The position numbers were made by a program, and so were the translations under genes. Positions 1-64,000 of a stretch of 64,000 nucleotides of DNA are shown here, piece after piece. Origin of the DNA: Polyangiaceae bacterium (GTDB lineage Bacteria > Myxococcota_A > Polyangia > Polyangiales > Polyangiaceae); contig JANXOF010000037.1 of NCBI GenBank assembly GCA_025353725.1, positions 124,001 through 188,000 on the forward strand, in the 5' to 3' direction. Position 1 is the first letter of the stretch, and every line of letters begins with the position of its first letter. Below the pieces are notes generated by a model. That model searched no databases. It had not been told where the DNA came from and saw nothing but the letters and a program-made list of their open reading frames with translations.

Positions 1-1497
1 GAAAGCGCGCTCGCGCGCGGGGCTATCGACGAGGCGACGCCAAGCGTCGATGGCTCGCTCGATGTCGCCGAGGGGAGTCGTACAGAGCTGTGCGATACGT
101 TCCGTGGCTTGCTGCTTTTCGCTATCGTCGTTGCTTAACTCTGCGACGCGCGACAAAACCTCGACGAGGTTCTTCGCATCGTTTTCTGCCTCATAAAGGC
201 TCGTGAGGGCCCGCGACGCCACGAGGATCGCAGCGGCGGCGGAGCCCGTGGCAGTGAGCACGCCAACGAGCGCGGTTCGCGCGCGCTTCGCGTCGCCTCC
301 CAGGAGCAGCAGCTCGCCCATCTCGGCGTTGATGAGAGACCGCACGCTCGCATCTTTGGCGGCGGTCGAAATCCGCGCAAACGTCCGCGCGACGTCGAGT
401 GGTCCTTTCAGCGTCGAACCGAGCGCGACGTAGCGACGGCGCAAATCGTCCTCGGTCGGATCAATGCCTAAGGCCTGCTCGAACGCATCCAGTGCACCTT
501 GGGGATCGTTGAGCTCGTCTTGTTTGAGAATGCCAATTCGCCGCAGGACATCACGACGCCTCGGGCCGCGTGTATTTTCGAGTTCGATGGCGAGGTAGCG
601 GGCAGCCTCCTCCGTGGTCGGTGCACCCGACGCAAGGGCGGCCGCTGACCGAGCGGCGAGGCCTTTGCTTTCGAGAAGGCGGAGGGCCACACGCCGCGCC
701 TCTGGGTGGGTCGGGTCGACGTCGAGGAGCGCCTCGACATGAGGCATCGCGCGTTCCGGCTCTTTGAGCTGATTTGCGAACACCTCGACGAGTTTGGCGC
801 GGATCTGCGCGGTGTCGTCGACGTCTGGGGGAGGGTCAGCGGCGAGCGCTTGCTCGAACATTCGCGCGACGTCACGGTACCGGTTCGCTTTGACGTAGCG
901 CGCCTCAAGGACGCTCCGCAGGGGCTCGTCCGTAGGGTCTAGTTTGACCAGCTGTTGATAAGTCTCAATCGCCTTGTCTTCGAGATTGGCACGTTCATAG
1001 AGAATGGCCGCTCGCTTGAGGAGAAGGAGTTGGTCTGGCTTATTTCGATGGGTTGCCGTGTAAACGCAGAGATCCGCCAACTTCTTGTTGTCGTCGACGC
1101 GCGTGAGGTGGGCGTCGATTCGCTTGAATGCGCCTGCGTGAGCGGGCCAGGCCGTAAGCGCTCTTTCGAGGTAGGTCGTGGCGCCAAACTCGTCTCCAAG
1201 GACCTCTCCAAAAAAACCTGCCGCGCGGTAGAAAAGCTCGGCCTGCACCAGAGGCACGAGGGTTTTCAGTCGTCGTCCTTGCGCAACGGATTCGTAAGCG
1301 AACGCGAGTTCCGACACACGGTCGTGGCGGACGGCGGCCTCATGCAACTCCAGCCAAATGCCGTCATCGAGCTGATTTTTGGAGAGCCCGAAAAGCAACG
1401 CATCAAGGATTTCCTCTTCGTTCTCGAGTTTGGTCTCGAACGAAGGAATTCCGTGACGGGATTTGTGAAATGACGGCGGCGACGATGGCATGGGCAT
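1..1497 (-). CDS. TPR-repeat protein, C-terminus cut by window edge
   Basis: The frame is open from the ATG at 1497 down to base 1 with no stop, so this is the N-terminal 499 residues of a longer protein. It consists of helical repeats typical of TPR proteins, with recurring A-x-x-x-Y/F-E-x-A-L signatures such as FEQALGIDPTEDDLRRR and YQQLVKLDPTDEPLR. There is no signal peptide or membrane segment at the start, so a cytoplasmic scaffold or assembly role is likely. A second ATG lies two codons downstream at 1491. An in-frame stop (TAA on the minus strand, near 1540) bounds the frame upstream. It is divergent from cyoE; the 180 bases between hold both promoters but no convincing -35/-10 pair. 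Function unknown. Confidence 0.8.
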   Translation of the reverse strand, partial: MPMPSSPPSFHKSRHGIPSFETKLENEEEILDALLFGLSKNQLDDGIWLELHEAAVRHDRVSELAFAYESVAQGRRLKTLVPLVQAELFYRAAGFFGEVLGDEFGATTYLERALTAWPAHAGAFKRIDAHLTRVDDNKKLADLCVYTATHRNKPDQLLLLKRAAILYERANLEDKAIETYQQLVKLDPTDEPLRSVLEARYVKANRYRDVARMFEQALAADPPPDVDDTAQIRAKLVEVFANQLKEPERAMPHVEALLDVDPTHPEARRVALRLLESKGLAARSAAALASGAPTTEEAARYLAIELENTRGPRRRDVLRRIGILKQDELNDPQGALDAFEQALGIDPTEDDLRRRYVALGSTLKGPLDVARTFARISTAAKDASVRSLINAEMGELLLLGGDAKRARTALVGVLTATGSAAAAILVASRALTSLYEAENDAKNLVEVLSRVAELSNDDSEKQQATERIAQLCTTPLGDIERAIDAWRRLVDSPARERAF

Positions 1498-1680
1498 CCG
1501 AGCGAGCCGAGAGGGGAGGGAGGCCAAGCGTATCGGAAATTAGCGAAGCGCAACGCGAAACGGGCGCACACAACCGTTCCCTGGGTCGCCTTCATGAGGG
1601 GCGTGTGCGAGCGTCCCAACGGGGGGGGCCACATCTCCTTGACGGAGAGCGGCTACCTCCCTAACAAGCTCCGCACGCCC

Positions 1681-2706
1681 ATGGAGAAGTCCGCTTCGAC
1701 GGCTGCCCAAGCTTCGACGGCCGCGCGAGAGGAGCGCGGCTGCCCGGGTACGCCCTCTATTTCTATTTCTATTTCTCTTTCGAGTTCCGGTATCACGAGC
1801 ACGTTGCTCAGGGGGCCCGTTCCCGTTCGCGTTCCCGTTCCCGTTTCCCTGGGCCGCGATCTCGTGGTCCTCGCGAAGCCCCGGATTACGCTTATGGTCG
1901 TGATCACCGCTGCCGGAGGGCTCTTTCTTTCTAGGCGCGTGTCCGATTCGGCGCCGCTTTCGGCGGTTACGGTCGTTTTGACACTGCTCGGCTGCGCGCT
2001 GATCGTCGCCGGAGCCAACGCGCTGAACATGTACATCGAGCGTGATGTCGACAAGCAGATGGACCGGACGAAGAATCGGCCACTTCCTACGGGCCGCCTC
2101 GCGCCACGCGTCGCCTTGTGGTTCGGCGTCATCCTTTCCGCGACGGCGATCCCGGTGCTCGCCCTCGGTGCGAACGCACTCACCGCACTTCTCGCCGTGG
2201 TCGCGAACCTCCTGTACGTTTTTGCCTACACGCCTCTAAAACAGCATTCCGCGTATGCCCTCCACGTGGGAGCGATCCCAGGTGCCATCCCTCCGCTGCT
2301 CGGGTGGACGGCCGGAACCGGCCGCGTGGATGCCGCCGGCGCCGTGCTCTTCGGCATCCTGTTTCTTTGGCAAATTCCCCACTTCTGCGCGATCGCCCTC
2401 TTTCGCAAGGAAGACTACGCTCGCGCTGGAATTTTCGTACTCCCGAACGTGACGGGTGAGCTTGCAACCCGGCACACGATTGTGCGCTGGAGTTTCGCTC
2501 TTCTCGCGACGAGCTTGCTTCTGACACCGCTCGGCGTTGCGCATCGCGGTTACCTAATCGCGGCGACCCTTCTCGGCGCGATGTTCTTCGGGTGGGGATG
2601 CTACGGACTTCGCAACGGGACCGGTAAAAGATGGGCGAGGTCTCTCTTCGGTGTCTCGATCCTTTATCTCGTCCTTCTTTTTGCCATGCTGGCAATTGAC
2701 CCCTAA
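1681..2706 (+). CDS. cyoE: Protoheme IX farnesyltransferase (heme O synthase)
   Basis: Integral membrane prenyltransferase of the UbiA family that converts heme B plus farnesyl-PP to heme O, the step before heme A. About nine hydrophobic segments follow residue 60. The Mg-diphosphate motif N-x3-D-x3-D is present around residue 116 (NMYIERDVDKQMD), followed by RTKNRPLP, and the second conserved loop is YTPLKQ. Start chosen at ATG 1681; the frame stays open to a start at 1594, but that extension is unlike the family. Residues 20-60 are low complexity (Ser-Ile and Pro-Val dipeptides) encoded by hexanucleotide repeats. It sits at the head of the ACIII-caa3 block, fitting heme supply for the oxidase. 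A heme A synthase (CtaA) was not seen in the window. Confidence 0.93.
   Translation: MEKSASTAAQASTAAREERGCPGTPSISISISLSSSGITSTLLRGPVPVRVPVPVSLGRDLVVLAKPRITLMVVITAAGGLFLSRRVSDSAPLSAVTVVLTLLGCALIVAGANALNMYIERDVDKQMDRTKNRPLPTGRLAPRVALWFGVILSATAIPVLALGANALTALLAVVANLLYVFAYTPLKQHSAYALHVGAIPGAIPPLLGWTAGTGRVDAAGAVLFGILFLWQIPHFCAIALFRKEDYARAGIFVLPNVTGELATRHTIVRWSFALLATSLLLTPLGVAHRGYLIAATLLGAMFFGWGCYGLRNGTGKRWARSLFGVSILYLVLLFAMLAIDP
1756..1846 (+). repeat. Two hexanucleotide microsatellites inside cyoE
   Basis: Two short tandem arrays sit in the 5' part of cyoE: TTCTAT-type units at about 1756-1780 (coding Ser-Ile) and CCCGTT/CGCGTT-type units at about 1816-1846 (coding Pro-Val and Arg-Val). The unit length is a multiple of three, so gain or loss of units would change protein length without shifting frame. 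They encode the N-terminal tail before the first membrane helix. Confidence 0.8.
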
Positions 2707-2775
2707 GTCACGGCCGCACGCATCTCCGGCGCTCGCTTGGGTCGCCGAGGTTTCCTGCTCCGAATTCGACTCAGC

Positions 2776-3303
2776 ATGCAACGACCGCGACGAAAGCCTT
2801 TCGTTCTCCTTTTCGCCATCGAGCTCGCGATAGCCGTTGCCGTGGTCACCAGCCCGGTCGCCTGCGGACGCGATGCGCCCACCGACCCGTTACCAGGCGT
2901 ACGGCTTGGAATGACGCCTCGCGACGTCCGGGAGCGGTTCGAAGAGGGCGCTCGAGGCTCTTGGCAGACGCATCTGGGCGGGGGCTCCCCGGGAACGAGC
3001 GACGATACGGTACTCACGTGGTCTGCGCTTTCGACTGGGCTTGCGACGAGCGGGAACGACCATGGGCCGAACCGCGCCGTGTTCGAATTTCACTTAGGGA
3101 TGCTCGTCGCGATGCGCGCGCATTTGCGCGAGCGACCTGCGGGGGTCGGGACGGACGAATACGTCGAAGTCACGTCAAAGACCGTGACGTCGCGCCGGCC
3201 GGGAGCCTCTGAAACGGGGGGTACTGACGTGACGGTGCTCGCCCTTGATTGCCCGACGCACCGGCAGGAAGCCCAACGGATGGCCTCAAAGGCTGTCAAG
3301 TAA
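2776..3303 (+). CDS. Predicted lipoprotein of unknown function
   Basis: 175 residues from ATG 2776; a TTG 13 codons upstream (2737) is in frame but less likely. The N-terminus is basic (MQRPRRKP), then a hydrophobic stretch ending in SPVAC, a plausible lipobox with the lipidated Cys at about residue 26. The mature part begins with a P-G-V-R-L-G-M-T pattern. This pattern is common in small periplasmic proteins that compare a calculated threshold to gene-specific partners, but no family could be named. It lies 69 bases downstream of cyoE on the same strand and before the ACIII promoter region, so it may be co-transcribed with cyoE. No functional call is made. Confidence 0.6.
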   Translation: MQRPRRKPFVLLFAIELAIAVAVVTSPVACGRDAPTDPLPGVRLGMTPRDVRERFEEGARGSWQTHLGGGSPGTSDDTVLTWSALSTGLATSGNDHGPNRAVFEFHLGMLVAMRAHLRERPAGVGTDEYVEVTSKTVTSRRPGASETGGTDVTVLALDCPTHRQEAQRMASKAVK

Positions 3304-3346
3304 GTGGGCGCGCAAAACTTTCGCGCCAATCTCTCGCAACCGGGAC

Positions 3347-3376
3347 TTGTACCCGCTCACCCCCACGCTCTATAAG
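3347..3376 (+). promoter_or_regulatory. Candidate sigma70-type promoter for the ACIII operon
   Basis: The 192-base gap before actA holds TTGTAC (3347-3352) and TATAAG (3371-3376) separated by 18 bases. The -10 matches 5 of 6 consensus positions, the -35 only 3 of 6. The leader to the actA ATG would be about 113 bases. Assigned by eye only. Confidence 0.4.
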
Positions 3377-3495
3377 AGCGCCAACCGACACGATTTGTGG
3401 CGGTTTTGCGGGACGCAGCGCGCGCCCTTGTGCGCGAGCGGCTCGGTGTGAGAGAGGCTCGAGACCCGAGTGGCCACGAGACAACGGTCCTAGCT

Positions 3496-4122
3496 ATGCA
3501 GATCTTCCCCCGATCGCTCAATAAGCTCCCCCTCATCCTCGCTGGCGTTGGCGCCATCGTTCCCGCACTCCTCGTGGGTGCGGTTTGGTACTACCTAACG
3601 CCAAAAAACTTCCAAGTTGGCTACGCGCCAACGCAGCCGGTGCCTTATTCGCACCGCTTGCACGCCGGTCAAATGGCGATGGATTGCCGCTACTGCCACG
3701 CCAATGTAGAGGTCGCGGCAAAAGCCATGATCCCGCCGACGCAGGTGTGTATGGGGTGCCACTCGCTCGTGAAGACCGACAGCGCACGCCTTGCGCCGGT
3801 TCGGGCGAGCTGGGAGAGCGGAAAGCCCATCGAGTGGGTCCAGGTTCACAAGCTTCCTGACCACGCGTACTTCAATCACAGCGCCCACGTTTCCGTGGGC
3901 GTTGGCTGCACGAATTGCCACGGGCGCGTGGACCAGATGGAGGTCGTCCGAGCGGCGACTCCACTCGGTATGGGCTGGTGTCTCGATTGTCACCGCGACC
4001 CCACGCCGAATCTTAGGCCGAAGGATCAAGTTACCAACATGGAGTGGAAGCCCGAGATGGCGCCGGGATGGACCCCGCCTGAGGTCAATCCGCCGAAGCA
4101 TTGTTCAGGGTGTCACCGATGA
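3496..4122 (+). CDS. actA: Alternative Complex III subunit ActA, pentaheme cytochrome c
   Basis: 208-residue membrane-anchored c-type cytochrome. A single N-terminal hydrophobic helix (residues 13-32) is followed by five CxxCH heme motifs in order: CRYCH, CMGCH, CTNCH, CLDCH and a terminal CSGCH. The spacing and the N-terminal anchor match ActA of Alternative Complex III, which carries electrons from the quinol-oxidising core to the oxidase on the periplasmic side. Start taken at ATG 3496; the frame is open further upstream but that stretch is not family-like. Its stop overlaps the actB start by four bases (ATGA), implying translational coupling in the act operon. Confidence 0.95.
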   Translation: MQIFPRSLNKLPLILAGVGAIVPALLVGAVWYYLTPKNFQVGYAPTQPVPYSHRLHAGQMAMDCRYCHANVEVAAKAMIPPTQVCMGCHSLVKTDSARLAPVRASWESGKPIEWVQVHKLPDHAYFNHSAHVSVGVGCTNCHGRVDQMEVVRAATPLGMGWCLDCHRDPTPNLRPKDQVTNMEWKPEMAPGWTPPEVNPPKHCSGCHR

Positions 4123-7100
4123 GTCGCAGGGAGCCCACAAAACAGGGTAGTTTCGCCAAGCCCGAAGACGGAGCGAAGCTCTTTTGGAAGAGCCTTGCTG
4201 ATATGTCGAACCCGGAGGGCGCCCAAAAGCGCGCGCAGTCCGAGGACTCCGCAAGCGCCGCCGCGCGCGAAGCGCAGGACGCGACGCTGATTCGCCTTCG
4301 TCCCAAGCGAAGCGCTGAGCGTTCCGCAAACGGCGCCGCTTCACCTCCTCAGATGGGGTTGGGGCAGACAACGACGGGCGATGCATCGCTTGGCCGTCGC
4401 GGGTTTATGTTCTTCGCGGGTGCGTCCGCCGCGCTCGCCGCGGAGGGTTGCGCTCGTAGGCCGGTGGAGAAGATCCTTCCTTACGCGAAGGCACCGGAAC
4501 ACGTGTTGCCTGGGGTCGCGAACCACTACGCGACCGTGCGTCAGTTCCGAGGCGACGCGATCGGTATCGTGGTCGAAAGCCACGAAGGCCGGCCCACGAA
4601 AATCGAGGGTAATCGCGAACACCCGTCGAGCAACGGCGCGACGGACCTCTGGTCCCAAGCGGCGATTTTCGAGCTCTACGATCCGGACAGGTCCGCCTCG
4701 CCCATGCGCGGTCTGAGGGCTGCGACCGTCACGCGGGCCGCGGGAGCCGCAGCAGCCGCAGGAGCTTCATCCCGCCAGCCTGCGACGTGGAGCGAGATTG
4801 ACGCCCTCCTTGCGGATGTGGCTCGCTCATCGCAAGCCGACGGTGGCGCCAAGCTCCGCATCCTCGCCGAGACAACCAACTCTCCGACCTTCATCCGCCT
4901 TCGCGAGGCTCTACAAGCCAAGCTCCCGCAGGCGAAGGTGCATACGTGGTCGTCGGTCAATGATGCCCACGCGCGTGAAGGTTCGCGGCTCGCGTTCGGC
5001 CAAGCCGTCAACGTCGTCCCCGATTACGCGCAAGCGAAGGTCATTGTCGCCATCGACAGCGATTTTCTCGGCACCGAGCCCGGCATGGTGCGTGCGACAG
5101 GTCAGTTCGCAGCGGGCCGCAGGCTCGCGAACGGCTCGAGCGACCCCATGAGCCGCCTCTACGTCATCGAGCCGACGTTTACGAACACCGGCATGAATGC
5201 GGACCATCGTCTACGTCTCGCGGCGCGCGATGTCGGTCGGTACGTGGTGGCACTCGCAAAGGAGCTCACGGCGAAGCACGGTTTGGACCTCGGTTCCTTG
5301 CTCGCAGGTAGCGACCGCGCTGACGTCACGGGAATCCCGACATCTTGGATTGTCGCGGTCGCGAAGGAGCTCGCAGGCGCGCGTGCAAAGTGCATCCTTG
5401 TCGCGGGCGTCCGGCAGCCCCCTCACGTCCACGCGCTCGTCCACGCGCTCAATGCAGCGCTCGGTAACGCTGGCCACACGGTGAGCTACTTCCCGGTTGC
5501 CGACCCGCTCGACTTGGACCCCACCGCGAGCCTTAAAGCTCTTGCGGCGGACATGGAGAAGAGCGCCGTAGGAACGCTCGTGATCCTCGGCGGCAATCCC
5601 GTTTACGACGCACCGTCGGACCTCAAATTCGGCGAGCGCCTCCGGGCTGTCGGGACGACCGTGCACGTCGCTTCCCATGTCAACGAGACCAGCGAGGCGT
5701 GTCTGTGGCATGTGCCTCGAGCCCACGAACTCGAAGCTTGGGGTGACCAGCGCGCGCTCGACGGCACCGTCGCGATTCAACAACCGCTGATTGCGCCTCT
5801 TTTTAGCGGCCGAAGCGACCTAGAAATCCTCGCGAAACTCACAGGCGACCTCGCCCCCAAGGGGTTCGACCTCGTTCAGCAGACGGTTCGCGGTTCGCTG
5901 TCCAGTGCCCAGGCCATGAGTCGTGTGTGGAGCGAGTCGCTTAAAAAGGGCGTACTCGGACCCGGTCCAAAAGCCTTCGGCCCGATGAACGTTCGACACG
6001 CCGAGATTGCGTCCGCGATGTCCCTTGTGTCTTCGATGACACGCGGCGCGCAAAGCAGCCCGCTTGACCCCGACAACCTTGAAGTGACCTTCGCGGCGTG
6101 CCCGAAGCTCTATGACGGTCGTTACGCCAATAACCCGCTTCTTCTCGAGCTCCCGGACCCGGTCAATAAGGTGACGTGGGACAACGTCGGATGCGTCTCG
6201 AAGGCGACGGCCGAAGCGCTCGGCGCCGAGAACGGAACCGTCGTTCGCCTTACGCGCGACGGCGCTCAGCCGGTGGACATCGCACTCTGGATAACGCCCG
6301 GCCAAGCCGACTACTCGGTCGGGCTTGCGCTCGGCTGGGGTCGCCAACAGGCGGGCCGCTATGGCGACAAGCACGGCTTTGACGTCAGCGGTCTCCGTAC
6401 GACGGACGCGATGTGGATCGCGTCCGGCGTGAAAGCCGTCAAGCTGTCGCTCGCCGAGCTCGATGTGCTCAAGGAGCGCCTGCGCAAGGTCGGAATGGCC
6501 GCTGGGGAGAGCCCCGTCGCGGGTCGCATTCGGCCTGACGACGCGTTCGACGTCGTCACACACGCTTACAAAATCTCGCAAACTCAAGAGCACGACTCGA
6601 TGGAGGGCCGCCCGCTTGCGATTGACGCGACGCTCGCCGAGTACAAGAAGCAGGCGTACTTTCCGTACTTTCCCGACCGTGATCGTAAGGACGTCGACTT
6701 GCACGGGAAGACCATTGGCGTTCGCGAATCGGGTTCCCCAGACCCCGAGACCGCTCCACTTTGGCCGCAGGTTGATTACTCAAAGGTCAACAAGTGGGGC
6801 ATGGCGATTGACCTCACGTCATGCACCGGTTGCAACGCCTGCGTGATCGCGTGTCAGATTGAAAACAACGTTCCGGCCGTCGGCAAAGAGCAAATCTGGC
6901 GCGGTCGCGAAATGTATTGGCTCCGCGTTGATCGCTACTTCGTGGGTCTTGACCCGAATAACCCGCAAGTCGCGTTCCAGCCGGTCGCCTGCGTGCAGTG
7001 CGAAGAAGCGCCGTGCGAGAACGTGTGTCCGGTCAACGCGACGGAGCACTCTCCCGAAGGGCTCAACGACATGGCCTACAACCGGTGCATAGGAACTCGC

Positions 7101-7523
7101 TACTGCGCGAACAACTGTCCGTACAAGGTCCGTCGCTTCAACTTTTTGAATTACCACACGAGCGGCGGCACCTACGACGAGATCCCGGAAGTCGAGAAGA
7201 TGCACTACAACCCCAACGTCACCGTGCGCATGCGCGGCGTCATGGAGAAGTGCAACTACTGCGTCCAGCGGATTGAGGAGGCTCGCATCAAGAGCCGATA
7301 CACCGGGGAACCCCTTCGAGAGGGCTCTGTCGTGACAGCTTGCCAACAGGCTTGCCCGGCCGGAGCCATCGTGTTCGGGAATCTGAATGATCCGAACAGC
7401 GCCGTCGCAAAGTGGCGCGCGAAAGACCGCTCTTACCGATTGCTCGCCGAGCTCGGAACACACCCTCGCACGAGCTACCTGGGCAAGATTCGTAACCTCA
7501 ACTCTGAAATAGAGGGAGCGTAG
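4119..7523 (+). CDS. actB: Alternative Complex III subunit ActB, fused molybdopterin-like and iron-sulfur protein
   Basis: 1134 residues fusing a molybdopterin-oxidoreductase-like half (about 110-820) to a ferredoxin-like half (about 860-1110). An internal twin-arginine-like signal with GRRGFMFF lies near residue 93, followed by hydrophobic residues and a Cys (EGCARR), as usual for ActB. The C-terminal half carries four cysteine groups: [24 protein letters not shown], a Cys-rich motif with CANNCP, and CNYC with CQQACPAG. These predict three [4Fe-4S] clusters and one [3Fe-4S] cluster. In known ACIII the first half binds no molybdenum cofactor; the sequence here does not contradict that. It starts inside the actA stop codon and is followed after 2 bases by actC. 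Confidence 0.95.
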
Positions 7524-7525
7524 TC

Positions 7526-8965
7526 ATGAGCTCCTGGAACCTTCCGATCAAAGAGATCGGTGAAACACCGCTCGTCGGCGACGGCACCACATTCCGTTCG
7601 ATTACCGAAACGGTATGCCGTGTTACCGAAAATAAAGCTCCGCGAGCCTGGTGGGTCGCGTTTTTGATCGCCGTGAACTTCACGGGGATAATGACTCTCG
7701 CGATCGGCTACCTGTTTTGGACCGGCGTAGGTGTGTGGGGCAACAACGCCCCTGTCTACTGGGCCTGGGACATTACGAACTTCGTCTGGTGGATCGGTAT
7801 CGGCCACGCCGGAACGCTCATCAGCGCGGTCCTTTTCCTGTTCCGGCAAAAGTGGCGCACCGCGATCAATCGTTTTGCTGAGGCGATGACGATTTTCGCG
7901 GTTATCTGCGCTCTAGTTTTCCCAGGCATTCACGTCGGTCGTGCTTGGTACGCCTACTACATGCTTCCGCTCCCGAACGAGATGGCCATCTGGCCAAACT
8001 TCAAGAGCCCTCTCATCTGGGATATCTTCGCCGTAAGCACGTATTTTACAGTGTCGACGATGTTCTGGCTCGTGGGCCTCATCCCCGACCTGGCGACGCT
8101 TCGAGACCGCGCGACGAACAAGTACAGGCGCATGATTTACGGGGCGCTTTCGCTTGGCTGGCGCGGCTCGAACAGGCACTGGCAAAACTACGAGCGCGCC
8201 TACCTCATTCTGGCCGCACTCTCGACGCCCCTGGTCCTTTCCGTTCACAGCGTCGTTTCGTTCGACTTCGCGACTTCGCTGCTGCCTGGCTGGCACACGA
8301 CCATTCTGCCTCCGTACTTCGTTGCAGGCGCTGTTTTCTCAGGCTTCGCGATGGTCATGACCCTCATGCTCGTCACGCGAGCGGTCTACGGCATGCGCAG
8401 CTTGGTTCTGATGAAGCACCTCGAGTTGATGAACAAGATCATCCTCGTGACAGGGTCGCTCGTCGGCTACGCGTACGCGATGGAGTTCTTCATTGCCTGG
8501 TACAGCGGCAATGAGTACGAGCGCTTCTTGTTCGTCGAAAACCGGCTCCAAGGCCCAATGGCCTGGGCTTATTGGATCATGATCTCGTGCAACGTCCTCA
8601 GCCCGCAGGTCTTCTGGTTCAAAAAATGCCGCACGAGCATTCCGGTGATGTTCGTCGTGTCGATTCTCGTCAACATAGGAATGTGGTTTGAACGTTTCGT
8701 CATCATCGTGACGTCGCTCTATCGGGACTTCTTGCCTTCTTCCTGGGGCACTTTCCGGCCCACCCTCGTTGACATCTTTACGTACGCCGGAACGCTAGGT
8801 TTGTTTTTTACGGCCTTTCTTCTCTTTATTCGCTGGATTCCCATGATTGCTATCGCAGAGGTCAAAGGCGTTTTGCCCGAAGCGGACCCTCACTTCGGCG
8901 AGGGGGCGGAATCCCACGGCCATCGCGAAACGTTTCACGAGCCTATTGCCGCGGAGGCAGAGTGA
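7526..8965 (+). CDS. actC: Alternative Complex III subunit ActC, NrfD-like quinol-binding membrane protein
   Basis: 479-residue polytopic protein of the NrfD/PsrC family with about ten hydrophobic helices. ActC and ActF are the two large membrane subunits of ACIII; ActC lies beneath the iron-sulfur part of ActB and carries the quinol site. Typical features include an N-terminal tail preceding the first helix (PRAWWVAF), the conserved [14 protein letters not shown] stretch near residue 90, and [16 protein letters not shown] near residue 240. A good ribosome site (GAGGGAG) precedes the ATG at 7526. The stop TGA shares its last base with the actD start. Confidence 0.95.
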
Positions 8966-9621
8966 TGAGCACGCCGGCTAAGGTCGCTCCCGCGTCTTCG
9001 TCTGTCGGGGAAGGAGCGCCTGCGCTCCTCCTCGCGGAGTTCAACGCGCCGTCCGAGGTGCTTCACGCGGCGAAGGCGCTTCGCGAGGCCGGGTACACGC
9101 ATTTCGATACCCACAGTCCGTTTCCGATTCACGGGATGGACGAGGCGATGGGCCTCGGTGATAGCAAGCTTGGGTTGATCGTCTTCCCGATTGGACTTCT
9201 CGGCGGGACGCTCGCCTTCACGATGATTCACTGGATGAACAACATCGACTATCCGATCATTATCGGCGGTAAACCGGCCTCCGTGGCTTCCTTGCCGTCC
9301 ATGATTCCGGTCATGTTCGAGCTGACGGTGCTCCTCTCAGCGTTCGCCACTGTGTTCGGAATGCTTCACCTCAACAAGCTGCCGCGCCATCACCATCCGA
9401 TCTTCAATTCGGACAGGTTTGCTTCTTTCTCGAACGACAAGTTTTTCGTGTCCGTCGAGGCAACCGATCCAAAGTGGAGCGCTGAAAAGACGCGTAACCT
9501 GCTCGAGGCCGCGCACGCCCACCACATCGAGCTTGTTTATGATGACGAGGAGGGCGGCGAAGACCTCGACGAGGCGCCGCTCGGTAGTCCGTCAACGTCA
9601 CCCGGGAAGGTGCACGCATGA
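8965..9621 (+). CDS. actD: Alternative Complex III subunit ActD (DUF3341)
   Basis: 218 residues. The family signature is present: an N-terminal soluble ferredoxin-like region (LLAEFNAPSEVLHAAKALRE, then GYTHFDTHSPFPIHGMDEAMG), two hydrophobic helices at about 70-90 and 110-135, and an acidic cytoplasmic tail. ActD is a structural subunit of ACIII with no cofactor. A GTG one codon earlier (8962) is in frame, but ATG 8965 directly at the actC stop is preferred. Its own stop overlaps actE by four bases. Confidence 0.93.
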   Translation: MSTPAKVAPASSSVGEGAPALLLAEFNAPSEVLHAAKALREAGYTHFDTHSPFPIHGMDEAMGLGDSKLGLIVFPIGLLGGTLAFTMIHWMNNIDYPIIIGGKPASVASLPSMIPVMFELTVLLSAFATVFGMLHLNKLPRHHHPIFNSDRFASFSNDKFFVSVEATDPKWSAEKTRNLLEAAHAHHIELVYDDEEGGEDLDEAPLGSPSTSPGKVHA

Positions 9622-10376
9622 CGTCGATTTACGCAGTTTCTGAAGCGCGACAGCGAGTCGAGCTAGTTTGCCCAAGCAGGTGGCTTGCGCTCGCGCTCGG
9701 AGCAAGTTGTCTGTTGGGGTGCCGCGGCGAAACCTCGAAGGAACCGCCTTTGGTCGGGATTCGCAACATGTACGACCAACCGAAGTACGACGTGCAGGAG
9801 GAGTCCGCGTTTTTCGCGGACCATCGCGCGATGCGTCCACTGGTTGAGGGCGTTGTCTCCACCGAGGAGGAGACGGAGCCCGGAGTCGCCCAAGGCCGTC
9901 TCGAAGACCAATCGGGATACGTGCTGACCATTCCTTCTTCTGTCATCGCATCCTTAACGATGGGCGCGATGGGCGCATCGGTACCGACCGCCGCTCAAGT
10001 ACAGTCCGCTGGGGCCGGTTCTCCGGCACCGAGCGGAGGTGGCTCCGGTACGGCCACTGGAATCGAGGCGCTCACCGTCCGGGGGAAAGCCCGGTATGGA
10101 ATTTATTGCACGCCGTGCCACGGCAACACCGGCAACGGCAACGGCATCGTGAAAAAGCGTGCCGTCGCGAGCGGGGCGACCGCGTTTGTACCGCCGACGT
10201 TCCACCAAGACCGAATCCGCCACATGCCTGACGGTCAGCTTTTTGCGACCATCACGAATGGCAAAAACAACATGCCGCCGTACGCGATGCAGATACCCGT
10301 GAATGACCGTTGGGCCATTGTGGCTTACGTGCGCGCGTTGCAGATCGCTGAGCCGAAACCGGAGACGAGCCCGTGA
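9618..10376 (+). CDS. actE: Alternative Complex III subunit ActE, monoheme cytochrome c lipoprotein
   Basis: 252 residues. A hydrophobic N-terminal signal ends in LLGC (lipobox, Cys near 35), then the ActE-typical segment RNMYDQPKYDV. A Gly/Ser/Ala-rich linker at about 115-150 leads to a cytochrome c domain with CTPCH near residue 164 and a later Met (NNMPPYAM), the likely axial ligand. ActE receives electrons from the ActA/ActB side and may pass them to the oxidase. It begins within the actD stop (ATGA) and its own stop lies inside the actF start (GTGA). Confidence 0.94.
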   Translation: MTSIYAVSEARQRVELVCPSRWLALALGASCLLGCRGETSKEPPLVGIRNMYDQPKYDVQEESAFFADHRAMRPLVEGVVSTEEETEPGVAQGRLEDQSGYVLTIPSSVIASLTMGAMGASVPTAAQVQSAGAGSPAPSGGGSGTATGIEALTVRGKARYGIYCTPCHGNTGNGNGIVKKRAVASGATAFVPPTFHQDRIRHMPDGQLFATITNGKNNMPPYAMQIPVNDRWAIVAYVRALQIAEPKPETSP

Positions 10377-11881
10377 GCGCACATCTAGACAGCATGGCGC
10401 AACCGAGCGCCGATCCCTCACGCTGGGTTCTCTCCGGCCCATGGGCGGGCGCTTGGAAGGTCTTTGCCCTTATCGGCGCACTCGGTGCCGCCGGCGCCGC
10501 GTTTGGCTACACGGTCGACTCCCGAAGGTTTGCCTACGCGTGGCTCTTTTCGTTCATGACGTGCTTGGCGGTCGCTCTCGGCTGCACCTTCTTCGTCCTC
10601 ATCCAGCGCCTCACCGTCGCAGGGTGGAGCGTGACGGTTAGGCGTACGGCCGAGTTTTTCAGCTACGGCGTTCTTGCGCTGGTGCCGCTCTTCGTCCCCG
10701 TCTTGATGTGCGCGGGTCAGTTGTGGCCGTCGTTAGAAGGTCGCGTGGGTGGACCCGACGTCTCAGGCCATGGCGAGTCTCACGGCTCGATATCTCTCGT
10801 CACGCCCGCCTACGCTCAGGAGCATCCTCCTGCGACCTCTCAAGGAGGAGGCACTCACGGGAACGCCGAAGCAGCGCCGGCAAGTGCACACGGGTCTTCA
10901 CCGGTAGAAGGCGCGACAAATCACGCCGGCGATCCTGGAGCAGCGGCGGGTAACGCCCACGGCTCGCCTTCATTGTCGTCGGCGGGGCACGGCGATGCTG
11001 CAACACATGCGCTTCATGCGTCGCACGAGCTCATTCGCAGCGAGACGATGGCGAAAAAGACGGGCTACCTAAATCGGAACTTCTTCTACGGTCGTGCCGC
11101 CTTGTACTTCGCGGTTTGGGTCCTCCTCGCAGTTCGGCTCTTCGGATATTCGGTGACCCAAGACACCACGAAAGATCCGAAGCTCACGGTCCGCGCGCAG
11201 GGATTTGCGCCAGGAGCCATGTTCCTGTTCGCGCTGACGCTTACGTTCGCCGCGTTCGATTGGATCATGGCGCTCGAGCCCACGTGGTGCTCCACCATCT
11301 TCGGGGTGTACTACTTCGCCGGGTGCGTCGTCTCGAGTCTTGCGGTCATCATTCTAGTGACCATGGCGCTGCGGACCTCAGGACCACTCAAGGGTGCCGT
11401 GACGCCTGAGCACTTTCATGACCTTGGCAAGCTCATGTTCGGGTTCATGGTGTTTTGGGCGTACATCGGCTTCTCGCAATTCATGCTGATCTGGTACGCA
11501 GCCCTTCCCGAGGAGACGAGCTGGTACCACAATCGTTGGGACTACGGGCCGTGGGCTAAGGTGAGCGTGGCGCTGCTTTTCGGCCATTTCATCGTGCCTT
11601 TCTTCTGGCTCATCTCCCGTAACTTCAAGCGCAATCTAAGTCGCCTTCAGCTCGGCGCGGGCCTCCTCCTCGTGATGCACGTGGTGGACATGTATTGGTT
11701 CGTGATGCCGAACCTCGCCCTCGGCTCAAATGACTTCGCTTTCCACTGGCTTGACGCCGCTTGCTTCTGCGCTGTCGGCGGGGTTTACGGCGCTTTCGTA
11801 TTCTTCCGTATGACCAAAAACCACCTCGTCCCGGTCGGCGATCCGCGTCTCCAGCGGTCGCTGCACTTTCAAAACGCCTGA
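10373..11881 (+). CDS. actF: Alternative Complex III subunit ActF, NrfD-like membrane protein with His-rich insert
   Basis: 502-residue second NrfD-like subunit of ACIII, about ten hydrophobic helices. The GTG at 10373 overlaps the actE stop; ATG 10394 is an alternative start. Conserved ActF stretches include ELIRSETMAKKTGYLN before helix 4, TFAAFDWIMALEPTWCSTIF and QFMLIWYAALPEE. Between helices 3 and 4 (about residues 120-225) lies an unusually long Ala/Gly/Ser-rich insert with about eleven histidines and no hydrophobic helix; it is encoded in continuous frame and looks genuine. Followed after 9 bases by a small protein of the same operon. Confidence 0.93.
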   Translation: MSAHLDSMAQPSADPSRWVLSGPWAGAWKVFALIGALGAAGAAFGYTVDSRRFAYAWLFSFMTCLAVALGCTFFVLIQRLTVAGWSVTVRRTAEFFSYGVLALVPLFVPVLMCAGQLWPSLEGRVGGPDVSGHGESHGSISLVTPAYAQEHPPATSQGGGTHGNAEAAPASAHGSSPVEGATNHAGDPGAAAGNAHGSPSLSSAGHGDAATHALHASHELIRSETMAKKTGYLNRNFFYGRAALYFAVWVLLAVRLFGYSVTQDTTKDPKLTVRAQGFAPGAMFLFALTLTFAAFDWIMALEPTWCSTIFGVYYFAGCVVSSLAVIILVTMALRTSGPLKGAVTPEHFHDLGKLMFGFMVFWAYIGFSQFMLIWYAALPEETSWYHNRWDYGPWAKVSVALLFGHFIVPFFWLISRNFKRNLSRLQLGAGLLLVMHVVDMYWFVMPNLALGSNDFAFHWLDAACFCAVGGVYGAFVFFRMTKNHLVPVGDPRLQRSLHFQNA

Positions 11882-11890
11882 GGCACAGAG

Positions 11891-12358
11891 ATGGCCGTCG
11901 ACAACACACAGCCCAGAGTTCGCCTCATCGCGACACTCGCCGTCATCGTGATCATCACGCTGGTCGGCCTTGATTTCGTCCTCAAGAGCTACTTCACGTT
12001 CATGAGCGAGGGCGCGCAGTACGAAAAAATGGCGCCACGGGCAGACGTGCTCGCGCAAACAGCTGCCGACTCGGCTTCTTTTTCTTCCGCAAGGATGCCC
12101 ATGCTTCAGGCTGCAGCGCAGCTCAAGCTCGGTCGCAGCGAGGCCATCGAGCCTAGACCGTCGGATGACCTCGGCGCGATGACGGGATGGAACAAGCTTC
12201 CAAAGCTCGCGCCCGTCTCCTTTGTGTCGCGCGACCTGCCCTTACCTCTGTCTGGGGGCGTAGGGTACGGAGCCGAATCGAGCCTTGCGGATGGCGGTTC
12301 TGTCTCTAAGAACCCGGTGTCAGACGCGGGACGCGACGCGCGGCCTCCGCAACACTGA
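11891..12358 (+). CDS. Small single-pass membrane protein between actF and SCO, unknown
   Basis: 155 residues with one hydrophobic helix near the N-terminus (about 12-32, IATLAVIVIITLVGLDF) and a polar, Ala/Ser/Pro-rich C-terminal part predicted to be periplasmic. The tail contains G-W-N-K-L-P and ends in a low-complexity Asp/Ala/Pro stretch. It has no cysteines or heme motif. Position between actF and the SCO gene (7-base gap to the latter) in a tightly packed operon suggests a role in ACIII or caa3 assembly or stability. This is inference from context; no family was recognised. Confidence 0.75.
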   Translation: MAVDNTQPRVRLIATLAVIVIITLVGLDFVLKSYFTFMSEGAQYEKMAPRADVLAQTAADSASFSSARMPMLQAAAQLKLGRSEAIEPRPSDDLGAMTGWNKLPKLAPVSFVSRDLPLPLSGGVGYGAESSLADGGSVSKNPVSDAGRDARPPQH

Positions 12359-12365
12359 GTCCACG

Positions 12366-13346
12366 ATGACGCCTCTCTTCGAACACACCTTGCGCGCGCC
12401 ACGGCATTTTCGGCTCCGTCCGATTGTATGCCGTATAGCTCCGCGACGTGTTCAAAGCTCCGGCGGCGCCCGTTCCACCGCTTCGTTTATTCTGGTCGCA
12501 GCGTTCACGCTCTTCTTCGGGCTCTCGCCTCGCACGGCAAAGGCTCAGGTGGCCGGTATGCCGCCCGAGCTGGTCCATGTTGGAGTCCGCGAGCACCTCG
12601 ACGGTCCGCTCCCCCTTGAAACTCCGTTTCGCGACCACACCGGCAAGGCCGTCAAGCTCGGCGATTTCTTCGACGGCAAGCGGCCTGTCGTCCTGACCTT
12701 CGCCTACCACTCATGCCCCGTGCTTTGCAGCATGGTCCTCAATGCGACCGCGAGTGGGCTGCGCGGGATCGGTTGGAACGTTGGCAAAGAGTTTGAGGTC
12801 GTCACAATCAGCATCGACCCCGAAGAATCCTTGGAGAAGACCGCTATCAAGCGCGCTTCGATCCTCTCGGAGTACGGAGCCTCTCGAGGTCACGACGGGA
12901 CTGGTTGGCACTTTCTCGTCGGTGGCAAGGCAGCCATTGCGAGCGTCGCGGCGGCCGCAGGGTTCGAGTACCAATACGACGCTGACCAGAAACAATGGGG
13001 TCATCCGTCCGTTCTGATGATCGCCAAGCCCGATGGCCACATGGCGCGCTATCTGTACGGCCTCGAATTCTTGTCGAACGACTTGAAGCTCGGGTTGCTC
13101 GAGGCGTCCGCGGGGCGCAGCATTTCGACGTTGGAGCAGCTGATCCTGTACTGCTACCACTACGATCCCAAAGGCGGAAAGTACGTCCTCGTGGCTCAGC
13201 GCGTCATGCAAGTGGGTGGCGGAGCAGTGGCTCTCGTGTTGTTTGGATTTCTTGGCCTTTTTTGGGGGCGCGAGTTCCGCAAAAGTAGGCGGGGTTCAGC
13301 CTCGGGCGATCGCTCGAGCCCTGTGCCCCGCGATGTGACCGTGTGA
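12366..13346 (+). CDS. SCO1/SenC-family copper chaperone for oxidase CuA assembly
   Basis: 326 residues. Thioredoxin-like SCO fold with the copper motif CPVLC (Cys 117 and 121) and the distal His in HPSVL near residue 213. SCO proteins deliver copper to the CuA site of oxidase subunit II, which is encoded immediately downstream. An N-terminal hydrophobic segment (about 40-60) and a C-terminal hydrophobic helix (about 283-303) suggest double anchoring; the second helix is seen in SCO-like proteins of caa3 and ACIII clusters. Start at ATG 12366 is preferred because the upstream in-frame extension overlaps the preceding gene. Confidence 0.93.
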   Translation: MTPLFEHTLRAPRHFRLRPIVCRIAPRRVQSSGGARSTASFILVAAFTLFFGLSPRTAKAQVAGMPPELVHVGVREHLDGPLPLETPFRDHTGKAVKLGDFFDGKRPVVLTFAYHSCPVLCSMVLNATASGLRGIGWNVGKEFEVVTISIDPEESLEKTAIKRASILSEYGASRGHDGTGWHFLVGGKAAIASVAAAAGFEYQYDADQKQWGHPSVLMIAKPDGHMARYLYGLEFLSNDLKLGLLEASAGRSISTLEQLILYCYHYDPKGGKYVLVAQRVMQVGGGAVALVLFGFLGLFWGREFRKSRRGSASGDRSSPVPRDVTV

Positions 13347-13356
13347 GGAGGCTTCA

Positions 13357-14343
13357 GTGACGTACCGCATGTTGGCGACAGAACCACAAGCGTCGAGCTG
13401 GCAGTTGCCGCCGGCGATGTCCGATACGGCGCCGCCCGTCGACAATACCTACAACTTCATTTTTTGGTTCTCCGTCGCGTTCACCGTCGTCATTACGGCG
13501 CTAACGCTGTACTTCGTCGTGAAGTACCGGCGTCGACCAGGCGTGAGGTCGGAGCCTACGGGTCACTTCAATCGCCTCGAGATCTTCTGGACGGTTACGC
13601 CGACGATCTTTATCGGCATTCTCTTTCACGTTGGCTTTAGTTCATGGATCAAGAACGCGACGGCGGCCGAAGGCGCGACCGAGATCCGAGTTCGAGGCAA
13701 GAAGTGGGTGTGGGAGTTCGAATACCCGACGGGTGACCGAGTTCCGAGCGAGCTCGTTCTCGAGAAGGGGCGCGCGTACAAGATGATCATCTCGTCCGAA
13801 GACGTTCTTCACTCGTTCTTCATCCCTGAGTTTCGTCTCAAGCGCGACGCGGTGCCTGGACAGTACTCGTTCATTGCCTTCACTCCGACCGTCACGGGCG
13901 CGGCGCATGTTTTTTGCGCCGAATACTGCGGGACGAACCATTCCGGGATGGGTGCGACCGTGAAAGTGCTCGAGCCGAACGAGTACCAAGAGTGGGCGAA
14001 GGGACTCGGGAAGTGCGTCGGCACGCCTGAAGAGTGCGTCCCTGAGCGTTACGGCGAGTCGCTCTTCGCGAAGAATGCGTGCACGACGTGTCACGGTGTG
14101 GGCGGTACGGGGATGGTCGGCGGTTCCAAGGGAGTCGGTCCGAAGCTTGCCGGGATCTACAACACCATGCAGCCGCTTATGTCGGGCGGTCCGGTGATGG
14201 CGGACGAGAACTACATTCGCGAGTCGATTCTCCGACCGAACGCGAAAATCGTGCAGGGCTACGCGAACGTCCAGATGCCGGCCTTCGTCCTCAAAGACGA
14301 CCAGCTCGACGCGATCATCGCCTACCTAAAGTCGTTGAAGTAA
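13357..14343 (+). CDS. ctaC: Cytochrome c oxidase subunit II, caa3 type (CuA plus fused cytochrome c)
   Basis: 328 residues. Two N-terminal hydrophobic helices (about 29-50 and 71-88), the cupredoxin domain with the CuA ligands in CAEYCGTNHSGM (Cys 187 and 191, plus His and Met), then a fused cytochrome c domain with CTTCH at about 242-246 and a Met in VQMPAF. The fusion defines caa3-type oxidases, and it accepts electrons directly from ACIII or a small c cytochrome. GTG start at 13357 is supported by GAGGAGG six bases upstream; ATG 13369 is an alternative. No cleavable signal is evident. Confidence 0.95.
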   Translation: MTYRMLATEPQASSWQLPPAMSDTAPPVDNTYNFIFWFSVAFTVVITALTLYFVVKYRRRPGVRSEPTGHFNRLEIFWTVTPTIFIGILFHVGFSSWIKNATAAEGATEIRVRGKKWVWEFEYPTGDRVPSELVLEKGRAYKMIISSEDVLHSFFIPEFRLKRDAVPGQYSFIAFTPTVTGAAHVFCAEYCGTNHSGMGATVKVLEPNEYQEWAKGLGKCVGTPEECVPERYGESLFAKNACTTCHGVGGTGMVGGSKGVGPKLAGIYNTMQPLMSGGPVMADENYIRESILRPNAKIVQGYANVQMPAFVLKDDQLDAIIAYLKSLK

Positions 14344-14358
14344 GGACCCAGGAAGACC

Positions 14359-16092
14359 ATGGCAGCAATCACGACATCGCCGGCGCACCACGAAGAGGTC
14401 GACCCGAACGCGAGTTACCTGGAGGCCTCGAAGGGGATCGGCAACTGGCTGGTTACCGTCGATCACAAGCGCATCGGGGTAATGTACCTCATCGCCGTGA
14501 CGATCGCGTTCGCCCTCGGTGGCGTATTCGCGCTTCTCGTGCGCGCGGAGCTCTTTACGAAGGGCCGCACGATTATGGATGCGGACACCTACAACCGGAT
14601 GTTCTCGCTCCACGGTGTCGTGATGGTGTTCCTTTTCATCATCCCGTCGATACCGGCCGCAATGGGCAATATTATTCTGCCGATTCAACTCGGCACGAAA
14701 GACGTTGCTTTCCCAAAGCTCAACTTATTGAGTCTTTACGTTTACGTCTTCGGTGCGTGCTTCGGTATCTACTCGATGATTAACGGCGGTGTCGACACGG
14801 GTTGGACATTCTACACGCCCTACTCGTCGAGCGATCCGGCGCACGGCGGCGTGGGGTCTCCGTCGGCCGTGCTCCCGATGACTCTTGCAGCCTTTATTAT
14901 GGGGTTTTCATCGATCTTAACCGGTGTGAACTTTATCGCTACCATCCACAAGATGCGGGCGCCGGGCCTAACGTGGCGTCGCCTGACGCTGTTCACGTGG
15001 GCACTCTACGCCACCTCGATTATCCAAGTTCTTGCCACGCCGGTGCTCGCGATAACCCTCCTCCTTCTCACGATGGAGCGTTTTTTAGGGCTCGGTATCT
15101 TTGACCCGCGCCTCGGCGGAGACCCCGTGCTCTTCCAGCACTTCTTCTGGTTTTACTCGCATCCCGCCGTCTACATTATGATTGTGCCGGCCATGGGCGT
15201 GGTGAGCGAGATTATCGCGACCTTCTCGCGACGCGAGCCCGTTGGCTACATGGCCATTGCAGCGAGTTCGCTCGGCCTCGCGCTCCTCGGGTTTCTCGTG
15301 TGGGGCCACCACCTTTTCGTGGCGGGCATGAGCGAGTACGCCACGATGGTGTTCAGCGCGCTCACGTTCCTCGTGGCGATTCCGAGCGGCGTGAAAATCT
15401 TCAACTGGGTCGCGACCCTCTATAAGGGGTCGATTTCTCTCCAGTCGCCAATGCTCTGGGCGCTCTCGTTCTTATTTCTTTTCACGATCGGCGGTCTGAC
15501 CGGACTCTTCCTCGGAATGCTCGCGGTCGACGTTCACCTTCACGACACGTACTTCGTCGTCGCTCACTTCCACTACGTCATGGTCGGCGGGACCGTCATG
15601 GGGTTTGTCGGCGGTCTTCACTACTGGTGGCCCAAGTTTACAGGCAAGCTCTACGACGAAAAGTGGGCGCGCTTCGGTTGGTTCTTTGTCTTCGTTGGCT
15701 TCAACGTGACGTTCCTCACACAGTTCGTGCTCGGTTCGCGGGGCATGCCGCGCCGCTACTACGACTATCTTCCGCAGTTTCAACAACTCCACCAGATATC
15801 GACGATGGGCTCGTGGGTCTTAGGCTTCGGATTCCTCGTGCTGGGCACGATGTTCGTGCGGTCGCTTATCGGGGGAAAGCCTGCACCTCGTAACCCCTGG
15901 GGTTCGGCTGCTCTCGAATGGATGACGCCCACGCCGCCTCCGCTTTACAACTTTGTGAAAGACCCCGTTCTAACGCGAGGTCAGTATGACTACCACCTTG
16001 CGACGGATGACGAACTCTATGAGGGGTACGACGACCCTCTCTTTCCCAAACGAATGTCCAAAGAGTCGCGCGAGGCGAAGGCCCGATCATGA
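14359..16092 (+). CDS. ctaD: Cytochrome c oxidase subunit I
   Basis: 577-residue heme-copper oxidase catalytic subunit with about twelve helices, binding heme a and the heme a3-CuB centre. Visible signatures: [10 protein letters not shown] (low-spin heme His), [17 protein letters not shown] (CuB His and cross-linked Tyr), [10 protein letters not shown] (two CuB His) and [14 protein letters not shown] (heme His pair). The YSHP form in helix VI, without the Glu of GHPEVY, marks an A2-type proton pathway. Ribosome site AGGAAG precedes ATG 14359. The stop overlaps the next subunit by four bases. Confidence 0.97.
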
Positions 16093-16826
16093 GCCGCGAA
16101 GCTGTGACCGCAGCCCACGTCGATAGCTCACCTCCGCACGCTGGCCACGGTGCGCACGCCGACGCGGCGCATCACGGCCCGGTTTGGCTGGCGCACCACT
16201 TCGATACGCCCGCACAGCAGTTCGACACCGCGAAAATAGGGATGTGGGTCTTCCTAGCGCAGGAGCTGCTGTTCTTCAGCGGACTCTTTGTCGCCTACGG
16301 CGTCTACCGAAGTTGGTACCCCGAGATGTTCATCGCGGCGTCCCGGCAGCTGAACAAAGAGATGGGAGCGACGAACACCGTCGTACTTCTCTTCTCGTCA
16401 CTCACGGTTGCACTTGCGGTCCGCTATTCGCAGGTCGGCAACCGAAAGATGACGGGGAGACTCATTCTCACCACCATCGGTTGCGCGTGCATGTTTCTTG
16501 TCATCAAGTTTTTTGAGTACAAGCACAAGTTCGAGGGCGGACTGCTTCCAGGGCGTTTCTACCATCCGCATCTTGAGCACTTGGTCCACGGGTCGCCTCC
16601 GCTCCCTGACAACACGGGCTCATTCTTTTCGATTTACTTCATGATGACCGGCGTGCACGGTATCCACGTGCTCATCGGTATCGGTGTGCTCATTTGGGTC
16701 TGGATCCGGAACAACCGCGGTGAGTTCTCAAAGGAGTACTTCACGCCAGTCGACATCGTTGCGCTTTACTGGCACCTCGTCGACCTTGTGTGGATTTACC
16801 TCTTCCCTCTGCTCTATCTGATTTGA
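16089..16826 (+). CDS. ctaE: Cytochrome c oxidase subunit III
   Basis: 245 residues, six to seven helices, with the subunit III signatures [38 protein letters not shown] and [18 protein letters not shown]. The first 35 residues form a His-rich, helix-free N-terminal tail (about eight His). Translation starts within the ctaD stop codon (ATGA). It stabilises subunit I and its proton uptake. Confidence 0.95.
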
Positions 16827-16836
16827 GGCGCCCGCG

Positions 16837-17313
16837 ATGAGCACTGCACAACACGGACATGGTTTGAGTCACGATGACGGCGCTGTCCACGCCCACGTTT
16901 CGTCGGTTCCTTTTTATATCGCGGTCTTCCTCGGCTTACTCTTTCTTACGGGAATGACCGTTGGTCAGTCGTATGTCGACCTCGGGAAAGCGAACATCGT
17001 TTTGGTTGTCGTCATCGCGACGATGAAGGCTTCGCTTGTTGCGACGTTCTTCATGCACTTGCGTTGGGACGATAAGTTCAATGTCCTCATCTTCATCGGG
17101 AGCTTGCTGTTTATCGGCGTGTTTTTCGCCTACACGCTCAAAGACACGGACCGTCGCGGCGAACGTGACCCAGACCAAAACGTCCACGTGTGGGAAAAGA
17201 CGGGCGAAGCCGCCCCGGGCGGAATGCCAAAGAAGGAGCATGCCGCCCCAGCGAGCGAGTCCGGTGGATCAGCGCTGCCAGGCGCGGCCGGGATGACACT
17301 CCCGCAGCACTAG
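16837..17313 (+). CDS. ctaF: Cytochrome c oxidase subunit IV-like protein
   Basis: 158 residues. Three hydrophobic segments (about 25-45, 50-70 and 80-98) with ATFFMHLRWDDKFN between the second and third, typical of prokaryotic subunit IV (CyoD/CtaF-like family). The N-terminal tail is His-rich (HGHGLSHDDGAVHAH). The C-terminal 60 residues are hydrophilic and Ala/Gly/Pro-rich. It is the last gene of the respiratory block and converges on the WecG-like gene with only five bases between stops. Confidence 0.88.
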   Translation: MSTAQHGHGLSHDDGAVHAHVSSVPFYIAVFLGLLFLTGMTVGQSYVDLGKANIVLVVVIATMKASLVATFFMHLRWDDKFNVLIFIGSLLFIGVFFAYTLKDTDRRGERDPDQNVHVWEKTGEAAPGGMPKKEHAAPASESGGSALPGAAGMTLPQH

Positions 17314-17318
17314 CCGAG

Positions 17319-18101
17319 CTAGAAAAAGTCGGTCACTCGAACGCGGGCGGCTCGCGCCGCAGCTTTGACGAGGTGCGGAATGTCGCGCACCACATAGCGA
17401 TGGAACAGCCTGCGTGGTTGCTGCGCGAAGCGGTAAGCCCACTCGAGGCCTGTCCGCTGCATCCATACGGGCGCCCTCCGCAGCATCCCACTCGCCATCT
17501 CGAACGATCCGCCTACGCCGATGGCGACAGGGACCCCCAAGTGGTCTTTGTTCGCTGCAATCCACTTCTCCTGCTTTGGCGCGCCGAAAGCGACGAGCAG
17601 AATATCCGGGCAGGCCGCCCGAACTACCTCGCGAATCCTGTCTTGCTCTGCCTGCTCGCTGAACGTCGCGAACGGGGGACAGTACGTTCCGACAACCTTT
17701 ACGCCCTTCGAGCGCCGTTCGAGCGCGGCTTTTGCCGCCTCCGCCGCGCCGTCCGCGCCGCCCAAGAAAAAGAGCGTTGTGCCCGCGCGTGCCGAGGCCT
17801 CGCCGAGGGTCCAGAAAAGGTCGCTACCCGCGACGCGTTCCCTGAGCGGTGTACCGCCAAGCTTCGATAGCCAAACGACCGGTGCACCATCGGCGACGAC
17901 GAGGTCGGCAGCATCGTAGGCCGCCTTGAATTCCCGATCGGATGACGCGAGCGCGAGGTGATCGAGGTTACCCGTGCAAACGAACCTAGGTCGATCGCGC
18001 ATCTTCGCGAGAAGGACGATGCGCGTCGTTGCCTCCTCGAGAGTGACGTCGTCGAAGAGCAGTCCGTCGATGGCGACGCGAGGTGGAATCATAAGGCGCA
18101 A
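17319..18101 (-). CDS. WecG/TagA/CpsF-family glycosyltransferase
   Basis: 260 residues of the GT26 fold, which transfers N-acetylmannosamine or a related sugar to a lipid-linked acceptor in surface polysaccharide synthesis. Hallmarks are NLDHLALA, VADGAPVVW, the FLGG nucleotide-sugar loop, VAFGAPKQEKW near residue 170 and GVGGSFEMASG before the C-terminal RAPVWMQRTGLEWAYR box. No membrane helix. It diverges from the following glycosyltransferase with 53 bases between starts, so both may act in the same exopolysaccharide or O-antigen pathway; the acceptor cannot be read from sequence. Confidence 0.9.
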   Translation of the reverse strand: MRLMIPPRVAIDGLLFDDVTLEEATTRIVLLAKMRDRPRFVCTGNLDHLALASSDREFKAAYDAADLVVADGAPVVWLSKLGGTPLRERVAGSDLFWTLGEASARAGTTLFFLGGADGAAEAAKAALERRSKGVKVVGTYCPPFATFSEQAEQDRIREVVRAACPDILLVAFGAPKQEKWIAANKDHLGVPVAIGVGGSFEMASGMLRRAPVWMQRTGLEWAYRFAQQPRRLFHRYVVRDIPHLVKAAARAARVRVTDFF

Positions 18102-18154
18102 CGATACACGCGCGACGCTCGACTCGCGATACGGTACGCTTTTCGTTACAAAAC

Positions 18155-19408
18155 ATGCGCATTCTCCACCTCACGACGGAGTTTCCGTGGCCTGCGACAA
18201 GTGGCGGATCGGTGCGGACGGTGTCCCAACTTCGTATTCTTGCGTCGCTGCCCGAGGTCGAATCGGTCACCGTCTTGAGCGTCTCTGAGCACCCGGTCCG
18301 CGAGACCGACCTGCGAGCGTTTGCGGCGTGCGCGCCGAGAGGGCCGACGGAGGCCACGAAGCTCAGAGTGGTGCCACCCGTCTTCCATCCCGTGCATCTT
18401 TTCGATTTCAAGCGCTACGTTCCGCGCGTCGCCGCGCTTCGCGTCTTCCGCGGCGTGCCCTACCTTGCCGGGAAGTGGGATTCACATGCACTTCGCACGT
18501 TACTCCGTCGCGAGCTCGCCACGGCGCGTGTGGATGTGGTGTACATGGATCACGTGGGCATGGCCCGCTATCTGCCCGAGGTGAGAGCCGAGCGTCCGAC
18601 TTGCCGCGTTGTGCTCGATGAGCACAACGTAGAGAGCGCTTTCTTTCGGCAGTTTGCCGAGCGACAGCGAGGCCCGAAGCGCTTGATTGCCGAGTCCGAA
18701 TACCGTGCAAGCCTCGCTTTCGAGACGGCGTCGCTGCGCGCGGTGGATGCGGTCGTCGCGATTTCCAACGAAGATGCGAAACAATTCAAATCTCTCGCAG
18801 GGATTCACGCGCACGTCGTCCCGATGGTCTTCGAGTGTGAGCGCCGCCCACGCGCTCGGCCGCCTTTACCCAATTTCTGTTACGTTGGTAATCTCCGTTG
18901 GCACCCGAACGTGGCGGGCCTCGATTGGTTCTGTCGTGAGGTTTGGCCGACCATTCGATCGCGCGTGCCGAATGCGACGTTTGAAATCGCTGGGGTAGGG
19001 CTGAAGGTCGACGCAGTAGGATTGCTCGACGTGCCGGCCGCCTGGAAAGTGCCAGGAATTAGCACGCTTGGCTTCGTCGACGATCTCGAACCGCTCTACG
19101 CACGATCGCTCGGGATGCTCGCGCCGGTGTTCGGTGGCTCCGGCGTTCGCGTGAAGATGCTCGAAGGCTTTCGCGCGGGCATGCCGGTGGTGACGACACC
19201 CGATGGCGCCTTCGGACTCCCCCTGTCGGACGGCAAAGAAGCCCTTATCGCCGAAGACGCGCTGGGGTTCGCAGAGCGCGTAGAGAGACTGGCGAAGAAC
19301 GATGACGTAGGCACGAGTGTGCGTGAGGGTGGGTATGCCTATCTCGAAGAGCACCACTCGCTTCGCCGCGCGCAGGAGGTCATGCGGCCAGTACTTGGAA
19401 TTGGTTGA
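18155..19408 (+). CDS. Glycosyltransferase family 4-type (GT-B fold)
   Basis: 417 residues. The N-terminal Rossmann half begins MRILHLTTEFPWPATSGG, a donor/acceptor loop typical of GT4 and related enzymes. The C-terminal half has FCYVGNLRWHPNVAG near 240 and the nucleotide-sugar region PVFGGSGVRVKMLEGFRAG, with the conserved Glu, followed by PVVTT. Substrate not deducible. It is divergent from the WecG-like gene and probably works in the same surface-glycan pathway. The stop is followed by about 190 bases of leader for the RRM gene. Confidence 0.88.
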   Translation: MRILHLTTEFPWPATSGGSVRTVSQLRILASLPEVESVTVLSVSEHPVRETDLRAFAACAPRGPTEATKLRVVPPVFHPVHLFDFKRYVPRVAALRVFRGVPYLAGKWDSHALRTLLRRELATARVDVVYMDHVGMARYLPEVRAERPTCRVVLDEHNVESAFFRQFAERQRGPKRLIAESEYRASLAFETASLRAVDAVVAISNEDAKQFKSLAGIHAHVVPMVFECERRPRARPPLPNFCYVGNLRWHPNVAGLDWFCREVWPTIRSRVPNATFEIAGVGLKVDAVGLLDVPAAWKVPGISTLGFVDDLEPLYARSLGMLAPVFGGSGVRVKMLEGFRAGMPVVTTPDGAFGLPLSDGKEALIAEDALGFAERVERLAKNDDVGTSVREGGYAYLEEHHSLRRAQEVMRPVLGIG

Positions 19409-19411
19409 CTC

Positions 19412-19439
19412 TTGCCGACTAGCCTCGTGCTGCTAGCAT
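19412..19439 (+). promoter_or_regulatory. Weak candidate promoter for the RRM gene
   Basis: TTGCCG (19412-19417) and TAGCAT (19434-19439) with a 16-base spacer lie just after the glycosyltransferase stop. The transcript would carry a leader of about 180 bases before the RRM start. Both boxes are imperfect. Confidence 0.3.
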
Positions 19440-19600
19440 CAAAGCTCACGTCGTCCGTGGGTATCGCTCGAGACTCTTTTTCGGGGAATCGAGAGGACTT
19501 GCAGAGTTCGTGGGCACGGTGGCTTTCGCCGCGCAGTCTTCGTTCCGAGACCTAGACGGCTCCGAGGCGGGGCGAAGACTTTTAGAGGCTGAAGGAATCC

Positions 19601-19651
19601 ATGGAGCTGTGGAAAGAGACTGCGAATGAGCTCGCGATTGTACGTCGGTAA
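19601..19651 (+). CDS. Upstream ORF (16 codons) overlapping the RRM gene start
   Basis: ATG at 19601 is preceded by AAGGA at an ideal 5-base spacing and encodes MELWKETANELAIVRR, then TAA. It overlaps the start of the RRM gene (19626) by 26 bases in a different frame. The RRM start itself has a poorer ribosome site (GGAAAGAG far upstream, within this uORF). The arrangement is that of a leader peptide controlling, or coupling to, translation of the main gene. Expression is unproven; the uORF could be fortuitous. Confidence 0.4.
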   Translation: MELWKETANELAIVRR

Positions 19652-20057
19652 CCTTTCGTATGAGACGAATACAGAAACGCTGCGCCAGGGCTTCGCTACG
19701 GTGGGAGAGGTTACCGATACACACGTCGTCACCGATCGTGAGAGCGGTCGCTCGCGCGGCTTTGGTTTCGTGACGATGGCTACGGCGGACCTTGCGAAAA
19801 GGGCTATCGAAACCATGAATGGGGCGCTTCTGGACGGTCGCTCGATCCGCGTCAACGAAGCGGAAGAAAAGCCGCGCGGCGGGGCCGGCGGAGGTGGCGG
19901 CTTCGGAGGTGCGGGCCGTGGCGGCGGCGGTGGTGGTTACGGCGGCGGCGGCGGTGGCTACGGCGGTAGCGGCGGTGGGGGTGGTTACGGTGGGGGCGGT
20001 GGTGGTCGCGGCGGTGGTGGTGGCGGTCGACGGGGCGGCGGCGGCGGCGGTTACTAG
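19626..20057 (+). CDS. Glycine-rich RRM RNA-binding protein
   Basis: 143 residues. One RNA-recognition motif occupies residues 3-80 with RNP2 (LYVGNL, 5-10) and RNP1 (RGFGFVTM, about 43-50). Residues 84-143 are almost pure Gly with Tyr, Arg and Ser (GGGGGY/GGRGG units), encoded by GGN repeats. This architecture matches bacterial cold-inducible Rbp proteins of cyanobacteria and myxobacteria and plant GRPs. It is likely to bind single-stranded RNA, and the Gly-rich tail may promote condensation. The long leader with an overlapping upstream ORF and a strong 3' hairpin suggest post-transcriptional control. Confidence 0.93.
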   Translation: MSSRLYVGNLSYETNTETLRQGFATVGEVTDTHVVTDRESGRSRGFGFVTMATADLAKRAIETMNGALLDGRSIRVNEAEEKPRGGAGGGGGFGGAGRGGGGGGYGGGGGGYGGSGGGGGYGGGGGGRGGGGGGRRGGGGGGY

Positions 20058-20080
20058 CAAGCTGCGCGTGCACGTGGAGG

Positions 20081-20141
20081 CGAGAAGGCTGCGCCTGGTT
20101 CGACCGCGGCCGTCTTCAAGCCTTCTCGACTCCCCTATTTT
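20081..20141 (+). terminator. Strong hairpin after the RRM gene
   Basis: A perfect 10-bp stem, CGAGAAGGCT (20081-20090) with AGCCTTCTCG (20119-20128), closes a 28-base loop containing a small nested hairpin (GGTTCGACC). A short T-rich run (ATTTT, 20137-20141) follows nine bases later. It could be a terminator or a stability element. Confidence 0.55.
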
Positions 20142-20202
20142 CTGGCGCTGAGGACGCCGACGCTTGGACGCAGCAAAGGCGGGTTCGGGTTAGGGTGTCG
20201 CC

Positions 20203-21000
20203 GTGTTTGTCTTCCTCTCGAAGTTGCTCGACATTTTTTTCAGTCCCCTGACGTGGGGACTTCTCTTTCTGGCAGCCGCGGTTCCTTGGCGAGCGGGCGC
20301 GAAGGTTCATCTGGGGAGGCGACGAGCCTATGGCCTGCTCGGGCTTGTCGTGTTGCTGAGCGCGTCCTCTTCACCGATAGCTCACGCGCTGCTTTGGCGT
20401 CTTGAGCACAGCACGGCATCGACCTACCGGGACGACGTCACGTATGACGCGGTCGTCCTCCTTGGTGGCGTCGTCGACGAAGAAGCTTCCGCTGTTTCGC
20501 GACAGCCATCCTACAACGACAACGTCGAGCGCTTGGTGATGACTCACCGACTGCTCCGTGACAACAAAGCGCGTTTTGTGATTCTTTCCGGCGCGACTTC
20601 CAATCCAAAGTACGCCGACTTTGGAGAGTCCGCGATGCTCGCGCGTCAGCTCGAGGAGTGGGGGATCAAGAAAGACCGTATTATTCTCGAGAGCCACGCT
20701 TGGAATACTCATGAGAATGCTGTTTTCTCACAAGAAATCGCGCGTGCCCGCCGTTTCGAGCGCGTGCTCATCGTGACGAGCGCATTCCACATGGTGCGAG
20801 CGGAGGAGTGCTTTGTCGCGGTCGGGATGAAGGTCGATACGCTAGCCGTCGACTACCGCGGTCACGAGCATCCCGGCACGGCGGTCGCGGATTGGTTGCC
20901 GCGCGCGAGCGCTCTTGCCATCACCTCCTCCGTGACGCGCGAGATGTTCGGTCGGCTGGTCTATCGCGCCCAGGGCTATGGGATAGCGGCGCGCCCATGA
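20203..21000 (+). CDS. YdcF/SanA-like DUF218 membrane protein
   Basis: 265 residues beginning with GTG. Two N-terminal hydrophobic helices (about 8-27 and 41-62) precede a DUF218 domain at about 80-240. That domain shows DAVVLLGGVVD, RLLRDNKARFVILSG, ESHAWNTHENAVFS and VTSAFHMVRAEECF, all typical of the YdcF/ElyC/SanA group. Some members affect envelope or polyprenol-carrier homeostasis, which fits the nearby glycosyltransferases, but the biochemical role is not established for this group. Its stop overlaps the following lipoprotein gene by four bases. Confidence 0.85.
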   Translation: MFVFLSKLLDIFFSPLTWGLLFLAAAVPWRAGAKVHLGRRRAYGLLGLVVLLSASSSPIAHALLWRLEHSTASTYRDDVTYDAVVLLGGVVDEEASAVSRQPSYNDNVERLVMTHRLLRDNKARFVILSGATSNPKYADFGESAMLARQLEEWGIKKDRIILESHAWNTHENAVFSQEIARARRFERVLIVTSAFHMVRAEECFVAVGMKVDTLAVDYRGHEHPGTAVADWLPRASALAITSSVTREMFGRLVYRAQGYGIAARP

Positions 21001-21560
21001 GCGTGGCGAGCGAGCTTCGTCGGGTGAGCCGTCAAGGCCGTGCAAGGTACGCTGCCACTGCGGTATGGATCGTCGCCGCGTCGAGCGGCTTACTCTCCTG
21101 CAAACGCCATCCAGATGCACCGCTCATCGAGGTAACTCCGAGACCCGATCCCACGTTCCGACAGCGGAACGTCGTCCCACCCGCCGCGACGCTAAGCGCC
21201 GCATCCGAAAGCTCTGCGCAGCTCAACGGCGTGGCAGAAAATGGGTCTCCCATCGAACAGGCGAGGGCGTACGAAGCGAGTGGCCAGGTGTGGATGGCAA
21301 GGCTCGTACTCGAGCAAAGCGCGCTCAGCCCGAGTGGCACCAAGGAGGAGGTCGAGACTCTTGCGCGACTATGTCAGGCGCAGTCTGATGCTCCGTGCCT
21401 AAACGCTTGCAGCAAGAAGCTCGGGCACCCGCCTAAACGCGGAACGAAACTCTCAGAGACCCGACACGGCCCTAGCGATGCCGTCGATTCGCGGCGATCC
21501 GTGCGCGAAGGCCGCGCGCAAAATGGCAAATCTACGCGGGCGAGCGCGGCGGATCGCTAA
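20997..21560 (+). CDS. Predicted lipoprotein, unknown, coupled to the YdcF-like gene
   Basis: 187 residues from ATG 20997 inside the preceding stop (ATGA). A basic N-terminus, a hydrophobic stretch and LLSC form a lipoprotein signal with the Cys near residue 36. The body has a central TPR-like pair of helices (IEQARAYEASGQVWMARLVL) and later CQAQSDAPCLNACSKK with four Cys. The last ten codons overlap the 3' end of the aminotransferase gene on the other strand by 29 bases, so the C-terminus may be an extension acquired by read-through. Function unknown. Confidence 0.65.
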   Translation: MSVASELRRVSRQGRARYAATAVWIVAASSGLLSCKRHPDAPLIEVTPRPDPTFRQRNVVPPAATLSAASESSAQLNGVAENGSPIEQARAYEASGQVWMARLVLEQSALSPSGTKEEVETLARLCQAQSDAPCLNACSKKLGHPPKRGTKLSETRHGPSDAVDSRRSVREGRAQNGKSTRASAADR

Positions 21561-22860
21561 CGAGCTGCTCAAGCCTCGTCATCGCGCGCTCGAGAGTCTC
21601 CATCGATGGGCCGAACGAAAAGCGCACGTGGTCCCGAAACCGAGACACGCGGCCTTGGCGCCGCTTCCCAGGGTTGACGTCGAAGAACTCACCGGGGACG
21701 GTGATGACTTTCTTCTCGAGCGCCGCGCGGAAAAGCCCCATACCCTCGTTGAGCGGGGCGGGCAGGTTGGCCACGTTCCCCCACGCGTAAAAGGTGCCCT
21801 CCGGGATGCTGTCGAACCGCACGCCGAGGCGCCCGAGGCGCGACAGCATACGGTCGCGTTTGTCGCGGAAAGCGCGCTGAATCGCGCGCGTCTCGCTCAC
21901 GACGTAAGCCTCGTCAAACAGTGCTACCGCGGCACGCTGGAGGGGCTTCGAACCCCCGCCGTCGAGAAACGAGCCCGCGCTGGCGAAACGTTCTACGACG
22001 CTTTTGGGAGCCACCGCCCACGTGACGCGCCACCCTGGATAGCGCCAATTTTTCGTGAAGCCGTCAAACAGCACGATCGGGTCCTTGTCGACGTCGTTGA
22101 CGTAGCGCGCGGCACTCTCGACGGGCAATCCGCCGTGCGGCGCTTCGTAGATATAGTGAGAGTAAAACTCGTCAAGAAGGAGTGTGCAATCGAGGTCGCG
22201 GGCAACATCCACCCAGCGCTCCAGCTCTTCACCCGAGACGAGCTTCCCAGTTGGATTGCATGGATTGGAAAGAAGCAACGCCGAGAGGCCACGACCGAGG
22301 ATTTCACGTTTCAGATCATCCGACGTGAACCGATAGCCCGTATCGCTATCGAGTAAAATAGGGATGCTCGTGAACGCTTTGAAGATGTCGAGTAACTCTT
22401 CATAAGCTGTATAGTCAGGGAGGAAGTGACCCAGGTTTATTGAGCCAAGGCTTGCCGCCGCGCGCGTCAATGCGGCGCGCCCGCCACCCGACACGCACAC
22501 GTTTTCAGCGCTGTATTTCGAGCCACGGCCCTTCCGATAGAGGTCGTTGTAGAGCGAGGCCACGGCTTCTCTCAGCTCCCAAAGGCCCGCGACGGGCGCG
22601 TATTCCTGATCGTCGGCGTGAATGGCGACGCTATGGATGCGGGCCGGGGCTCCCGGTAAGTCGCCCGTTTCGGGCTGTCCTTGACCGAGGTTGCACCAGT
22701 CCGGGTCGGACGAGGCAAATCCTAGTTTCGTGGCCTCGTTGGTGACGTAGATAACGCCGGTTTTCGGAACCGCACGAAAAGCGTGAAAAGAGTGATGTTC
22801 CGGAACGGCAGGGGAAAGGGCAGGGGAGGGGAACGAATCCGAATCTGAAATGACGCTCAT
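21532..22860 (-). CDS. PLP-dependent aminotransferase, class I/II
   Basis: 442 residues of the aspartate-aminotransferase fold. Visible features: the substrate loop NLGQGQPETGD near 60-70, YAPVAGLWELREAV, the Asn-Pro-Thr motif (SNPCNPTGKLV), the pyridine-binding Asp in LLLDEFYSHYIYE, and the Schiff-base Lys in FTKNWRYPGWR near residue 268. The N-terminal 30 residues are Ser/Pro-rich. Start at ATG 22860 is preferred over an ORF start 21 bases upstream. It is the last gene of a minus-strand run that begins with an ABC exporter; only 38 bases separate it from the NtrC-type regulator. Substrate not deducible. Confidence 0.88.
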   Translation of the reverse strand: MSVISDSDSFPSPALSPAVPEHHSFHAFRAVPKTGVIYVTNEATKLGFASSDPDWCNLGQGQPETGDLPGAPARIHSVAIHADDQEYAPVAGLWELREAVASLYNDLYRKGRGSKYSAENVCVSGGGRAALTRAAASLGSINLGHFLPDYTAYEELLDIFKAFTSIPILLDSDTGYRFTSDDLKREILGRGLSALLLSNPCNPTGKLVSGEELERWVDVARDLDCTLLLDEFYSHYIYEAPHGGLPVESAARYVNDVDKDPIVLFDGFTKNWRYPGWRVTWAVAPKSVVERFASAGSFLDGGGSKPLQRAAVALFDEAYVVSETRAIQRAFRDKRDRMLSRLGRLGVRFDSIPEGTFYAWGNVANLPAPLNEGMGLFRAALEKKVITVPGEFFDVNPGKRRQGRVSRFRDHVRFSFGPSMETLERAMTRLEQLVSDPPRSPA

Positions 22861-22898
22861 CGCTAACCTTTCTCTACACAACAGCGCACAGGATAATT

Positions 22899-24290
22899 CT
22901 ACGAAGTTTCGTCGTCGTCTTCGTGAGCCGATGGGTTCCTCAGGCCGAGTGCACGCGCCTTCTTGTAGAGGTGGCTGCGCTCAAGGTCGAGCGCGCGCGC
23001 GGTCGCAGCCATTTGACCTCCGCTTTGCGTGAGCGCTTCCTGGATAATCTGCCGCTCCGCGTCCTCGACGAGCACGCGAAAAGAGACGCCTGGGCGATAG
23101 ATGCCAGAGGCCTTTGGCGTGGCGCTATTCGGTAGGACCGCCTGCACATCAGCCGCTCGGATGAGATCGTTAGGCGTGAGAATTACGAGTCGTTCCGTAA
23201 GGTTACGTAACTCGCGTACGTTTCCTGGAAAGCTGTATGCCGCGAGCACCTGAATCGCGCCGTCCTCCATGGTGACGCCTGGGCGGTCGTTTGCTTTTGC
23301 GGCCAGCGCGAGAAAGTGCCGCGCGAGCATGGGAATGTCGTCACGACGCGCGCGAAGCGGAGGAATGTGGAGGGGAACAACGTTGAGTCGGTCGTACAGG
23401 TCGGGCCGAAACGCCTCCGTCGCAGCAGCTTTGACAAGGTCCCGGTTGGTCGCCGCGACGACGCGAGTATCGACTTTGATCGTCTCGTTCCCGCCCACGC
23501 GCTCGATCTCGCGCTCTTGCAGCACGCGGAGCAGCTTCGCTTGCATGGCGAGCGGCATGTCGCCGACCTCATCGAGAAACAGCGTTCCACCGCTCGCGCG
23601 CTCGAATTTTCCGCGTCGTTGCTTCGTGGCGCCGGTGAACGCGCCGAGCTCGTGCCCGAACAGTTCGCTCTCGATGAGTTCGCTAGGCAGCGCGGCGCAG
23701 TTTAGCTTTTCGAGCGGCCCTTTCGCGCGCGGCGACAGTGTGTGAATTGCCCGCGCGACAAGCTCTTTGCCCGTGCCGCGCTCGCCCGTCACAAGCACGC
23801 TCGCGGCACTCCTCGCGGCGCGCGAGATCTGCTCGACAAGCTTTTTGATAGCCTCACTCTGACCGATAAGCTCGCCCGTCGTGCCGCTCGCGGCGCGTAA
23901 TTCGCGGGCCTCGCTCTCGGCTCGTTGGAGTCGAAGGCCCGTCTCTACGGCGATGAGCAAGGCGTCCGTATTGATCGGTTTTTCGAGAAAGCTCATCGCC
24001 CCAAGCCGCGTCGCCTTGACGGCCGTATCGATGGTGGCGTGACCGCTCATCATGATCACGGGCACCTCGTTCTTTGCGGCGCGAAGATGCCCGAGTAAGC
24101 CGAGACCGTCGCCATCGGGCAGCATCACGTCGAAGAGGCACAGATCGTAGCTCCGCTTTCGTATTCTCTCCTCGGCGACTTTCACGCCACCCGCGACGTC
24201 GACGGAGTACCCCTCGAGCGACAAAGCCTTTTGGAGGGTCGTAAGAATCGAGGGCTCATCATCGACCACCAAGAGATGCGCGCGAGCCAT
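22899..24290 (-). CDS. NtrC-family sigma54-dependent response regulator
   Basis: 463 residues in the order receiver (4-118), AAA+ (about 140-375) and Fis-type helix-turn-helix (about 410-455). The phospho-acceptor is Asp 54 in CLFDVMLPDGDG. The AAA+ part shows Walker A GERGTGKE, the sigma54-contacting GAFTGA loop (GAFTGATKQRRG) and Walker B GGTLFLDEVGDMPL. It should activate RpoN promoters on phosphorylation. No cognate kinase lies next to it. It follows the TolC-like gene by 84 bases on the same strand, so it may regulate or be co-expressed with the exporter. Confidence 0.93.
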   Translation of the reverse strand: MARAHLLVVDDEPSILTTLQKALSLEGYSVDVAGGVKVAEERIRKRSYDLCLFDVMLPDGDGLGLLGHLRAAKNEVPVIMMSGHATIDTAVKATRLGAMSFLEKPINTDALLIAVETGLRLQRAESEARELRAASGTTGELIGQSEAIKKLVEQISRAARSAASVLVTGERGTGKELVARAIHTLSPRAKGPLEKLNCAALPSELIESELFGHELGAFTGATKQRRGKFERASGGTLFLDEVGDMPLAMQAKLLRVLQEREIERVGGNETIKVDTRVVAATNRDLVKAAATEAFRPDLYDRLNVVPLHIPPLRARRDDIPMLARHFLALAAKANDRPGVTMEDGAIQVLAAYSFPGNVRELRNLTERLVILTPNDLIRAADVQAVLPNSATPKASGIYRPGVSFRVLVEDAERQIIQEALTQSGGQMAATARALDLERSHLYKKARALGLRNPSAHEDDDETS

Positions 24291-24374
24291 CGGCGCAAAC
24301 CTTACCGCGTGCTGAAGCTCCGTGCACGGAAGTGCGCATTCTTCGATAGGGCGCCGCGCGGCGGGTTCCGGGAC

Positions 24375-25835
24375 TTACTTCGAAATCGTGCTGTCCCCAA
24401 CAGCCGCGCGCCGACTTGCAACCGCTTTGAAGGCGTCGGCGAGCGCGTCGATCTCGCGCTGCTGCGCTTCCGCCAGTCCCTGCTCGCGTAAGTTGACCAG
24501 GAGGAGCGTGCCCTCTCCAAGGTCGAAGCGCTGTTGCTCCATCTCGACGAGCTTGCGCGAGGCTTTAATTTCCTCCCGTACGGCTGCGATTCGAGGCTCT
24601 GCCATCGTGACGGCGGAGGTCGCGTCGCGCACGTCGGCGACGACGCGTTCGCGCGCAAATTGCGCTTGAAGGCTCAAGCGCGCGAGGTTCGCACGAGCGG
24701 CATCGAAGCGTCCGTCCTGCACGCGGGTGAAGAGCGGAACATCGAGGATCAACGCGAGCTCGAGCTCGGGCTTCGTCAGCTTTTCGTCCGTCGATGGGCC
24801 GAAGTCTTTGGCGCCGGAGACAAAGAAATCGATACCGAGTTTTCTCTGGTTCTGCGCGAGATCGCGGTCGATCCGAATCTGTCGTGTAAAGAGATCGAAC
24901 CGTTGGATCTCCGGTCGCCTTGCTAGCGCTTGCCGCTCCGCCAAGCCGAGCGTGTCCGGCAGGCGAAACTCAGGGACTGGGAACGCTGAAGGTAAGCGCG
25001 AGGGGTCGGGTCTCAAGGGCGCGCCATCCGCGTCGCGCAGGAAGAGAGAGAGTTCAATGGCGGCACTTTGAAGCGCGCGCTCGGTGGCCGCGACTTGCGC
25101 TGTGCGTTGGTGGATGATTCGGTCGTTTTCGGCGCGCTCGAACGCTGGGATATCGCCTCGCGCGACGCGGATCTCTAGGCCCGCATCGCGTGCCACGGCT
25201 ATCGCAAGCATGGATCGAGCGACGACGACCCGTCTGCCCGCAGCAACCCACTCCCAGTACCGATGCGAGCCGGAGCGAATCGTTTCGAGTCGCTGTTGTT
25301 CGAGGCTTACACGGGCGACGTCGATTCCGACCTCCGCGCGCTGCAGGGCGGCGCGGCGACGGTCGATGGGGCCATCGCGCCAAAGCGGAACTTGCGCGCC
25401 TACGCGAGCCTCACCGAAGTCCGCGGTCGCGAGCTTGCCGTCGTAGCCCGCAAAGCTTCCGCGCGAAACGCGGTAGCCGGCGAAAAGGCGCGTCCCCCAA
25501 ATCCCCGTCGGGAGTTCGGCGGTCGTCTCGATACGGTTGTTTGGATACGGCCCGACGGGAAGAGTCGTGGCGCGAGCCCGTACCGAGATGTCAAAGCCTC
25601 CTTCTGCGGACAGGACATCGGCGCTCGCGATGGCCTTTTCCCTCTCCGCCGCGGCAATGAGCGGATGGCGGAGGGTGATGGATCGCACGACGTCATCAAG
25701 GGTGAGCGCACCAGAAAACCGTGCGGTCGAGACTTCGGGTGACACCACCGCGTCCGACTCTGAGGCGCGCGCTTCACGGTCCTCCTGGGCGAGAAAAAAG
25801 GCGGCCGCGAGAGCCAACACGACCACGCGATTCAC
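24375..25835 (-). CDS. TolC-like outer-membrane efflux protein
   Basis: 486 residues from GTG 25835, which overlaps the HlyD stop (GTGA) and has GGAGGAG upstream. A signal peptide (VVVLALAAAFFLAQ) is followed by two OEP-type halves with long alpha-helices: LTLDDVVRSITLRHPLIAAA at about 60, repeated A/R/E-rich coiled coils, and a second copy near 330-460 (AALILDVPLFTRVQDGRFDAA, the typical TolC periplasmic P-L-F turn). It would form the outer-membrane duct for the HlyD and ABC proteins encoded just upstream. Confidence 0.88.
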   Translation of the reverse strand: MNRVVVLALAAAFFLAQEDREARASESDAVVSPEVSTARFSGALTLDDVVRSITLRHPLIAAAEREKAIASADVLSAEGGFDISVRARATTLPVGPYPNNRIETTAELPTGIWGTRLFAGYRVSRGSFAGYDGKLATADFGEARVGAQVPLWRDGPIDRRRAALQRAEVGIDVARVSLEQQRLETIRSGSHRYWEWVAAGRRVVVARSMLAIAVARDAGLEIRVARGDIPAFERAENDRIIHQRTAQVAATERALQSAAIELSLFLRDADGAPLRPDPSRLPSAFPVPEFRLPDTLGLAERQALARRPEIQRFDLFTRQIRIDRDLAQNQRKLGIDFFVSGAKDFGPSTDEKLTKPELELALILDVPLFTRVQDGRFDAARANLARLSLQAQFARERVVADVRDATSAVTMAEPRIAAVREEIKASRKLVEMEQQRFDLGEGTLLLVNLREQGLAEAQQREIDALADAFKAVASRRAAVGDSTISK

Positions 25836-27169
25836 TTCTTCTCCTCCTTCGAGGCACCGCCCGCGGCAGGCTCGTCGTACATTTCCTTGGTCGGAAAAAC
25901 GGGCGGAAACCCGTTGAATGTGCGCCAAACTTCGTAGCCGAGCCGCACGCTATCGAGCAAAATCCAACCCTTCGCGCGTGAACCTTGACGGAGAAATCGG
26001 ACGGCGGGCCAACGTTCCTTGCCGTCCGGTACGACAAGCACCCGGAACCGACCTTTGCCGTCATCGGCGGCGTCGACGAACGCCACTTTGCCGGAGAACG
26101 TACCGACAGCGACCTCGGGCCAGCCGGAAAACTGCACGGCCGGCCACCCCTCGAACTGCAGCCTCACGGCGCGGCCTGGGGTCACGAGGGGCACATCGTT
26201 ACCGTCAATCCAGAGCTCGACAGCGCGGTCTTGGGTGTCGGGAACGAGGACGGCGAGAACGTCGCCTTCCTTCACCATTTCACCTCCTTGCTTCGCGACG
26301 ACGCGAAGGACGGTGCCGCTCCGAGGAGCTTTGACGCCTTGGGTCTGCTGACGCGCGAGTCGAACTTCGATTCGTGCGAGTTCGGCGGCCGCCGACGCGA
26401 TGTCGGACTCCGCCGAAGCGCGCGATGCCATCGCGTCGTTGATGGCCGCGGCTCCGTCCGTCTCGGCACGCATGCGATCCGCGATCAGCGCAGATTCCTC
26501 GCTCCGCGCGGCACTTTCCGTGGCACGTGCGCGATCGAGCTCCGTGCGCGCTCGTACCATCTCGAAGTCTGCTACCTCCACGACGCGCTTGGAGGCAAGG
26601 CCTTCACCGACGAGCGCGCGCTGCCGATCTTGGTTCAGGCGAGCGGTCTCGACCTGTTGTTCGCTCGCGTGAGTCGCGCGTTCGGCCGCAGTAATGCGGT
26701 CGCCAGCCATGCGCGCGCGGCCGTCGCCTGCTCGCATCGCGGCGCCGCGCGAGGCGGTGAGGGACGCAATACGACCCACAATCGCCGCGACTCGCGCGTT
26801 CGCGGCTTCGATCCGCGCACGTTGGGCCTCACGCTCTTGCCCGAGGCGGAGGAGGATATCAGGGTCCGTATCGACGATTTCGACGACATCCGCGCCTTTC
26901 TCGACGTGGTCACCTTCCTGAACGTGCCAGTGAGTGACGCGGCCTGCGATGGGGGCCTCGACGGACTGTTGGCGCTCGACAGGGGCGTAGGCGATGACCC
27001 GCCCGCTTCCCTGCGCGTTTTGCTGCCAAGGGGCGCACGACATGACGACAGCCGTGATGGTGAGGAAGACGACGAGGATCCGCGCGATGACGGCCGCCAC
27101 CCGGGACCGTGGCACGAAACGTAAGACGTTTACATCCGTGACGGTCATCGAAAAAGGCTTCAACATCAT
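25832..27169 (-). CDS. HlyD-family membrane fusion protein (periplasmic adaptor)
   Basis: 445 residues. Cytoplasmic start, one transmembrane helix (about 24-43), a biotinyl-lipoyl half (RQQSVEAPIAGRVTHWHVQEG), a long Ala/Arg/Glu-rich coiled-coil hairpin (about 105-265), then the second lipoyl half (VKAPRSGTVLRVV) and a beta-barrel. ATG 27169 sits in the ABC gene stop (ATGA); ATG 27166 has better spacing to GGGAGG. The frame is open far upstream, but that part is antisense-like arginine-rich sequence inside the ABC gene. It couples the ABC exporter to the TolC-like duct. Confidence 0.9.
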   Translation of the reverse strand: MMLKPFSMTVTDVNVLRFVPRSRVAAVIARILVVFLTITAVVMSCAPWQQNAQGSGRVIAYAPVERQQSVEAPIAGRVTHWHVQEGDHVEKGADVVEIVDTDPDILLRLGQEREAQRARIEAANARVAAIVGRIASLTASRGAAMRAGDGRARMAGDRITAAERATHASEQQVETARLNQDRQRALVGEGLASKRVVEVADFEMVRARTELDRARATESAARSEESALIADRMRAETDGAAAINDAMASRASAESDIASAAAELARIEVRLARQQTQGVKAPRSGTVLRVVAKQGGEMVKEGDVLAVLVPDTQDRAVELWIDGNDVPLVTPGRAVRLQFEGWPAVQFSGWPEVAVGTFSGKVAFVDAADDGKGRFRVLVVPDGKERWPAVRFLRQGSRAKGWILLDSVRLGYEVWRTFNGFPPVFPTKEMYDEPAAGGASKEEKK

Positions 27170-28941
27170 GCGCCTCCCTGTAGTGAAGCGCCCGGCATGA
27201 CGATGAGTCTCGCGCCTTCGATGACGTACCGCTGGGCGAACGACGACGCGACTTCGACGTCTGCGGTGGTCACGATGAGCGACCATGGCGCGTTTGGGGC
27301 GAACACCACGCGACGAACGGCCGCGCGCGCAGAAGGTCCAAGTGCGTCGAAGATGCCGTCGAGCACGAGCAGACGCGGGCGGGTGACGATCGCGCGGGCG
27401 ACGAGAACCAGGTGGCCGAGCTCGCTGGGCAGCCCTTTGCCATACGTGGCAACCTCCGTGTCGAGTCCGTCGGCGAGTGAGGAGACGGACTCCCAGATGC
27501 CAAGGCCCTCGAGTGCAAGGCGTACCTCGTGACGAGAGATATCGTGGCGCCCGAGCCGAATATTGTCGTCGATCGTCGCTGCAAAGAGTCCGTCGACTCG
27601 CACGAGGGCGACCTCTCGGCGAAGTGCCGAAAGACATAGCTCGTCGATCGAAATGCCGTTGATATCGAGTCTTCCGCCATGGTGAGGGCGAATGCCTAAG
27701 AGCGCGTCGACGAGGACGCTCTTTCCGGACCCGCTCTTGCCAACGAGGCAGAGGGAGGTGCTCGCGGGCACCCACAAATCAAAGGCGTCCATCGGGTCGC
27801 CGATGTCTTTCCGCAGAACGAGACCTGTCGCCCGGACGTCGAAGCCCGCGTCGCTTGGAGGAAGGAGGAGCCCGCCGCTGCGCTCCACCCGAGGGTCAAT
27901 CATGTGCCCTATCTTGTCGACGGCGGCGACGAGGTCGTAGAAGCTCTCGCAGTACTTTCCAAGCTTCGAGAAGCCAGCCACAACCGCGGTAACGATAAGC
28001 TCGGCCGCCACGAGCTGCCCCAATGTGAGCTGGCGCATCAGCACGAGCCAGCCACCTACACCGAGTAGCGCCGCGCTCGCTAAAGCTTGAACGACAAGGG
28101 CTCCGAGAAGTTGTCGGAACGCAACGCTAAAGTGCTTATTTCTGGATTCTAAGTAGTCACGAGTCAACGACTCGAGGCGCCTCTGTACGAGGTCGTGTCC
28201 GCCTTGGAACTTGAACGTCTCGACATGGCGAGCACTTTCCTGGAGCCAGGCCGCAAACGCGTATTTTGCTTTCGACTCTTTAATCGCTGTCGGGATAGCT
28301 CTGTATCCTAAAACAAAAATGACGAAGCCTATCGAGGCTAGAAGGATTACGTCGAAAGCAAGCAAGAACGGGTGATAAAATGCGAGTAGCAGAGTCCCCA
28401 CGAGCGTCTGAAGAACCACCGAAACGCCGTCGATAAGCATGGTTGCTGCACTCTTTTGCACAGTCATGACATCGAAAAATCGATTCATGAGTTCCGCGCG
28501 GTCCGTTTCGCCTCTCGCGTCGAGCGGCCCCTGAGGAAGGCGCTGCGCCAGGTCGAGCGCCACGCGGGTAAAGACGCGCTGTTGAATTCGTTCCACGACG
28601 TACGCCTGAAGGGCTCGGAGAACGACCGCGAACACAAGGCCCGCGAGCACCATCGTGGTGATCACGGCAAGCGGCTGAACGAGCGCGCCGAAAGCCACGG
28701 TGTTGACGAGGACCTGCACGGCAAGCGGCGTCGCGAGCGAGAGCAGGCCGACACCGATCGCGTACACGATGGCAACCCAAACGTCATCATGTTCGAGCTT
28801 TATTAGCGCGCGCAGCCTGCGCAACGGCGACGGCCCGTGGGCGTCGTGGTCGTTCCCTGCGCGCATCGCGTCCAGCCCGGTCGAAACGGGAGCTAACTCC
28901 GTCTCATCGCCTGGAAAGTTAAGCTTCTCCTCAAAGGTCAT
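27166..28941 (-). CDS. ABC exporter (permease-ATPase fusion) with degenerate nucleotide-binding domain
   Basis: 591 residues: a type-1 exporter membrane domain (about 50-340, six helices) and an ABC ATPase domain (about 370-585). No N-terminal C39 peptidase. Walker A is intact (GKSGSGKS near 399). However, the Q-loop Gln is replaced (ALVRVDGLF), the signature LSGGQ reads LPSELG near 503, Walker B reads LLVLDGIFDAL with Gly in place of the catalytic Glu, and the H-loop His is Thr (IVTTAD). The gene starts a three-gene secretion operon with HlyD- and TolC-like partners. It may work slowly, as a heterodimer, or with ATP binding only. Substrate unknown. Confidence 0.9.
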   Translation of the reverse strand: MTFEEKLNFPGDETELAPVSTGLDAMRAGNDHDAHGPSPLRRLRALIKLEHDDVWVAIVYAIGVGLLSLATPLAVQVLVNTVAFGALVQPLAVITTMVLAGLVFAVVLRALQAYVVERIQQRVFTRVALDLAQRLPQGPLDARGETDRAELMNRFFDVMTVQKSAATMLIDGVSVVLQTLVGTLLLAFYHPFLLAFDVILLASIGFVIFVLGYRAIPTAIKESKAKYAFAAWLQESARHVETFKFQGGHDLVQRRLESLTRDYLESRNKHFSVAFRQLLGALVVQALASAALLGVGGWLVLMRQLTLGQLVAAELIVTAVVAGFSKLGKYCESFYDLVAAVDKIGHMIDPRVERSGGLLLPPSDAGFDVRATGLVLRKDIGDPMDAFDLWVPASTSLCLVGKSGSGKSVLVDALLGIRPHHGGRLDINGISIDELCLSALRREVALVRVDGLFAATIDDNIRLGRHDISRHEVRLALEGLGIWESVSSLADGLDTEVATYGKGLPSELGHLVLVARAIVTRPRLLVLDGIFDALGPSARAAVRRVVFAPNAPWSLIVTTADVEVASSFAQRYVIEGARLIVMPGASLQGGA

Positions 28942-29225
28942 GGGCGGCTCGTTTCACGGACTGGTTGCGCAGGCAAATTCCGTTCCCCATCCAACGCGCT
29001 CGATGCCTTGACCCCGAGGGCGCCGACCCGAGGTCAGTCGAAGCCGATAAACGCCTTGCGGAGGGGGAAAAGACGGGCCGAGCCCTCGAGATGCGCCGTC
29101 GGGTTCTTCGAGCTGGCCGCGGCGGGATGCCACGGACGCGTCTTTTCTACCGCCCTAGCGCTGCGAAACGCAGCGTTGCGGGGCCGGTACCGAATTCGGG
29201 TCGAGTCGGATAGACTCGGCGCCTT
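28942..29225. other. Divergent intergenic region with two perfect hairpins
   Basis: 284 bases between the ABC exporter and the TPR lipoprotein. Near the plus-strand start are two inverted repeats: CGCTGCG-AAA-CGCAGCG (29159-29175) and CGAGTC-GGATA-GACTCG (29202-29218), the latter ending eight bases before the ATG at 29226. They may be operators or mRNA leader structures. No protein-coding signal was seen. Confidence 0.5.
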
Positions 29226-31445
29226 ATGCGTCGCGCCGCGAATCTAGGCCTCCTTTTTTTCGTCCTGGGCGCTCCGATGGCCTTGGCCGCCTGTGGTCCG
29301 CCGCGCGACCGCTTCGGGAGGCCATCTCACGGCGCAGAGCGGGGGTCCGTCGCGGGGTCCGAGGTGAGCGAGGAGGCCTTCGCCGCTGCCGTTCGCGACT
29401 TGCTTACGAGTGAGCCAAGCAGCCGCGAGCGTCAGTTGCGGCTTCAAGGCGTGGTCGGCCGTCAAATGGCTCGCGTTTCGAGCCGTTACAAGGCGAAAGA
29501 CCGAGATCGCGCTGTGTCCTCCCTCCAAGGCGCCATGGTCCTCGTGCATGCGGGCGAATTGAAGCGCGAAGCCTTGGGCTCGTTCGGCTACGAGGCCCTT
29601 CGTTCCGCGTCGGAAGATTTTGCGAAGCAAGGCGACGAAGGCCGCGCGCGCGCGAGCTACGAGATGCTCCTTCAGATTGCGCCGCCGCAAGAAAGGGCTG
29701 AAATCAAGGCGCATCTCGATGCCATCTCCGTCTGGACGCGTGACACCGCGGGCGGGGGTGTGATGCAGACCGCGGGGGCGTTAGAGGCCGCCGCCGTCAC
29801 GCGACACCTTCTCGAGCCAAGCCGCGAGGCACGCGATGAAGCCCTCGCGAGGACCATGGACTTTGTCGAAAAAGCTTCGGCAGTTCGCAATGCGCGGCGC
29901 GTGCGCGGGACCCAAGTGACCCGCGAGGAGGGGCTCGAAGCGATTCGAGCGCTCGACACGGGGGCAACCGTGCTCTCCGCCCTCTATCTGCGCAATGCCG
30001 ACGCTCAAGGAGCGCGCGCGGCGATCGAAAAAGTGAAGGAGATCGCGAGGCCTGAGCTTCTGCGTGCTCTCGACGCTGTGCTTTCGGGCCCTAATTCCGA
30101 CAAGTGGCTCGAGCTGGCGCGCATGCTTCGACCGCCAGTTCGTCAGGCGCGTGGCGAGGAGGAGGACTTCGGGCGAGACGCCGAGCTCCTGCGGATGGCC
30201 TCTTTTGCCGCGGCGGCCGAAGCCTACCGACTCGATCCGGCGGCACCCGAGCCCGCCTCTTTTGTCGCCGCAATGCTCGTTGATTTAGGGATGGGTGAGG
30301 CCGCGCCCGCCGTGCTCGCCGATGCGGTGAAAGCCCAAAGGGACCCTCGAATCCTTGGCCTCGCGCTCGCCATCACGATGCAGGCCATGAGCCGGGCGGT
30401 CGAGGCCGAAGAGCCCGACAGCGTACGTCGCACGTTCCGTGCTGCGGCCCCGGTCCTCGCCGCGGCTGACGTCCAAAACAAGATGCAGCCGGGACCTGCG
30501 CGCGTTTACGGCATGATGGGTGAAATCGAGAGTCGCGAAGGTCGTCTCGAGGACGCTCGTACCTTCCTCAACGCGGCCGCCGCTCGCGAGAAGGCGGGGG
30601 GCGTGTTGCTCGCGCTCGCGCGCATCGATTGGCACGACGGCAAAGCAAAGGACGCCGAGCCTCGGCTCAAAGCTGCCCTCGTGGCCGAGGATGCGCTGAA
30701 GGACCCAGGCTTGCGCGCTGAGGTTCTGCTTTTCAGCAGTGACATCATGCGTGAGCAAGGTGACCCAAAAGGCGCTCGGAAGCCGCTTTCGGACGCGCTT
30801 CGCGACCTCGCGAAGGCACGCAGCACGGCGGAGGGGGACGACCGCGCGCGCGTCGAGCGCATGATCGCCCGCGCGCTCGACCGCTTCGGCGCCTTCTCGA
30901 GCGGAACGAAGGCGCTAGAGCGAGCTCTCGAAGCCGCGCCGCGCGACAAGCGACAGACGGCTGCGACGCTCGGGCAATTCGTTGGTCGCGCCTTCGTGAA
31001 GGGCGACCTCAGCGCGGCTCGCGACGGTCTCGCGCGCGGCCTCACCGCCGAGCTGCCTCGGGAGGACATCGTTTACTACGCGCTCTGGGTGCGCCTGCTC
31101 GAGCGACAGCTCAAGGCGACTGCCGACAGCAGCGCGGACCGGGTTCTTACCGAAGCCGCAAGCGATCCTCGTTGGGTCGGGCGCGTCGCGGCCTTCGGTG
31201 CGGGGAAGCTGAGAGCGCTCGACCTGGTCGCCGCGGCGCAAACCCCGACGCAGAAAACCGAGGCCTTGTTTTATTCGGCGATCGATCGGCGCCTCGCGGG
31301 TGATCCGAAGGGAGAAGCGGACTTGCTCAAGCAAGTCGTGCGCTCGGCCGGGATCGACTTGATGGAAGTCGCTCTAGCGCGCGACATCGTGAGTGGAGCT
31401 CGAGCCTCGCTGGGCGGTCCTGTTCCCGAGGTTGGGCTGCCATGA
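29226..31445 (+). CDS. Large TPR-rich lipoprotein
   Basis: 739 residues. The signal (RRAANLGLLFFVLGAPMALAAC) ends in LAAC, a lipobox at Cys 23. The rest is almost wholly alpha-helical with Ala/Arg-rich TPR-like repeats; units such as ARASYEMLLQIAPPQER and AKDAEPRLKAALVAEDALKD recur. It probably sits in the periplasm or at the outer membrane as a scaffold. It heads a plus-strand run with the DUF58 and vWA proteins, which in other bacteria often travel with TPR proteins and a MoxR ATPase. The last 15 codons contain the first copy of a 30-base near-repeat. Confidence 0.75.
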   Translation: MRRAANLGLLFFVLGAPMALAACGPPRDRFGRPSHGAERGSVAGSEVSEEAFAAAVRDLLTSEPSSRERQLRLQGVVGRQMARVSSRYKAKDRDRAVSSLQGAMVLVHAGELKREALGSFGYEALRSASEDFAKQGDEGRARASYEMLLQIAPPQERAEIKAHLDAISVWTRDTAGGGVMQTAGALEAAAVTRHLLEPSREARDEALARTMDFVEKASAVRNARRVRGTQVTREEGLEAIRALDTGATVLSALYLRNADAQGARAAIEKVKEIARPELLRALDAVLSGPNSDKWLELARMLRPPVRQARGEEEDFGRDAELLRMASFAAAAEAYRLDPAAPEPASFVAAMLVDLGMGEAAPAVLADAVKAQRDPRILGLALAITMQAMSRAVEAEEPDSVRRTFRAAAPVLAAADVQNKMQPGPARVYGMMGEIESREGRLEDARTFLNAAAAREKAGGVLLALARIDWHDGKAKDAEPRLKAALVAEDALKDPGLRAEVLLFSSDIMREQGDPKGARKPLSDALRDLAKARSTAEGDDRARVERMIARALDRFGAFSSGTKALERALEAAPRDKRQTAATLGQFVGRAFVKGDLSAARDGLARGLTAELPREDIVYYALWVRLLERQLKATADSSADRVLTEAASDPRWVGRVAAFGAGKLRALDLVAAAQTPTQKTEALFYSAIDRRLAGDPKGEADLLKQVVRSAGIDLMEVALARDIVSGARASLGGPVPEVGLP

Positions 31446-31487
31446 TCGGCTCCCCCACCTCGTTGGGCGGTCCTTTCTCCGAGGTTG
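31405..31487 (+). repeat. Near-identical 30-base direct repeat at gene junction
   Basis: Copy 1 is 31405-31434 and copy 2 is 31458-31487, 26 of 30 bases identical, period 53 bases. Each copy begins CCTCG and contains an inverted CGAGG near its end, so each can fold as a short hairpin. Copy 1 encodes the C-terminus of the TPR lipoprotein; copy 2 lies in the gap just before the DUF58 start. Confidence 0.75.
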
Positions 31488-31499
31488 AGGCGCGCTAAG

Positions 31500-32444
31500 A
31501 TGACGGTGACTTCGAGGTGGTCCGCACGTAAGGCGTCCATTGAAAACGCGCCAAGCGTGCGTCGCTCGATCGATTGGGGAACCCTCGCGCCACTTCGCAT
31601 TCGAGCGCGTATGGCGGCGGAGGGGGCTTTCGCCGGCGCCCACCGTAGCGCCCGCAAAGGGGCAGGGGTCGAGTTCGGCGGACACCGTGCATACACGCCG
31701 GGAGACGACCTGCGCTGGCTCGACCTGCGCTCGCTCCTCCGCCACGACCACCTTCTCGTTAGGCAATTCGAGACGGAAACGGATCGAGCCTTTCGCCTCG
31801 TGGTCGATGCTACCGCTTCGATGAGCTACCGCGGCAGCGCGGCACCTGCGTCTAAAATCGCGTGGGCCTCCGTGGTTGCCGCGGCGCTTGCGCGCGTCGC
31901 GGTTCGGGGTGGAGATCCTGTCGGTCTCGAGTTCCTGGGCGGCACGCTAAACGCCCGCGGGGTGTCCGTCGGCGGAGGGCGCGACGCGTTCGAGCGTGTC
32001 GTCGACTCTCTCGAAGGTCAGAACGCCGAAGGCGACGCTCTCGCGAGTCTCGCGTCCTTGGATCGCGCCCTGGGTGCTCTCGCAAAAACCGCGCGGCGGG
32101 GGTCGGTGGTCGTCGTACTCAGCGACCTTATCGACCTTCCGCCCGAGGCCCCGGAGCGCATCGCCGCCATCGCCACGCGCGGTCGCGTCGTGGTTGTCGC
32201 ACAAGTTCTCGACCCCGACGAAGCGACCTTTCCTTTCACGGAGACCGTGCGCCTGAGGGCGCTCGAGGGAGCCGCCACGGTCGAGACCGATGACACCGCG
32301 CGCGGGCGCTATCTTGCAGCCCTTGCCGACCTGAAGGAGTCTTGGCGCCGAACGCTGATGGCCCGCGGGGCAAGCTTCGTGTCGATGACCACCGATGAGG
32401 ACCCCGTCGACGGCGTGCGAAAGATTCTCGCGTCGATTCGATGA
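31500..32444 (+). CDS. DUF58-family protein with vWA-like fold
   Basis: 314 residues from ATG 31500 (a TTG five codons upstream is in frame). The DUF58 signature RAYTPGDDLRWLDLRSLLRHDHLLVRQFETE is present in pieces near residues 65-95, followed by a von Willebrand A-like domain with VVDATASMSYRG, a DxTxS metal-site variant. DUF58 proteins are usually partners of MoxR AAA+ ATPases, but no MoxR gene is adjacent. The stop overlaps the next vWA/BatA-like gene by four bases. Confidence 0.85.
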   Translation: MTVTSRWSARKASIENAPSVRRSIDWGTLAPLRIRARMAAEGAFAGAHRSARKGAGVEFGGHRAYTPGDDLRWLDLRSLLRHDHLLVRQFETETDRAFRLVVDATASMSYRGSAAPASKIAWASVVAAALARVAVRGGDPVGLEFLGGTLNARGVSVGGGRDAFERVVDSLEGQNAEGDALASLASLDRALGALAKTARRGSVVVVLSDLIDLPPEAPERIAAIATRGRVVVVAQVLDPDEATFPFTETVRLRALEGAATVETDDTARGRYLAALADLKESWRRTLMARGASFVSMTTDEDPVDGVRKILASIR

Positions 32445-34426
32445 GCTTCCTCTCCCTTTTCGCACTTGGTGTTGCCCTTTTGGTCGCCGCGCCGTACGTC
32501 GCGCACAGACTGCGTAGGCAGCACGCAGAAACGCGCGCTTTTGCGCCGGTTCGCCTCGTTTCGAAGACGCCGCCGAATGCGCGCCGGCGAGGACGAATCG
32601 AAGACCGAGCTCTGTTTTCGTTGCGCGCGCTCGCGATCGTCGCGCTTGCACTTTTGGGGGCGTCGCCGCTTCTCACATGCTCGCGTCTCGCGCTGAGTCG
32701 AACGGGCGCGTCGGTCGCGATAGCGATCGTACTCGATGATTCGATGAGCATGCGTGCGCTCGATACGACAGGGAGATCGCGCTTCGAGCGTGCTCGTGCG
32801 GGCGCTCGTGAGATCCTAAATGCTCTCAAAGAGGGCGATGCCGTGGCTCTTGTGCTCGCTGGGGGGGCCGCCCGCGTCGAGCTTTCCGTGACTTTGGACC
32901 TGTCGGCGGCGCGTACCGCGCTCGACGGAATCGCGGAGAGCGATCGCGGCACCGACCTCGACGGCGCGTTGACCATGGCCCGAACGCTCCTCGCTCGCGT
33001 ACCTCAAGCCGATCGAAGGGTTGTCGTTTTGAGCGATCGTGCGGACGGAAAGTCGGAGAGCGCTCCGCTCGGCGAAGGCGGGGACATCCCCATCTGGGTC
33101 GCGATGCCTGAACTGAACTCTCCGTTGGCAGACTGCGGTGTGTTGGCGGCGGACCGAAGCTCCAACCGGGTGCGGGTCCGTTTCGCGTGCTCTTCGATCG
33201 AAGCGACCGCACGTCGTCAAATCGAGGTCAAAGATGGCGAAACGGTCATGGCCACGCAGGCGATTCCGCAGGCGCTCACCGGCGAAGTGACGCTCTTGGT
33301 TCCGGGTGACGACGCTGGCGCCACGAACGATGCGAGGTTCCTGGTCGCGGGCCTGACAGGGTCGGACGCCCTTCCTTCCGACGACAGCGCTCCGGTGGTG
33401 ACTGAAGCTGGCCAAACGTTCGTGGCTGTCGTGAGCGATCGAACGGAGGAGGCGCTCGCGACCGGCGGGGCACCCGTCGTCGAGCAAGCGCTGACGGCGC
33501 TCCAGATCGAGATGGCTGTGCGAGCCGTTCCACAGGTGCCTGATCGCGGCGAAGACGTCGCCTCCTTCGCCGCGCTCGTCATCGACGATCCTCCAGGATT
33601 TACGCCCGAACAGCGGCGTACGCTTCGCGGGTTTGTCGACGCGGGAGGTCTGCTTCTCGTCGCGCTTGGTCGTCGTGCGGCGTCCGCGCCGCTCGGAGCC
33701 AGTTTCGAGCCTTTGCTCGCTCAGAGCGTCTCGTGGAAGGAGGCTCCGGTGCCGGCCGTCGACGTCGCGAGCGGCGCGGCGTTTTTCGGTGAAGCCGCAC
33801 CGAGTCTTGGAGACCTTGCGCCGAAGGGCCGAGCCACGATCGCTGACAGCGATGCTGACGTCTACGAACCCCTCGCGAAGTGGAACGGCGGTGCCGTGCT
33901 CGTCGGGCGGCACGCGATCGGCCGCGGAGAAGTGTGGCTCACGACGCTCCCTTTCTCGGTCGAATCGAGCGAACTGACGTTGAGACCAGCATTTTTGGTT
34001 CTCCTTGACGCGTTCGCTTCCGAGGCCAAGGCCCGAGCCTCAAAGCGCCGCGGAAACGTGGGCACTCCGTGGACGTTTCTGGGGGCGCACGCCGTAGAGG
34101 CGCGGCGAGAAAGTGGCGTTAGTCGCGAACGTGGAACGCTCAAATCCATGCGCCAGGACGGCACGCTCCGTCTTGTCCCGGAGCTTTTGGGCTCCTACGC
34201 GCTTACCATTGATGACCGAAAGGAGCGCCGCGTCGCCGCACCCGTGCCAAGCGAGCTCGACTTTCGACCGCACGCGTTTGCGTCGCAAGCAGCCTCACCT
34301 GCGCTCGGCGGAGGCGTGGCCTCCGTGGATATTTCTTGGATCGTCGCGCTCGCGCTCCTCGGTTTCGTAGCGGCCGAGCTGATCCTCCGCGCGGTGATAG
34401 GCTACCGGGTTGCCGCGTCAGGGTAG
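32441..34426 (+). CDS. BatA-like membrane protein with vWA domain
   Basis: 661 residues. The N-terminal BatA-type helix (MSFLSLFALGVALLVAAP) and a second helix near 60-80 precede a vWA domain with a canonical MIDAS start, VLDDSMSMR (DxSxS, near 101). The central region (about 240-600) is extracytoplasmic and beta-rich, and a C-terminal helix (VDISWIVALALLGFVAAELI) anchors it again. Such proteins occur with DUF58 and MoxR in envelope maintenance or metal-chaperone clusters. Start overlaps the DUF58 stop (ATGA). Confidence 0.82.
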   Translation: MSFLSLFALGVALLVAAPYVAHRLRRQHAETRAFAPVRLVSKTPPNARRRGRIEDRALFSLRALAIVALALLGASPLLTCSRLALSRTGASVAIAIVLDDSMSMRALDTTGRSRFERARAGAREILNALKEGDAVALVLAGGAARVELSVTLDLSAARTALDGIAESDRGTDLDGALTMARTLLARVPQADRRVVVLSDRADGKSESAPLGEGGDIPIWVAMPELNSPLADCGVLAADRSSNRVRVRFACSSIEATARRQIEVKDGETVMATQAIPQALTGEVTLLVPGDDAGATNDARFLVAGLTGSDALPSDDSAPVVTEAGQTFVAVVSDRTEEALATGGAPVVEQALTALQIEMAVRAVPQVPDRGEDVASFAALVIDDPPGFTPEQRRTLRGFVDAGGLLLVALGRRAASAPLGASFEPLLAQSVSWKEAPVPAVDVASGAAFFGEAAPSLGDLAPKGRATIADSDADVYEPLAKWNGGAVLVGRHAIGRGEVWLTTLPFSVESSELTLRPAFLVLLDAFASEAKARASKRRGNVGTPWTFLGAHAVEARRESGVSRERGTLKSMRQDGTLRLVPELLGSYALTIDDRKERRVAAPVPSELDFRPHAFASQAASPALGGGVASVDISWIVALALLGFVAAELILRAVIGYRVAASG

Positions 34427-34481
34427 TGTGAACCGTCGATGTGCCCTGGAGGTCGGCGGTCGAATCGCGTACCACTACCGT

Positions 34482-35042
34482 ATGATCCGCCACGTCGGCT
34501 TGCCTTCGATTCTGTTCGCTTCCCTTGCTTGTGGGCTCGCTGGTTGCGGAGGCGCAGGTCCGTACGGATTTGCGGCGAACTACGCGTCCACGTCCGACGA
34601 GGACTCGGCATCGAAGGGCGCGCGCGAGTACGACCCCGTCATGGCGGCGCGTGAGCCGGTGGCGCTGCGAAAGTCGAAGAGCGCACTTTTTGGCGTCGTG
34701 ACCAGCCGTAGTCCGGGTCCTGGTGGCGCCGCGTATCTCACCGTCGGCGTTCGTAAACTCGAAACGCGTAACTTATGCTCGAACGCAAACGACGAAAGCA
34801 CGTGCCGCGTGACGGTGAGCGATCGCGAGTTTGGTGTGGTGCACGTACTCACGGCGCTCCGCGGCGACGACGACCTTGGCGAGCACTCCGTCGGCGTCGG
34901 ATCGCTCGTTCGCGCGGTAGGTGTTTTCGGAGAAGACGTCGACCCGTCGGACGGCGCCCCCGTGATGCGCGCGGGCTTTACCCGCCACTGGCCGCGCAAC
35001 GCGTACGTGACGCGCGCGAGCGCCGATTTGATGCGCCAATAG
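34482..35042 (+). CDS. Predicted lipoprotein, unknown
   Basis: 186 residues from ATG 34482. The signal MIRHVGLPSILFASLACGLAGC has a clear LAGC lipobox. The mature part contains an SALFGVVTSRSPGPGGAAYL stretch and a pair of Cys (NLCSN, STCRV) that could form a disulfide. It is followed after two bases by the HutF-like gene, so the two are probably co-transcribed. An in-frame start at 34410 would bury the signal. No family recognised. Confidence 0.7.
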   Translation: MIRHVGLPSILFASLACGLAGCGGAGPYGFAANYASTSDEDSASKGAREYDPVMAAREPVALRKSKSALFGVVTSRSPGPGGAAYLTVGVRKLETRNLCSNANDESTCRVTVSDREFGVVHVLTALRGDDDLGEHSVGVGSLVRAVGVFGEDVDPSDGAPVMRAGFTRHWPRNAYVTRASADLMRQ

Positions 35043-35044
35043 CC

Positions 35045-36205
35045 ATGCTTTCGTGGTCTGTAGGCGACAGGTATCTTCTCCTACCCGCGCTGACGACGGT
35101 GCATTCGCACACGTTTCAGCGAGGTATGCGAGGGGGAACGCAGCGTCCGCCCGCGTCGCCCTCAGCCTCGGGAAGCGAAGACTTTTGGTCGTGGCGAAGT
35201 GTGATGTACCGAGCCGCGACGGCGCTCGATCCCGAGACGCTTGCCTCGGTGAGTCGTGTTGCTTTTCGTGAGCTTCGGCGCGCGGGCGTGCGAACCGTGG
35301 GTGAGTTTCATTACATCCACCATCAGCCCGACGGGACGCCCTACGCCGACCGGACGGTGATGAGTGAAGCCGTTGTTCGGGCCGCGAAAGACGAAGGATT
35401 GCGCATCGCGCTGCTTCGCGTCGCCTACCATCGGGCGGGTCCCGGAAGGCTCGCTGAGCTCGGACAACGCCGCTTTTGCGATTCGTCCGTCGACCATGTC
35501 CTTCGAGATGTGGATACACTCCGTGCAAAGTACAAAAACGATCCCGATGTTCGCGTCGGCATTGCCCCTCATTCGGTTCGCGCGGTGCCGCCGTCGTGGC
35601 TCGCCGAACTCGGCGCGTACGCCGCGACGTACGCGCTGCCGTTTCACATGCACGTCGCGGAGCAGCCGCGCGAGATTGAGGAGTGTGTGGCGGAGACCGG
35701 CTTTCGGCCCGTGGAGCTTCTTGCGGAATTGAGCGCGCTTTCCGCTTCGTTTGTTGCCGTTCATGCAACGCACTTGTCTCCTTCGGAGGCCGCTCTTCTG
35801 GGCCAGGTCCGAGCTTTCGCGTGCATTTGCGCGACAACCGAGGCGGACCTCGGGGATGGTCTACCCGACCTCGGCGCTCTCCGGGCCGCGGGCGCACGGC
35901 TTTGCACCGGTATCGATAGCTACGTCGTGACCGACCCGGTGGCTGACTTGCGGGCTCTTGAAACGCTTCAGCGTCTACGCACGAGGCAACGCGTTACGTT
36001 TGACCCGTCACCGAGGACGCCTGCCGAGTCGCTTTGGCGTGCGGGGTCGCTCGAGGGGTCGCTTGCCTGCGGATTTGACGACGCGGGAGGCACGTTACGC
36101 ATCCGCCGCGATCATCCGTCGCTCGACCTCGTCGACGACGCGAACCTCCTCGACGCCGTGGTGTTTAGCGGGAGCAGCTCGATGGTCGACGGAGTCGACC
36201 CCTAA
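35045..36205 (+). CDS. hutF: Formimidoylglutamate deiminase-like amidohydrolase, short N-terminus
   Basis: 386 residues of the amidohydrolase superfamily. It resembles HutF, which hydrolyses N-formimino-L-glutamate to N-formyl-L-glutamate in histidine breakdown. Metal and active-site motifs are present: TTVHSHTFQRGMRG at about 20, EFHYIHHQPDG, IAPHSVRAVP, FHMHVAEQPREI, VHATHLSPSEA, CATTEADLGDG and the Asp in GIDS. Usual HutF is about 450 residues, with a beta-domain before HSH; here HSH occurs near residue 23, so about 40 N-terminal residues are missing. No other hut gene is near. The stop is three bases from the island-border repeat. Confidence 0.82.
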   Translation: MLSWSVGDRYLLLPALTTVHSHTFQRGMRGGTQRPPASPSASGSEDFWSWRSVMYRAATALDPETLASVSRVAFRELRRAGVRTVGEFHYIHHQPDGTPYADRTVMSEAVVRAAKDEGLRIALLRVAYHRAGPGRLAELGQRRFCDSSVDHVLRDVDTLRAKYKNDPDVRVGIAPHSVRAVPPSWLAELGAYAATYALPFHMHVAEQPREIEECVAETGFRPVELLAELSALSASFVAVHATHLSPSEAALLGQVRAFACICATTEADLGDGLPDLGALRAAGARLCTGIDSYVVTDPVADLRALETLQRLRTRQRVTFDPSPRTPAESLWRAGSLEGSLACGFDDAGGTLRIRRDHPSLDLVDDANLLDAVVFSGSSSMVDGVDP

Positions 36206-36210
36206 GATTT

Positions 36211-36250
36211 AGCGCGAGGCGCAAGACTTCTCGAGCGCAAAGCGGTCGGA
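36211..36250 (+). repeat. att-like direct repeat, left copy (relic of dehydrogenase 3' end)
   Basis: 35 of 40 bases match 41455-41494, in the same orientation. Read on the minus strand it encodes the tail RFALEKSCASR followed by TAA, matching the LFALEKYYASR end of the dehydrogenase gene. A stop lies just upstream in that frame, so only this tail survives. It lies five bases after the HutF stop. Confidence 0.8.
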
Positions 36251-36429
36251 GCGCTCGGGTCACTCCCGCGACGGCCGCAGGAAACTTTGCTCTTCGGTCT
36301 GGTGCGAGAGCACCCGAGCCGCCCCCTCACATCACGGACGCCGTCGTCCACGAGCGCTTTAATCTGCACGCGAGCGTCCATGTGCCTGCCCATGACGAGC
36401 GCGCGTCGTGCCGCGGACGCGCGAGTCGC

Positions 36430-37494
36430 TCAGCGCAACGTCCACCAGCGCTTCGCTCTCGACCCGTCGAGAAGCACGAGAGACCCGTCATTCTGCATCT
36501 CTAGAGTCGCCGCCGGAGTTCCCGGAGTGCTGGTCTGCCAAAGGACCTTCCCGGCGACTGGTCCGGCCGTCAGGACCAAGTTGCCACTCTCGAGGAAGGA
36601 CGCCGTCGTGGCCCCGGATCCGTCCGTGCCGGTCGTCCAAATGGGTTTCGTACGTTCGTAAATGACGAGGCTGCCCGATTTTTCGACCCGGGCGGAGAAT
36701 AAGCCGTCACACGAGACAAGGGCGTTGTCTCGACGGAGCTCCTGACCGGCCACGAGACGTCCGCAGACATCGGGTTTCGACTTCGGCAACGAGGCGGAAA
36801 CGGGGGCCGGGCCACTGCGAGCACCGTAGTATTTTTGCAAGGCTTCAATGTCTCCCTGGCTTAGTGAAGCAACGCGTAGGCTGTCGGTCGCGATCGCAGC
36901 GCAATAGTTCATGACCGAGTCCGGATCGTACGCCCCTATCGACACGAAGCCCGGCTGCGCCCCTTTGACGTCGCGCTTGCACGCTCCCGCCACGTCGGCA
37001 AGATCACCGCGATTCTGCTCATGGTCGAAGCCGAGAACGTGGCCAAACTCATGGATCGCGCTATTTCGGATGCACGCCTCTCGTCCATCCTTGCAAAAAG
37101 TAAATATCTTATTGAATGAGAAATTGAGCGACATCGTCACCGCGTTGGTACCAACGTTGGTACCAAAATAGGACCATGGCGCCTTGTCGCTATCTTCAAT
37201 TCTAATTCGAACCGCTGACTGGTCAGCGGTCGGGCACGGACCCCAGCGAAATTGCACTTTGGATTTCGCAGCCCACGTGCTCTCGACGGCTGACTGAACC
37301 CAAGCCATCGCTTCCGAGTCTTCGGGATTGGTCCAACAGACCGGGACGACAAGAGAAGTCCAGAGGTAGTCCGGGTTGGCCAGCTGTCGACTGGTGGAAT
37401 CGCCCGTCGCCTCGTCGTATTCCGACACACATGCGGCTGCGAGGAGTGCCGAGGCCGCGACCGCAGCGATAGAAACGAGGGCAGACCACTTCAC
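36430..37494 (-). CDS. Secreted zinc metalloprotease with C-terminal B-type lectin domain
   Basis: 354 residues. A signal ends in LAAAC (Cys 22; lipoprotein or signal peptidase I target). The catalytic domain (about 40-225) has the metzincin motif HEFGHVLGFDH (HExxHxxGxxH, near residue 148) and a Met-turn SVMNYC. Six Cys could form disulfides. Residues 235-354 form a bulb-type mannose-lectin domain with repeats such as SGSLVIYERTKPIWTTGT, SGNLVLT and DGSLVLLDG. It is probably a surface or secreted protease targeted by sugar binding, plausible for a predatory or biopolymer-degrading bacterium. Lies within the probable island. Confidence 0.88.
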   Translation of the reverse strand: MKWSALVSIAAVAASALLAAACVSEYDEATGDSTSRQLANPDYLWTSLVVPVCWTNPEDSEAMAWVQSAVESTWAAKSKVQFRWGPCPTADQSAVRIRIEDSDKAPWSYFGTNVGTNAVTMSLNFSFNKIFTFCKDGREACIRNSAIHEFGHVLGFDHEQNRGDLADVAGACKRDVKGAQPGFVSIGAYDPDSVMNYCAAIATDSLRVASLSQGDIEALQKYYGARSGPAPVSASLPKSKPDVCGRLVAGQELRRDNALVSCDGLFSARVEKSGSLVIYERTKPIWTTGTDGSGATTASFLESGNLVLTAGPVAGKVLWQTSTPGTPAATLEMQNDGSLVLLDGSRAKRWWTLR

Positions 37495-37799
37495 GCGGGG
37501 AGGCGGCGCAAGACCCGGGCCAGCGCTCCCGCGATCGTCGACCTACGGTGCAAACCCGCAAGCGCGCGATCGCCGCGCGATTCAAGCACGAATTTTCGGA
37601 TGTGAACGCGAGTAGGAGTAGTCCCCTGGACCGCTGTTCGCTCAGCTTGGATCGGGCCGTCGTCCCAGACTCCACGGCGGAAGCCGGAAGCCTCCCGTGC
37701 ACGAATTCATGTCCCTCGCCGACATCCGGCAACGTCTCGGGCGAGGCGGGATCGCGAACTACGCGGAGGCCTACGAGCCGTCTCGGCGCGGGCACGGAA
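37495..37799. other. Intergenic region, no supported gene
   Basis: 305 bases between the protease start and the kinase stop. A plus-strand ORF from GTG 37698 to TAG 37812 (MSLADIRQRLGRGGIANY in its middle) is short, lacks a ribosome site and overlaps the kinase 3' end, so it is not called. The upstream half should hold the protease promoter, but no clear -35/-10 was seen. Confidence 0.5.
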
Positions 37800-39722
37800 C
37801 TAAACGAGACTAGGCACCTTCGAAAATCGGGGTAAGCGCACCGTGAAGCGCGTGGTGGCGTTCGGTGCCGACTCCACCTCGATCGTGCCACCGTGCGCGG
37901 CGATCACTTCGCGCGCGATGTAAAGCCCGAGTCCCATGCTGCCCCGGGTGGCAACCGCGGTCGAACTCCGGCGGTACGGCTCGAACAGCTCGGCGATCTC
38001 GTCCGCCGGAATACCCGGGCCTTCGTTCGCTACGGTCAAGAGGGCATGGGCGTCGGTGATCTGTGATGCAACGCAGATCGGAGTATCGGGCGCGCCATGC
38101 TGCAGCGCGTTTCCGACGAGGTTTGAGATCACCTGTGCGAGGCGGTCGGCGTCCCAGAGTCCGGTCTCGTCTCCGGCATGACCTACCCGGATCACGCGAC
38201 CTGGCGCGGCGACTTCGAACTCTTCAACGACGGTCTCCACGATGTCTTTCAGGTTCGTGGGCGTCGGGTTGACAGGGATGGTGGTGCCGATTCTCGCCTT
38301 CGCGAAGTCGAGCAAATCGTTGACGAGGCGCGTCGCTCGCTCCGCTGCGCGAGACACGCGCTCCACCAACTTGCGGGCCACGGGATCGAGCGATCCGCTA
38401 GCAAGGATCGTCGTGGCCAGCGAGATTACATTGAACGGGTTCCGCAGGTCGTGGCTGACGATGCCGATCAGCCGTTGCTCGTATTGCGAGCGCATCGTTA
38501 GCTCGGCGAGCGCGAGCTTCGCGTCGTGGATATCCGTGTTGGTTCCCACCCAGGTCTTGATCGTGCCGTCGGCCGCACGCTCAGCGTTCGCGCGGCTCAA
38601 GTGCCAGCGGTACTCGCCGTCGTTCCGTCGTAGCCGAAACTCAACTTCGTAGGCCTCTCCCGTCGCGAGCGCTCGCGTCCAGCGGGCTACAACAGTGTCG
38701 ACATCGTCGGGGTGCAGCACGGCTACCCAGCCGTCCCCTAGGATCTCATCCGCGCTTCGCTGGAAATAGGCCGCGACACGGTCGCTCACGAAGTCAAGCT
38801 TACCGTCCGCACCGGCAGTCCAAACTTGATTAGGCATCGCTTCGATGAGGAACCGACGCCGGCGCTCCGACAGCCTCCGCTCCTCCTCGGCCAGGTGCCT
38901 CGCCGTGACGTCTTGGCCCTGGACGAAGATACCGATCACGTCGCCCGTTCGACCGCGTATCGGCTGGCAAACGAAATCCACATAAGAGCCTTCCAGCACG
39001 GGCTCTCGGGACCGCTGAAGCTCAAGCCGGATGTCGTCCCCGCTGAGCGCCTCGCCCGTGCGAAACACGTTGTCGAGCATGTGGATGAACCCTTGTGCGG
39101 AGATCTCGGGCACGGCATCGCATACCCGCATGCCGATGACGTTTCGATGCCCGACCAGCTGCAGATAGGCGTCGTTGACGATCTCGAACACGTGCTCGGG
39201 CCCCCGCAAGAAACACATGAAGCCCGGCGCCTGCGCGAACATCTCCCGCAGATCGCGAAGCTCGAGGTCAAGGTGGGTCGCGGAGGCCTGGAGCCGTAGC
39301 GCTCGATCGACCACGGTTGCCTCCAGAAAGTCGGCGGGCCTCGCCACGCGAAGCGCCGTCACCTCCACGGTCTCCTGGATGATGAACGCGACTTCGCCGT
39401 CCTCGCCGAGGATGGGGGCGTGGCGTGCGCTCCACACGCTGTCGTCCTTCGAGTCCTCACGTCGCTGGGTCGCGATCGCGGTGATCTCGTCGACGGCACG
39501 GTTGGCGAGCACGCGCCGGAACGATGCCTTCACCGTCGCGGCAGTGGCCGACGCGTTCGGGAACATCTCGAACACGTTGCGGCCGAGTAGCTCGTCCGCT
39601 GTTCGGCCTGTCAGCTGGAGGTATGCGCGGTTCGCCGCAACACAACGAAACTCTCGATCCACCACCATTGCCGCAGTCGGCCCTTGCTCGAATAACGCGG
39701 AAAAAAAATCGAGCTGGGCCAT
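37800..39722 (-). CDS. PAS-domain sensor histidine kinase
   Basis: 640 residues, soluble. Three PAS domains (about 5-125, 160-290 and 300-420; the third with a PAC-like DGEYRWHLSRANAERAADG) precede a HisKA helix pair with H-box GIVSHDLRNPFNVIS near 432. A HATPase domain follows with N-box LVGNALQHGA, G1 NEGPGIPADE and G2 GSMGLGLYI. No membrane helix, so it senses a cytoplasmic signal. No response regulator lies beside it (orphan). ATG 39722 directly precedes the first PAS. It lies in the probable island. Confidence 0.93.
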   Translation of the reverse strand: MAQLDFFSALFEQGPTAAMVVDREFRCVAANRAYLQLTGRTADELLGRNVFEMFPNASATAATVKASFRRVLANRAVDEITAIATQRREDSKDDSVWSARHAPILGEDGEVAFIIQETVEVTALRVARPADFLEATVVDRALRLQASATHLDLELRDLREMFAQAPGFMCFLRGPEHVFEIVNDAYLQLVGHRNVIGMRVCDAVPEISAQGFIHMLDNVFRTGEALSGDDIRLELQRSREPVLEGSYVDFVCQPIRGRTGDVIGIFVQGQDVTARHLAEEERRLSERRRRFLIEAMPNQVWTAGADGKLDFVSDRVAAYFQRSADEILGDGWVAVLHPDDVDTVVARWTRALATGEAYEVEFRLRRNDGEYRWHLSRANAERAADGTIKTWVGTNTDIHDAKLALAELTMRSQYEQRLIGIVSHDLRNPFNVISLATTILASGSLDPVARKLVERVSRAAERATRLVNDLLDFAKARIGTTIPVNPTPTNLKDIVETVVEEFEVAAPGRVIRVGHAGDETGLWDADRLAQVISNLVGNALQHGAPDTPICVASQITDAHALLTVANEGPGIPADEIAELFEPYRRSSTAVATRGSMGLGLYIAREVIAAHGGTIEVESAPNATTRFTVRLPRFSKVPSLV

Positions 39723-40256
39723 GACTTCCTAGCTGTTTAGCATACCTACAGTGCAGGAAAGGTGAGACTGGGAATGGATTTCCTCTCTCTATTCAAAAGT
39801 CGCGATCGCCTCTAGCGCCTGTAAAATTGTAGGCGCCGCCCACGCAACCCCTCGCTTGCCACCCCTCCAGCGGCTACCTGGTTGCCGATCGGTCAGAACG
39901 AGGGCTTGAAGTTAGGGACTCCGTGAAAATTCTGGCGCCAGGATTTGGGTTTAGCCGCAGGTGAGCCTCGAGGTCGCGGTAGCGGCCGCCAAGGACGGAA
40001 TCAAGGCAATTGCAGTACTATTCAAAGCTGCAGCGTTAGCTGACGCGCGATCCGCGTGCGCCGGAAGGCGCTGCGGCTGACCCAGGTAGACCTCAGCAAG
40101 CTCGCGGGGTGCGGGCCTGACTTTGTTTAGACATCGCAAACCTGTCGGCGCTCTGCTTCGGCGACATGCTCGAAGCGAGCCTTGCCGGGAGACGCGGCGT
40201 CGAGCCGACCCTCCCAGGAGTCCAGCAGAAGGTCTCCGCAGCGATGATCTCCAACG
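39723..40256. other. Long intergenic stretch with palindromes and possible gene relics
   Basis: 534 bases, AT-richer than surroundings near 39740-39960. Hairpin GCGCCT-N10-AGGCGC (39815-39836) and palindrome CTGGCGCCAG (39932-39941) were seen. Two plus-strand open stretches look protein-like but lack starts or ribosome sites: 39961-40080 (VSLEVAVAAAKDGIKA...) and about 40115-40330 (LDIANLSALCFGDMLEAS...). The second runs into the LamG gene. They read as decayed coding fragments. Confidence 0.45.
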
Positions 40257-41102
40257 TTACGGCCCCACAGATGCAACCGCCGAAATCTCGGCAGGAGTCA
40301 GCACACGATTGTAGATTCGAACTTCGTCAATGAGCCCGTTCGTAAAATTTCGCTTCCCGTCAAACGTGCCAATGAGTAGCTCACCACTGACGATGGGAAG
40401 TGACTCGTCGCCGGTAAATGTATTCGTCGCAATCGCGCCGCGAATGCCATCGATGTAGACACCGGTCGTACCTCGGTCGAACGTGACGGCGAGATGACGC
40501 CACACGCCGGTACCCACGGTAGATTCTGCAATCGCGTAATGCGGTCCTTCATTGGTGAGTTGTGGAGACCCGTTGTTGATCTTGATGTCCCATGAATCAC
40601 GTCGATCGATGAGACGCGGCGAATCGCCAGGGGCGACGAGCTTCATCCAGAGAGTCACACTCATCGTATCCGTCGTCGAGAGCGAAGGACTCGCCGGAAT
40701 GCGAACGTAACTGTCAGTTCCATTGAGCGAAAGGGCACCGCCAACCCTGCCAGGGGCCCTGCGCGCACCACCGACGAGAACACCATTGTTGTTGCGACCT
40801 GAACTGTCGATCGCGACAAGGCCCGACCCCTCATCGAATCGCCACGAGCCGACGAGACCTAATGCCTGCGAATCGTCGATGGATGTATCGGCTTGAGTAT
40901 CGCCATCCCATCCTGATTGCTGGTCGCCAGCTTCTGGCATCCCGAAAGGCCCACCGACGTCGTTCGCAGGGTTTGCGTCGAGACTTCCGGCAGCTGAGGC
41001 CGTATCCAGACGATTCCCAGTTAGGCCGTCGAGTGACGTTATCAGACTGCAACCAGCAAGAACGACTAACGTTCCCACCCCGAACACCCGCAAGCGTTGC
41101 AT
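40257..41102 (-). CDS. LamG (concanavalin-like) domain lipoprotein
   Basis: 281 residues from ATG 41102; ATG at 41114 is an alternative. The signal MQRLRVFGVGTLVVLAGC has an LAGC lipobox. A disordered Asp/Ala/Gly-rich linker (about 25-80) leads to a LamG/concanavalin A-like domain at about 85-278. This carries the diagnostic LVGSWRFDEGSGLVAIDSSG, SYVRIPASPSL, WRHLAVTFDRGTTGVYIDG and GLIDEVRIYNRVLTPAEI. Such domains bind glycans or proteins on the cell surface. Within the probable island, with the lectin protease. Confidence 0.88.
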   Translation of the reverse strand: MQRLRVFGVGTLVVLAGCSLITSLDGLTGNRLDTASAAGSLDANPANDVGGPFGMPEAGDQQSGWDGDTQADTSIDDSQALGLVGSWRFDEGSGLVAIDSSGRNNNGVLVGGARRAPGRVGGALSLNGTDSYVRIPASPSLSTTDTMSVTLWMKLVAPGDSPRLIDRRDSWDIKINNGSPQLTNEGPHYAIAESTVGTGVWRHLAVTFDRGTTGVYIDGIRGAIATNTFTGDESLPIVSGELLIGTFDGKRNFTNGLIDEVRIYNRVLTPAEISAVASVGP

Positions 41103-41219
41103 TGGTTCAACCATAGCTTCGGTGGGCACGACGCGCCGTAACCAATTCGCCGCACATTTGCACAGGTTCAAGGCTCACGCCTCTGCCGCTCCCATCGCTT
41201 TGAGTTGTGAGTCGCCCTC

Positions 41220-41451
41220 CTAGCCGAGCGTAAGAAGGCATGCCGAATGCGCCTTCCGCCGTACTCGTCCAAGCGCTGCCCTATCCTTTGCGCTCGCTGC
41301 GCGAGCGAGCGTGACACGGAGCATGGTCCGCGAATCAGTACGTTTGGCCGCCGCAATCTCCGCAAGTGCGAGGTCTGCGCGCCCTCCCTCCATGTCGCCG
41401 CGTGCGACCTGCACGCGCGAAACAAGGATTCTGGTCCTCGCGATTTCGCAA
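41220..41451 (-). pseudogene. Possible TPR-protein fragment
   Basis: The minus-strand frame ending at TAG 41220-41222 is open through about 41470 and reads like helical repeat protein (CEIARTRILVSRVQVARGD, then ADLALAEIAAAKRTDSRTML). It has no plausible start or ribosome site and runs into the neighbouring gene 3' end, so a relic is more likely than a gene. A chance ORF in GC-rich DNA cannot be excluded. Confidence 0.25.
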
Positions 41452-41452
41452 T

Positions 41453-42400
41453 TCAGCGCGAGGCGTAATATTTCTCGAGCGCAAAGAGGTCAGACGCCCC
41501 AAGCCCTTCCTGGATTCCGCTCGCAACGTCTTCCGTGATCGATTGATGAACCGGTAAGTGTAGCCCGACCTCTTTCTGTAATTCCGTATTGAGCGAACAG
41601 TCTTTGAGCGCAAGCGCAAGAGTGAAGTCAGCTGAGTAGTCTCGAGCGGCCAGCTTGTCTCGTTTTCCGGCGTAACTTGGGGTCGCGAAGGCACCCGTGG
41701 TGAACGCCTGAAGCAGCACCTCCCGCGCGATTCCCGCGCGTTCGCCGAGCGCCAGCATGCTCGTGAACGCGACAAGATGGTGGGCGCCAATCCCGTTCAA
41801 AACGACTTTTAACGCCTGCCCTTGGCCCACGGCTCCGGCGTGGAGAACGCTCTTACATAAAACGCTGAGAACAGGTCGTGCGCGCGCAACGGCCTCGTGC
41901 GAGCCCCCGACGAGCGCCAGAAGCTCTCCCGCGCGAGCAGGCCTCACGGAGCCGCTTACGGGCGCGTCGACGAAGTCTAGCCCGCCCGCGTCGGCGCGCA
42001 GCCCAACGGCTATCGCGGCTTTACGCCCAATCGTGGACATGTCGACGAGCACGGGCCGCGGATTCCCTCGCGCGTTCGCGAACGCGGCGAAGACCCCCCT
42101 CAGCACAGTCTCGAGAGCGCCCGCGTCACTGAGCATCGTGATGATGACGCTCGCGCTTCTGGCGCATTCTTCGGGGGTAGCGCACGCCTGCGCGCCGAGT
42201 TCCGCCAGGGCCTCCGCGGGCCTTGGGCTCCTGTTATACACGCGGACGCGAAAGCCAGCTTCGACGAGGCGCGTCGCCATCGGTCGTCCCATGGCCCCTA
42301 AACCAAGAAACGCGACCGTCGTTGCTTGCGGAGCCGTCACTGCGGCAAGAGAGTAGCGTGCCTCTTCGCGAACCGACAGGGCTGACTCGTGCAACGCCAT
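41453..42400 (-). CDS. NAD(P)-dependent beta-hydroxyacid dehydrogenase (3-hydroxyisobutyrate dehydrogenase family)
   Basis: 315 residues. An N-terminal Rossmann domain begins VAFLGLGAMGRPMATRLVEAG (GxGxxG at 33-38). The substrate motif FVDAPVSGSVRPARAGELLALVGG and the catalytic-Lys motif GQGQALKVVLNGI are present; the all-helical C-domain ends LFALEKYYASR. The family oxidises 3-hydroxyisobutyrate, tartronate semialdehyde, glyoxylate analogues and similar substrates; which applies is unclear. ATG 42400 has AGGAAA upstream; the frame stays open to ATG 42445. The 3' end forms one copy of the island repeat. Confidence 0.9.
   Translation of the reverse strand: MALHESALSVREEARYSLAAVTAPQATTVAFLGLGAMGRPMATRLVEAGFRVRVYNRSPRPAEALAELGAQACATPEECARSASVIITMLSDAGALETVLRGVFAAFANARGNPRPVLVDMSTIGRKAAIAVGLRADAGGLDFVDAPVSGSVRPARAGELLALVGGSHEAVARARPVLSVLCKSVLHAGAVGQGQALKVVLNGIGAHHLVAFTSMLALGERAGIAREVLLQAFTTGAFATPSYAGKRDKLAARDYSADFTLALALKDCSLNTELQKEVGLHLPVHQSITEDVASGIQEGLGASDLFALEKYYASR
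41455..41494 (+). repeat. att-like direct repeat, right copy (dehydrogenase 3' end)
   Basis: The last 13 codons of the dehydrogenase gene plus part of its stop. Matches 36211-36250 at 35 of 40 positions in the same orientation; similarity stops abruptly beyond the 40 bases. Confidence 0.8.
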
Positions 42401-42459
42401 TTTCCTAGGCTGTAGCGCTTGCTCTCGCTTCGCCGGAGCGGGCATTATCCCGCCCGCTC

Positions 42460-44613
42460 ATGACCCAAAGCCCGTTCACGCTTGTCACGCAGTTTCAACC
42501 GAGCGGCGACCAGCCTGCCGCCATCGAACAACTGATGCGCGGCTTGCGGCAGGGCGAGAAGCACCAAGTGCTCCTCGGCGTCACGGGCTCCGGAAAGACG
42601 TTTACCGTCGGAAATGTCATCGCGCAGTACGGCAAGCCGACGCTCATCATGGCGCCGAATAAGACGCTCGCGGCGCAGCTCTACGGTGAAATGAAGGAGC
42701 TCTTTCCCGAGAACGCCGTCGAGTACTTCGTTAGTTATTACGATTATTATCAGCCCGAGGCGTACGTCCCGTCGAGTGATACCTACATCGACAAAGACGC
42801 TATTATCAACGACCAAATCGATCGGATGCGGCACTCCGCGACGCGCGCTCTCTTGTCGCGACGTGACGTTATCATTATCGCGAGCGTGAGCTGTATCTAC
42901 GGTATCGGCTCGGCGGAGAGTTACGCAGGACTGCTTATCGACTTGAAAGTGGGTCAAGAATTTCGCCGTGACAATCTTTTGCGAATGCTGGTCGATATTC
43001 AGTATGAGCGGAACGATATCGACTTTCATCGCGGAACATTCCGCGTCCGCGGCGACGTTGTCGAGGTTTTCCCCGCTTATGAGTCTGAGACTGCCGTGCG
43101 CATCGAGTTCTTCGGTGACGTCATCGAGGCGATTCGCGAGGTCGACCCCTTGCGCGGAAAAGCGAAGAGCAATCTCGAGAGTTACGCGATTTTTCCAGGC
43201 TCTCACTACGTCACGCCGCAAGAGCAAATGCGACGGGCTATCGACGAGATCCGAGAGGGACTTCGCGAACGCCTCGACGTTCTCGATAAGTCAGCGCGTT
43301 TCGTAGAGAAACAGCGTCTCGAACAACGCACGCTCTACGATCTCGAGATGATGGAGCAGATGGGGTTCTGTAATGGCATCGAGAATTACTCGCGCCACCT
43401 CTCGCACCGCAAAGAAGGCGAACCGCCGCCCACACTGATCGACTACTTCCCCAAAGATTTTCTTCTGATCCTCGACGAGTCGCATCAGACGGTGCCGCAG
43501 GTTGGCGCCATGTTCAAAGGCGATCGAGCGCGTAAAGAAACGCTGGTCGAATATGGGTTCCGCTTGCCGAGCGCGCTCGACAATCGGCCCCTCAAGTTCG
43601 ACGAGTTCGAGGGTCACGTCGAGAACTGCATCTACGTCTCGGCTACCCCGGGCGAGTACGAACTCGCCAAGGCAGGGGGAACGTTCGTAGAGCAGGTCAT
43701 TCGACCTACAGGTCTTACTGACCCACAGATCGAAATTCGGCCCGTGTCAGGCCAGGTAGACGACTTGCTCGTCGAGATACGCGACCGGGCGTCGAAGAAC
43801 GAACGCGTTCTTTGCACGACCCTCACGAAGCGTATGGCGGAAGACCTTACCGATTACTACCGGGAACTCGGGGTTCGTATCCGCTATCTGCATTCGGATA
43901 TCGACACCCTCGAGCGAATCGATATCCTTCGTGATTTAAGGCTCGGCGAATTCGATGTGCTCGTCGGAATCAACTTGCTGCGCGAGGGCCTCGACTTGCC
44001 GGAGGTCTCCTTGGTCGCCATCTTTGACGCGGACAAAGAAGGGTTTCTTCGTAGTCCACGCTCTCTTATTCAGACGATTGGTCGCGCCGCGCGAAACCTC
44101 AACGGCCGCGTCATCATGTATGCCGACCGACATACAAAAGCGATGATTCAGGCGATTTCCGAGACAGACCGACGGCGCGTTATCCAAGAAGCTTACAACG
44201 AAAAGCACGGAATCGTGCCGGCGACGATCATCCGGGCCGTCATGAATATTAATCCCGCCGCAGGCACGACAGACTACTTTGATATTTCAAAGCTTCCAAA
44301 GGTCCGCGAAGGGGTACACAACGCGGCCGTCGACATCACTGAGCAAGTGCGCGCCGTGCGTCTGGAGATGTTTACCGCCGCAGAGGCGCTGGACTTCGAG
44401 CGTGCGGCTCGGCTGCGAGACGAGCTAAAGCGACTTGAGGGCCGGGCAGGTACGCAGGCCCCGGACGGAGGCGACGGTATCTCTGCAAACTCTCACGATC
44501 CCTACGCTGGGGGCCCCAAAAAGACCAAACCACGCGCGGCGCGAGGCGCGAGCAGCAGCTCAAACGCGGCGAGCAAGGCGCGAGCGGGAACGGGAGGACG
44601 CTGGAAGAAGTAA
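42460..44613 (+). CDS. uvrB: UvrABC excision nuclease subunit B
   Basis: 717-residue UvrB, the damage-verifying helicase-like subunit of nucleotide excision repair. Walker [11 protein letters not shown] near 46; the beta-hairpin [24 protein letters not shown]-like [12 protein letters not shown]; helicase motifs [13 protein letters not shown] and [15 protein letters not shown]; and a C-terminal UVR motif ([18 protein letters not shown]) that binds UvrC. The last 50 residues are a Ser/Ala/Lys-rich tail beyond the usual end. It is divergent from the dehydrogenase gene with about 60 bases between starts, which must hold both promoters. No LexA box was recognised. Confidence 0.97.
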
Positions 44614-44620
44614 CGCCGCT

Positions 44621-44654
44621 GAAAAAATCGGGCCAGAAGGTGTTTCCGACCCGA
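44621..44654 (-). terminator. Rho-independent terminator of the fasciclin gene
   Basis: On the minus strand a stem TCGGGT (44654-44649) pairs with GCCCGA (44633-44628) around a 15-base loop and is followed at once by TTTTTTC. It lies 16 bases beyond the fasciclin stop and just past the uvrB stop on the other strand. Confidence 0.6.
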
Positions 44655-44669
44655 CTTCGAGTTAGCGGA

Positions 44670-45239
44670 TCACTCCGGGAGGAGAACGGTATCGATCACA
44701 TGAATCGTTCCGTTGGAGGCCGCGATGTCGGCCTTGGTGACCGTGGCTTTGCCGACGTGAAGGTTGCCGCTCGACGCATCGAGCTTAATTTCCTTCCCGT
44801 TGACGGTCTTGGCGCTCGAGAGCTTCATGGCCTGAGCCGAGCCAACGTTGCCCGCGACCACGTGGAGCGTAAGGATCGCCTTGAGCTTGTCCTTGTTCTC
44901 CGGCTTGATGAGGCTTTCCACAGTGCCCGCGGGGAGCTTCGCGAAGGCCTCGTCCGTGGGGGCAAAAACGGTGAAGGGACCGGGACCGCGGAGCGTGCTC
45001 TCGAGGTCGGCAGCCTTGACCGCGGCGAGGAGAGTTTTGAACGACCCAGCACTGTTTGCGGTGTCGACGATGTCCGCTTTCGTGACGCTGTTGACCGCGC
45101 CGGTGGCTGTACTTCCCGCCGCGTTGGTGGCGTTAGTCACTGCCGTTGTCGGGTCTTTGGCCGGAGTGGCCGCTTCTTCGCAAGCGACAAGCGGAAGCGC
45201 ACACGCGAGAAGAGCTGAGCCAAGGGTAAAACGAACCAT
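44670..45239 (-). CDS. Fasciclin (FAS1) domain lipoprotein
   Basis: 189 residues. The signal ends in LVAC (Cys near 20), a Thr/Ala-rich linker follows (about 21-50), then one FAS1 domain (about 55-188) with the H1 and H2 boxes: [17 protein letters not shown] and [10 protein letters not shown], ending [16 protein letters not shown]1 proteins mediate adhesion at cell surfaces. AAGGAG lies eight bases before the ATG. The gene is divergent from the CarH-like regulator, a natural target for it, and its leader contains two hairpins. Confidence 0.93.
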
Positions 45240-45260
45240 GAGAGAAGCTCCTTACAAAGA

Positions 45261-45300
45261 GGCGCTAAAGCGCCCGTGTTTCTGGGCCGAGAAGGCCCAG
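45261..45300 (-). promoter_or_regulatory. Two adjacent hairpins in the fasciclin mRNA leader
   Basis: GGCGC-TAAA-GCGCC (45261-45274) and CTGGGCC-GAGAA-GGCCCAG (45282-45300) are perfect inverted repeats directly upstream of the fasciclin ribosome site. They would fold in the leader RNA, or could be protein-binding sites. Not a known riboswitch by eye. Confidence 0.5.
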
Positions 45301-45308
45301 CGCCGGCA

Positions 45309-45369
45309 TGTTTAATGGTTGTCTAAGTGAAGTCAAGTCGTTGACCCTTTGATAAACAAGGTGAATCAT
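45309..45369. promoter_or_regulatory. Divergent promoter region of fas1 and the CarH-like gene
   Basis: Minus strand: TTGACT (45336-45331), 16 bases, then TAAACA (45314-45309) for fas1. Plus strand: TTGACC (45341-45346), 17 bases, then AATCAT (45364-45369) for the regulator, which would nearly be leaderless; AAGGTG at 45358-45363 may instead be its ribosome site. The two -35 boxes lie close together, within the near-direct-repeat AAGTGAAGTCAAGTC, so one bound regulator could control both. Assigned by eye. Confidence 0.35.
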
Positions 45370-45374
45370 CGACC

Positions 45375-46382
45375 ATGATGTCAAGAGAAACAGCCGAGGG
45401 CGCGGGCAGGCCTGCTCGCGCGCTCGCGGGTGCGCCGATCCGCGTGGTCGCGAATCGTACCGGAATCTCTCCTGACACGCTGCGCGTTTGGGAACGTCGG
45501 TACGGCTTTCCGCGTCCGCTGCGAACTTCTGGGGGGACTCGAGTCTACTTGGAAAGTGACGTTGAGCGGCTTCACCTGATCGCGCTGGCGGTCCACGTTG
45601 GCTTTCGTCCGGGCGAAGTGGTCAACCTCGAGCAGGCGGACCTCGTCAAGCTCGTCGACGCCTCCATGGTCGACGCAGGGCTCGAGCAAGCGGGCCCTCG
45701 CCGAAAGATTCGTCGTGACGCCACCTCGGTCGACGCGCCCGCCCCAGCCCTCCCGACCGTGGACTCGGTCATGGCTTCGCTTATGTCGGATGACATTGTC
45801 GGCTTCCGTTCGCTTTTGCGCGTTGCGGCTCTTGCCCTCGGTTCCAGCGCTTTTGTCACGGAACTCGCGCACCCGTTCGCCGTTTTGGTGGGAGACCGTT
45901 GGGCGAGTGGCCGGCTCGATGTGAGGCACGAGCACATCGCGACGGCGTGCCTAACGTCCCAGCTCCACTGCCTGCGGAGTGCGCTTGACGACATCGAGGA
46001 GTCGCCGACCGTGGTGATGGCGACGCTTCCGGGGGACACGCACGCCCTCGGCATCGAGATGGTAGCCGTACAGCTAGCCGCGAACCGAGCCGCTCCTCGC
46101 GTGCTCGGCGCAGACACGCCACCCGAGCAAATTGTCGAGGCAGCCCGAGCACTTGGAGCGAGTGCCGTGGGTCTCTCGATTTCCGCAAGCTCGGCCCTTC
46201 GATCGGCATCCCGCGCGGCGCTTTGGCTCGCTGAGGCGCTTCCACCGAACGTCGAGCTTTGGTTGGGAGGTGGGGGCGCGAGCGCCGTCGCTCCTGCGGT
46301 CCCTGAAGCCATCCTCGTTTCGACGTGGTTGAATCTCGACACTGCCCTTACGGCACTTCGCGCGAAGCAAACCCCGCGCTGA
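45375..46382 (+). CDS. CarH/LitR-type MerR regulator with B12-binding domain
   Basis: 335 residues. An N-terminal MerR helix-turn-helix (about 22-90: IRVVANRTGISPDTLRVWERRYGFP) is joined by a linker (95-135) to a four-helix plus Rossmann cobalamin-binding module. The light-sensing signature W-x9-EH is exact (W176 to E186-H187, WASGRLDVRHEH) and the lower-ligand motif GDTHALG places His at 223. In Thermus CarH the residue after the Trp is His and forms the light-state bis-His bond; here it is Ala. It is probably an adenosylcobalamin-dependent repressor and light sensor, divergent from fas1. ATG 45378 is an alternative start. Confidence 0.88.
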   Translation: MMSRETAEGAGRPARALAGAPIRVVANRTGISPDTLRVWERRYGFPRPLRTSGGTRVYLESDVERLHLIALAVHVGFRPGEVVNLEQADLVKLVDASMVDAGLEQAGPRRKIRRDATSVDAPAPALPTVDSVMASLMSDDIVGFRSLLRVAALALGSSAFVTELAHPFAVLVGDRWASGRLDVRHEHIATACLTSQLHCLRSALDDIEESPTVVMATLPGDTHALGIEMVAVQLAANRAAPRVLGADTPPEQIVEAARALGASAVGLSISASSALRSASRAALWLAEALPPNVELWLGGGGASAVAPAVPEAILVSTWLNLDTALTALRAKQTPR

Positions 46383-46400
46383 GCCGTCGAGGAGGACGGG

Positions 46401-47489
46401 TCACAACAGGTCGGTGCGGCCTGAGGCTCGGAGAGCCTCGACGACGAGGCGAACGTCTTGCGAACGCTCGCGAGGAAGGATGAGAATCGCATCTTCGGTC
46501 TCGACTACGACGAGGTCGCTCACGCCGACAAGCGCTACGACCTTTTTCCCTTTTCCCGACGTACGAACCAAGTTGCGCTTCGCGTCGATGGCCACGCTCC
46601 CGACCGCGAGCGTGTTGCCCGAGCTGTCCTGCGCACCGAGCTCCCATGCCGACTGCCAGCTGCCGACGTCGTTCCAGCCGAAGTCGCCGGGAACTACCGC
46701 GAGGCCTTCGGCTTTCTCCATCACTCCGTGGTCGATGGACACGCTTGGCAGAGTGGGAAAGATTCGCCGTACAGTTTCGGCTTCCGTCCCGTTTCGAGCC
46801 GCCTCGTCGATCGTTGTGATGCCCTCCGACAACGCGGGCAGGTGATCCTTCACGAGCTGCGCCATGTCGCTCGCGCGGAAGAAAAACATTCCTGCATTCC
46901 ACAGGTGTTTTCCGCTGCGATAAAAGCCTTCAGCACCCGCCCGATCAGGCTTTTCGACGAAGCGAACGACACGCTTCGCGTGACCTGCGGTGTCGCCGAG
47001 AGCCTCACCGACTTCGATGTAGCCGTAGCCTGTTTCCGGGCGCGTGGGCACGATTCCGACCGTGGTTACGCGTCCGCTCGAAGCCGTTTCGATGGCCCGT
47101 TCCAGGACGCGTCGAAACTCTCCTTCGTCCGTGATGAAGTGGTCGCTGGGGAGCACCATGACCCGTGCTTCCGGGTCGAGCCGCGCGACGGTTGCGGTTG
47201 CCCATGCAATGCACGGGGCCGTGTTGCGCGGTGCTGGCTCACTTAGAATGTGTGATCGCGGTACGCCAGGCACGGCGTTCGCCGTGGCTTCGGCTAAGTG
47301 CTCGCCGGTGACCACCACGATGCGGTCTGCGGGAACGAGCGGAGCAAGTCTTCGAACGGTCGCAGCCAAGAGGCTCTCTTCGCCGTCGCCCGCGAGGGGC
47401 AAGAGTTGCTTGGGGCGTAGCAAGCGGGAGGCCGGCCAAAACCTCGTGCCTGCGCCTCCTGCCATGATGACCGCGTAAACGTTCGACAT
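46401..47489 (-). CDS. manC: Mannose-1-phosphate guanylyltransferase (GMP type)
   Basis: 362 residues of nucleotidyltransferase only; the isomerase domain of bifunctional ManC is absent. The signature GGAGTRFWPASR begins near residue 11, followed by RPKQLLPL, a metal-binding LPSDHFI, GYGYIEVGEAL, VRFVEKPDRAGA and WNAGMFFF. It makes GDP-mannose for polysaccharides, matching the two glycosyltransferases at 17-19 kb. ATG 47489 is preferred; the frame is open to ATG 47501. It converges on the CarH-like gene with an 18-base gap. Confidence 0.93.
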   Translation of the reverse strand: MSNVYAVIMAGGAGTRFWPASRLLRPKQLLPLAGDGEESLLAATVRRLAPLVPADRIVVVTGEHLAEATANAVPGVPRSHILSEPAPRNTAPCIAWATATVARLDPEARVMVLPSDHFITDEGEFRRVLERAIETASSGRVTTVGIVPTRPETGYGYIEVGEALGDTAGHAKRVVRFVEKPDRAGAEGFYRSGKHLWNAGMFFFRASDMAQLVKDHLPALSEGITTIDEAARNGTEAETVRRIFPTLPSVSIDHGVMEKAEGLAVVPGDFGWNDVGSWQSAWELGAQDSSGNTLAVGSVAIDAKRNLVRTSGKGKKVVALVGVSDLVVVETEDAILILPRERSQDVRLVVEALRASGRTDLL

Positions 47490-47662
47490 CGGCACGAGCA
47501 TCGCACAAAAAAGGCTGAAAAGTCGCGCGCGAGAGGTGTCCTCCCCTATATCCCTCGGACTGCGTGCTTTCGGCCAACTCCACCCCCTCCGCTAGTCTCA
47601 ACTCTGGCCCTCGCCCTGGGGCCAGCTTGCGCTTTTGGCCGTTGGGAAACGGACTGCGCGCC

Positions 47663-49504
47663 GTGCGCGTGACGAAGATTCTCCTGGCGCGACTAGTCGC
47701 GTGCGTAGGTCTCTTGGCCGTAGTGGTTCTGTCGTCTGTCGGATGCGAAAGTGCGGAGGCGCCGTCACTCATCGAAGTCAGAGGGGTTTCGCCGCGCGAG
47801 ATCGAGGTGGGTGACCGAGTGGAGCTCCGAGGCTCTGGATTTCCCCAAGGCCGCGCCGCACGCGTCACGTTTCGCGGTGCTCTTTCTCACCCGGGTCAGC
47901 CTACGGCCGGCGGCGTGACTATTGAGGTTGAGGGACTTGTCGTCAGCGGGGATCTCATTGAATTCGTTGTGGGTCAGTCGCTCGTCGAGGAGTTTTGCGG
48001 GCGTGACGATCGCGCGACGCACGGCACGCTTTTCGGCGAGGTCGAGGTAGCGTTCGCTTCGCGTTCACCGGCCGCACCACCGATCAGCGGCGTGATGCAC
48101 GGCCTTAATCTCGACGTGACCCCCTCGTCGGTCCGCGCGGCCGTTCTGGAGTCCCGGCGTGCTGAAGCGGCTCGAGTAATCGCGTTTTTAGGAGTCACGC
48201 CGGGTGCCGTGTCGTCGCGCGGCCTGCCGATCGAAGCTCTCGTTTCGGGTTCGCCCGGTGAACGGGCAGGGTTCCGAGTCGGAGACGTCATCCGCCGCGT
48301 CGATGGTGTCCGCGTGCGCGAAACGTCCGACGTCGCGCCAGCTTCTTCCCGAAGCGCGCAGTTTACTCTCGTCCGGGCGAGCGCGGGCAACGAGGAGACG
48401 CTCACGGTAGCGATGCTCGGGTACGCGGGCGAGCGCATCCCGGTGGAGTACGGCGCGGCATTCCTTGTCGTGGGACTCGCGCTTGCCGCACTCCTCATCC
48501 TCGTTGTTCCCTCACCGACGCCGGCCACGGCGCTCGAAGTTCGCCTCGCGCGCTGGTTGCGCGTGGGGGGACTCGCGCGCTCGGCGCGGACGTTTTTCGG
48601 TCGCGGCCCACGAGCGTTGGGGTTTGCCCTCGCGTCCAGTCTCATCGGCACGTTTGCGCTCGGTCCCCAGGTTGTCAGTGCGGATTTCGACGGCGCAGTG
48701 CTCCTCGTCGCCTCCCTCGGGCTGCTCTTCGCGTCGCAGGCCTCATCGGCCACGAATACCGCGCGTAACCTATCGTACTCAGTCCGCGCTCTCGTGTGGG
48801 TGGATGTAACGTTTGCGGGCGTCGTGCTTGCGGCATCACTTGGGGGGATCGTCGTACACGGTGGCGCCTTCCGGCTCGCGGAGATCGTACGATCGCAGGG
48901 GGGCGCGCCTTGGGAGTTTGCGGCGTTCCGCGAGCCCTCCGCGTGCGTGCTTGCGTTCGCTTATCTCGGCGCGCTTTTCGTTTTTCTTCGTGCACGCGAA
49001 AGCGGCTCCCTCGCGGACGATTCTTGGGACGCCGGCGTGGTGGGATCGGAGACGCCACCGCTTACGCGGCCGGAGGAACTAACTCGTGGGCTTGAACGAA
49101 TGGGCCTGCTGCTGGCTTCGGCGCTAGGCGTCGTTGCGTTTTTTGGCGGCTGGCAGCTCCCGGGGGCCGTCGAGCCGCGCTCGCTGGCCCTACACCTGGC
49201 TTCCGCGTTGGTGTTCGTGGCCAAAACATGGGCACTTGCCGCCGGCGTTTTGGGAGCCTCGTCGCTCGCACCAAAGTGGAGCGCTCGGGAGGCACGAACG
49301 TTTTTGATTCGCCGCCTTCTCAGTGCGCTCGGTCTTGGGGCGTGCCTCATCGCAATCTCGCGAACGCTTGCGCCTAGCGAAGCGCTCGAGCGAGTGGTCG
49401 GTATGACGGTGATGACAGCGTGCATTCTCTTCGTGTTACGGGCGATAGTGCGAATTCGCACGGCCATCCGACGGCCGGAGCTTCACGCAAGCCCGTTCCT
49501 TTGA
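47663..49504 (+). CDS. Divergent NuoH-like membrane protein with IPT and PDZ domains
   Basis: 613 residues from GTG 47663 (GTG 47564 and 47669 are alternatives). A lipoprotein-like signal ends in SSVGC. Then comes an IPT/TIG-like Ig fold (about 30-145; IEVRGVSPREIEVGDRVELRG), a PDZ domain (about 169-253; LVSGSPGERAGFRVGDVIRRVDG), and eight or so helices resembling complex I subunit H. NuoH-like blocks are GGAPWEFAAFREPSACVLAF and ERMGLLLASALGVVAFFGGW, then FVAKTWALAAGVL. The NuoH acidic quinone loop (APFD-PEAE) is replaced by an unrelated stretch. First of three complex-I-like genes. Confidence 0.72.
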   Translation: MRVTKILLARLVACVGLLAVVVLSSVGCESAEAPSLIEVRGVSPREIEVGDRVELRGSGFPQGRAARVTFRGALSHPGQPTAGGVTIEVEGLVVSGDLIEFVVGQSLVEEFCGRDDRATHGTLFGEVEVAFASRSPAAPPISGVMHGLNLDVTPSSVRAAVLESRRAEAARVIAFLGVTPGAVSSRGLPIEALVSGSPGERAGFRVGDVIRRVDGVRVRETSDVAPASSRSAQFTLVRASAGNEETLTVAMLGYAGERIPVEYGAAFLVVGLALAALLILVVPSPTPATALEVRLARWLRVGGLARSARTFFGRGPRALGFALASSLIGTFALGPQVVSADFDGAVLLVASLGLLFASQASSATNTARNLSYSVRALVWVDVTFAGVVLAASLGGIVVHGGAFRLAEIVRSQGGAPWEFAAFREPSACVLAFAYLGALFVFLRARESGSLADDSWDAGVVGSETPPLTRPEELTRGLERMGLLLASALGVVAFFGGWQLPGAVEPRSLALHLASALVFVAKTWALAAGVLGASSLAPKWSAREARTFLIRRLLSALGLGACLIAISRTLAPSEALERVVGMTVMTACILFVLRAIVRIRTAIRRPELHASPFL

Positions 49505-49573
49505 AGCGCTTCGAGTTTGCCCCGGTCGCGGCATTGCTTGTCGCTCGTCTCGCGATTTCTGTAGCCTGACGCG

Positions 49574-51751
49574 ATGGTGGAGACCGCGGGCATGCTCACG
49601 ATCGTCGAGCCGAGCTCGTCACTCGTGGGGCTCGTCGTTCTGCCACTCGCTTGGGCGGCTCTCGCCGCCGTCGCGGTCCTTCGAGCCAAGGGAAGCTTAG
49701 CCGCCGTTCGCGTCACTCGTATTAACCTGTTCGCTGTTTTAGCGGCCGGTGGAACGTTAGGCCTTTCCGTCTTCCACTTGGTGCGCGCGGCGCAAAGGAC
49801 GACGGACCATGTTGCTACGCAACATCTGGCGCAACTCGCGCGGCTCGGCCAGCTTGACCTCTCTATCGACTTGGAGCGGACGCGACTGACGGCCACGTGT
49901 GCGTTCCTTGTTGCGCTTCTTGCCTTTGCAGCGGTGCTTCAAGCGCTGTTCCGCCGCGACCTCGGTGTCCTTGTTCAGCTCGGATGGACCGGGCTCGCGG
50001 CGAGTGCGGCGTTCCTCGTGGTGCTTTCCGCAGATCTGGCGTCCGTTGCCTTGGGACTGCCGCTCGTGACGCTCGCTTCGTGGGGGCTTGCGCGGGGCGG
50101 CCTCGGCGCCGTTGGTCGTCCGTCTGCGGTCGCCTTAGCCCTCGCAGGAAACGTGGCCGTGGTCTTTGGCGCCTGGGTGCTTTTCTGGTCGCTTGGCGGC
50201 GCCTTTAGCCCTTCGGGCTACATGCCGGATCCCCATCCTCGTTTCGCCTTGGTCGAGGTACCTAGCGTGGTTCGCGCCGAGGGGACGTCGACGGTGTCTC
50301 TCACCACGTACGTAGGCGCGATGGTGAGCTCCGACGAAGGGCCGCCGCTTCCTGGCGAACCTCTTTTGTCGCCCTTTACGCTTACGCTCCCGCCGGGGAC
50401 GTATTCGTTTCAAATCGAAGCCGGTGCGGCGACAGCCGACATCGTGGTCTCGCGCGTGACGCTCGCCGCGGGTCGCAGTTACGTCCTCGCACCGTACGGA
50501 TCGACGACGAGTTTTCGCGTTCTCGCCGATCAATTCGCCGTTCCAACACAAGCGCCTTCAGGCTCCAACGCGCTCTTTGCGCCTAGCGCATTGGCGTCGC
50601 GAAGGCTCGCTGGCATCGCTGTTCTGACGTGGGTAGTTGGCCTGTTCGTGCTCGCGATGCTCCTCCGTCTCGCGACCGTCGTCACGAGCGAAGGCCGAGG
50701 CATCGGGTTTGCCATCGACGCGATCCCGCTGCTGCTCGTCGTCATGCGCCTGGCGCCACTTCTGACGCACGACGCCGCCGCCGTACTCGCGATTTTGCCG
50801 GCGTGTGCCGCTGTGGCGTTCGCTGCCCGTGCGGCCTCCTCCCGGTCCGCGATGCGCGTGCCGCGCTCGGTACTCGCGGCCCTCGTCGCCGTGGCGGGTA
50901 TGTCGACGCTTCTTGGTGACGCGTCAGGCGCCCTGTCTCTTTTAGTACCGTCGACGCTCGGGGCGGTGGCTGCGGCGGCTGCCCTCGAAGCTGAAGTCGA
51001 AGCAAGGTGGCTCGGTTTAACGTGTGTGGCGGTGGCGGGGATCCTTCCGGGCGTTGGCGCATCCTTCGGTCTCGCCTCGGCGGCGGCGAGCACGTTCGGC
51101 GTGAGCGCGTCAGGACAACGTTGGGGGTGGGTCCTCGCGCCCCTCTTGACCAGCGTGGTGCTTCTCGACGCGCTCGGGTTGTTTCGCATGTATGATGCAA
51201 ATATTCGTTCTCGTTCGACGGTGGTAGCGCCGCGTGGGGCGCGGTGGTTGGTCGGCACGCTTGCCGTGGCCACGGCGCTCGTCGGATCGGTTCTCGGTGG
51301 CGGTACGTCCACGTTTGGCGGGCGCTTCGTTCCCGTCGCCCGTCGACTTGTCGGAGGGGGTGGAGCCTCCTATGAAGGGCCGCAACTCGCGGCAGCCGGC
51401 CTTGCATTTACCGTGGCGGCCGCAGCGCTGGGACTTGCTTGCGCGCGGCGAGCTTCACGAACGCAGGCTATTCCTGAGTGGGTCGCCGCGCTTGGCGCGC
51501 TCGGTCGTCGGGGAACTCGCGGCCTTGAGGTTAGCGAGTCGCTTCTGCGCTTCTTTGCGCGCTCGGTGGTGATTATGAACGACGATGTCATCGACGACGT
51601 TAGCGATTTTGTCGGTGGCGCCTTCCATCGCTTTCGCGGGCGCGGCCTTCACGGTCCGAGCGCGGCTGAAGCACGGGCAAAATTGATTTTTTTGTGGCTG
51701 ATGGTCACGCTTGCGGGAGCGATTGTTGGCTCGTCGCTGGTCCGCGGCTGA
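49574..51751 (+). CDS. Divergent NuoL-like antiporter-fold protein with periplasmic insert
   Basis: 725 residues, about 14 helices. NuoL resemblance is visible in LSADLASVALGLPLVTLASW (NuoL helix 5, with the essential Glu replaced by Pro), VVMRLAPLLTHDAAAVLAI (helix 8 region) and a C-terminal VVIMNDDVIDDVSDFVGGA like the NuoL tail. Between helices 6 and 7 (about 209-335) a soluble beta-rich domain is inserted (LPPGTYSFQIEAG, AAGRSYVLAPYG); in NuoL this loop is periplasmic. The lysines of the half-channels were not found. Lies 69 bases after the NuoH-like gene and 2 bases before the NuoM-like gene. Confidence 0.68.
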   Translation: MVETAGMLTIVEPSSSLVGLVVLPLAWAALAAVAVLRAKGSLAAVRVTRINLFAVLAAGGTLGLSVFHLVRAAQRTTDHVATQHLAQLARLGQLDLSIDLERTRLTATCAFLVALLAFAAVLQALFRRDLGVLVQLGWTGLAASAAFLVVLSADLASVALGLPLVTLASWGLARGGLGAVGRPSAVALALAGNVAVVFGAWVLFWSLGGAFSPSGYMPDPHPRFALVEVPSVVRAEGTSTVSLTTYVGAMVSSDEGPPLPGEPLLSPFTLTLPPGTYSFQIEAGAATADIVVSRVTLAAGRSYVLAPYGSTTSFRVLADQFAVPTQAPSGSNALFAPSALASRRLAGIAVLTWVVGLFVLAMLLRLATVVTSEGRGIGFAIDAIPLLLVVMRLAPLLTHDAAAVLAILPACAAVAFAARAASSRSAMRVPRSVLAALVAVAGMSTLLGDASGALSLLVPSTLGAVAAAAALEAEVEARWLGLTCVAVAGILPGVGASFGLASAAASTFGVSASGQRWGWVLAPLLTSVVLLDALGLFRMYDANIRSRSTVVAPRGARWLVGTLAVATALVGSVLGGGTSTFGGRFVPVARRLVGGGGASYEGPQLAAAGLAFTVAAAALGLACARRASRTQAIPEWVAALGALGRRGTRGLEVSESLLRFFARSVVIMNDDVIDDVSDFVGGAFHRFRGRGLHGPSAAEARAKLIFLWLMVTLAGAIVGSSLVRG

Positions 51752-51753
51752 GC

Positions 51754-53901
51754 ATGACACGCGCGTTTTATTTCAACGTTGCCTCGGGCGCCTCCCGGTC
51801 ATCCTTCTTCGGAAGGGGCGTCTTGCGCCTTTTGTTCGCGTTGGCATTAGCGTTCACGAGTCTGACTCTCTGTCTCTGCGTCATGACTCGTTCGGCAAAC
51901 GCAGAGAGTTTGCGCCGCGTCGGCCTGGTTCGATTGGAGGCGCCCTCCCACGGACCGCTTCACCTGATTCCTGGCGTTGGGGGGTTTAGCGCTGAGTTCT
52001 CGATTGCAAATGACGGAGCGGAGCCGCTCATCGTGTCACGTATCGCGGCGTTGGACCCGCGCGCGCCACCGAAGCTTATCGCCCGACTCGTCGACGGAGA
52101 ATTACCTGCAACGATAGCTCCGGGAGCCAAACGCAAGGCGCTGGTTCGGTGGGTACCGGAGACGGGTGTACGGGTTCGCCAGCTCTTCACGCACGTCATC
52201 GTCACGACGTCGGACGAGGAGACGGGAGAAGTCGCGATAGGCGTCCGCGCCCAGCTTCCTGGGCCGCTTGGTCCGCTCGAAGGACGCGTCGTGTCCTTGC
52301 TCGTTGGCATACCGCTGGTCGGGGCACTTCTGACACTGCTGCTCCGCGCGTTGGGCCGACGTGACGACCGAGGATCGCGCCTCGTCGCCGTGACCGCGCT
52401 AGCTATCCAACTCGCCCTCGCGTTGTACGCGTACGCACGCTTTGTCGCGGAGGTCTCGCGATTGGACGGCAATGACGGACTCCAATTCATCGAGCACAGT
52501 CTGTGGATCCGCGCGATCGCGGCCGAAGTGTTTTTCGGCGTAGACGGCACGGCCGTGGGGCCGCTCGTCGCGATAAGTATGGTTGCTTTTCTCGCAATGC
52601 TCCGGGAGCGCCGCTCCACGAGTTCGCAGCCTGAGTACTACGCGGCGTACCTCACCCTCGCGGCGGCCGTGCCCGGTGCTCTGTGCGCGATGGACGGCCT
52701 TTTGTTCGTGCTCTTCACGGCCGTTGCCGCCTTCACCGCCACGCTGCTGGTCAGTCACGAAGGACAGCGCGAACCACGAGCCCGGTCGTTGACGCTCGCC
52801 TTCGTTGCAGGGCTCGCTGTCGTGCTCCTTTCTTGCGCGGTTACCGTCATGTCTCGTTCGTCCGAGGGAGCTTTTTTGGTCGACGGAACGAAAGTATCCA
52901 CAACGTTTAATCTTCCCGAGCTTTCGCGCTTAGCGCTTGGCGCAAGCGCGACGAAGCTCGTTGGGATTCCGGTCGTCAAGCTCGCCTTCGGTTGCGTCCT
53001 GGTCGCGAGCGCCTCGCTGCTCGGCGCCTTTCCCTTTCACTCGTCGCGGGTGGCCGTGCTTTATGAAGCTCCCGCGGCTGTTCGAGTGCTCGTATCCGCC
53101 GCACTACCCACGCTTGGTGTATGCGCTCTCGTTCGATTGGGTTGTAACGCGTTGCCCGAAGGCATGCGTTGGGCATCGGGTGTCGTCGTCGCGCTAGGCG
53201 CGGTCACCGCTGTCTACGGCGCTCTCACGGCATTCGGCCAGACGGATCTCCATCGACTCGCGGCGTCCGCAACGACCGTTCAAGTCGGTTTCGTCTTGGT
53301 CGGCATCGGGTCGCTCACACCGCAAGGTCTGGCGGGTGCGCTCGTGCTCACGACGACACGCGTTTTGACAGGCTCGTTACTTCTCTTACTTGTCGGTATT
53401 GTTCACGATCGCGCGCAAACGAGTGACGTCGTGCGCCTCGCCGGTATCGCCACGCAGATGCGCCAGTGGGCCAGCGTCCTCGTCGTGGCGGCGTTCGGGC
53501 AAGCGGGCGTCATGGGCTTTGCCGGAGCGTGGGGCCCAGTGCTCGCAGTGCTGGGTGCACTTCCGAACTATCCACCGCTTGCTGTCGTCGCCGCTCTCGG
53601 GCTAGTTCTCATCGCCACCTCCCATGTCGCGGCGCTGTCGAAGGTCGTTTTCGGTGACCTCTCCGTCGACTGGGAAACCAATGCACTCTTGGAGCCCTTC
53701 GGCGGGCGGTTCAGGGACCTCACGATGCGCGAGTGGGTGAGTGTTGGGCCGGTCGCACTGACCGTCTTGGTTCTTGGGCTCTGGCCCACTCCGCTTTTCA
53801 CCGTGGTCGCGGGTACCGTGAGTGATCTCACGAACGCACTAAGCCCTCCGGGGACGGAGCAAATTTCCCGACTCGACGGCTTCGGCTTACGCGAGGACTA
53901 A
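51754..53901 (+). CDS. Divergent NuoM-like antiporter-fold protein with N-terminal soluble domain
   Basis: 715 residues. A signal-like N-terminus (about 25-48) is followed by an extracytoplasmic Ig-like domain (about 50-180; FSIANDGAEPLIVSRIAALD, resembling CARDB/ASH folds), then about 14 helices. NuoM-like blocks: FFGVDGTAVGPLVAISM, EYYAAYLTLAAAVPGALCAM, FPFHSSRVAVLYEAPAAVRV and TDLHRLAASATTVQVGFVL. The NuoM helix-5 Glu, helix-7 Lys and helix-8 Lys are replaced (F-T-A, Leu, Thr by eye). ATG 51754 follows the NuoL-like stop by two bases. Confidence 0.7.
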   Translation: MTRAFYFNVASGASRSSFFGRGVLRLLFALALAFTSLTLCLCVMTRSANAESLRRVGLVRLEAPSHGPLHLIPGVGGFSAEFSIANDGAEPLIVSRIAALDPRAPPKLIARLVDGELPATIAPGAKRKALVRWVPETGVRVRQLFTHVIVTTSDEETGEVAIGVRAQLPGPLGPLEGRVVSLLVGIPLVGALLTLLLRALGRRDDRGSRLVAVTALAIQLALALYAYARFVAEVSRLDGNDGLQFIEHSLWIRAIAAEVFFGVDGTAVGPLVAISMVAFLAMLRERRSTSSQPEYYAAYLTLAAAVPGALCAMDGLLFVLFTAVAAFTATLLVSHEGQREPRARSLTLAFVAGLAVVLLSCAVTVMSRSSEGAFLVDGTKVSTTFNLPELSRLALGASATKLVGIPVVKLAFGCVLVASASLLGAFPFHSSRVAVLYEAPAAVRVLVSAALPTLGVCALVRLGCNALPEGMRWASGVVVALGAVTAVYGALTAFGQTDLHRLAASATTVQVGFVLVGIGSLTPQGLAGALVLTTTRVLTGSLLLLLVGIVHDRAQTSDVVRLAGIATQMRQWASVLVVAAFGQAGVMGFAGAWGPVLAVLGALPNYPPLAVVAALGLVLIATSHVAALSKVVFGDLSVDWETNALLEPFGGRFRDLTMREWVSVGPVALTVLVLGLWPTPLFTVVAGTVSDLTNALSPPGTEQISRLDGFGLRED

Positions 53902-54038
53902 GTCAACGCTGTGACGTCTCCGCCACGCGAGCGCCTTCGCCAGGCATGCCGCTGTCGGACGTGGGTGCTTCGCGGCGCGGTCTGGCTTTGCGACGAGCGC
54001 GTGCCAAAAACCGCACCGCAAATCCCTAGAATCTCAGA

Positions 54039-54692
54039 CTATTTCTTCGAGGGAGCGGCTGCCGGCTTGCTGGGCGCTGCCATGGGCTTCGCGACGCCAG
54101 CGGGCTTCGCCGCAGCTGGGGGGGCGAGCACGAAGGCCGCAGCGAGAACCGCGGAGCGCTTCGCGGTGCTCGCACCATCGAACTTGCCAAGGGGTGCCGT
54201 TTTGCCAGCCGACGTCATCGTGAGCATACCGTCGTCGCCAAGCGTGAGCTTGTCGCCCTTGGTCATCGTTAGCTCGTCGCCTGAAAAGGACCCGTAGCTG
54301 CCGCCGTCGCCTGTGGTGACAGCGCCGTCGCTGCCCACGCTAAGGAGGCTCTTCGCGCCATCCGGGCTCTGAAGGGCCATCCCAGAAACCTTCGCGACGG
54401 CCTTGCCGCCATTGGTTACCGTGCCGTCGGACTTGAGTTCAACCTTCGCGGCTTTTTTGCCCTTCATGTCAATCTTCGCCGTGGCGGCGGGAAGGGCCAA
54501 AACTGCGGGCGCCGCGACGGGTTCGGGCATTGGTGCCTCGACCGGCTTGGCAACCTCGGCGACAGCCGGCGCAGGCATGTCAGCGACCGGAGCCGGCTCT
54601 GGCTCGGGCGCCTTGGGAGCGGGCTCGGAGCCGCCGCAAGCAGCCGTGAAGAGAAGTGCGAGTACGACGAGTGATGAATTTGCTCGGATCAT
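54039..54692 (-). CDS. Predicted lipoprotein with Ala/Pro/Glu-rich linker
   Basis: 217 residues from ATG 54692. The signal MIRANSSLVVLALLFTAAC ends in TAAC. A proline/alanine/glutamate-rich stalk (about 22-75) spans from the membrane, then a Gly/Ser/Lys-rich beta region with repeated turns (LKSDGTVTNGGK, SVGSDGAVTTGDGG, TLGDDGMLTM) suggests a small beta-repeat domain. The C-terminal part is Ala/Pro/Lys-rich. Function unknown. It follows the ATP synthase gamma gene by 70 bases on the same strand and converges on the NuoM-like gene. Confidence 0.7.
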   Translation of the reverse strand: MIRANSSLVVLALLFTAACGGSEPAPKAPEPEPAPVADMPAPAVAEVAKPVEAPMPEPVAAPAVLALPAATAKIDMKGKKAAKVELKSDGTVTNGGKAVAKVSGMALQSPDGAKSLLSVGSDGAVTTGDGGSYGSFSGDELTMTKGDKLTLGDDGMLTMTSAGKTAPLGKFDGASTAKRSAVLAAAFVLAPPAAAKPAGVAKPMAAPSKPAAAPSKK

Positions 54693-54762
54693 GCCGCGAA
54701 TCCTACTCGTGCACAGGACGACCGACAACCCTGCTTCGGAACGATTCGACTCGCGAGCCGCT

Positions 54763-55707
54763 CTATTCTTTGAGAGCTTCAGCTCCGCCGATAATTTCCA
54801 TCAGCTCCTTCGTAATCGCGGCCTGGCGAGCGCGGTTGTAGACGAGCGTAAGTCGGCCAATCATATCTTTCGCGTTTCGCGTCGCTGCGTCCATCGCGGT
54901 CATCCGCGCGCCATATTCGCTCGCCTGGCTCTCAAGCAGAGCGCGGTAGATCGAAATTTCGATATACATCGGCATGAGACGTTCGAGCACCACGCGCTCG
55001 TTCGGCTCGAATGCATATTCGGTCGGTCTGATCCCCGCGGTCGGAGCGCTCTGATTCGAGTCACGCGCGGCTTGCTCTGGCCGTTGCTCTGGCAGCGGCA
55101 AAAGCGCTTCGGTAACGATTTCCTGGGTAATCGCGCTCTTGAACTCGTTATAGACTACGTAGACGCTGTCAACTTCGCCAGTGACGAACTTCTCTGTCAC
55201 CCATTCGGCAACAGCCCGCGCCTTGGTTAGGTCCAATCCCTCGAAGAGCTTCGGAAAATCGCGCGTAATGGTTACGTTGCGGCGGGAAAGGTAATCACGA
55301 CCTTTTTTTCCTATCGTCGCGACAAGCACTTCGGCGCCAGCCTCCTTCTTGTCTCGCCACATAGCGAGGGCAGCCTTGCCCGCGTTCGCATTGAACGCTC
55401 CGGCCAGCCCTCGGTCACCCGAGAGAACGAGCACCAGCACGTTTTGCTCGGGACGCCGCTCGAGAAGGGGGTGCACTCGCTCAGCAGTGTCGCTGGCGCT
55501 GTACTCCTTGTCGGTTTGCGTCGCCCGCATCCCCGCGGCGACGCCACCGAGAATCTCATGGGTCTTCAAGACGTACGGACGAAGCGCAGTAATCCGCTGC
55601 TGCGCTCGGTTGAGGCGTGCACCCGCCACCATTTTCATCGCGCGCGTGATTTTTTGCGTCGCTTTGACGCTTGTAATCCGCTTTCGAATCGTCTTGAGCG
55701 AAGCCAT
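54763..55707 (-). CDS. atpG: F-type ATP synthase gamma subunit
   Basis: 314 residues, the central rotor shaft of F1. The N-terminal helix (ASLKTIRKRITSVKATQKITRAMKMVAGARL) and the C-terminal helix (TAMDAATRNAKDMIGRLTLVYNRARQAAITKELMEIIGGAEAL) are canonical, shown here in short parts. It is about 25 residues longer than most, because of a Gln/Pro/Ser-rich insert near 205-230 (RPEQAARDSNQSAPTAG). It is the last ATP synthase gene of this cluster: the beta and epsilon genes that normally follow are absent. Confidence 0.96.
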   Translation of the reverse strand: MASLKTIRKRITSVKATQKITRAMKMVAGARLNRAQQRITALRPYVLKTHEILGGVAAGMRATQTDKEYSASDTAERVHPLLERRPEQNVLVLVLSGDRGLAGAFNANAGKAALAMWRDKKEAGAEVLVATIGKKGRDYLSRRNVTITRDFPKLFEGLDLTKARAVAEWVTEKFVTGEVDSVYVVYNEFKSAITQEIVTEALLPLPEQRPEQAARDSNQSAPTAGIRPTEYAFEPNERVVLERLMPMYIEISIYRALLESQASEYGARMTAMDAATRNAKDMIGRLTLVYNRARQAAITKELMEIIGGAEALKE

Positions 55708-55718
55708 GGAAGTCCTGC

Positions 55719-57377
55719 TTAGCCCTTCTTGGTATCTTTGGCGAACGCCTTGCCAAAGGCGCCAAGCGCCTTCTTGAGCGTCTCCTCAGTATCCTTGTCG
55801 AGCGCCTTCTTGGTGCGAATCGTCTCGAAAATCTGGGGGTGCTCTTGCTCGATGAACGAGTAAAGCTGGCGCTCGTACTCTGCAAGCTTCGACACCTCGA
55901 CGGTATCAAGGTGACCCTTGGTGCCCGCGTAAATGATCACCACCTGCTTTTCGACCGACTGCGGAACGTACTGACCCTGTTTGAGGATTTCGACGAGGCG
56001 CGCGCCGCGATCGAGCATGTTGCGCGTAACTTGGTCGAGATCCGATGCGAACTGACTGAAGGCGGCTTTCTCCCGGTACTGCGCGAGGTCCAGCTTGAGT
56101 GAGCCAGCGACGCCCTTCATCGCCTTGATCTGAGCGCTCCCGCCTACGCGACTTACGGATATACCGACGTTGATGGCCGGACGGACGCCAGAGTAAAACA
56201 GGTCGGCCTCGAGAAAAATTTGGCCGTCCGTAATCGAGATTACGTTCGTCGGGATGTAGGCCGACACGTCTCCGGCTTGCGTCTCGATAATCGGTAGCGC
56301 AGTGAGCGACCCACCGGAGAGCGGGTCCTTCACGATTTCATAGCCGGCGCCCTTGGCTTTCAGCTCTTCTTCGGCGGATTCATGGCCCTGCTCACCGACA
56401 TGAACTTTCGCGTCGCCATGCTTGTCGAAAGCGGTGCCTTTTGGCAAGACCGCCAGTCGGTCGGCCATTTTCGCAGCTCGCTCGAGAAGACGGGAGTGAA
56501 TGTAAAAAACGTCACCCGGGTAGGCCTCGCGCCCTGGCGGTCGTCGGAGCAGAAGCGAGAGTTGGCGATACGCGACCGCCTGCTTAGAAAGGTCGTCATA
56601 GACGCAGAGAGCGTGGCGTCCGGTGTCACGGAAGTACTCTGCCATCGTGACGCCCGTGTAGGGAGCGATGAACTGGAGCGGCGCCGACTCACTCGCTCCG
56701 GAAACGACGACGGTCGTGTATTCCATCGCTCCGTTTTGGGTCAGCTTGTCGACAACAGCCGCGACCGTTGATTGCTTCTGTCCGATAGCGACGTAAAAGC
56801 AAAAGACGCCTAGACCCTTCTGATTAATAATCGTGTCGATGGCCACGGCGGTTTTACCCGTCTGCCTATCGCCGATGATGAGCTCGCGCTGACCCCGCCC
56901 GATCGGCACCATCGCGTCGATGGCTTTGATCCCCGTCTGGAGTGGCTCTTTAACGGGCTGCCGTGCAAGAATCCCTGGGGCCTTGATCTCAACCCGCCTC
57001 TTATGCGGCGTCTCGATCGGGCCTTTACCGTCGACCGGAATGCCAAGAGCATTGACGACGCGACCGATGGCGGCCTCACCGACAGGCACCTCCATGATTC
57101 GATTTGTGCGCTTGACTGTCGCGCCTTCCTTGATGCCGGTCGACTCTCCGAAAAGGACCGCACCCACGTTGTCCGCCTCGAGATTGAGGACGAGACCCAT
57201 GATGCCTCCCGGAAACTCGATAAGTTCGCCTGCCATGGCGCCCTCGAGGCCGTAAATGCGCGCAATGCCGTCTCCAACGCTGAGTACGGTGCCCGTCTCG
57301 GTCGTGAGCGCAGCCTTCTCGTAGTTTTGGATCTGCTTCTTGATGATCGACGAGATTTCTTCGGCGCGGAGTTGCAT
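55719..57377 (-). CDS. atpA: F-type ATP synthase alpha subunit with large insert
   Basis: 552 residues against about 505 usually. P-loop GDRQTGKT at 169-176, and the signature [17 protein letters not shown] at about 400-416. The extra length lies in one place: residues about 307-353, between [13 protein letters not shown] and [13 protein letters not shown], a Lys/Glu/Gly-rich hydrophilic insert ([20 protein letters not shown]). The surrounding sequence is fully conserved, so it is a real surface insertion close to the catalytic interface. Followed by atpG after 11 bases; 107 bases separate it from atpH upstream. Confidence 0.97.
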
Positions 57378-57484
57378 GAGCGATCTTCTTTCAGGGAGTC
57401 GAAACGAACCGGATCGAGACGAAAAAACGTTGGGTACTTTAGTTACTCAGTGACGCCGTCTGCAATGCAGACTGCGTCTCAGTC
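57378..57484. other. atpH-atpA gap with palindrome and hexamer repeats
   Basis: 107 bases inside the operon, unusual for these otherwise overlapping genes. It holds a perfect palindrome GTCTGCA-A-TGCAGAC (57458-57472), which folds as a GTCTG/CAGAC hairpin. Next to it lie about three copies of a GTCTCA hexamer (to about 57490), the last ones entering the atpH 3' end. It may be an RNA processing or attenuation site between delta and alpha. Confidence 0.5.
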
Positions 57485-58027
57485 TCAGTCTGGCAACAGC
57501 GTCTCTTTGAGTTGATTGAGGCGAGCCGTCAATGTGCCGTCGTAGATGGTGTCGCCGATGCGGATGAGTACGCCGCAAACAAGTGACGGCACGACCTTGC
57601 GGTCGAGGGCCACCGAACGTCCCGTAATCCGCGAAAGCTCGCTTTGAAGCTGCTCGAAGAACGCGTCGGGCAGGGGCATGGCAGTCGACACTTCAGCGCG
57701 CGTGATGCCACGCTTCAGATCGGCCATCTCGCTGAGCCTTGCTGCGACGGCGGGTAGTGCCCGAATACGTCGGCGATCCACGAGGATCCCGAGAAAGCTT
57801 CGCGCCGTCACGTGCAGACCGAGGAGCTCACTCACATCGGCCACGATTTGCTTTTTCGCGACTAAGGGGAGAAGCGGGTTCTCGAAAGCACCCCGGAGTT
57901 CCTCGTTCGACTCGTATGCCTCGGACGCTCGACTTACCTCGTCGACCAGTTCGTTGAGCTGCCCACTTTCGCTCCCCAGCTCGAGAAGCGCGTTCGCGTA
58001 CCGTCGTGCGATGACGCCCGGAATCAC
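57485..58027 (-). CDS. atpH: F-type ATP synthase delta subunit
   Basis: 180 residues, the peripheral-stalk cap of F1 (OSCP homologue). It has the N-terminal helical domain (ARRYANALLELGSESGQL) and the C-terminal segment with VVPSLVCGVLIRIGDTIYDGTLTARLNQLK. Start overlaps the atpF stop by four bases. Confidence 0.95.
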   Translation of the reverse strand: MIPGVIARRYANALLELGSESGQLNELVDEVSRASEAYESNEELRGAFENPLLPLVAKKQIVADVSELLGLHVTARSFLGILVDRRRIRALPAVAARLSEMADLKRGITRAEVSTAMPLPDAFFEQLQSELSRITGRSVALDRKVVPSLVCGVLIRIGDTIYDGTLTARLNQLKETLLPD

Positions 58028-58845
58028 GAGACACTCCCCGCGGTGGGAACCACCAAGCGCGCGCCGGACCCGGTCGTTTTCGCGCTCGGTTTTCGCGAAA
58101 GCTCGCCGAGGAGATCCTGGGCGAGGCGGGCGTGGTCTTCCGCCGTCACCGAAGCACGTAGAATCCGAGAAGCCTCCTCGACAGAAAGTCCAACAGTCTC
58201 CACAAGTAGCTCCACGCGCAGCTGCTTCCGCTCCTGCTCAACGAGTCGTTCCGCGTCCCGCTTCAGCCGCTCGGCACGTTCGCGGGCTTCCGATAGCAAG
58301 TGCTCGACCTCGCCCTTCGCCGCCGTCACGAGAGCGCCCTTCGCCGTGGCGGCGTCCGCCTCCACATTCTTGAGGTCGGCTTGATACTTTTTCGCGCGCT
58401 CTTTGGCCTCCGCGAGAAGGCTTTGTGCTTCGTCGATCTCTTTCCCAATCGTCACGCGCCGTTGCTTGAGCGCATTCACGACAGGGGCTTTGCCCAGGAT
58501 ATAATACAGGGTCATCAGGACCCCGAAGTTGATGGCAAGAGCGAGAATTGCGGGCCGCTGCTTGTCCCAAATATCTGTCCAGTTCAACGGCTTGAGGGCA
58601 TGGCTCTCGTGTTCCACCGCCTCGTGTTCCACCGGCGCGTGGGCTTCGGGGGAAGCGCTTTGAGAATCCGCGTTCTCGCGCGTGTCGACCGCGCCCGCAG
58701 ATGCAGCTCGGTCATGAGCCCGCCTCGCTCCGTGATCCTGCGCGAACACGCCACGTGAAACGAACAGGAAAGCGGTACAGATCAGCAGAGCCGCCAGCCC
58801 GGCCCGCACGCTTCGTCGAGCCGCAACCAAATGTACGAGGCTCAC
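58024..58845 (-). CDS. atpF: F-type ATP synthase b subunit with N-terminal extension
   Basis: 273 residues, longer than the usual 160. A cleavable-looking signal helix (about 14-35) is followed by a periplasmic His/Glu-rich stretch (EAHAPVEHEAVEHESHA, about 68-84), then the membrane helix (about 98-118, ILALAINFGVLMTLYYILG) and the dimerising coiled coil with Arg/Glu/Ala heptads. The b and b' pair forms the peripheral stalk. Start and stop overlap its neighbours by four bases each. Confidence 0.93.
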   Translation of the reverse strand: MSLVHLVAARRSVRAGLAALLICTAFLFVSRGVFAQDHGARRAHDRAASAGAVDTRENADSQSASPEAHAPVEHEAVEHESHALKPLNWTDIWDKQRPAILALAINFGVLMTLYYILGKAPVVNALKQRRVTIGKEIDEAQSLLAEAKERAKKYQADLKNVEADAATAKGALVTAAKGEVEHLLSEARERAERLKRDAERLVEQERKQLRVELLVETVGLSVEEASRILRASVTAEDHARLAQDLLGELSRKPSAKTTGSGARLVVPTAGSVS

Positions 58846-59342
58846 GACGTTACCTCCCGGCCCAGAACGCGTGACGCCATATCCCGCCCTAAAGCGCTCG
58901 CATCGTTCCGAAGCGAAGCGCGCGCCTCCCGGGCATCCTGGGTCGTGGCTTCGCGTCCCTGCTGAATCGTCTTCGCAACTTCCGACCGAACGAGCGTCAT
59001 GAGCTCCGCCTCGCGTTTTTGACCTTCTGCGCGAAGACGGTCTCGTTCCTGAGCTCCCTCGTCGCGAGCCTTCGTGAGGCTTGCCTCATAAGTAGCTAGC
59101 GCCTTCGCGGAGCGGCGGTCCTCCTTCTTGGCCTGATGTCGTGTACCCTCGATGCGCTTCTCGCGCTCTTCAAAGAGCCTCATCATCGGGTCGAAAAGGG
59201 CCGGCTTGAGGACAAGCAACAGCACGAGGAACAAGCCGAAATGAACGAAGAGGCTCGCGTCGAGGTCGACGTTTACCGCGCCCTCGCTTCGAAGGAGAAT
59301 TCCGGCGGAATCTGTTAGGGCGCTCACTCCGAGCAGTGACAT
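58842..59342 (-). CDS. atpF': F-type ATP synthase b' subunit
   Basis: 166 residues. One membrane helix (about 29-50, LFVHFGLFLVLLLVLKPALF) and a long charged coiled coil (REKRIEGTRHQAKKEDRRSA onward), matching the second b-type subunit of heterodimeric stalks. It is the first gene of the b'-b-delta-alpha-gamma operon; subunits a and c are not upstream of it. Confidence 0.92.
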   Translation of the reverse strand: MSLLGVSALTDSAGILLRSEGAVNVDLDASLFVHFGLFLVLLLVLKPALFDPMMRLFEEREKRIEGTRHQAKKEDRRSAKALATYEASLTKARDEGAQERDRLRAEGQKREAELMTLVRSEVAKTIQQGREATTQDAREARASLRNDASALGRDMASRVLGREVTS

Positions 59343-59370
59343 GGGGCCTCGTGGCGTGTTTGCCGCGCAT

Positions 59371-59392
59371 CACGGGGCTTGAAACACCCGTG
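59371..59392. promoter_or_regulatory. Hairpin upstream of the ATP synthase operon
   Basis: CACGGG (59371-59376) pairs with CCCGTG (59387-59392) around a 10-base loop, extendable by two weaker pairs. It lies 29 bases upstream of the b' start in the 169-base gap that must carry the atp promoter; no clear -35/-10 seen. Confidence 0.4.
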
Positions 59393-59511
59393 GTGCCAAG
59401 CTTTCATCGCCGCGCGAGGTACCATTATCGGAGCCGCGTGACAATGGCTGCTTCGCGGGTCGACGCTCAGCCTTCTCCGTGACGGTAGATGAGGACAGGA
59501 ATCGGAGGCGG

Positions 59512-60234
59512 TTAGCCCGATCGACGACTTTTTGAGGCGTGAAAGTTCGCGGCCTCGCGACGCGGCGTGAGGCTATCGCCCTCCGGCCGCCAGGTGATCA
59601 CGGGCGGTCGTACGCGAGGCGCCAGACGACGGCCGCGGGTCGAAGGTGCTTTCGGCGGGGGTGCGGCGTCGAGCAGAAGAGTATCGATCGCGTCATACTC
59701 TGCCGTCGCGAGCTCATGACACTCATGGTTGCTTTTGCGATTTGGTTCGAGGCGCTCGGTCCGCTCGCTCGACTCGAAGTAGTCGGACTCTTCAAGCCAT
59801 GCGATCTCCTCTCCGTTCGACGCCGTGACGCCTGCGAGGTCAGTTGTCTCGTGCGTCGCGAGCTGTGGGGCCGACGTCTCCACCGAACCCGACTGCTCAA
59901 AAGGCGCCTCCTCCGCCACTTCCGACTCGAAGGCCGTAACCTTCCCCGTGCGCACGAGCGAAACCCGCCCCCGCTCGTCCACCCGCGCGAAGAGCATGGA
60001 GGTGCCGACGCGCGGTAGTTCGACGATTCCTCCGGCCGCGCTTCCATCGAGCGAGGCTACATATTGAGCACCCACGCAGTTGAGCGCGACGCGCGACTCA
60101 CGCCGACGTTTGTCGGTCGGCTTCATCACGATCCGAAGGCAGATGCCCTCCGCATCGAGCAGAAAGATGCAGGAGCCCGTATGGGCGGCGTAGCTGATTT
60201 CGGCGCTATGGGTTAACACTTCGAGGGAAGTCAA
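59512..60234 (-). CDS. Conserved-looking protein of unknown function
   Basis: 240 residues, no signal or membrane helix. The first 100 residues look folded, with alternating beta strands (SCIFLLDAEGICLRIVMKP; RRESRVALNCVGAQYVASLD; GTSMLFARVDERGRVSLVRTG). The remainder is acidic and then Arg/Pro-rich, probably disordered. It lies directly upstream of the ATP synthase operon on the same strand, separated by 169 bases, so it is probably an independent unit. No function can be inferred. Confidence 0.65.
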   Translation of the reverse strand: MTSLEVLTHSAEISYAAHTGSCIFLLDAEGICLRIVMKPTDKRRRESRVALNCVGAQYVASLDGSAAGGIVELPRVGTSMLFARVDERGRVSLVRTGKVTAFESEVAEEAPFEQSGSVETSAPQLATHETTDLAGVTASNGEEIAWLEESDYFESSERTERLEPNRKSNHECHELATAEYDAIDTLLLDAAPPPKAPSTRGRRLAPRVRPPVITWRPEGDSLTPRREAANFHASKSRRSG

Positions 60235-60381
60235 AGCAAAGGTTGGGCCGTACAGTGTGCGCTCGTGTAGCCCTTCGTTCGGTCACGTTCTGTAGGTCTT
60301 TGCCTTCATTGTGGTCAGCTTGATCCAGCCCGCCGACCACCCGGTTCGGCGGACCGGAGATCCACCGTAGTCACTCGTGGG

Positions 60382-60576
60382 CTACGTCCGCTTGGCCGAC
60401 GTATAAGGGACTTGAGGCTTAGCCCTACTGACGCGCAGGATGGGCTTGTCTCCATCAAGGCCAGGATGCACGCTGGCGAATCCCTCTGCCTCTGCGAATC
60501 CGGCAAGGTCACCGCGATGTTCTTCCATCCATAAACTGAAGCGGTTCCAGCAGGCGACGGCCTCGTCTTCGCTCAT
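60382..60576 (-). CDS. Small acidic protein of unknown function
   Basis: 64 residues from ATG 60576 (MSEDEAVACWNRFSLWMEEH at the start), with a short amphipathic helix and an HPGLDGDKPILRVSR beta hairpin. The frame extends without a stop to TTG 60624, which overlaps the peroxiredoxin stop (TTGA) and would add GSPRRLGVLIDGAP. This raises the possibility of coupled translation and an 80-residue product. The amino-acid pattern looks selected, but no family was recognised. Confidence 0.5.
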   Translation of the reverse strand: MSEDEAVACWNRFSLWMEEHRGDLAGFAEAEGFASVHPGLDGDKPILRVSRAKPQVPYTSAKRT

Positions 60577-60620
60577 GGGCGCGCCGTCGATGAGAACCCC
60601 TAGGCGTCGTGGGGAACCGC

Positions 60621-61244
60621 TCAAGGTCCAACGTCCGCGAGGATTTCGCTGGCGTGCTTCGTGACGTCGACGTCGCGATAGATTTTTTTCACGTTTCCGT
60701 CGGCACCGATCACGAACGTCTGACGACCCAGAAAGCCCATGCGATTGGGTACGCCGAACGACTTGGCGATCGCTCCCGTCTCGTCGCTGACAAGTTGAAA
60801 CGGAAGCTCGTGGTGCTTGGCGAACGCACGATGGGATTCGGCGTTGTCGGTCGAGATTCCGATCAAGACGACGCCTTTTTTCTCGATCTCCTTCCATGCG
60901 TCGCGAAACGCGCATGCTTCCTTTGTGCACCCGGGCGTTTCGTCCTTGGGATAAAAATATAAAACGACCGGCTTCCCTCTAAGAGTGGAAAGCTTGAGCT
61001 CCTTGCCGTCGTGCGACTTGGCTGAAAAGTCAGGAGGCAGCTTTCCAAGAGCGAGTTCGCCGCTGCCATCGCTTGCGAGAGCCACCGCGGCACTACCTGC
61101 CGTCGCGGAGGTGGGTTGCGGAGGGGAGGATTCACGGCTGCACCCGCCTAACAGCGAAGTTGAAACGACGGTAACGAGGACGCCGAGAGTGAGTGACGTG
61201 CCAAATGAGACGACCGAGCGAACCGGGCGGTTGGAAATGCGCAT
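60621..61244 (-). CDS. bcp: Bcp/PrxQ-type peroxiredoxin, lipoprotein
   Basis: 207 residues. Unlike usual cytoplasmic Bcp (about 155 residues) it has a lipoprotein signal ending LLGGC (Cys 35) and a Ser/Ala linker. The AhpC/TSA domain carries the PrxQ arrangement TPGCTKEACAF with peroxidatic Cys 106 and resolving Cys 111, then GISTDNAESHRAFAKHH and SFGVPNRMGFLGRQTFVIG. It should reduce peroxides in the periplasm, using thioredoxin-like donors. ATG 61244 directly precedes the signal. Confidence 0.92.
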   Translation of the reverse strand: MRISNRPVRSVVSFGTSLTLGVLVTVVSTSLLGGCSRESSPPQPTSATAGSAAVALASDGSGELALGKLPPDFSAKSHDGKELKLSTLRGKPVVLYFYPKDETPGCTKEACAFRDAWKEIEKKGVVLIGISTDNAESHRAFAKHHELPFQLVSDETGAIAKSFGVPNRMGFLGRQTFVIGADGNVKKIYRDVDVTKHASEILADVGP

Positions 61245-61281
61245 GGCGAGACAATAGTCCCGCCGCGCCCGCTCGTCCCGT

Positions 61282-64000
61282 CTAGAGAAGGCCGTACTCC
61301 TTGAGCCGTCGGTAGAACGTTCGGCGTGGGATGCCGATTAACTTTGCCGCCTGGACGCGGTTCCAATGGCAGAGCGTGAGGGCGGCGAGGATCTGTTCTT
61401 TTTCTTTGTCGTCGTGCTCGTCCTTTGTTCGTGGACGGAGGACTGTCGTGCCGGTAGCGCCTACCCCAGTCCCGCCCTTGGCGATCTCCCGCGGCGAAGA
61501 CGGCCCGTGTCGGGCGTCGCTTCCGCTGTTTCGCGCGTTCGCGACAGGTGCGGGTAGGTCAAGATCTTCGACCGTGATTTCGTGCGTCTCGCAGAGCAAC
61601 CAAGCGTTGAGCAGGACGTGCTCGAGTTGACGCACGTTTCCGGGCCAGTTGAACCCCTGAAGCGCACGCGTCGCCGCGCGCGAAAGAAGCTTTCGTTCGC
61701 GTCCGTGCCGCGACGAAAAGAGTGTGAAAAAGTGGTCGATGAGCGCAGGCACGTCGTCGATCCGGTCACGGAGCGCAGGCACCTTTAGCTCGATGATATT
61801 GATTCGATAAAAGAGGTCCTCGCGAAATGTACCCTCGGCCACCATCTGAGCAAGGTCTCTGTGAGTCGCGGCGATGACGCGCGCGGAACACGGGTCTTCG
61901 GTCGCGCCACCCACCGGGCGAACCGTCTTTTCCTGCAAGACGCGAAGAAGTGCGGCTTGCATTTTTTTAGGCATTTCGCCAATCTCATCAAGGAGCAATG
62001 TGCCGTTCTCGGCTTCGCGAAACAGCCCTTTTCGTTCGCGGTCGGCACCGGTAAACGCGCCGCGTGCATGACCGAAGAGTTCGCTTTCGAGTAAGTTCGC
62101 TGGAATGGCGCCGCAATTGACACCGAGAAATGGCTGCTTTGCGCGAGGTCCCGCGAGGTGGACCGCACGGGCTACAACTTCTTTCCCCGTCCCACTTTCG
62201 CCGGTAATAAGCAGAGGAACGTCCGTCTCTCGCACGCGGTCGATGATGGAATAGAGCCGGCGCATGGCGAGGCTCGTGCCGACGAGTCCGGCATAGCCGA
62301 AGTGCGACCGCAACTCCGAGCGTACTTGCTTGAGGTCGCGTCGCGCGCTGTGGAGCTGTTCCGTCCGTCGACCAAGGAGCCCTGCGAGCGTCGCTTTTGC
62401 ACGCTCTAATTCGTCATTCGCAACCTGAAGTTCGTCGGCGCGGCGCTTGTTCTCGCCGATAAGGCGAGCACTCTCGATGGCGATCGCCGCTTGGTCGGCG
62501 AAGGCTTCGAGCGCCGGAAGCTCCGCCCGAAAGCGAACTCCGGGTCGCAGCCTGGTTTCGACATAGAGGGCGCCGATGGTTTTGCCCGCGGGGGGCGCGC
62601 CCCGAATCGGTACGCACGCGATCGACTGAATCAGGAGTTGATGAACGCTCACGGCTTGCGCCAGCGAGGCGTCATCGCGCGCGCTCGTCGCCACCACGGG
62701 CAGGCCTTCTCGAATCACGCGCTCGGCAACGCTGCGTGAGAAATTCTGCGCAGCCTGGCCCCCCTTGTTGTCGCGAGCCGTATGCGTATCGACGCCGCCG
62801 TTTTCGTTTACCAGGACGATAAGTCCGCGCTCAGCGCCTAGAAGTCCGACGGCATGATTCGTTACGGCAACGAGCAGGCGATCCAATTCGTGCTCTCGAG
62901 CGAGGTCGCGCGTGATTTCGAAAATGCGTGCGAGGCGATCCTCTGAGGGGAGTGCGGAGCGAGTTGGCGCCTCCATCGCGCCCGAGCTTTCATGAGCGAT
63001 GCCGGTGCTGGCTCGCGCGTCTAGCGGGGTCCTATCAAACGACGCTGCAAGTAACGTCGGCGTGCCATGAGCGAGGCGGAGCGCACGCCTCCGGGGGTCG
63101 TTCCAAAATACCTCGCGCAGGTCGCGCGGCAACTTTCCGGACGTCTCCTCGAGCATCAAGACGGCGGCCTCGATGTCACGTCGTGCGAGCGCTTTTCCGC
63201 CTTGCGAGCTTGCGAGTCGCGCCCGCGCATCGAGTGCCTGCCATGCCCACTCATGCTGGCCTGTCTCCATCGCCTTCGCGATGGCGTGGTCGAGCGCCAC
63301 GCGCGCCGCCGCTTCGTCGCCAAGGGCGAAGGAAAGCAGTCCGTGAACGAGGAACGTGAGCGGTTCGTGCTCCTTGAATCCGCCCTCGCGAAGCCGCGCC
63401 TGTACGGACGTCGCCTCGCGTGTAAGCGTCGAAAGGTCGACGCCGGACGAGGCACTTCCGAGCCTCGCAAGAATTCCCTCGAGCCGTGCTTCTGCGGCAT
63501 CGAGTGGCCTCGCCAGTGCGTCGTACGCTTTTGCGCACGCCTCGTAACGCTCACTGCCGTTACCGACCTCACCTATGCGCGTCGCGTATTCTGCTTCGAG
63601 GCCGAGGAGTTGCGCGCGTGCACTCGGGGCGAGACGATCGCGCTGCGCGACGAGCTGCGCTATCAAACCTCGCGCTCTCGCATAGCGCCCCAGGTAAAGA
63701 TCGAGGTTCGTTAGGTTGAATAGGGCTTGCTGTACCGCAATGAGCGCGCCAGCACGGCGTCCCATATCGAGTGCAGCCTCGAGGTGAACGAGTGATTGAG
63801 CGAGGTCGCCGTCCGCCTTTGACAGTCCGGCAAGGTGAAGGCGCGTCGTTGCGAGCGTCCAGGCGTCGCGAGCTTTCTCCGCGGCCGCGAGTGCGGCTTC
63901 GCAGGTATGCCGAGCCTCTTCGGCACGTCCGCTTCGGTGGTGCGCGATGGACAGCGAGCCCAGGGCCACGGCTTCGATGCGTGCGTCATGCACGCTTCTG
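61282..64000 (-). CDS. TPR-GAF-sigma54 transcription activator, N-terminus cut by window edge
   Basis: At least 903 residues; the frame remains open to the window end, so the true start is outside. Order seen: TPR-type helical repeats (1-320), GAF domain (about 350-500; HAVGLLGAERGLIVL), coiled coil, AAA+ sigma54-activator (about 580-800) with Walker A GESGTGKE, GAFTGA (RGAFTGADRERKG) and Walker B GTLLLDEIGEMPK. A Fis-type helix-turn-helix ends it (NRVQAAKLIGIPRRTFYRRL). Proteins of this shape in Myxococcota often begin with a Ser/Thr kinase domain, so one may lie upstream. It should activate RpoN promoters in response to a protein or small-molecule signal. Confidence 0.9.
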   Translation of the reverse strand, partial: RSVHDARIEAVALGSLSIAHHRSGRAEEARHTCEAALAAAEKARDAWTLATTRLHLAGLSKADGDLAQSLVHLEAALDMGRRAGALIAVQQALFNLTNLDLYLGRYARARGLIAQLVAQRDRLAPSARAQLLGLEAEYATRIGEVGNGSERYEACAKAYDALARPLDAAEARLEGILARLGSASSGVDLSTLTREATSVQARLREGGFKEHEPLTFLVHGLLSFALGDEAAARVALDHAIAKAMETGQHEWAWQALDARARLASSQGGKALARRDIEAAVLMLEETSGKLPRDLREVFWNDPRRRALRLAHGTPTLLAASFDRTPLDARASTGIAHESSGAMEAPTRSALPSEDRLARIFEITRDLAREHELDRLLVAVTNHAVGLLGAERGLIVLVNENGGVDTHTARDNKGGQAAQNFSRSVAERVIREGLPVVATSARDDASLAQAVSVHQLLIQSIACVPIRGAPPAGKTIGALYVETRLRPGVRFRAELPALEAFADQAAIAIESARLIGENKRRADELQVANDELERAKATLAGLLGRRTEQLHSARRDLKQVRSELRSHFGYAGLVGTSLAMRRLYSIIDRVRETDVPLLITGESGTGKEVVARAVHLAGPRAKQPFLGVNCGAIPANLLESELFGHARGAFTGADRERKGLFREAENGTLLLDEIGEMPKKMQAALLRVLQEKTVRPVGGATEDPCSARVIAATHRDLAQMVAEGTFREDLFYRINIIELKVPALRDRIDDVPALIDHFFTLFSSRHGRERKLLSRAATRALQGFNWPGNVRQLEHVLLNAWLLCETHEITVEDLDLPAPVANARNSGSDARHGPSSPREIAKGGTGVGATGTTVLRPRTKDEHDDKEKEQILAALTLCHWNRVQAAKLIGIPRRTFYRRLKEYGLL

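Follow-up and report, generated by a model that had tools for sequence, protein, structure and literature searches.

The three adjacent genes at positions 47663-53901 of the window, the 64,000-nucleotide stretch of a Polyangiaceae genome that was analysed, encode degenerate forms of the complex I membrane subunits NuoH, NuoL and NuoM, each with a periplasmic domain. That they descend from the membrane arm of another, second complex I is strongly supported and nearly certain, and it is a point absent from the first-pass annotation of this DNA. The trio is probably a disabled proton pump, kept as a membrane anchor or scaffold for its periplasmic domains.

As first annotated, the three genes lie side by side on the plus strand (47663-49504, 49574-51751 and 51754-53901), separated by 69 and 2 bases. 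Gene calling relied on a simple codon-usage script, and start sites are approximate. For gene 1 the GTG at 47663, which yields a signal peptide of the lipoprotein type as judged by eye, is more plausible as start than that of the longest frame, from 47564; the gene 1 alignments run from a start at 47642. The features of the locus are as follows.

46401-47501, minus strand: manC, divergent from gene 1 (neighbour comparison)
47663-49504, plus strand: gene 1, a degenerate NuoH' with lipoprotein signal, periplasmic beta domain, PDZ domain and NuoH-like membrane domain (profile, fold, relatives)
47744-47746, plus strand: codon for the lipobox cysteine of gene 1 (residue present in 106 of the 108 loci scored)
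47744-48106, plus strand: N-terminal beta domain of gene 1 (structure model; no Pfam TIG match)
48107-48511, plus strand: linker and PDZ domain of gene 1 (PDZ_6 match at about 48230-48337)
48512-49501, plus strand: NuoH-like membrane domain of gene 1 (fold matches, scored catalytic positions)
49574-51751, plus strand: gene 2, a degenerate NuoL' (alignment to intact NuoL', fold matches)
50207-50629, plus strand: insertion in the TM6-TM7 loop of gene 2 (common to intact NuoL'; gives no score on the main NuoL of the genome)
51754-53901, plus strand: gene 3, a degenerate NuoM' (profiles, alignment)
51754-52278, plus strand: Ig-like extension of gene 3, preceded by a signal peptide judged by eye (common to intact NuoM')

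The upstream genes are the same around intact and degenerate copies of gene 1. manC, a candidate partner, adjoins gene 1 in 7 of the 29 loci compared at the outset (the window and 6 of 28 others); it probably lies outside the module. ATP synthase genes are found at 54763-58027; they adjoin the trio locus also in genome G036 and in Labilithrix sp., and are absent beside the locus of G089.

Gene 3 is, by its sequence, a clear relative of NuoM: it matches the Proton_antipo_M profile (PF00361) with 82 bits (cut-off 21.5) and TIGR01972 NuoM with 215 bits, under the cut-off of 263.8. Gene 1 reaches 16.8 bits against the NADHdh profile (PF00146), below the cut-off of 27, and is identified as NuoH-like because relatives that have its N-terminal part in common bear an intact NuoH domain, and by fold matches. 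For gene 2, Pfam and NCBIfam gave no match up to an E-value of 1, and PDB sequences gave no credible one (a single, unrelated match at E 0.27); its assignment as NuoL follows from alignment with intact NuoL' proteins bearing the same insertion and from fold matches, which include a chain of formate hydrogenlyase. Modelled singly, from input alignments that included three intact relatives each, genes 1 and 2 match the NuoH and NuoL folds, respectively. The initially noticed resemblance to NuoH, NuoL and NuoM is thus upheld by profiles, intact relatives, alignments and folds, and amounts to homology by descent with the complex I membrane arm; of the two profiles proposed as a check, only Proton_antipo_M gave a match above its cut-off. 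A periplasmic domain is likewise present on all three proteins. The PDZ domain of gene 1 is matched by PDZ_6 with 37 bits, above the cut-off. The region labelled IPT shows beta strands in the structure model; the label has no profile support, as none of 29 gene 1 members matches Pfam TIG at a threshold of E 0.1.

About one fifth of the family's genomes contain an intact second complex I that carries the same periplasmic domains on its NuoH', NuoL' and NuoM' subunits. In genomes G120, G163 and G196 its genes are dispersed over several loci and comprise H', L'M'N', ABCD' and JK', i.e. NuoA-D, H and J-N of respiratory complex I, the subunits that the search covered (no C' was called in G196), with the scored catalytic positions kept. 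The profiles of the extensions give no score on the control NuoL and NuoM proteins listed. In genome G267 a contiguous H-J-K-L-M-N cluster is decaying, and the trio therefore corresponds to a cluster of this kind from which J, K and N, whose products have no periplasmic domain, have gone; G267 is a missing link between the second complex I and the trio. Secondary clustering of the three genes had been considered, as intact H' does not lie beside L'M'N' in 23 of 23 loci, but the G267 cluster makes loss the more likely course. The membrane part of gene 3 is nearer to NuoM' than to two main NuoM proteins in all five trio members, although in one of these, L044, a further NuoM from the same genome is the closer relative. 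As a lone query gene 2 retrieves one relative besides itself in 235 genomes of the phylum, for which reason its history was followed via gene 1. The complete trio is present at the same locus in Labilithrix sp., from a genus that is in culture. Of the 86 loci with a degenerate gene 1, 66, some of which end at contig edges, show neither gene 2 nor gene 3 in linkage, so that the three-gene unit is not required everywhere.

The residues on which complex I depends for quinone coupling and proton transfer are largely gone from the trio. Positions were scored from motifs of the intact reference, picked after some degenerate rows had been seen, with the E. coli numbering (E144, K234, K265, E407) taken from the alignment to 3rko_M. 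Gene 1 retains none of 13 positions in the large NuoH alignment and 2 of 13 when aligned pairwise, and thus lacks the quinone and E-channel motifs of a functional complex I. The low NuoH counts partly reflect alignment failure, because the first three positions are gapped even in the main NuoH of the genome (10 of 13 plus three gaps), which pairwise alignment restores to 13 of 13. Gene 2 keeps 0 of 9 and gene 3 keeps 1 of 9 positions, compared with 9 of 9 in each of the main NuoL and NuoM controls, so that neither has the full set of channel Glu, Lys and His residues of a functional complex I.

Retention of these positions follows the presence of the partner subunit NuoD'. Among 108 NuoH-type loci (fragment L246 omitted; the pooled set omits copies L070 and L171-L175), all 13 positions are found in 23 and at most 9 in the remainder, and intact H' occurs in 20 of 21 genomes with NuoD' versus 3 of 73 without it, a contrast given as plain counts because a Fisher value would disregard the common ancestry of the genomes. 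NuoM' and NuoL' each keep 9 of 9 positions in all 11 NuoD' genomes scored (of 22), the sets being confined to ORFs with the extra domain (score above 15); genome G253 falls outside the NuoM' set because its NuoM, which keeps 9 of 9, has no extension. The 26 other ORFs, outside NuoD' genomes, retain 0-6 of 9 (M) and 0-3 of 9 (L), counted without L258, a copy of L189. Lysines invariant in the intact proteins are retained on average at 15% in degenerate M and 5% in degenerate L, versus 68% and 42% for Gly, Pro and Trp; in H, Lys, Glu and His are retained at 45% versus 32% for hydrophobic residues. Selective loss of charged residues is therefore clear for the lysines of L and M; for H it is not.

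These observations weigh against the idea, put forward in the first-pass annotation, that the trio couples or senses ion gradients and signals to its periplasmic domains; such a trio would have to use a remodelled path. The TM5 glutamate and the TM7 lysine are both missing from all 26 degenerate NuoM-like ORFs, the invariant lysines of M and L are preferentially lost, and the genome offers the trio no second NuoD, NuoJ, NuoK or NuoN. Nevertheless, the antiporter fold is retained, Asp264 and Asp314 of gene 3 occur in every degenerate NuoM-like ORF that has a residue there, charged residues overall are retained at 47% in M versus 35% for hydrophobic ones, and all three genes are under purifying selection. 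An ion-conducting or ion-sensing trio is consequently unlikely, even though it is the best of the alternatives.

Purifying selection on genes 1-3 is shown for two related genomes: between two congeners their dN/dS ratios are 0.20, 0.40 and 0.34, respectively, gene 2 being the most relaxed, and those of five neighbouring genes are 0.13-0.24. The individual domains differ in their conservation. From three intact proteins to five trio members the identity of the H membrane domain falls from 77% to 35%, while the lipobox-beta part of gene 1 is nearly unchanged (48.5% and 48.0%); the PDZ part drops too, from 45% to 37%. In gene 3 the Ig-like and membrane parts are 33% and 34% identical among the five trio members, and their dN/dS ratios are 0.40 and 0.32. 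The periplasmic parts outlast the membrane parts in H' and L', but not in M'. The loss of catalytic residues, the uneven occurrence of genes 2 and 3 among genomes and the whole-cluster decay under way in G267 are what would be expected of functionless remnants, but the open frames are long across many genera, the dN/dS ratios do not exceed 0.40, and the Labilithrix trio and the nearly invariant lipobox cysteine speak for maintenance; that the genes are decaying leftovers is improbable.

The main complex I of this genome lies on other contigs, with NuoL, NuoM and NuoN on C57 and NuoH on C86; the trio is accordingly rejected as the genome's main complex I genes and forms, as first proposed, a separate module built on the complex I fold. 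A single NuoD was detected by profile, inside the main cluster, together with one NuoJ, one NuoK and no spare NuoN in the genome, which leaves the trio without a redox module (NuoD as marker) and J, K and N partners of its own. An accessory or assembly role in the main complex I could draw on common ancestry and likely common contact surfaces, but that complex has its own NuoH, NuoL and NuoM, and no main nuo gene was found near gene 1 in 109 loci, where, genes 2 and 3 apart, nuo-like neighbours occur in G267 alone and are of the K and N types; such a role is equally improbable. The reverse order of events, in which degenerate lipoprotein-PDZ proteins came first and one clade acquired genuine NuoH, NuoL and NuoM membrane parts, is very improbable: intact rows do fall inside degenerate ones in the lipobox-PDZ tree (rooted for drawing only), and G253 has a related complex I NuoH of 423 residues without the extra part plus a separate degenerate gene 1, but the swap would be needed in three genes, intermediate forms exist, three degenerate clades are nested within the intact clade, and the membrane part of gene 3 has the affinity for NuoM' described above.

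The preferred reading is that of a retained scaffold. The ancestor would have resembled the form that persists in Sorangium-type relatives, with NuoA, B, C, D, H, J, K, L, M and N and periplasmic domains on H', L' and M'. The window lineage has lost the redox module (with NuoD as its marker) and NuoJ, NuoK and NuoN; H', L' and M' have been stripped of the quinone and proton-channel positions that were scored, and the three proteins with periplasmic domains have stayed together in a single cluster, under purifying selection in the two related genomes compared. The trio may form a membrane-anchored periplasmic platform in which the old complex I helices serve as anchor and assembly surface, and which would perform neither redox chemistry nor ion pumping; the PDZ domain of gene 1 would bind the tails of envelope proteins.

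As already noted from the sequence, no described system is known to match this arrangement, and none was found in the open-access literature searched. Unlike respiratory complex I, NuoH', NuoL' and NuoM' add periplasmic domains, and in the window copy D, J, K and N are missing, as are the catalytic residues. The large subunits of Mrp antiporters are homologous to gene 3, but gene 3 is without their channel lysines and glutamates, and Mrp antiporters are not known to have a NuoH subunit. DabA-DabB inorganic carbon pumps join a NuoL-like protein to a partner that does no redox chemistry, whereas the trio consists of two antiporter-like proteins and one NuoH-like protein that have lost their catalytic positions; its neighbours resemble, by eye, manC and ATP synthase genes, and no DabA-like partner was noted there. 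A DabB-like gene, also named by eye, is present elsewhere in this genome. Membrane-bound hydrogenases and formate hydrogenlyase have a membrane arm of NuoH- and NuoL/M-like proteins, but no hydrogenase subunit was seen by eye at the trio locus.

ORFs of the gene 3 type would be named NADH-quinone oxidoreductase subunit M despite their missing working residues, a caution for annotation. The trio hints at an energy converter that has taken on a different role. It may be, with the evidence evenly poised, that complex I became a non-energetic platform repeatedly within one family, the intact form being a complex I that has its own periplasmic arm, the function of which persisted after pumping was lost. 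If so, the family holds a variant of complex I that displays PDZ and beta domains on a lipid anchor in the periplasm, undescribed in the literature searched, whose intact form occurs in a cultured organism, Sorangium. It would also provide a natural series from working complex I to membrane scaffold, with G267 and the genomes with fused L'-M' as intermediates, and would reveal the residues that are no longer needed after loss of the redox module.

The three genes of the trio are neighbours on the same strand at positions 47663-53901 of the window, as described in the first-pass annotation, with intergenic gaps of 69 bases (genes 1 and 2) and 2 bases (genes 2 and 3). A prime denotes a subunit of a second complex I, the ordinary complex I of a genome being called main; degenerate proteins have eroded catalytic positions, which intact ones keep.

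47663-49504, co-directional with genes 2 and 3: gene 1, degenerate NuoH' with a lipobox-beta-PDZ part
49574-51751, co-directional with genes 1 and 3: gene 2, degenerate NuoL' with an insertion in the TM6-TM7 loop
51754-53901, co-directional with genes 1 and 2: gene 3, degenerate NuoM' with a signal peptide and an Ig-like extension

The genome carrying the window (contig C13, 124001-188000) measures 6.6 Mb. The trio is flanked on one side by uvrB, a fasciclin-like gene and a MerR-type regulator gene (translation, by eye) and manC (Pfam), and on the opposite side by ATP synthase genes (translation, by eye). Two adjoining genes at 58024-59342, where atpF is expected, possibly represent a duplicated b subunit, and the gene order at 4119-17313 resembles an alternative complex III and cytochrome oxidase cluster (both by eye).

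The proposed resemblance to NuoH, NuoL and NuoM is borne out by profile searches for gene 3, only weakly for gene 1 and not for gene 2. By its sequence, gene 3 is a relative of NuoM, with profile matches and matches to solved chains. Gene 1 has a PDZ domain match and a weak NADHdh score, and in 3 of its 29 first relatives an intact NuoH domain (369-377 bits) is joined to the same type of N-terminal part. Gene 2 has no Pfam or NCBIfam match and no credible match among PDB sequences, but aligns with intact NuoL' having the same insertion. The expected structural likeness of genes 1 and 2 to NuoH and NuoL is found in predicted models: the AlphaFold2 model of gene 1 (mean pLDDT 86.1) matches NuoH/ND1 chains with a Foldseek E of 1.0e-5 and a VIA-align Z of 18.3 (rmsd 3.9 over 223 residues), and the weaker model of gene 2 (pLDDT 63.5) matches NuoL chains with an E of 1.3e-11. 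Both models were built from alignments that include three intact relatives, so that these fold matches are not independent of sequence homology. Named relatives of gene 1, at 5 loci, belong to Labilithrix sp. isolate ACE_MYX8, which shares 55% identity over the best segment, and to Polyangiaceae and Myxococcales metagenome genomes; the host is therefore probably a myxobacterium of the Polyangiales.

The trio is not the genome's own complex I, since main NuoL, NuoM and NuoN are encoded on contig C57 and main NuoH on C86. NuoD, NuoK and NuoJ each occur once in this genome. Of its five PF00361 matches, three are main NuoL, NuoM and NuoN; the other two are gene 3 and a protein that looks DabB-like by eye. 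The DabB-like gene (L069, contig C1) adjoins a large gene, maybe DabA (by eye). Main NuoL (L067, C57, 10290-13106) comprises 938 residues with a C-terminal extension, and main NuoL of genome G120 (848 residues) is likewise extended.

Instead, the trio descends from a second complex I, which is present in G120, G163 and G196 with its genes dispersed over the genome: NuoH' is solitary, NuoL', NuoM' and NuoN' lie together, and NuoA'B'C'D' and NuoJ'K' form further groups (no C' is called in G196, where alone a NuoI-like gene adjoins JK'). This intact set carries the same extra parts, i.e., the lipobox-beta-PDZ part of NuoH', the signal and Ig-like part of NuoM' and the TM6-TM7 insertion of NuoL'; profiles of the latter two do not score on the listed control NuoL and NuoM proteins (main or undecorated). 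In established structures the N-termini of these subunits and the NuoL TM6-TM7 loop face the periplasm. A further second complex I gene set, lacking periplasmic domains, is found at L114, L115, L116 and L117 in G056, G115, G144 and G102.

The scored catalytic positions and the D, J, K and N subunits have been lost from the trio's lineage. Gene 1 is present in 100 of 108 family genomes, and NuoD' at 58% identity or more in 22 of 108, NuoD of the remainder reaching at most 47% among the matches listed. NuoM' at 63% or more likewise occurs in 22 of 108 genomes, some copies being split or interrupted by an in-frame stop. Among 108 scored loci, all 13 NuoH positions are kept in 23, and at most 9 in every other. 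Gene 1 of the window keeps 0/13 in the large alignment and 2/13 pairwise; the main NuoH control keeps 10/13 (gaps at the first three positions, a flaw of the large alignment) and 13/13, respectively. Intact NuoH' accompanies NuoD' in 20 of 21 genomes, versus 3 of 73 genomes without NuoD' (94 scored family genomes). The lone exception with NuoD' is G253, where NuoD' shares an operon with a NuoH that has no extra part, and where an unextended NuoM keeps 9/9 positions; this set (L264, L265) is therefore a related complex I rather than a partner for the degenerate gene 1 that G253 also carries. Its NuoH and NuoM lack periplasmic parts, and its NuoC and NuoD are fused (551 residues). Of the genomes with intact NuoH' and no NuoD', G245 is 73% complete, and G312 and G313 do have NuoM'. 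Gene 1 was not found in G272, though NuoD' and NuoM' are both there. NuoM keeps 9/9 positions in 11 reading frames from NuoD' genomes and 0-6 in 26 others, in which the TM5 Glu and TM7 Lys are retained in 0/26, the TM8 Lys in one and the TM12 Glu in four; NuoL keeps 9/9 in the 11 and 0-3 in 26 others.

An intermediate arrangement is seen in G267 (L189, 3-8785), where gene 1 and J-, K-, L'-, M'- and N-like genes follow one another contiguously on one strand, all divergent. The J-like (182 residues; label based on a blastp E of 3e-7 against G120 NuoJ') and K-like (111 residues) proteins are accompanied by an M'-like protein keeping 6/9 positions and an L'-like one keeping 1/9. Without its J-, K- and N-like members, none of which bears a periplasmic domain, this cluster has the window's gene arrangement. 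As to synteny of the trio in relatives, gene 1 is followed by co-directional gene 2- and/or gene 3-like genes, at most four genes away, at 20 of 109 loci and at 0 of the 23 intact ones; of the 86 degenerate loci, 66 lack this linkage to gene 2- or gene 3-like genes, in some because the contig ends. K- and N-like companions occur only at L189 among the 109 loci. The L'- and M'-like parts are fused in one reading frame of 1276-1288 residues in G302 (L275), G303 (L256) and G307 (L257). The L198 protein (1139 residues) scores for both parts, that of L190 (1017 residues) for the M part only.

Intact and degenerate gene 1 also share a genomic setting. Sigma-factor and zinc-finger genes lie upstream of gene 1 at nine loci, at three of which gene 1 is intact (L043, L047 and L049) and at six of which it is degenerate (L041, L042, L044, L045, L046 and L050), with an ABC ATPase gene directly upstream at the three intact loci and at L041, L042 and L046 (Pfam names from L041); by eye, the genes upstream at L213 and L227 look the same. 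In a lipobox-PDZ tree without known root, three degenerate clades are nested in the clade of intact rows; if the tree is right, loss therefore occurred more than once.

The periplasmic domains are retained and the trio is under purifying selection. For the genome pair G071 and G102 (NG86), dN/dS is 0.20 in gene 1, 0.40 in gene 2 and 0.34 in gene 3, and 0.13-0.24 in five neighbour genes. The gene 2 insertion is its most conserved part (80% identity, dN/dS 0.22; membrane parts 70% and 54%). In intact NuoH' the membrane domain shows 77% identity versus 45-49% for the periplasmic part, a bias that is undone in gene 1 of five trio members (35% versus 37-48%). Between the window and Labilithrix, the periplasmic and membrane parts share 63% and 53% in gene 1, 61% and 44-52% in gene 2, and 61% and 60% in gene 3. 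Among the five trio members, too, the two parts of gene 3 are equally kept, at ∼33%, which does not favour a reading of the trio as a scaffold. In columns invariant in the intact set, degenerate proteins retain 15% (M) and 5% (L) of Lys, and 68% (M) and 42% (L) of Gly/Pro/Trp; in M and H, however, charged residues taken together are retained no less often than hydrophobic residues.

In agreement with the first-pass annotation, the open-access papers searched yielded no described system matching the trio: no NuoH with a PDZ domain, no myxobacterial second complex I with periplasmic domains and no catalytically dead complex I membrane arm. A survey of complex I, PMC12361115, includes a category of incomplete complexes, and its main text contains neither Myxococc- nor Sorangium as a term. 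The trio proteins probably form a membrane-anchored platform, the PDZ and beta domains of which would act as predicted binders of envelope proteins.
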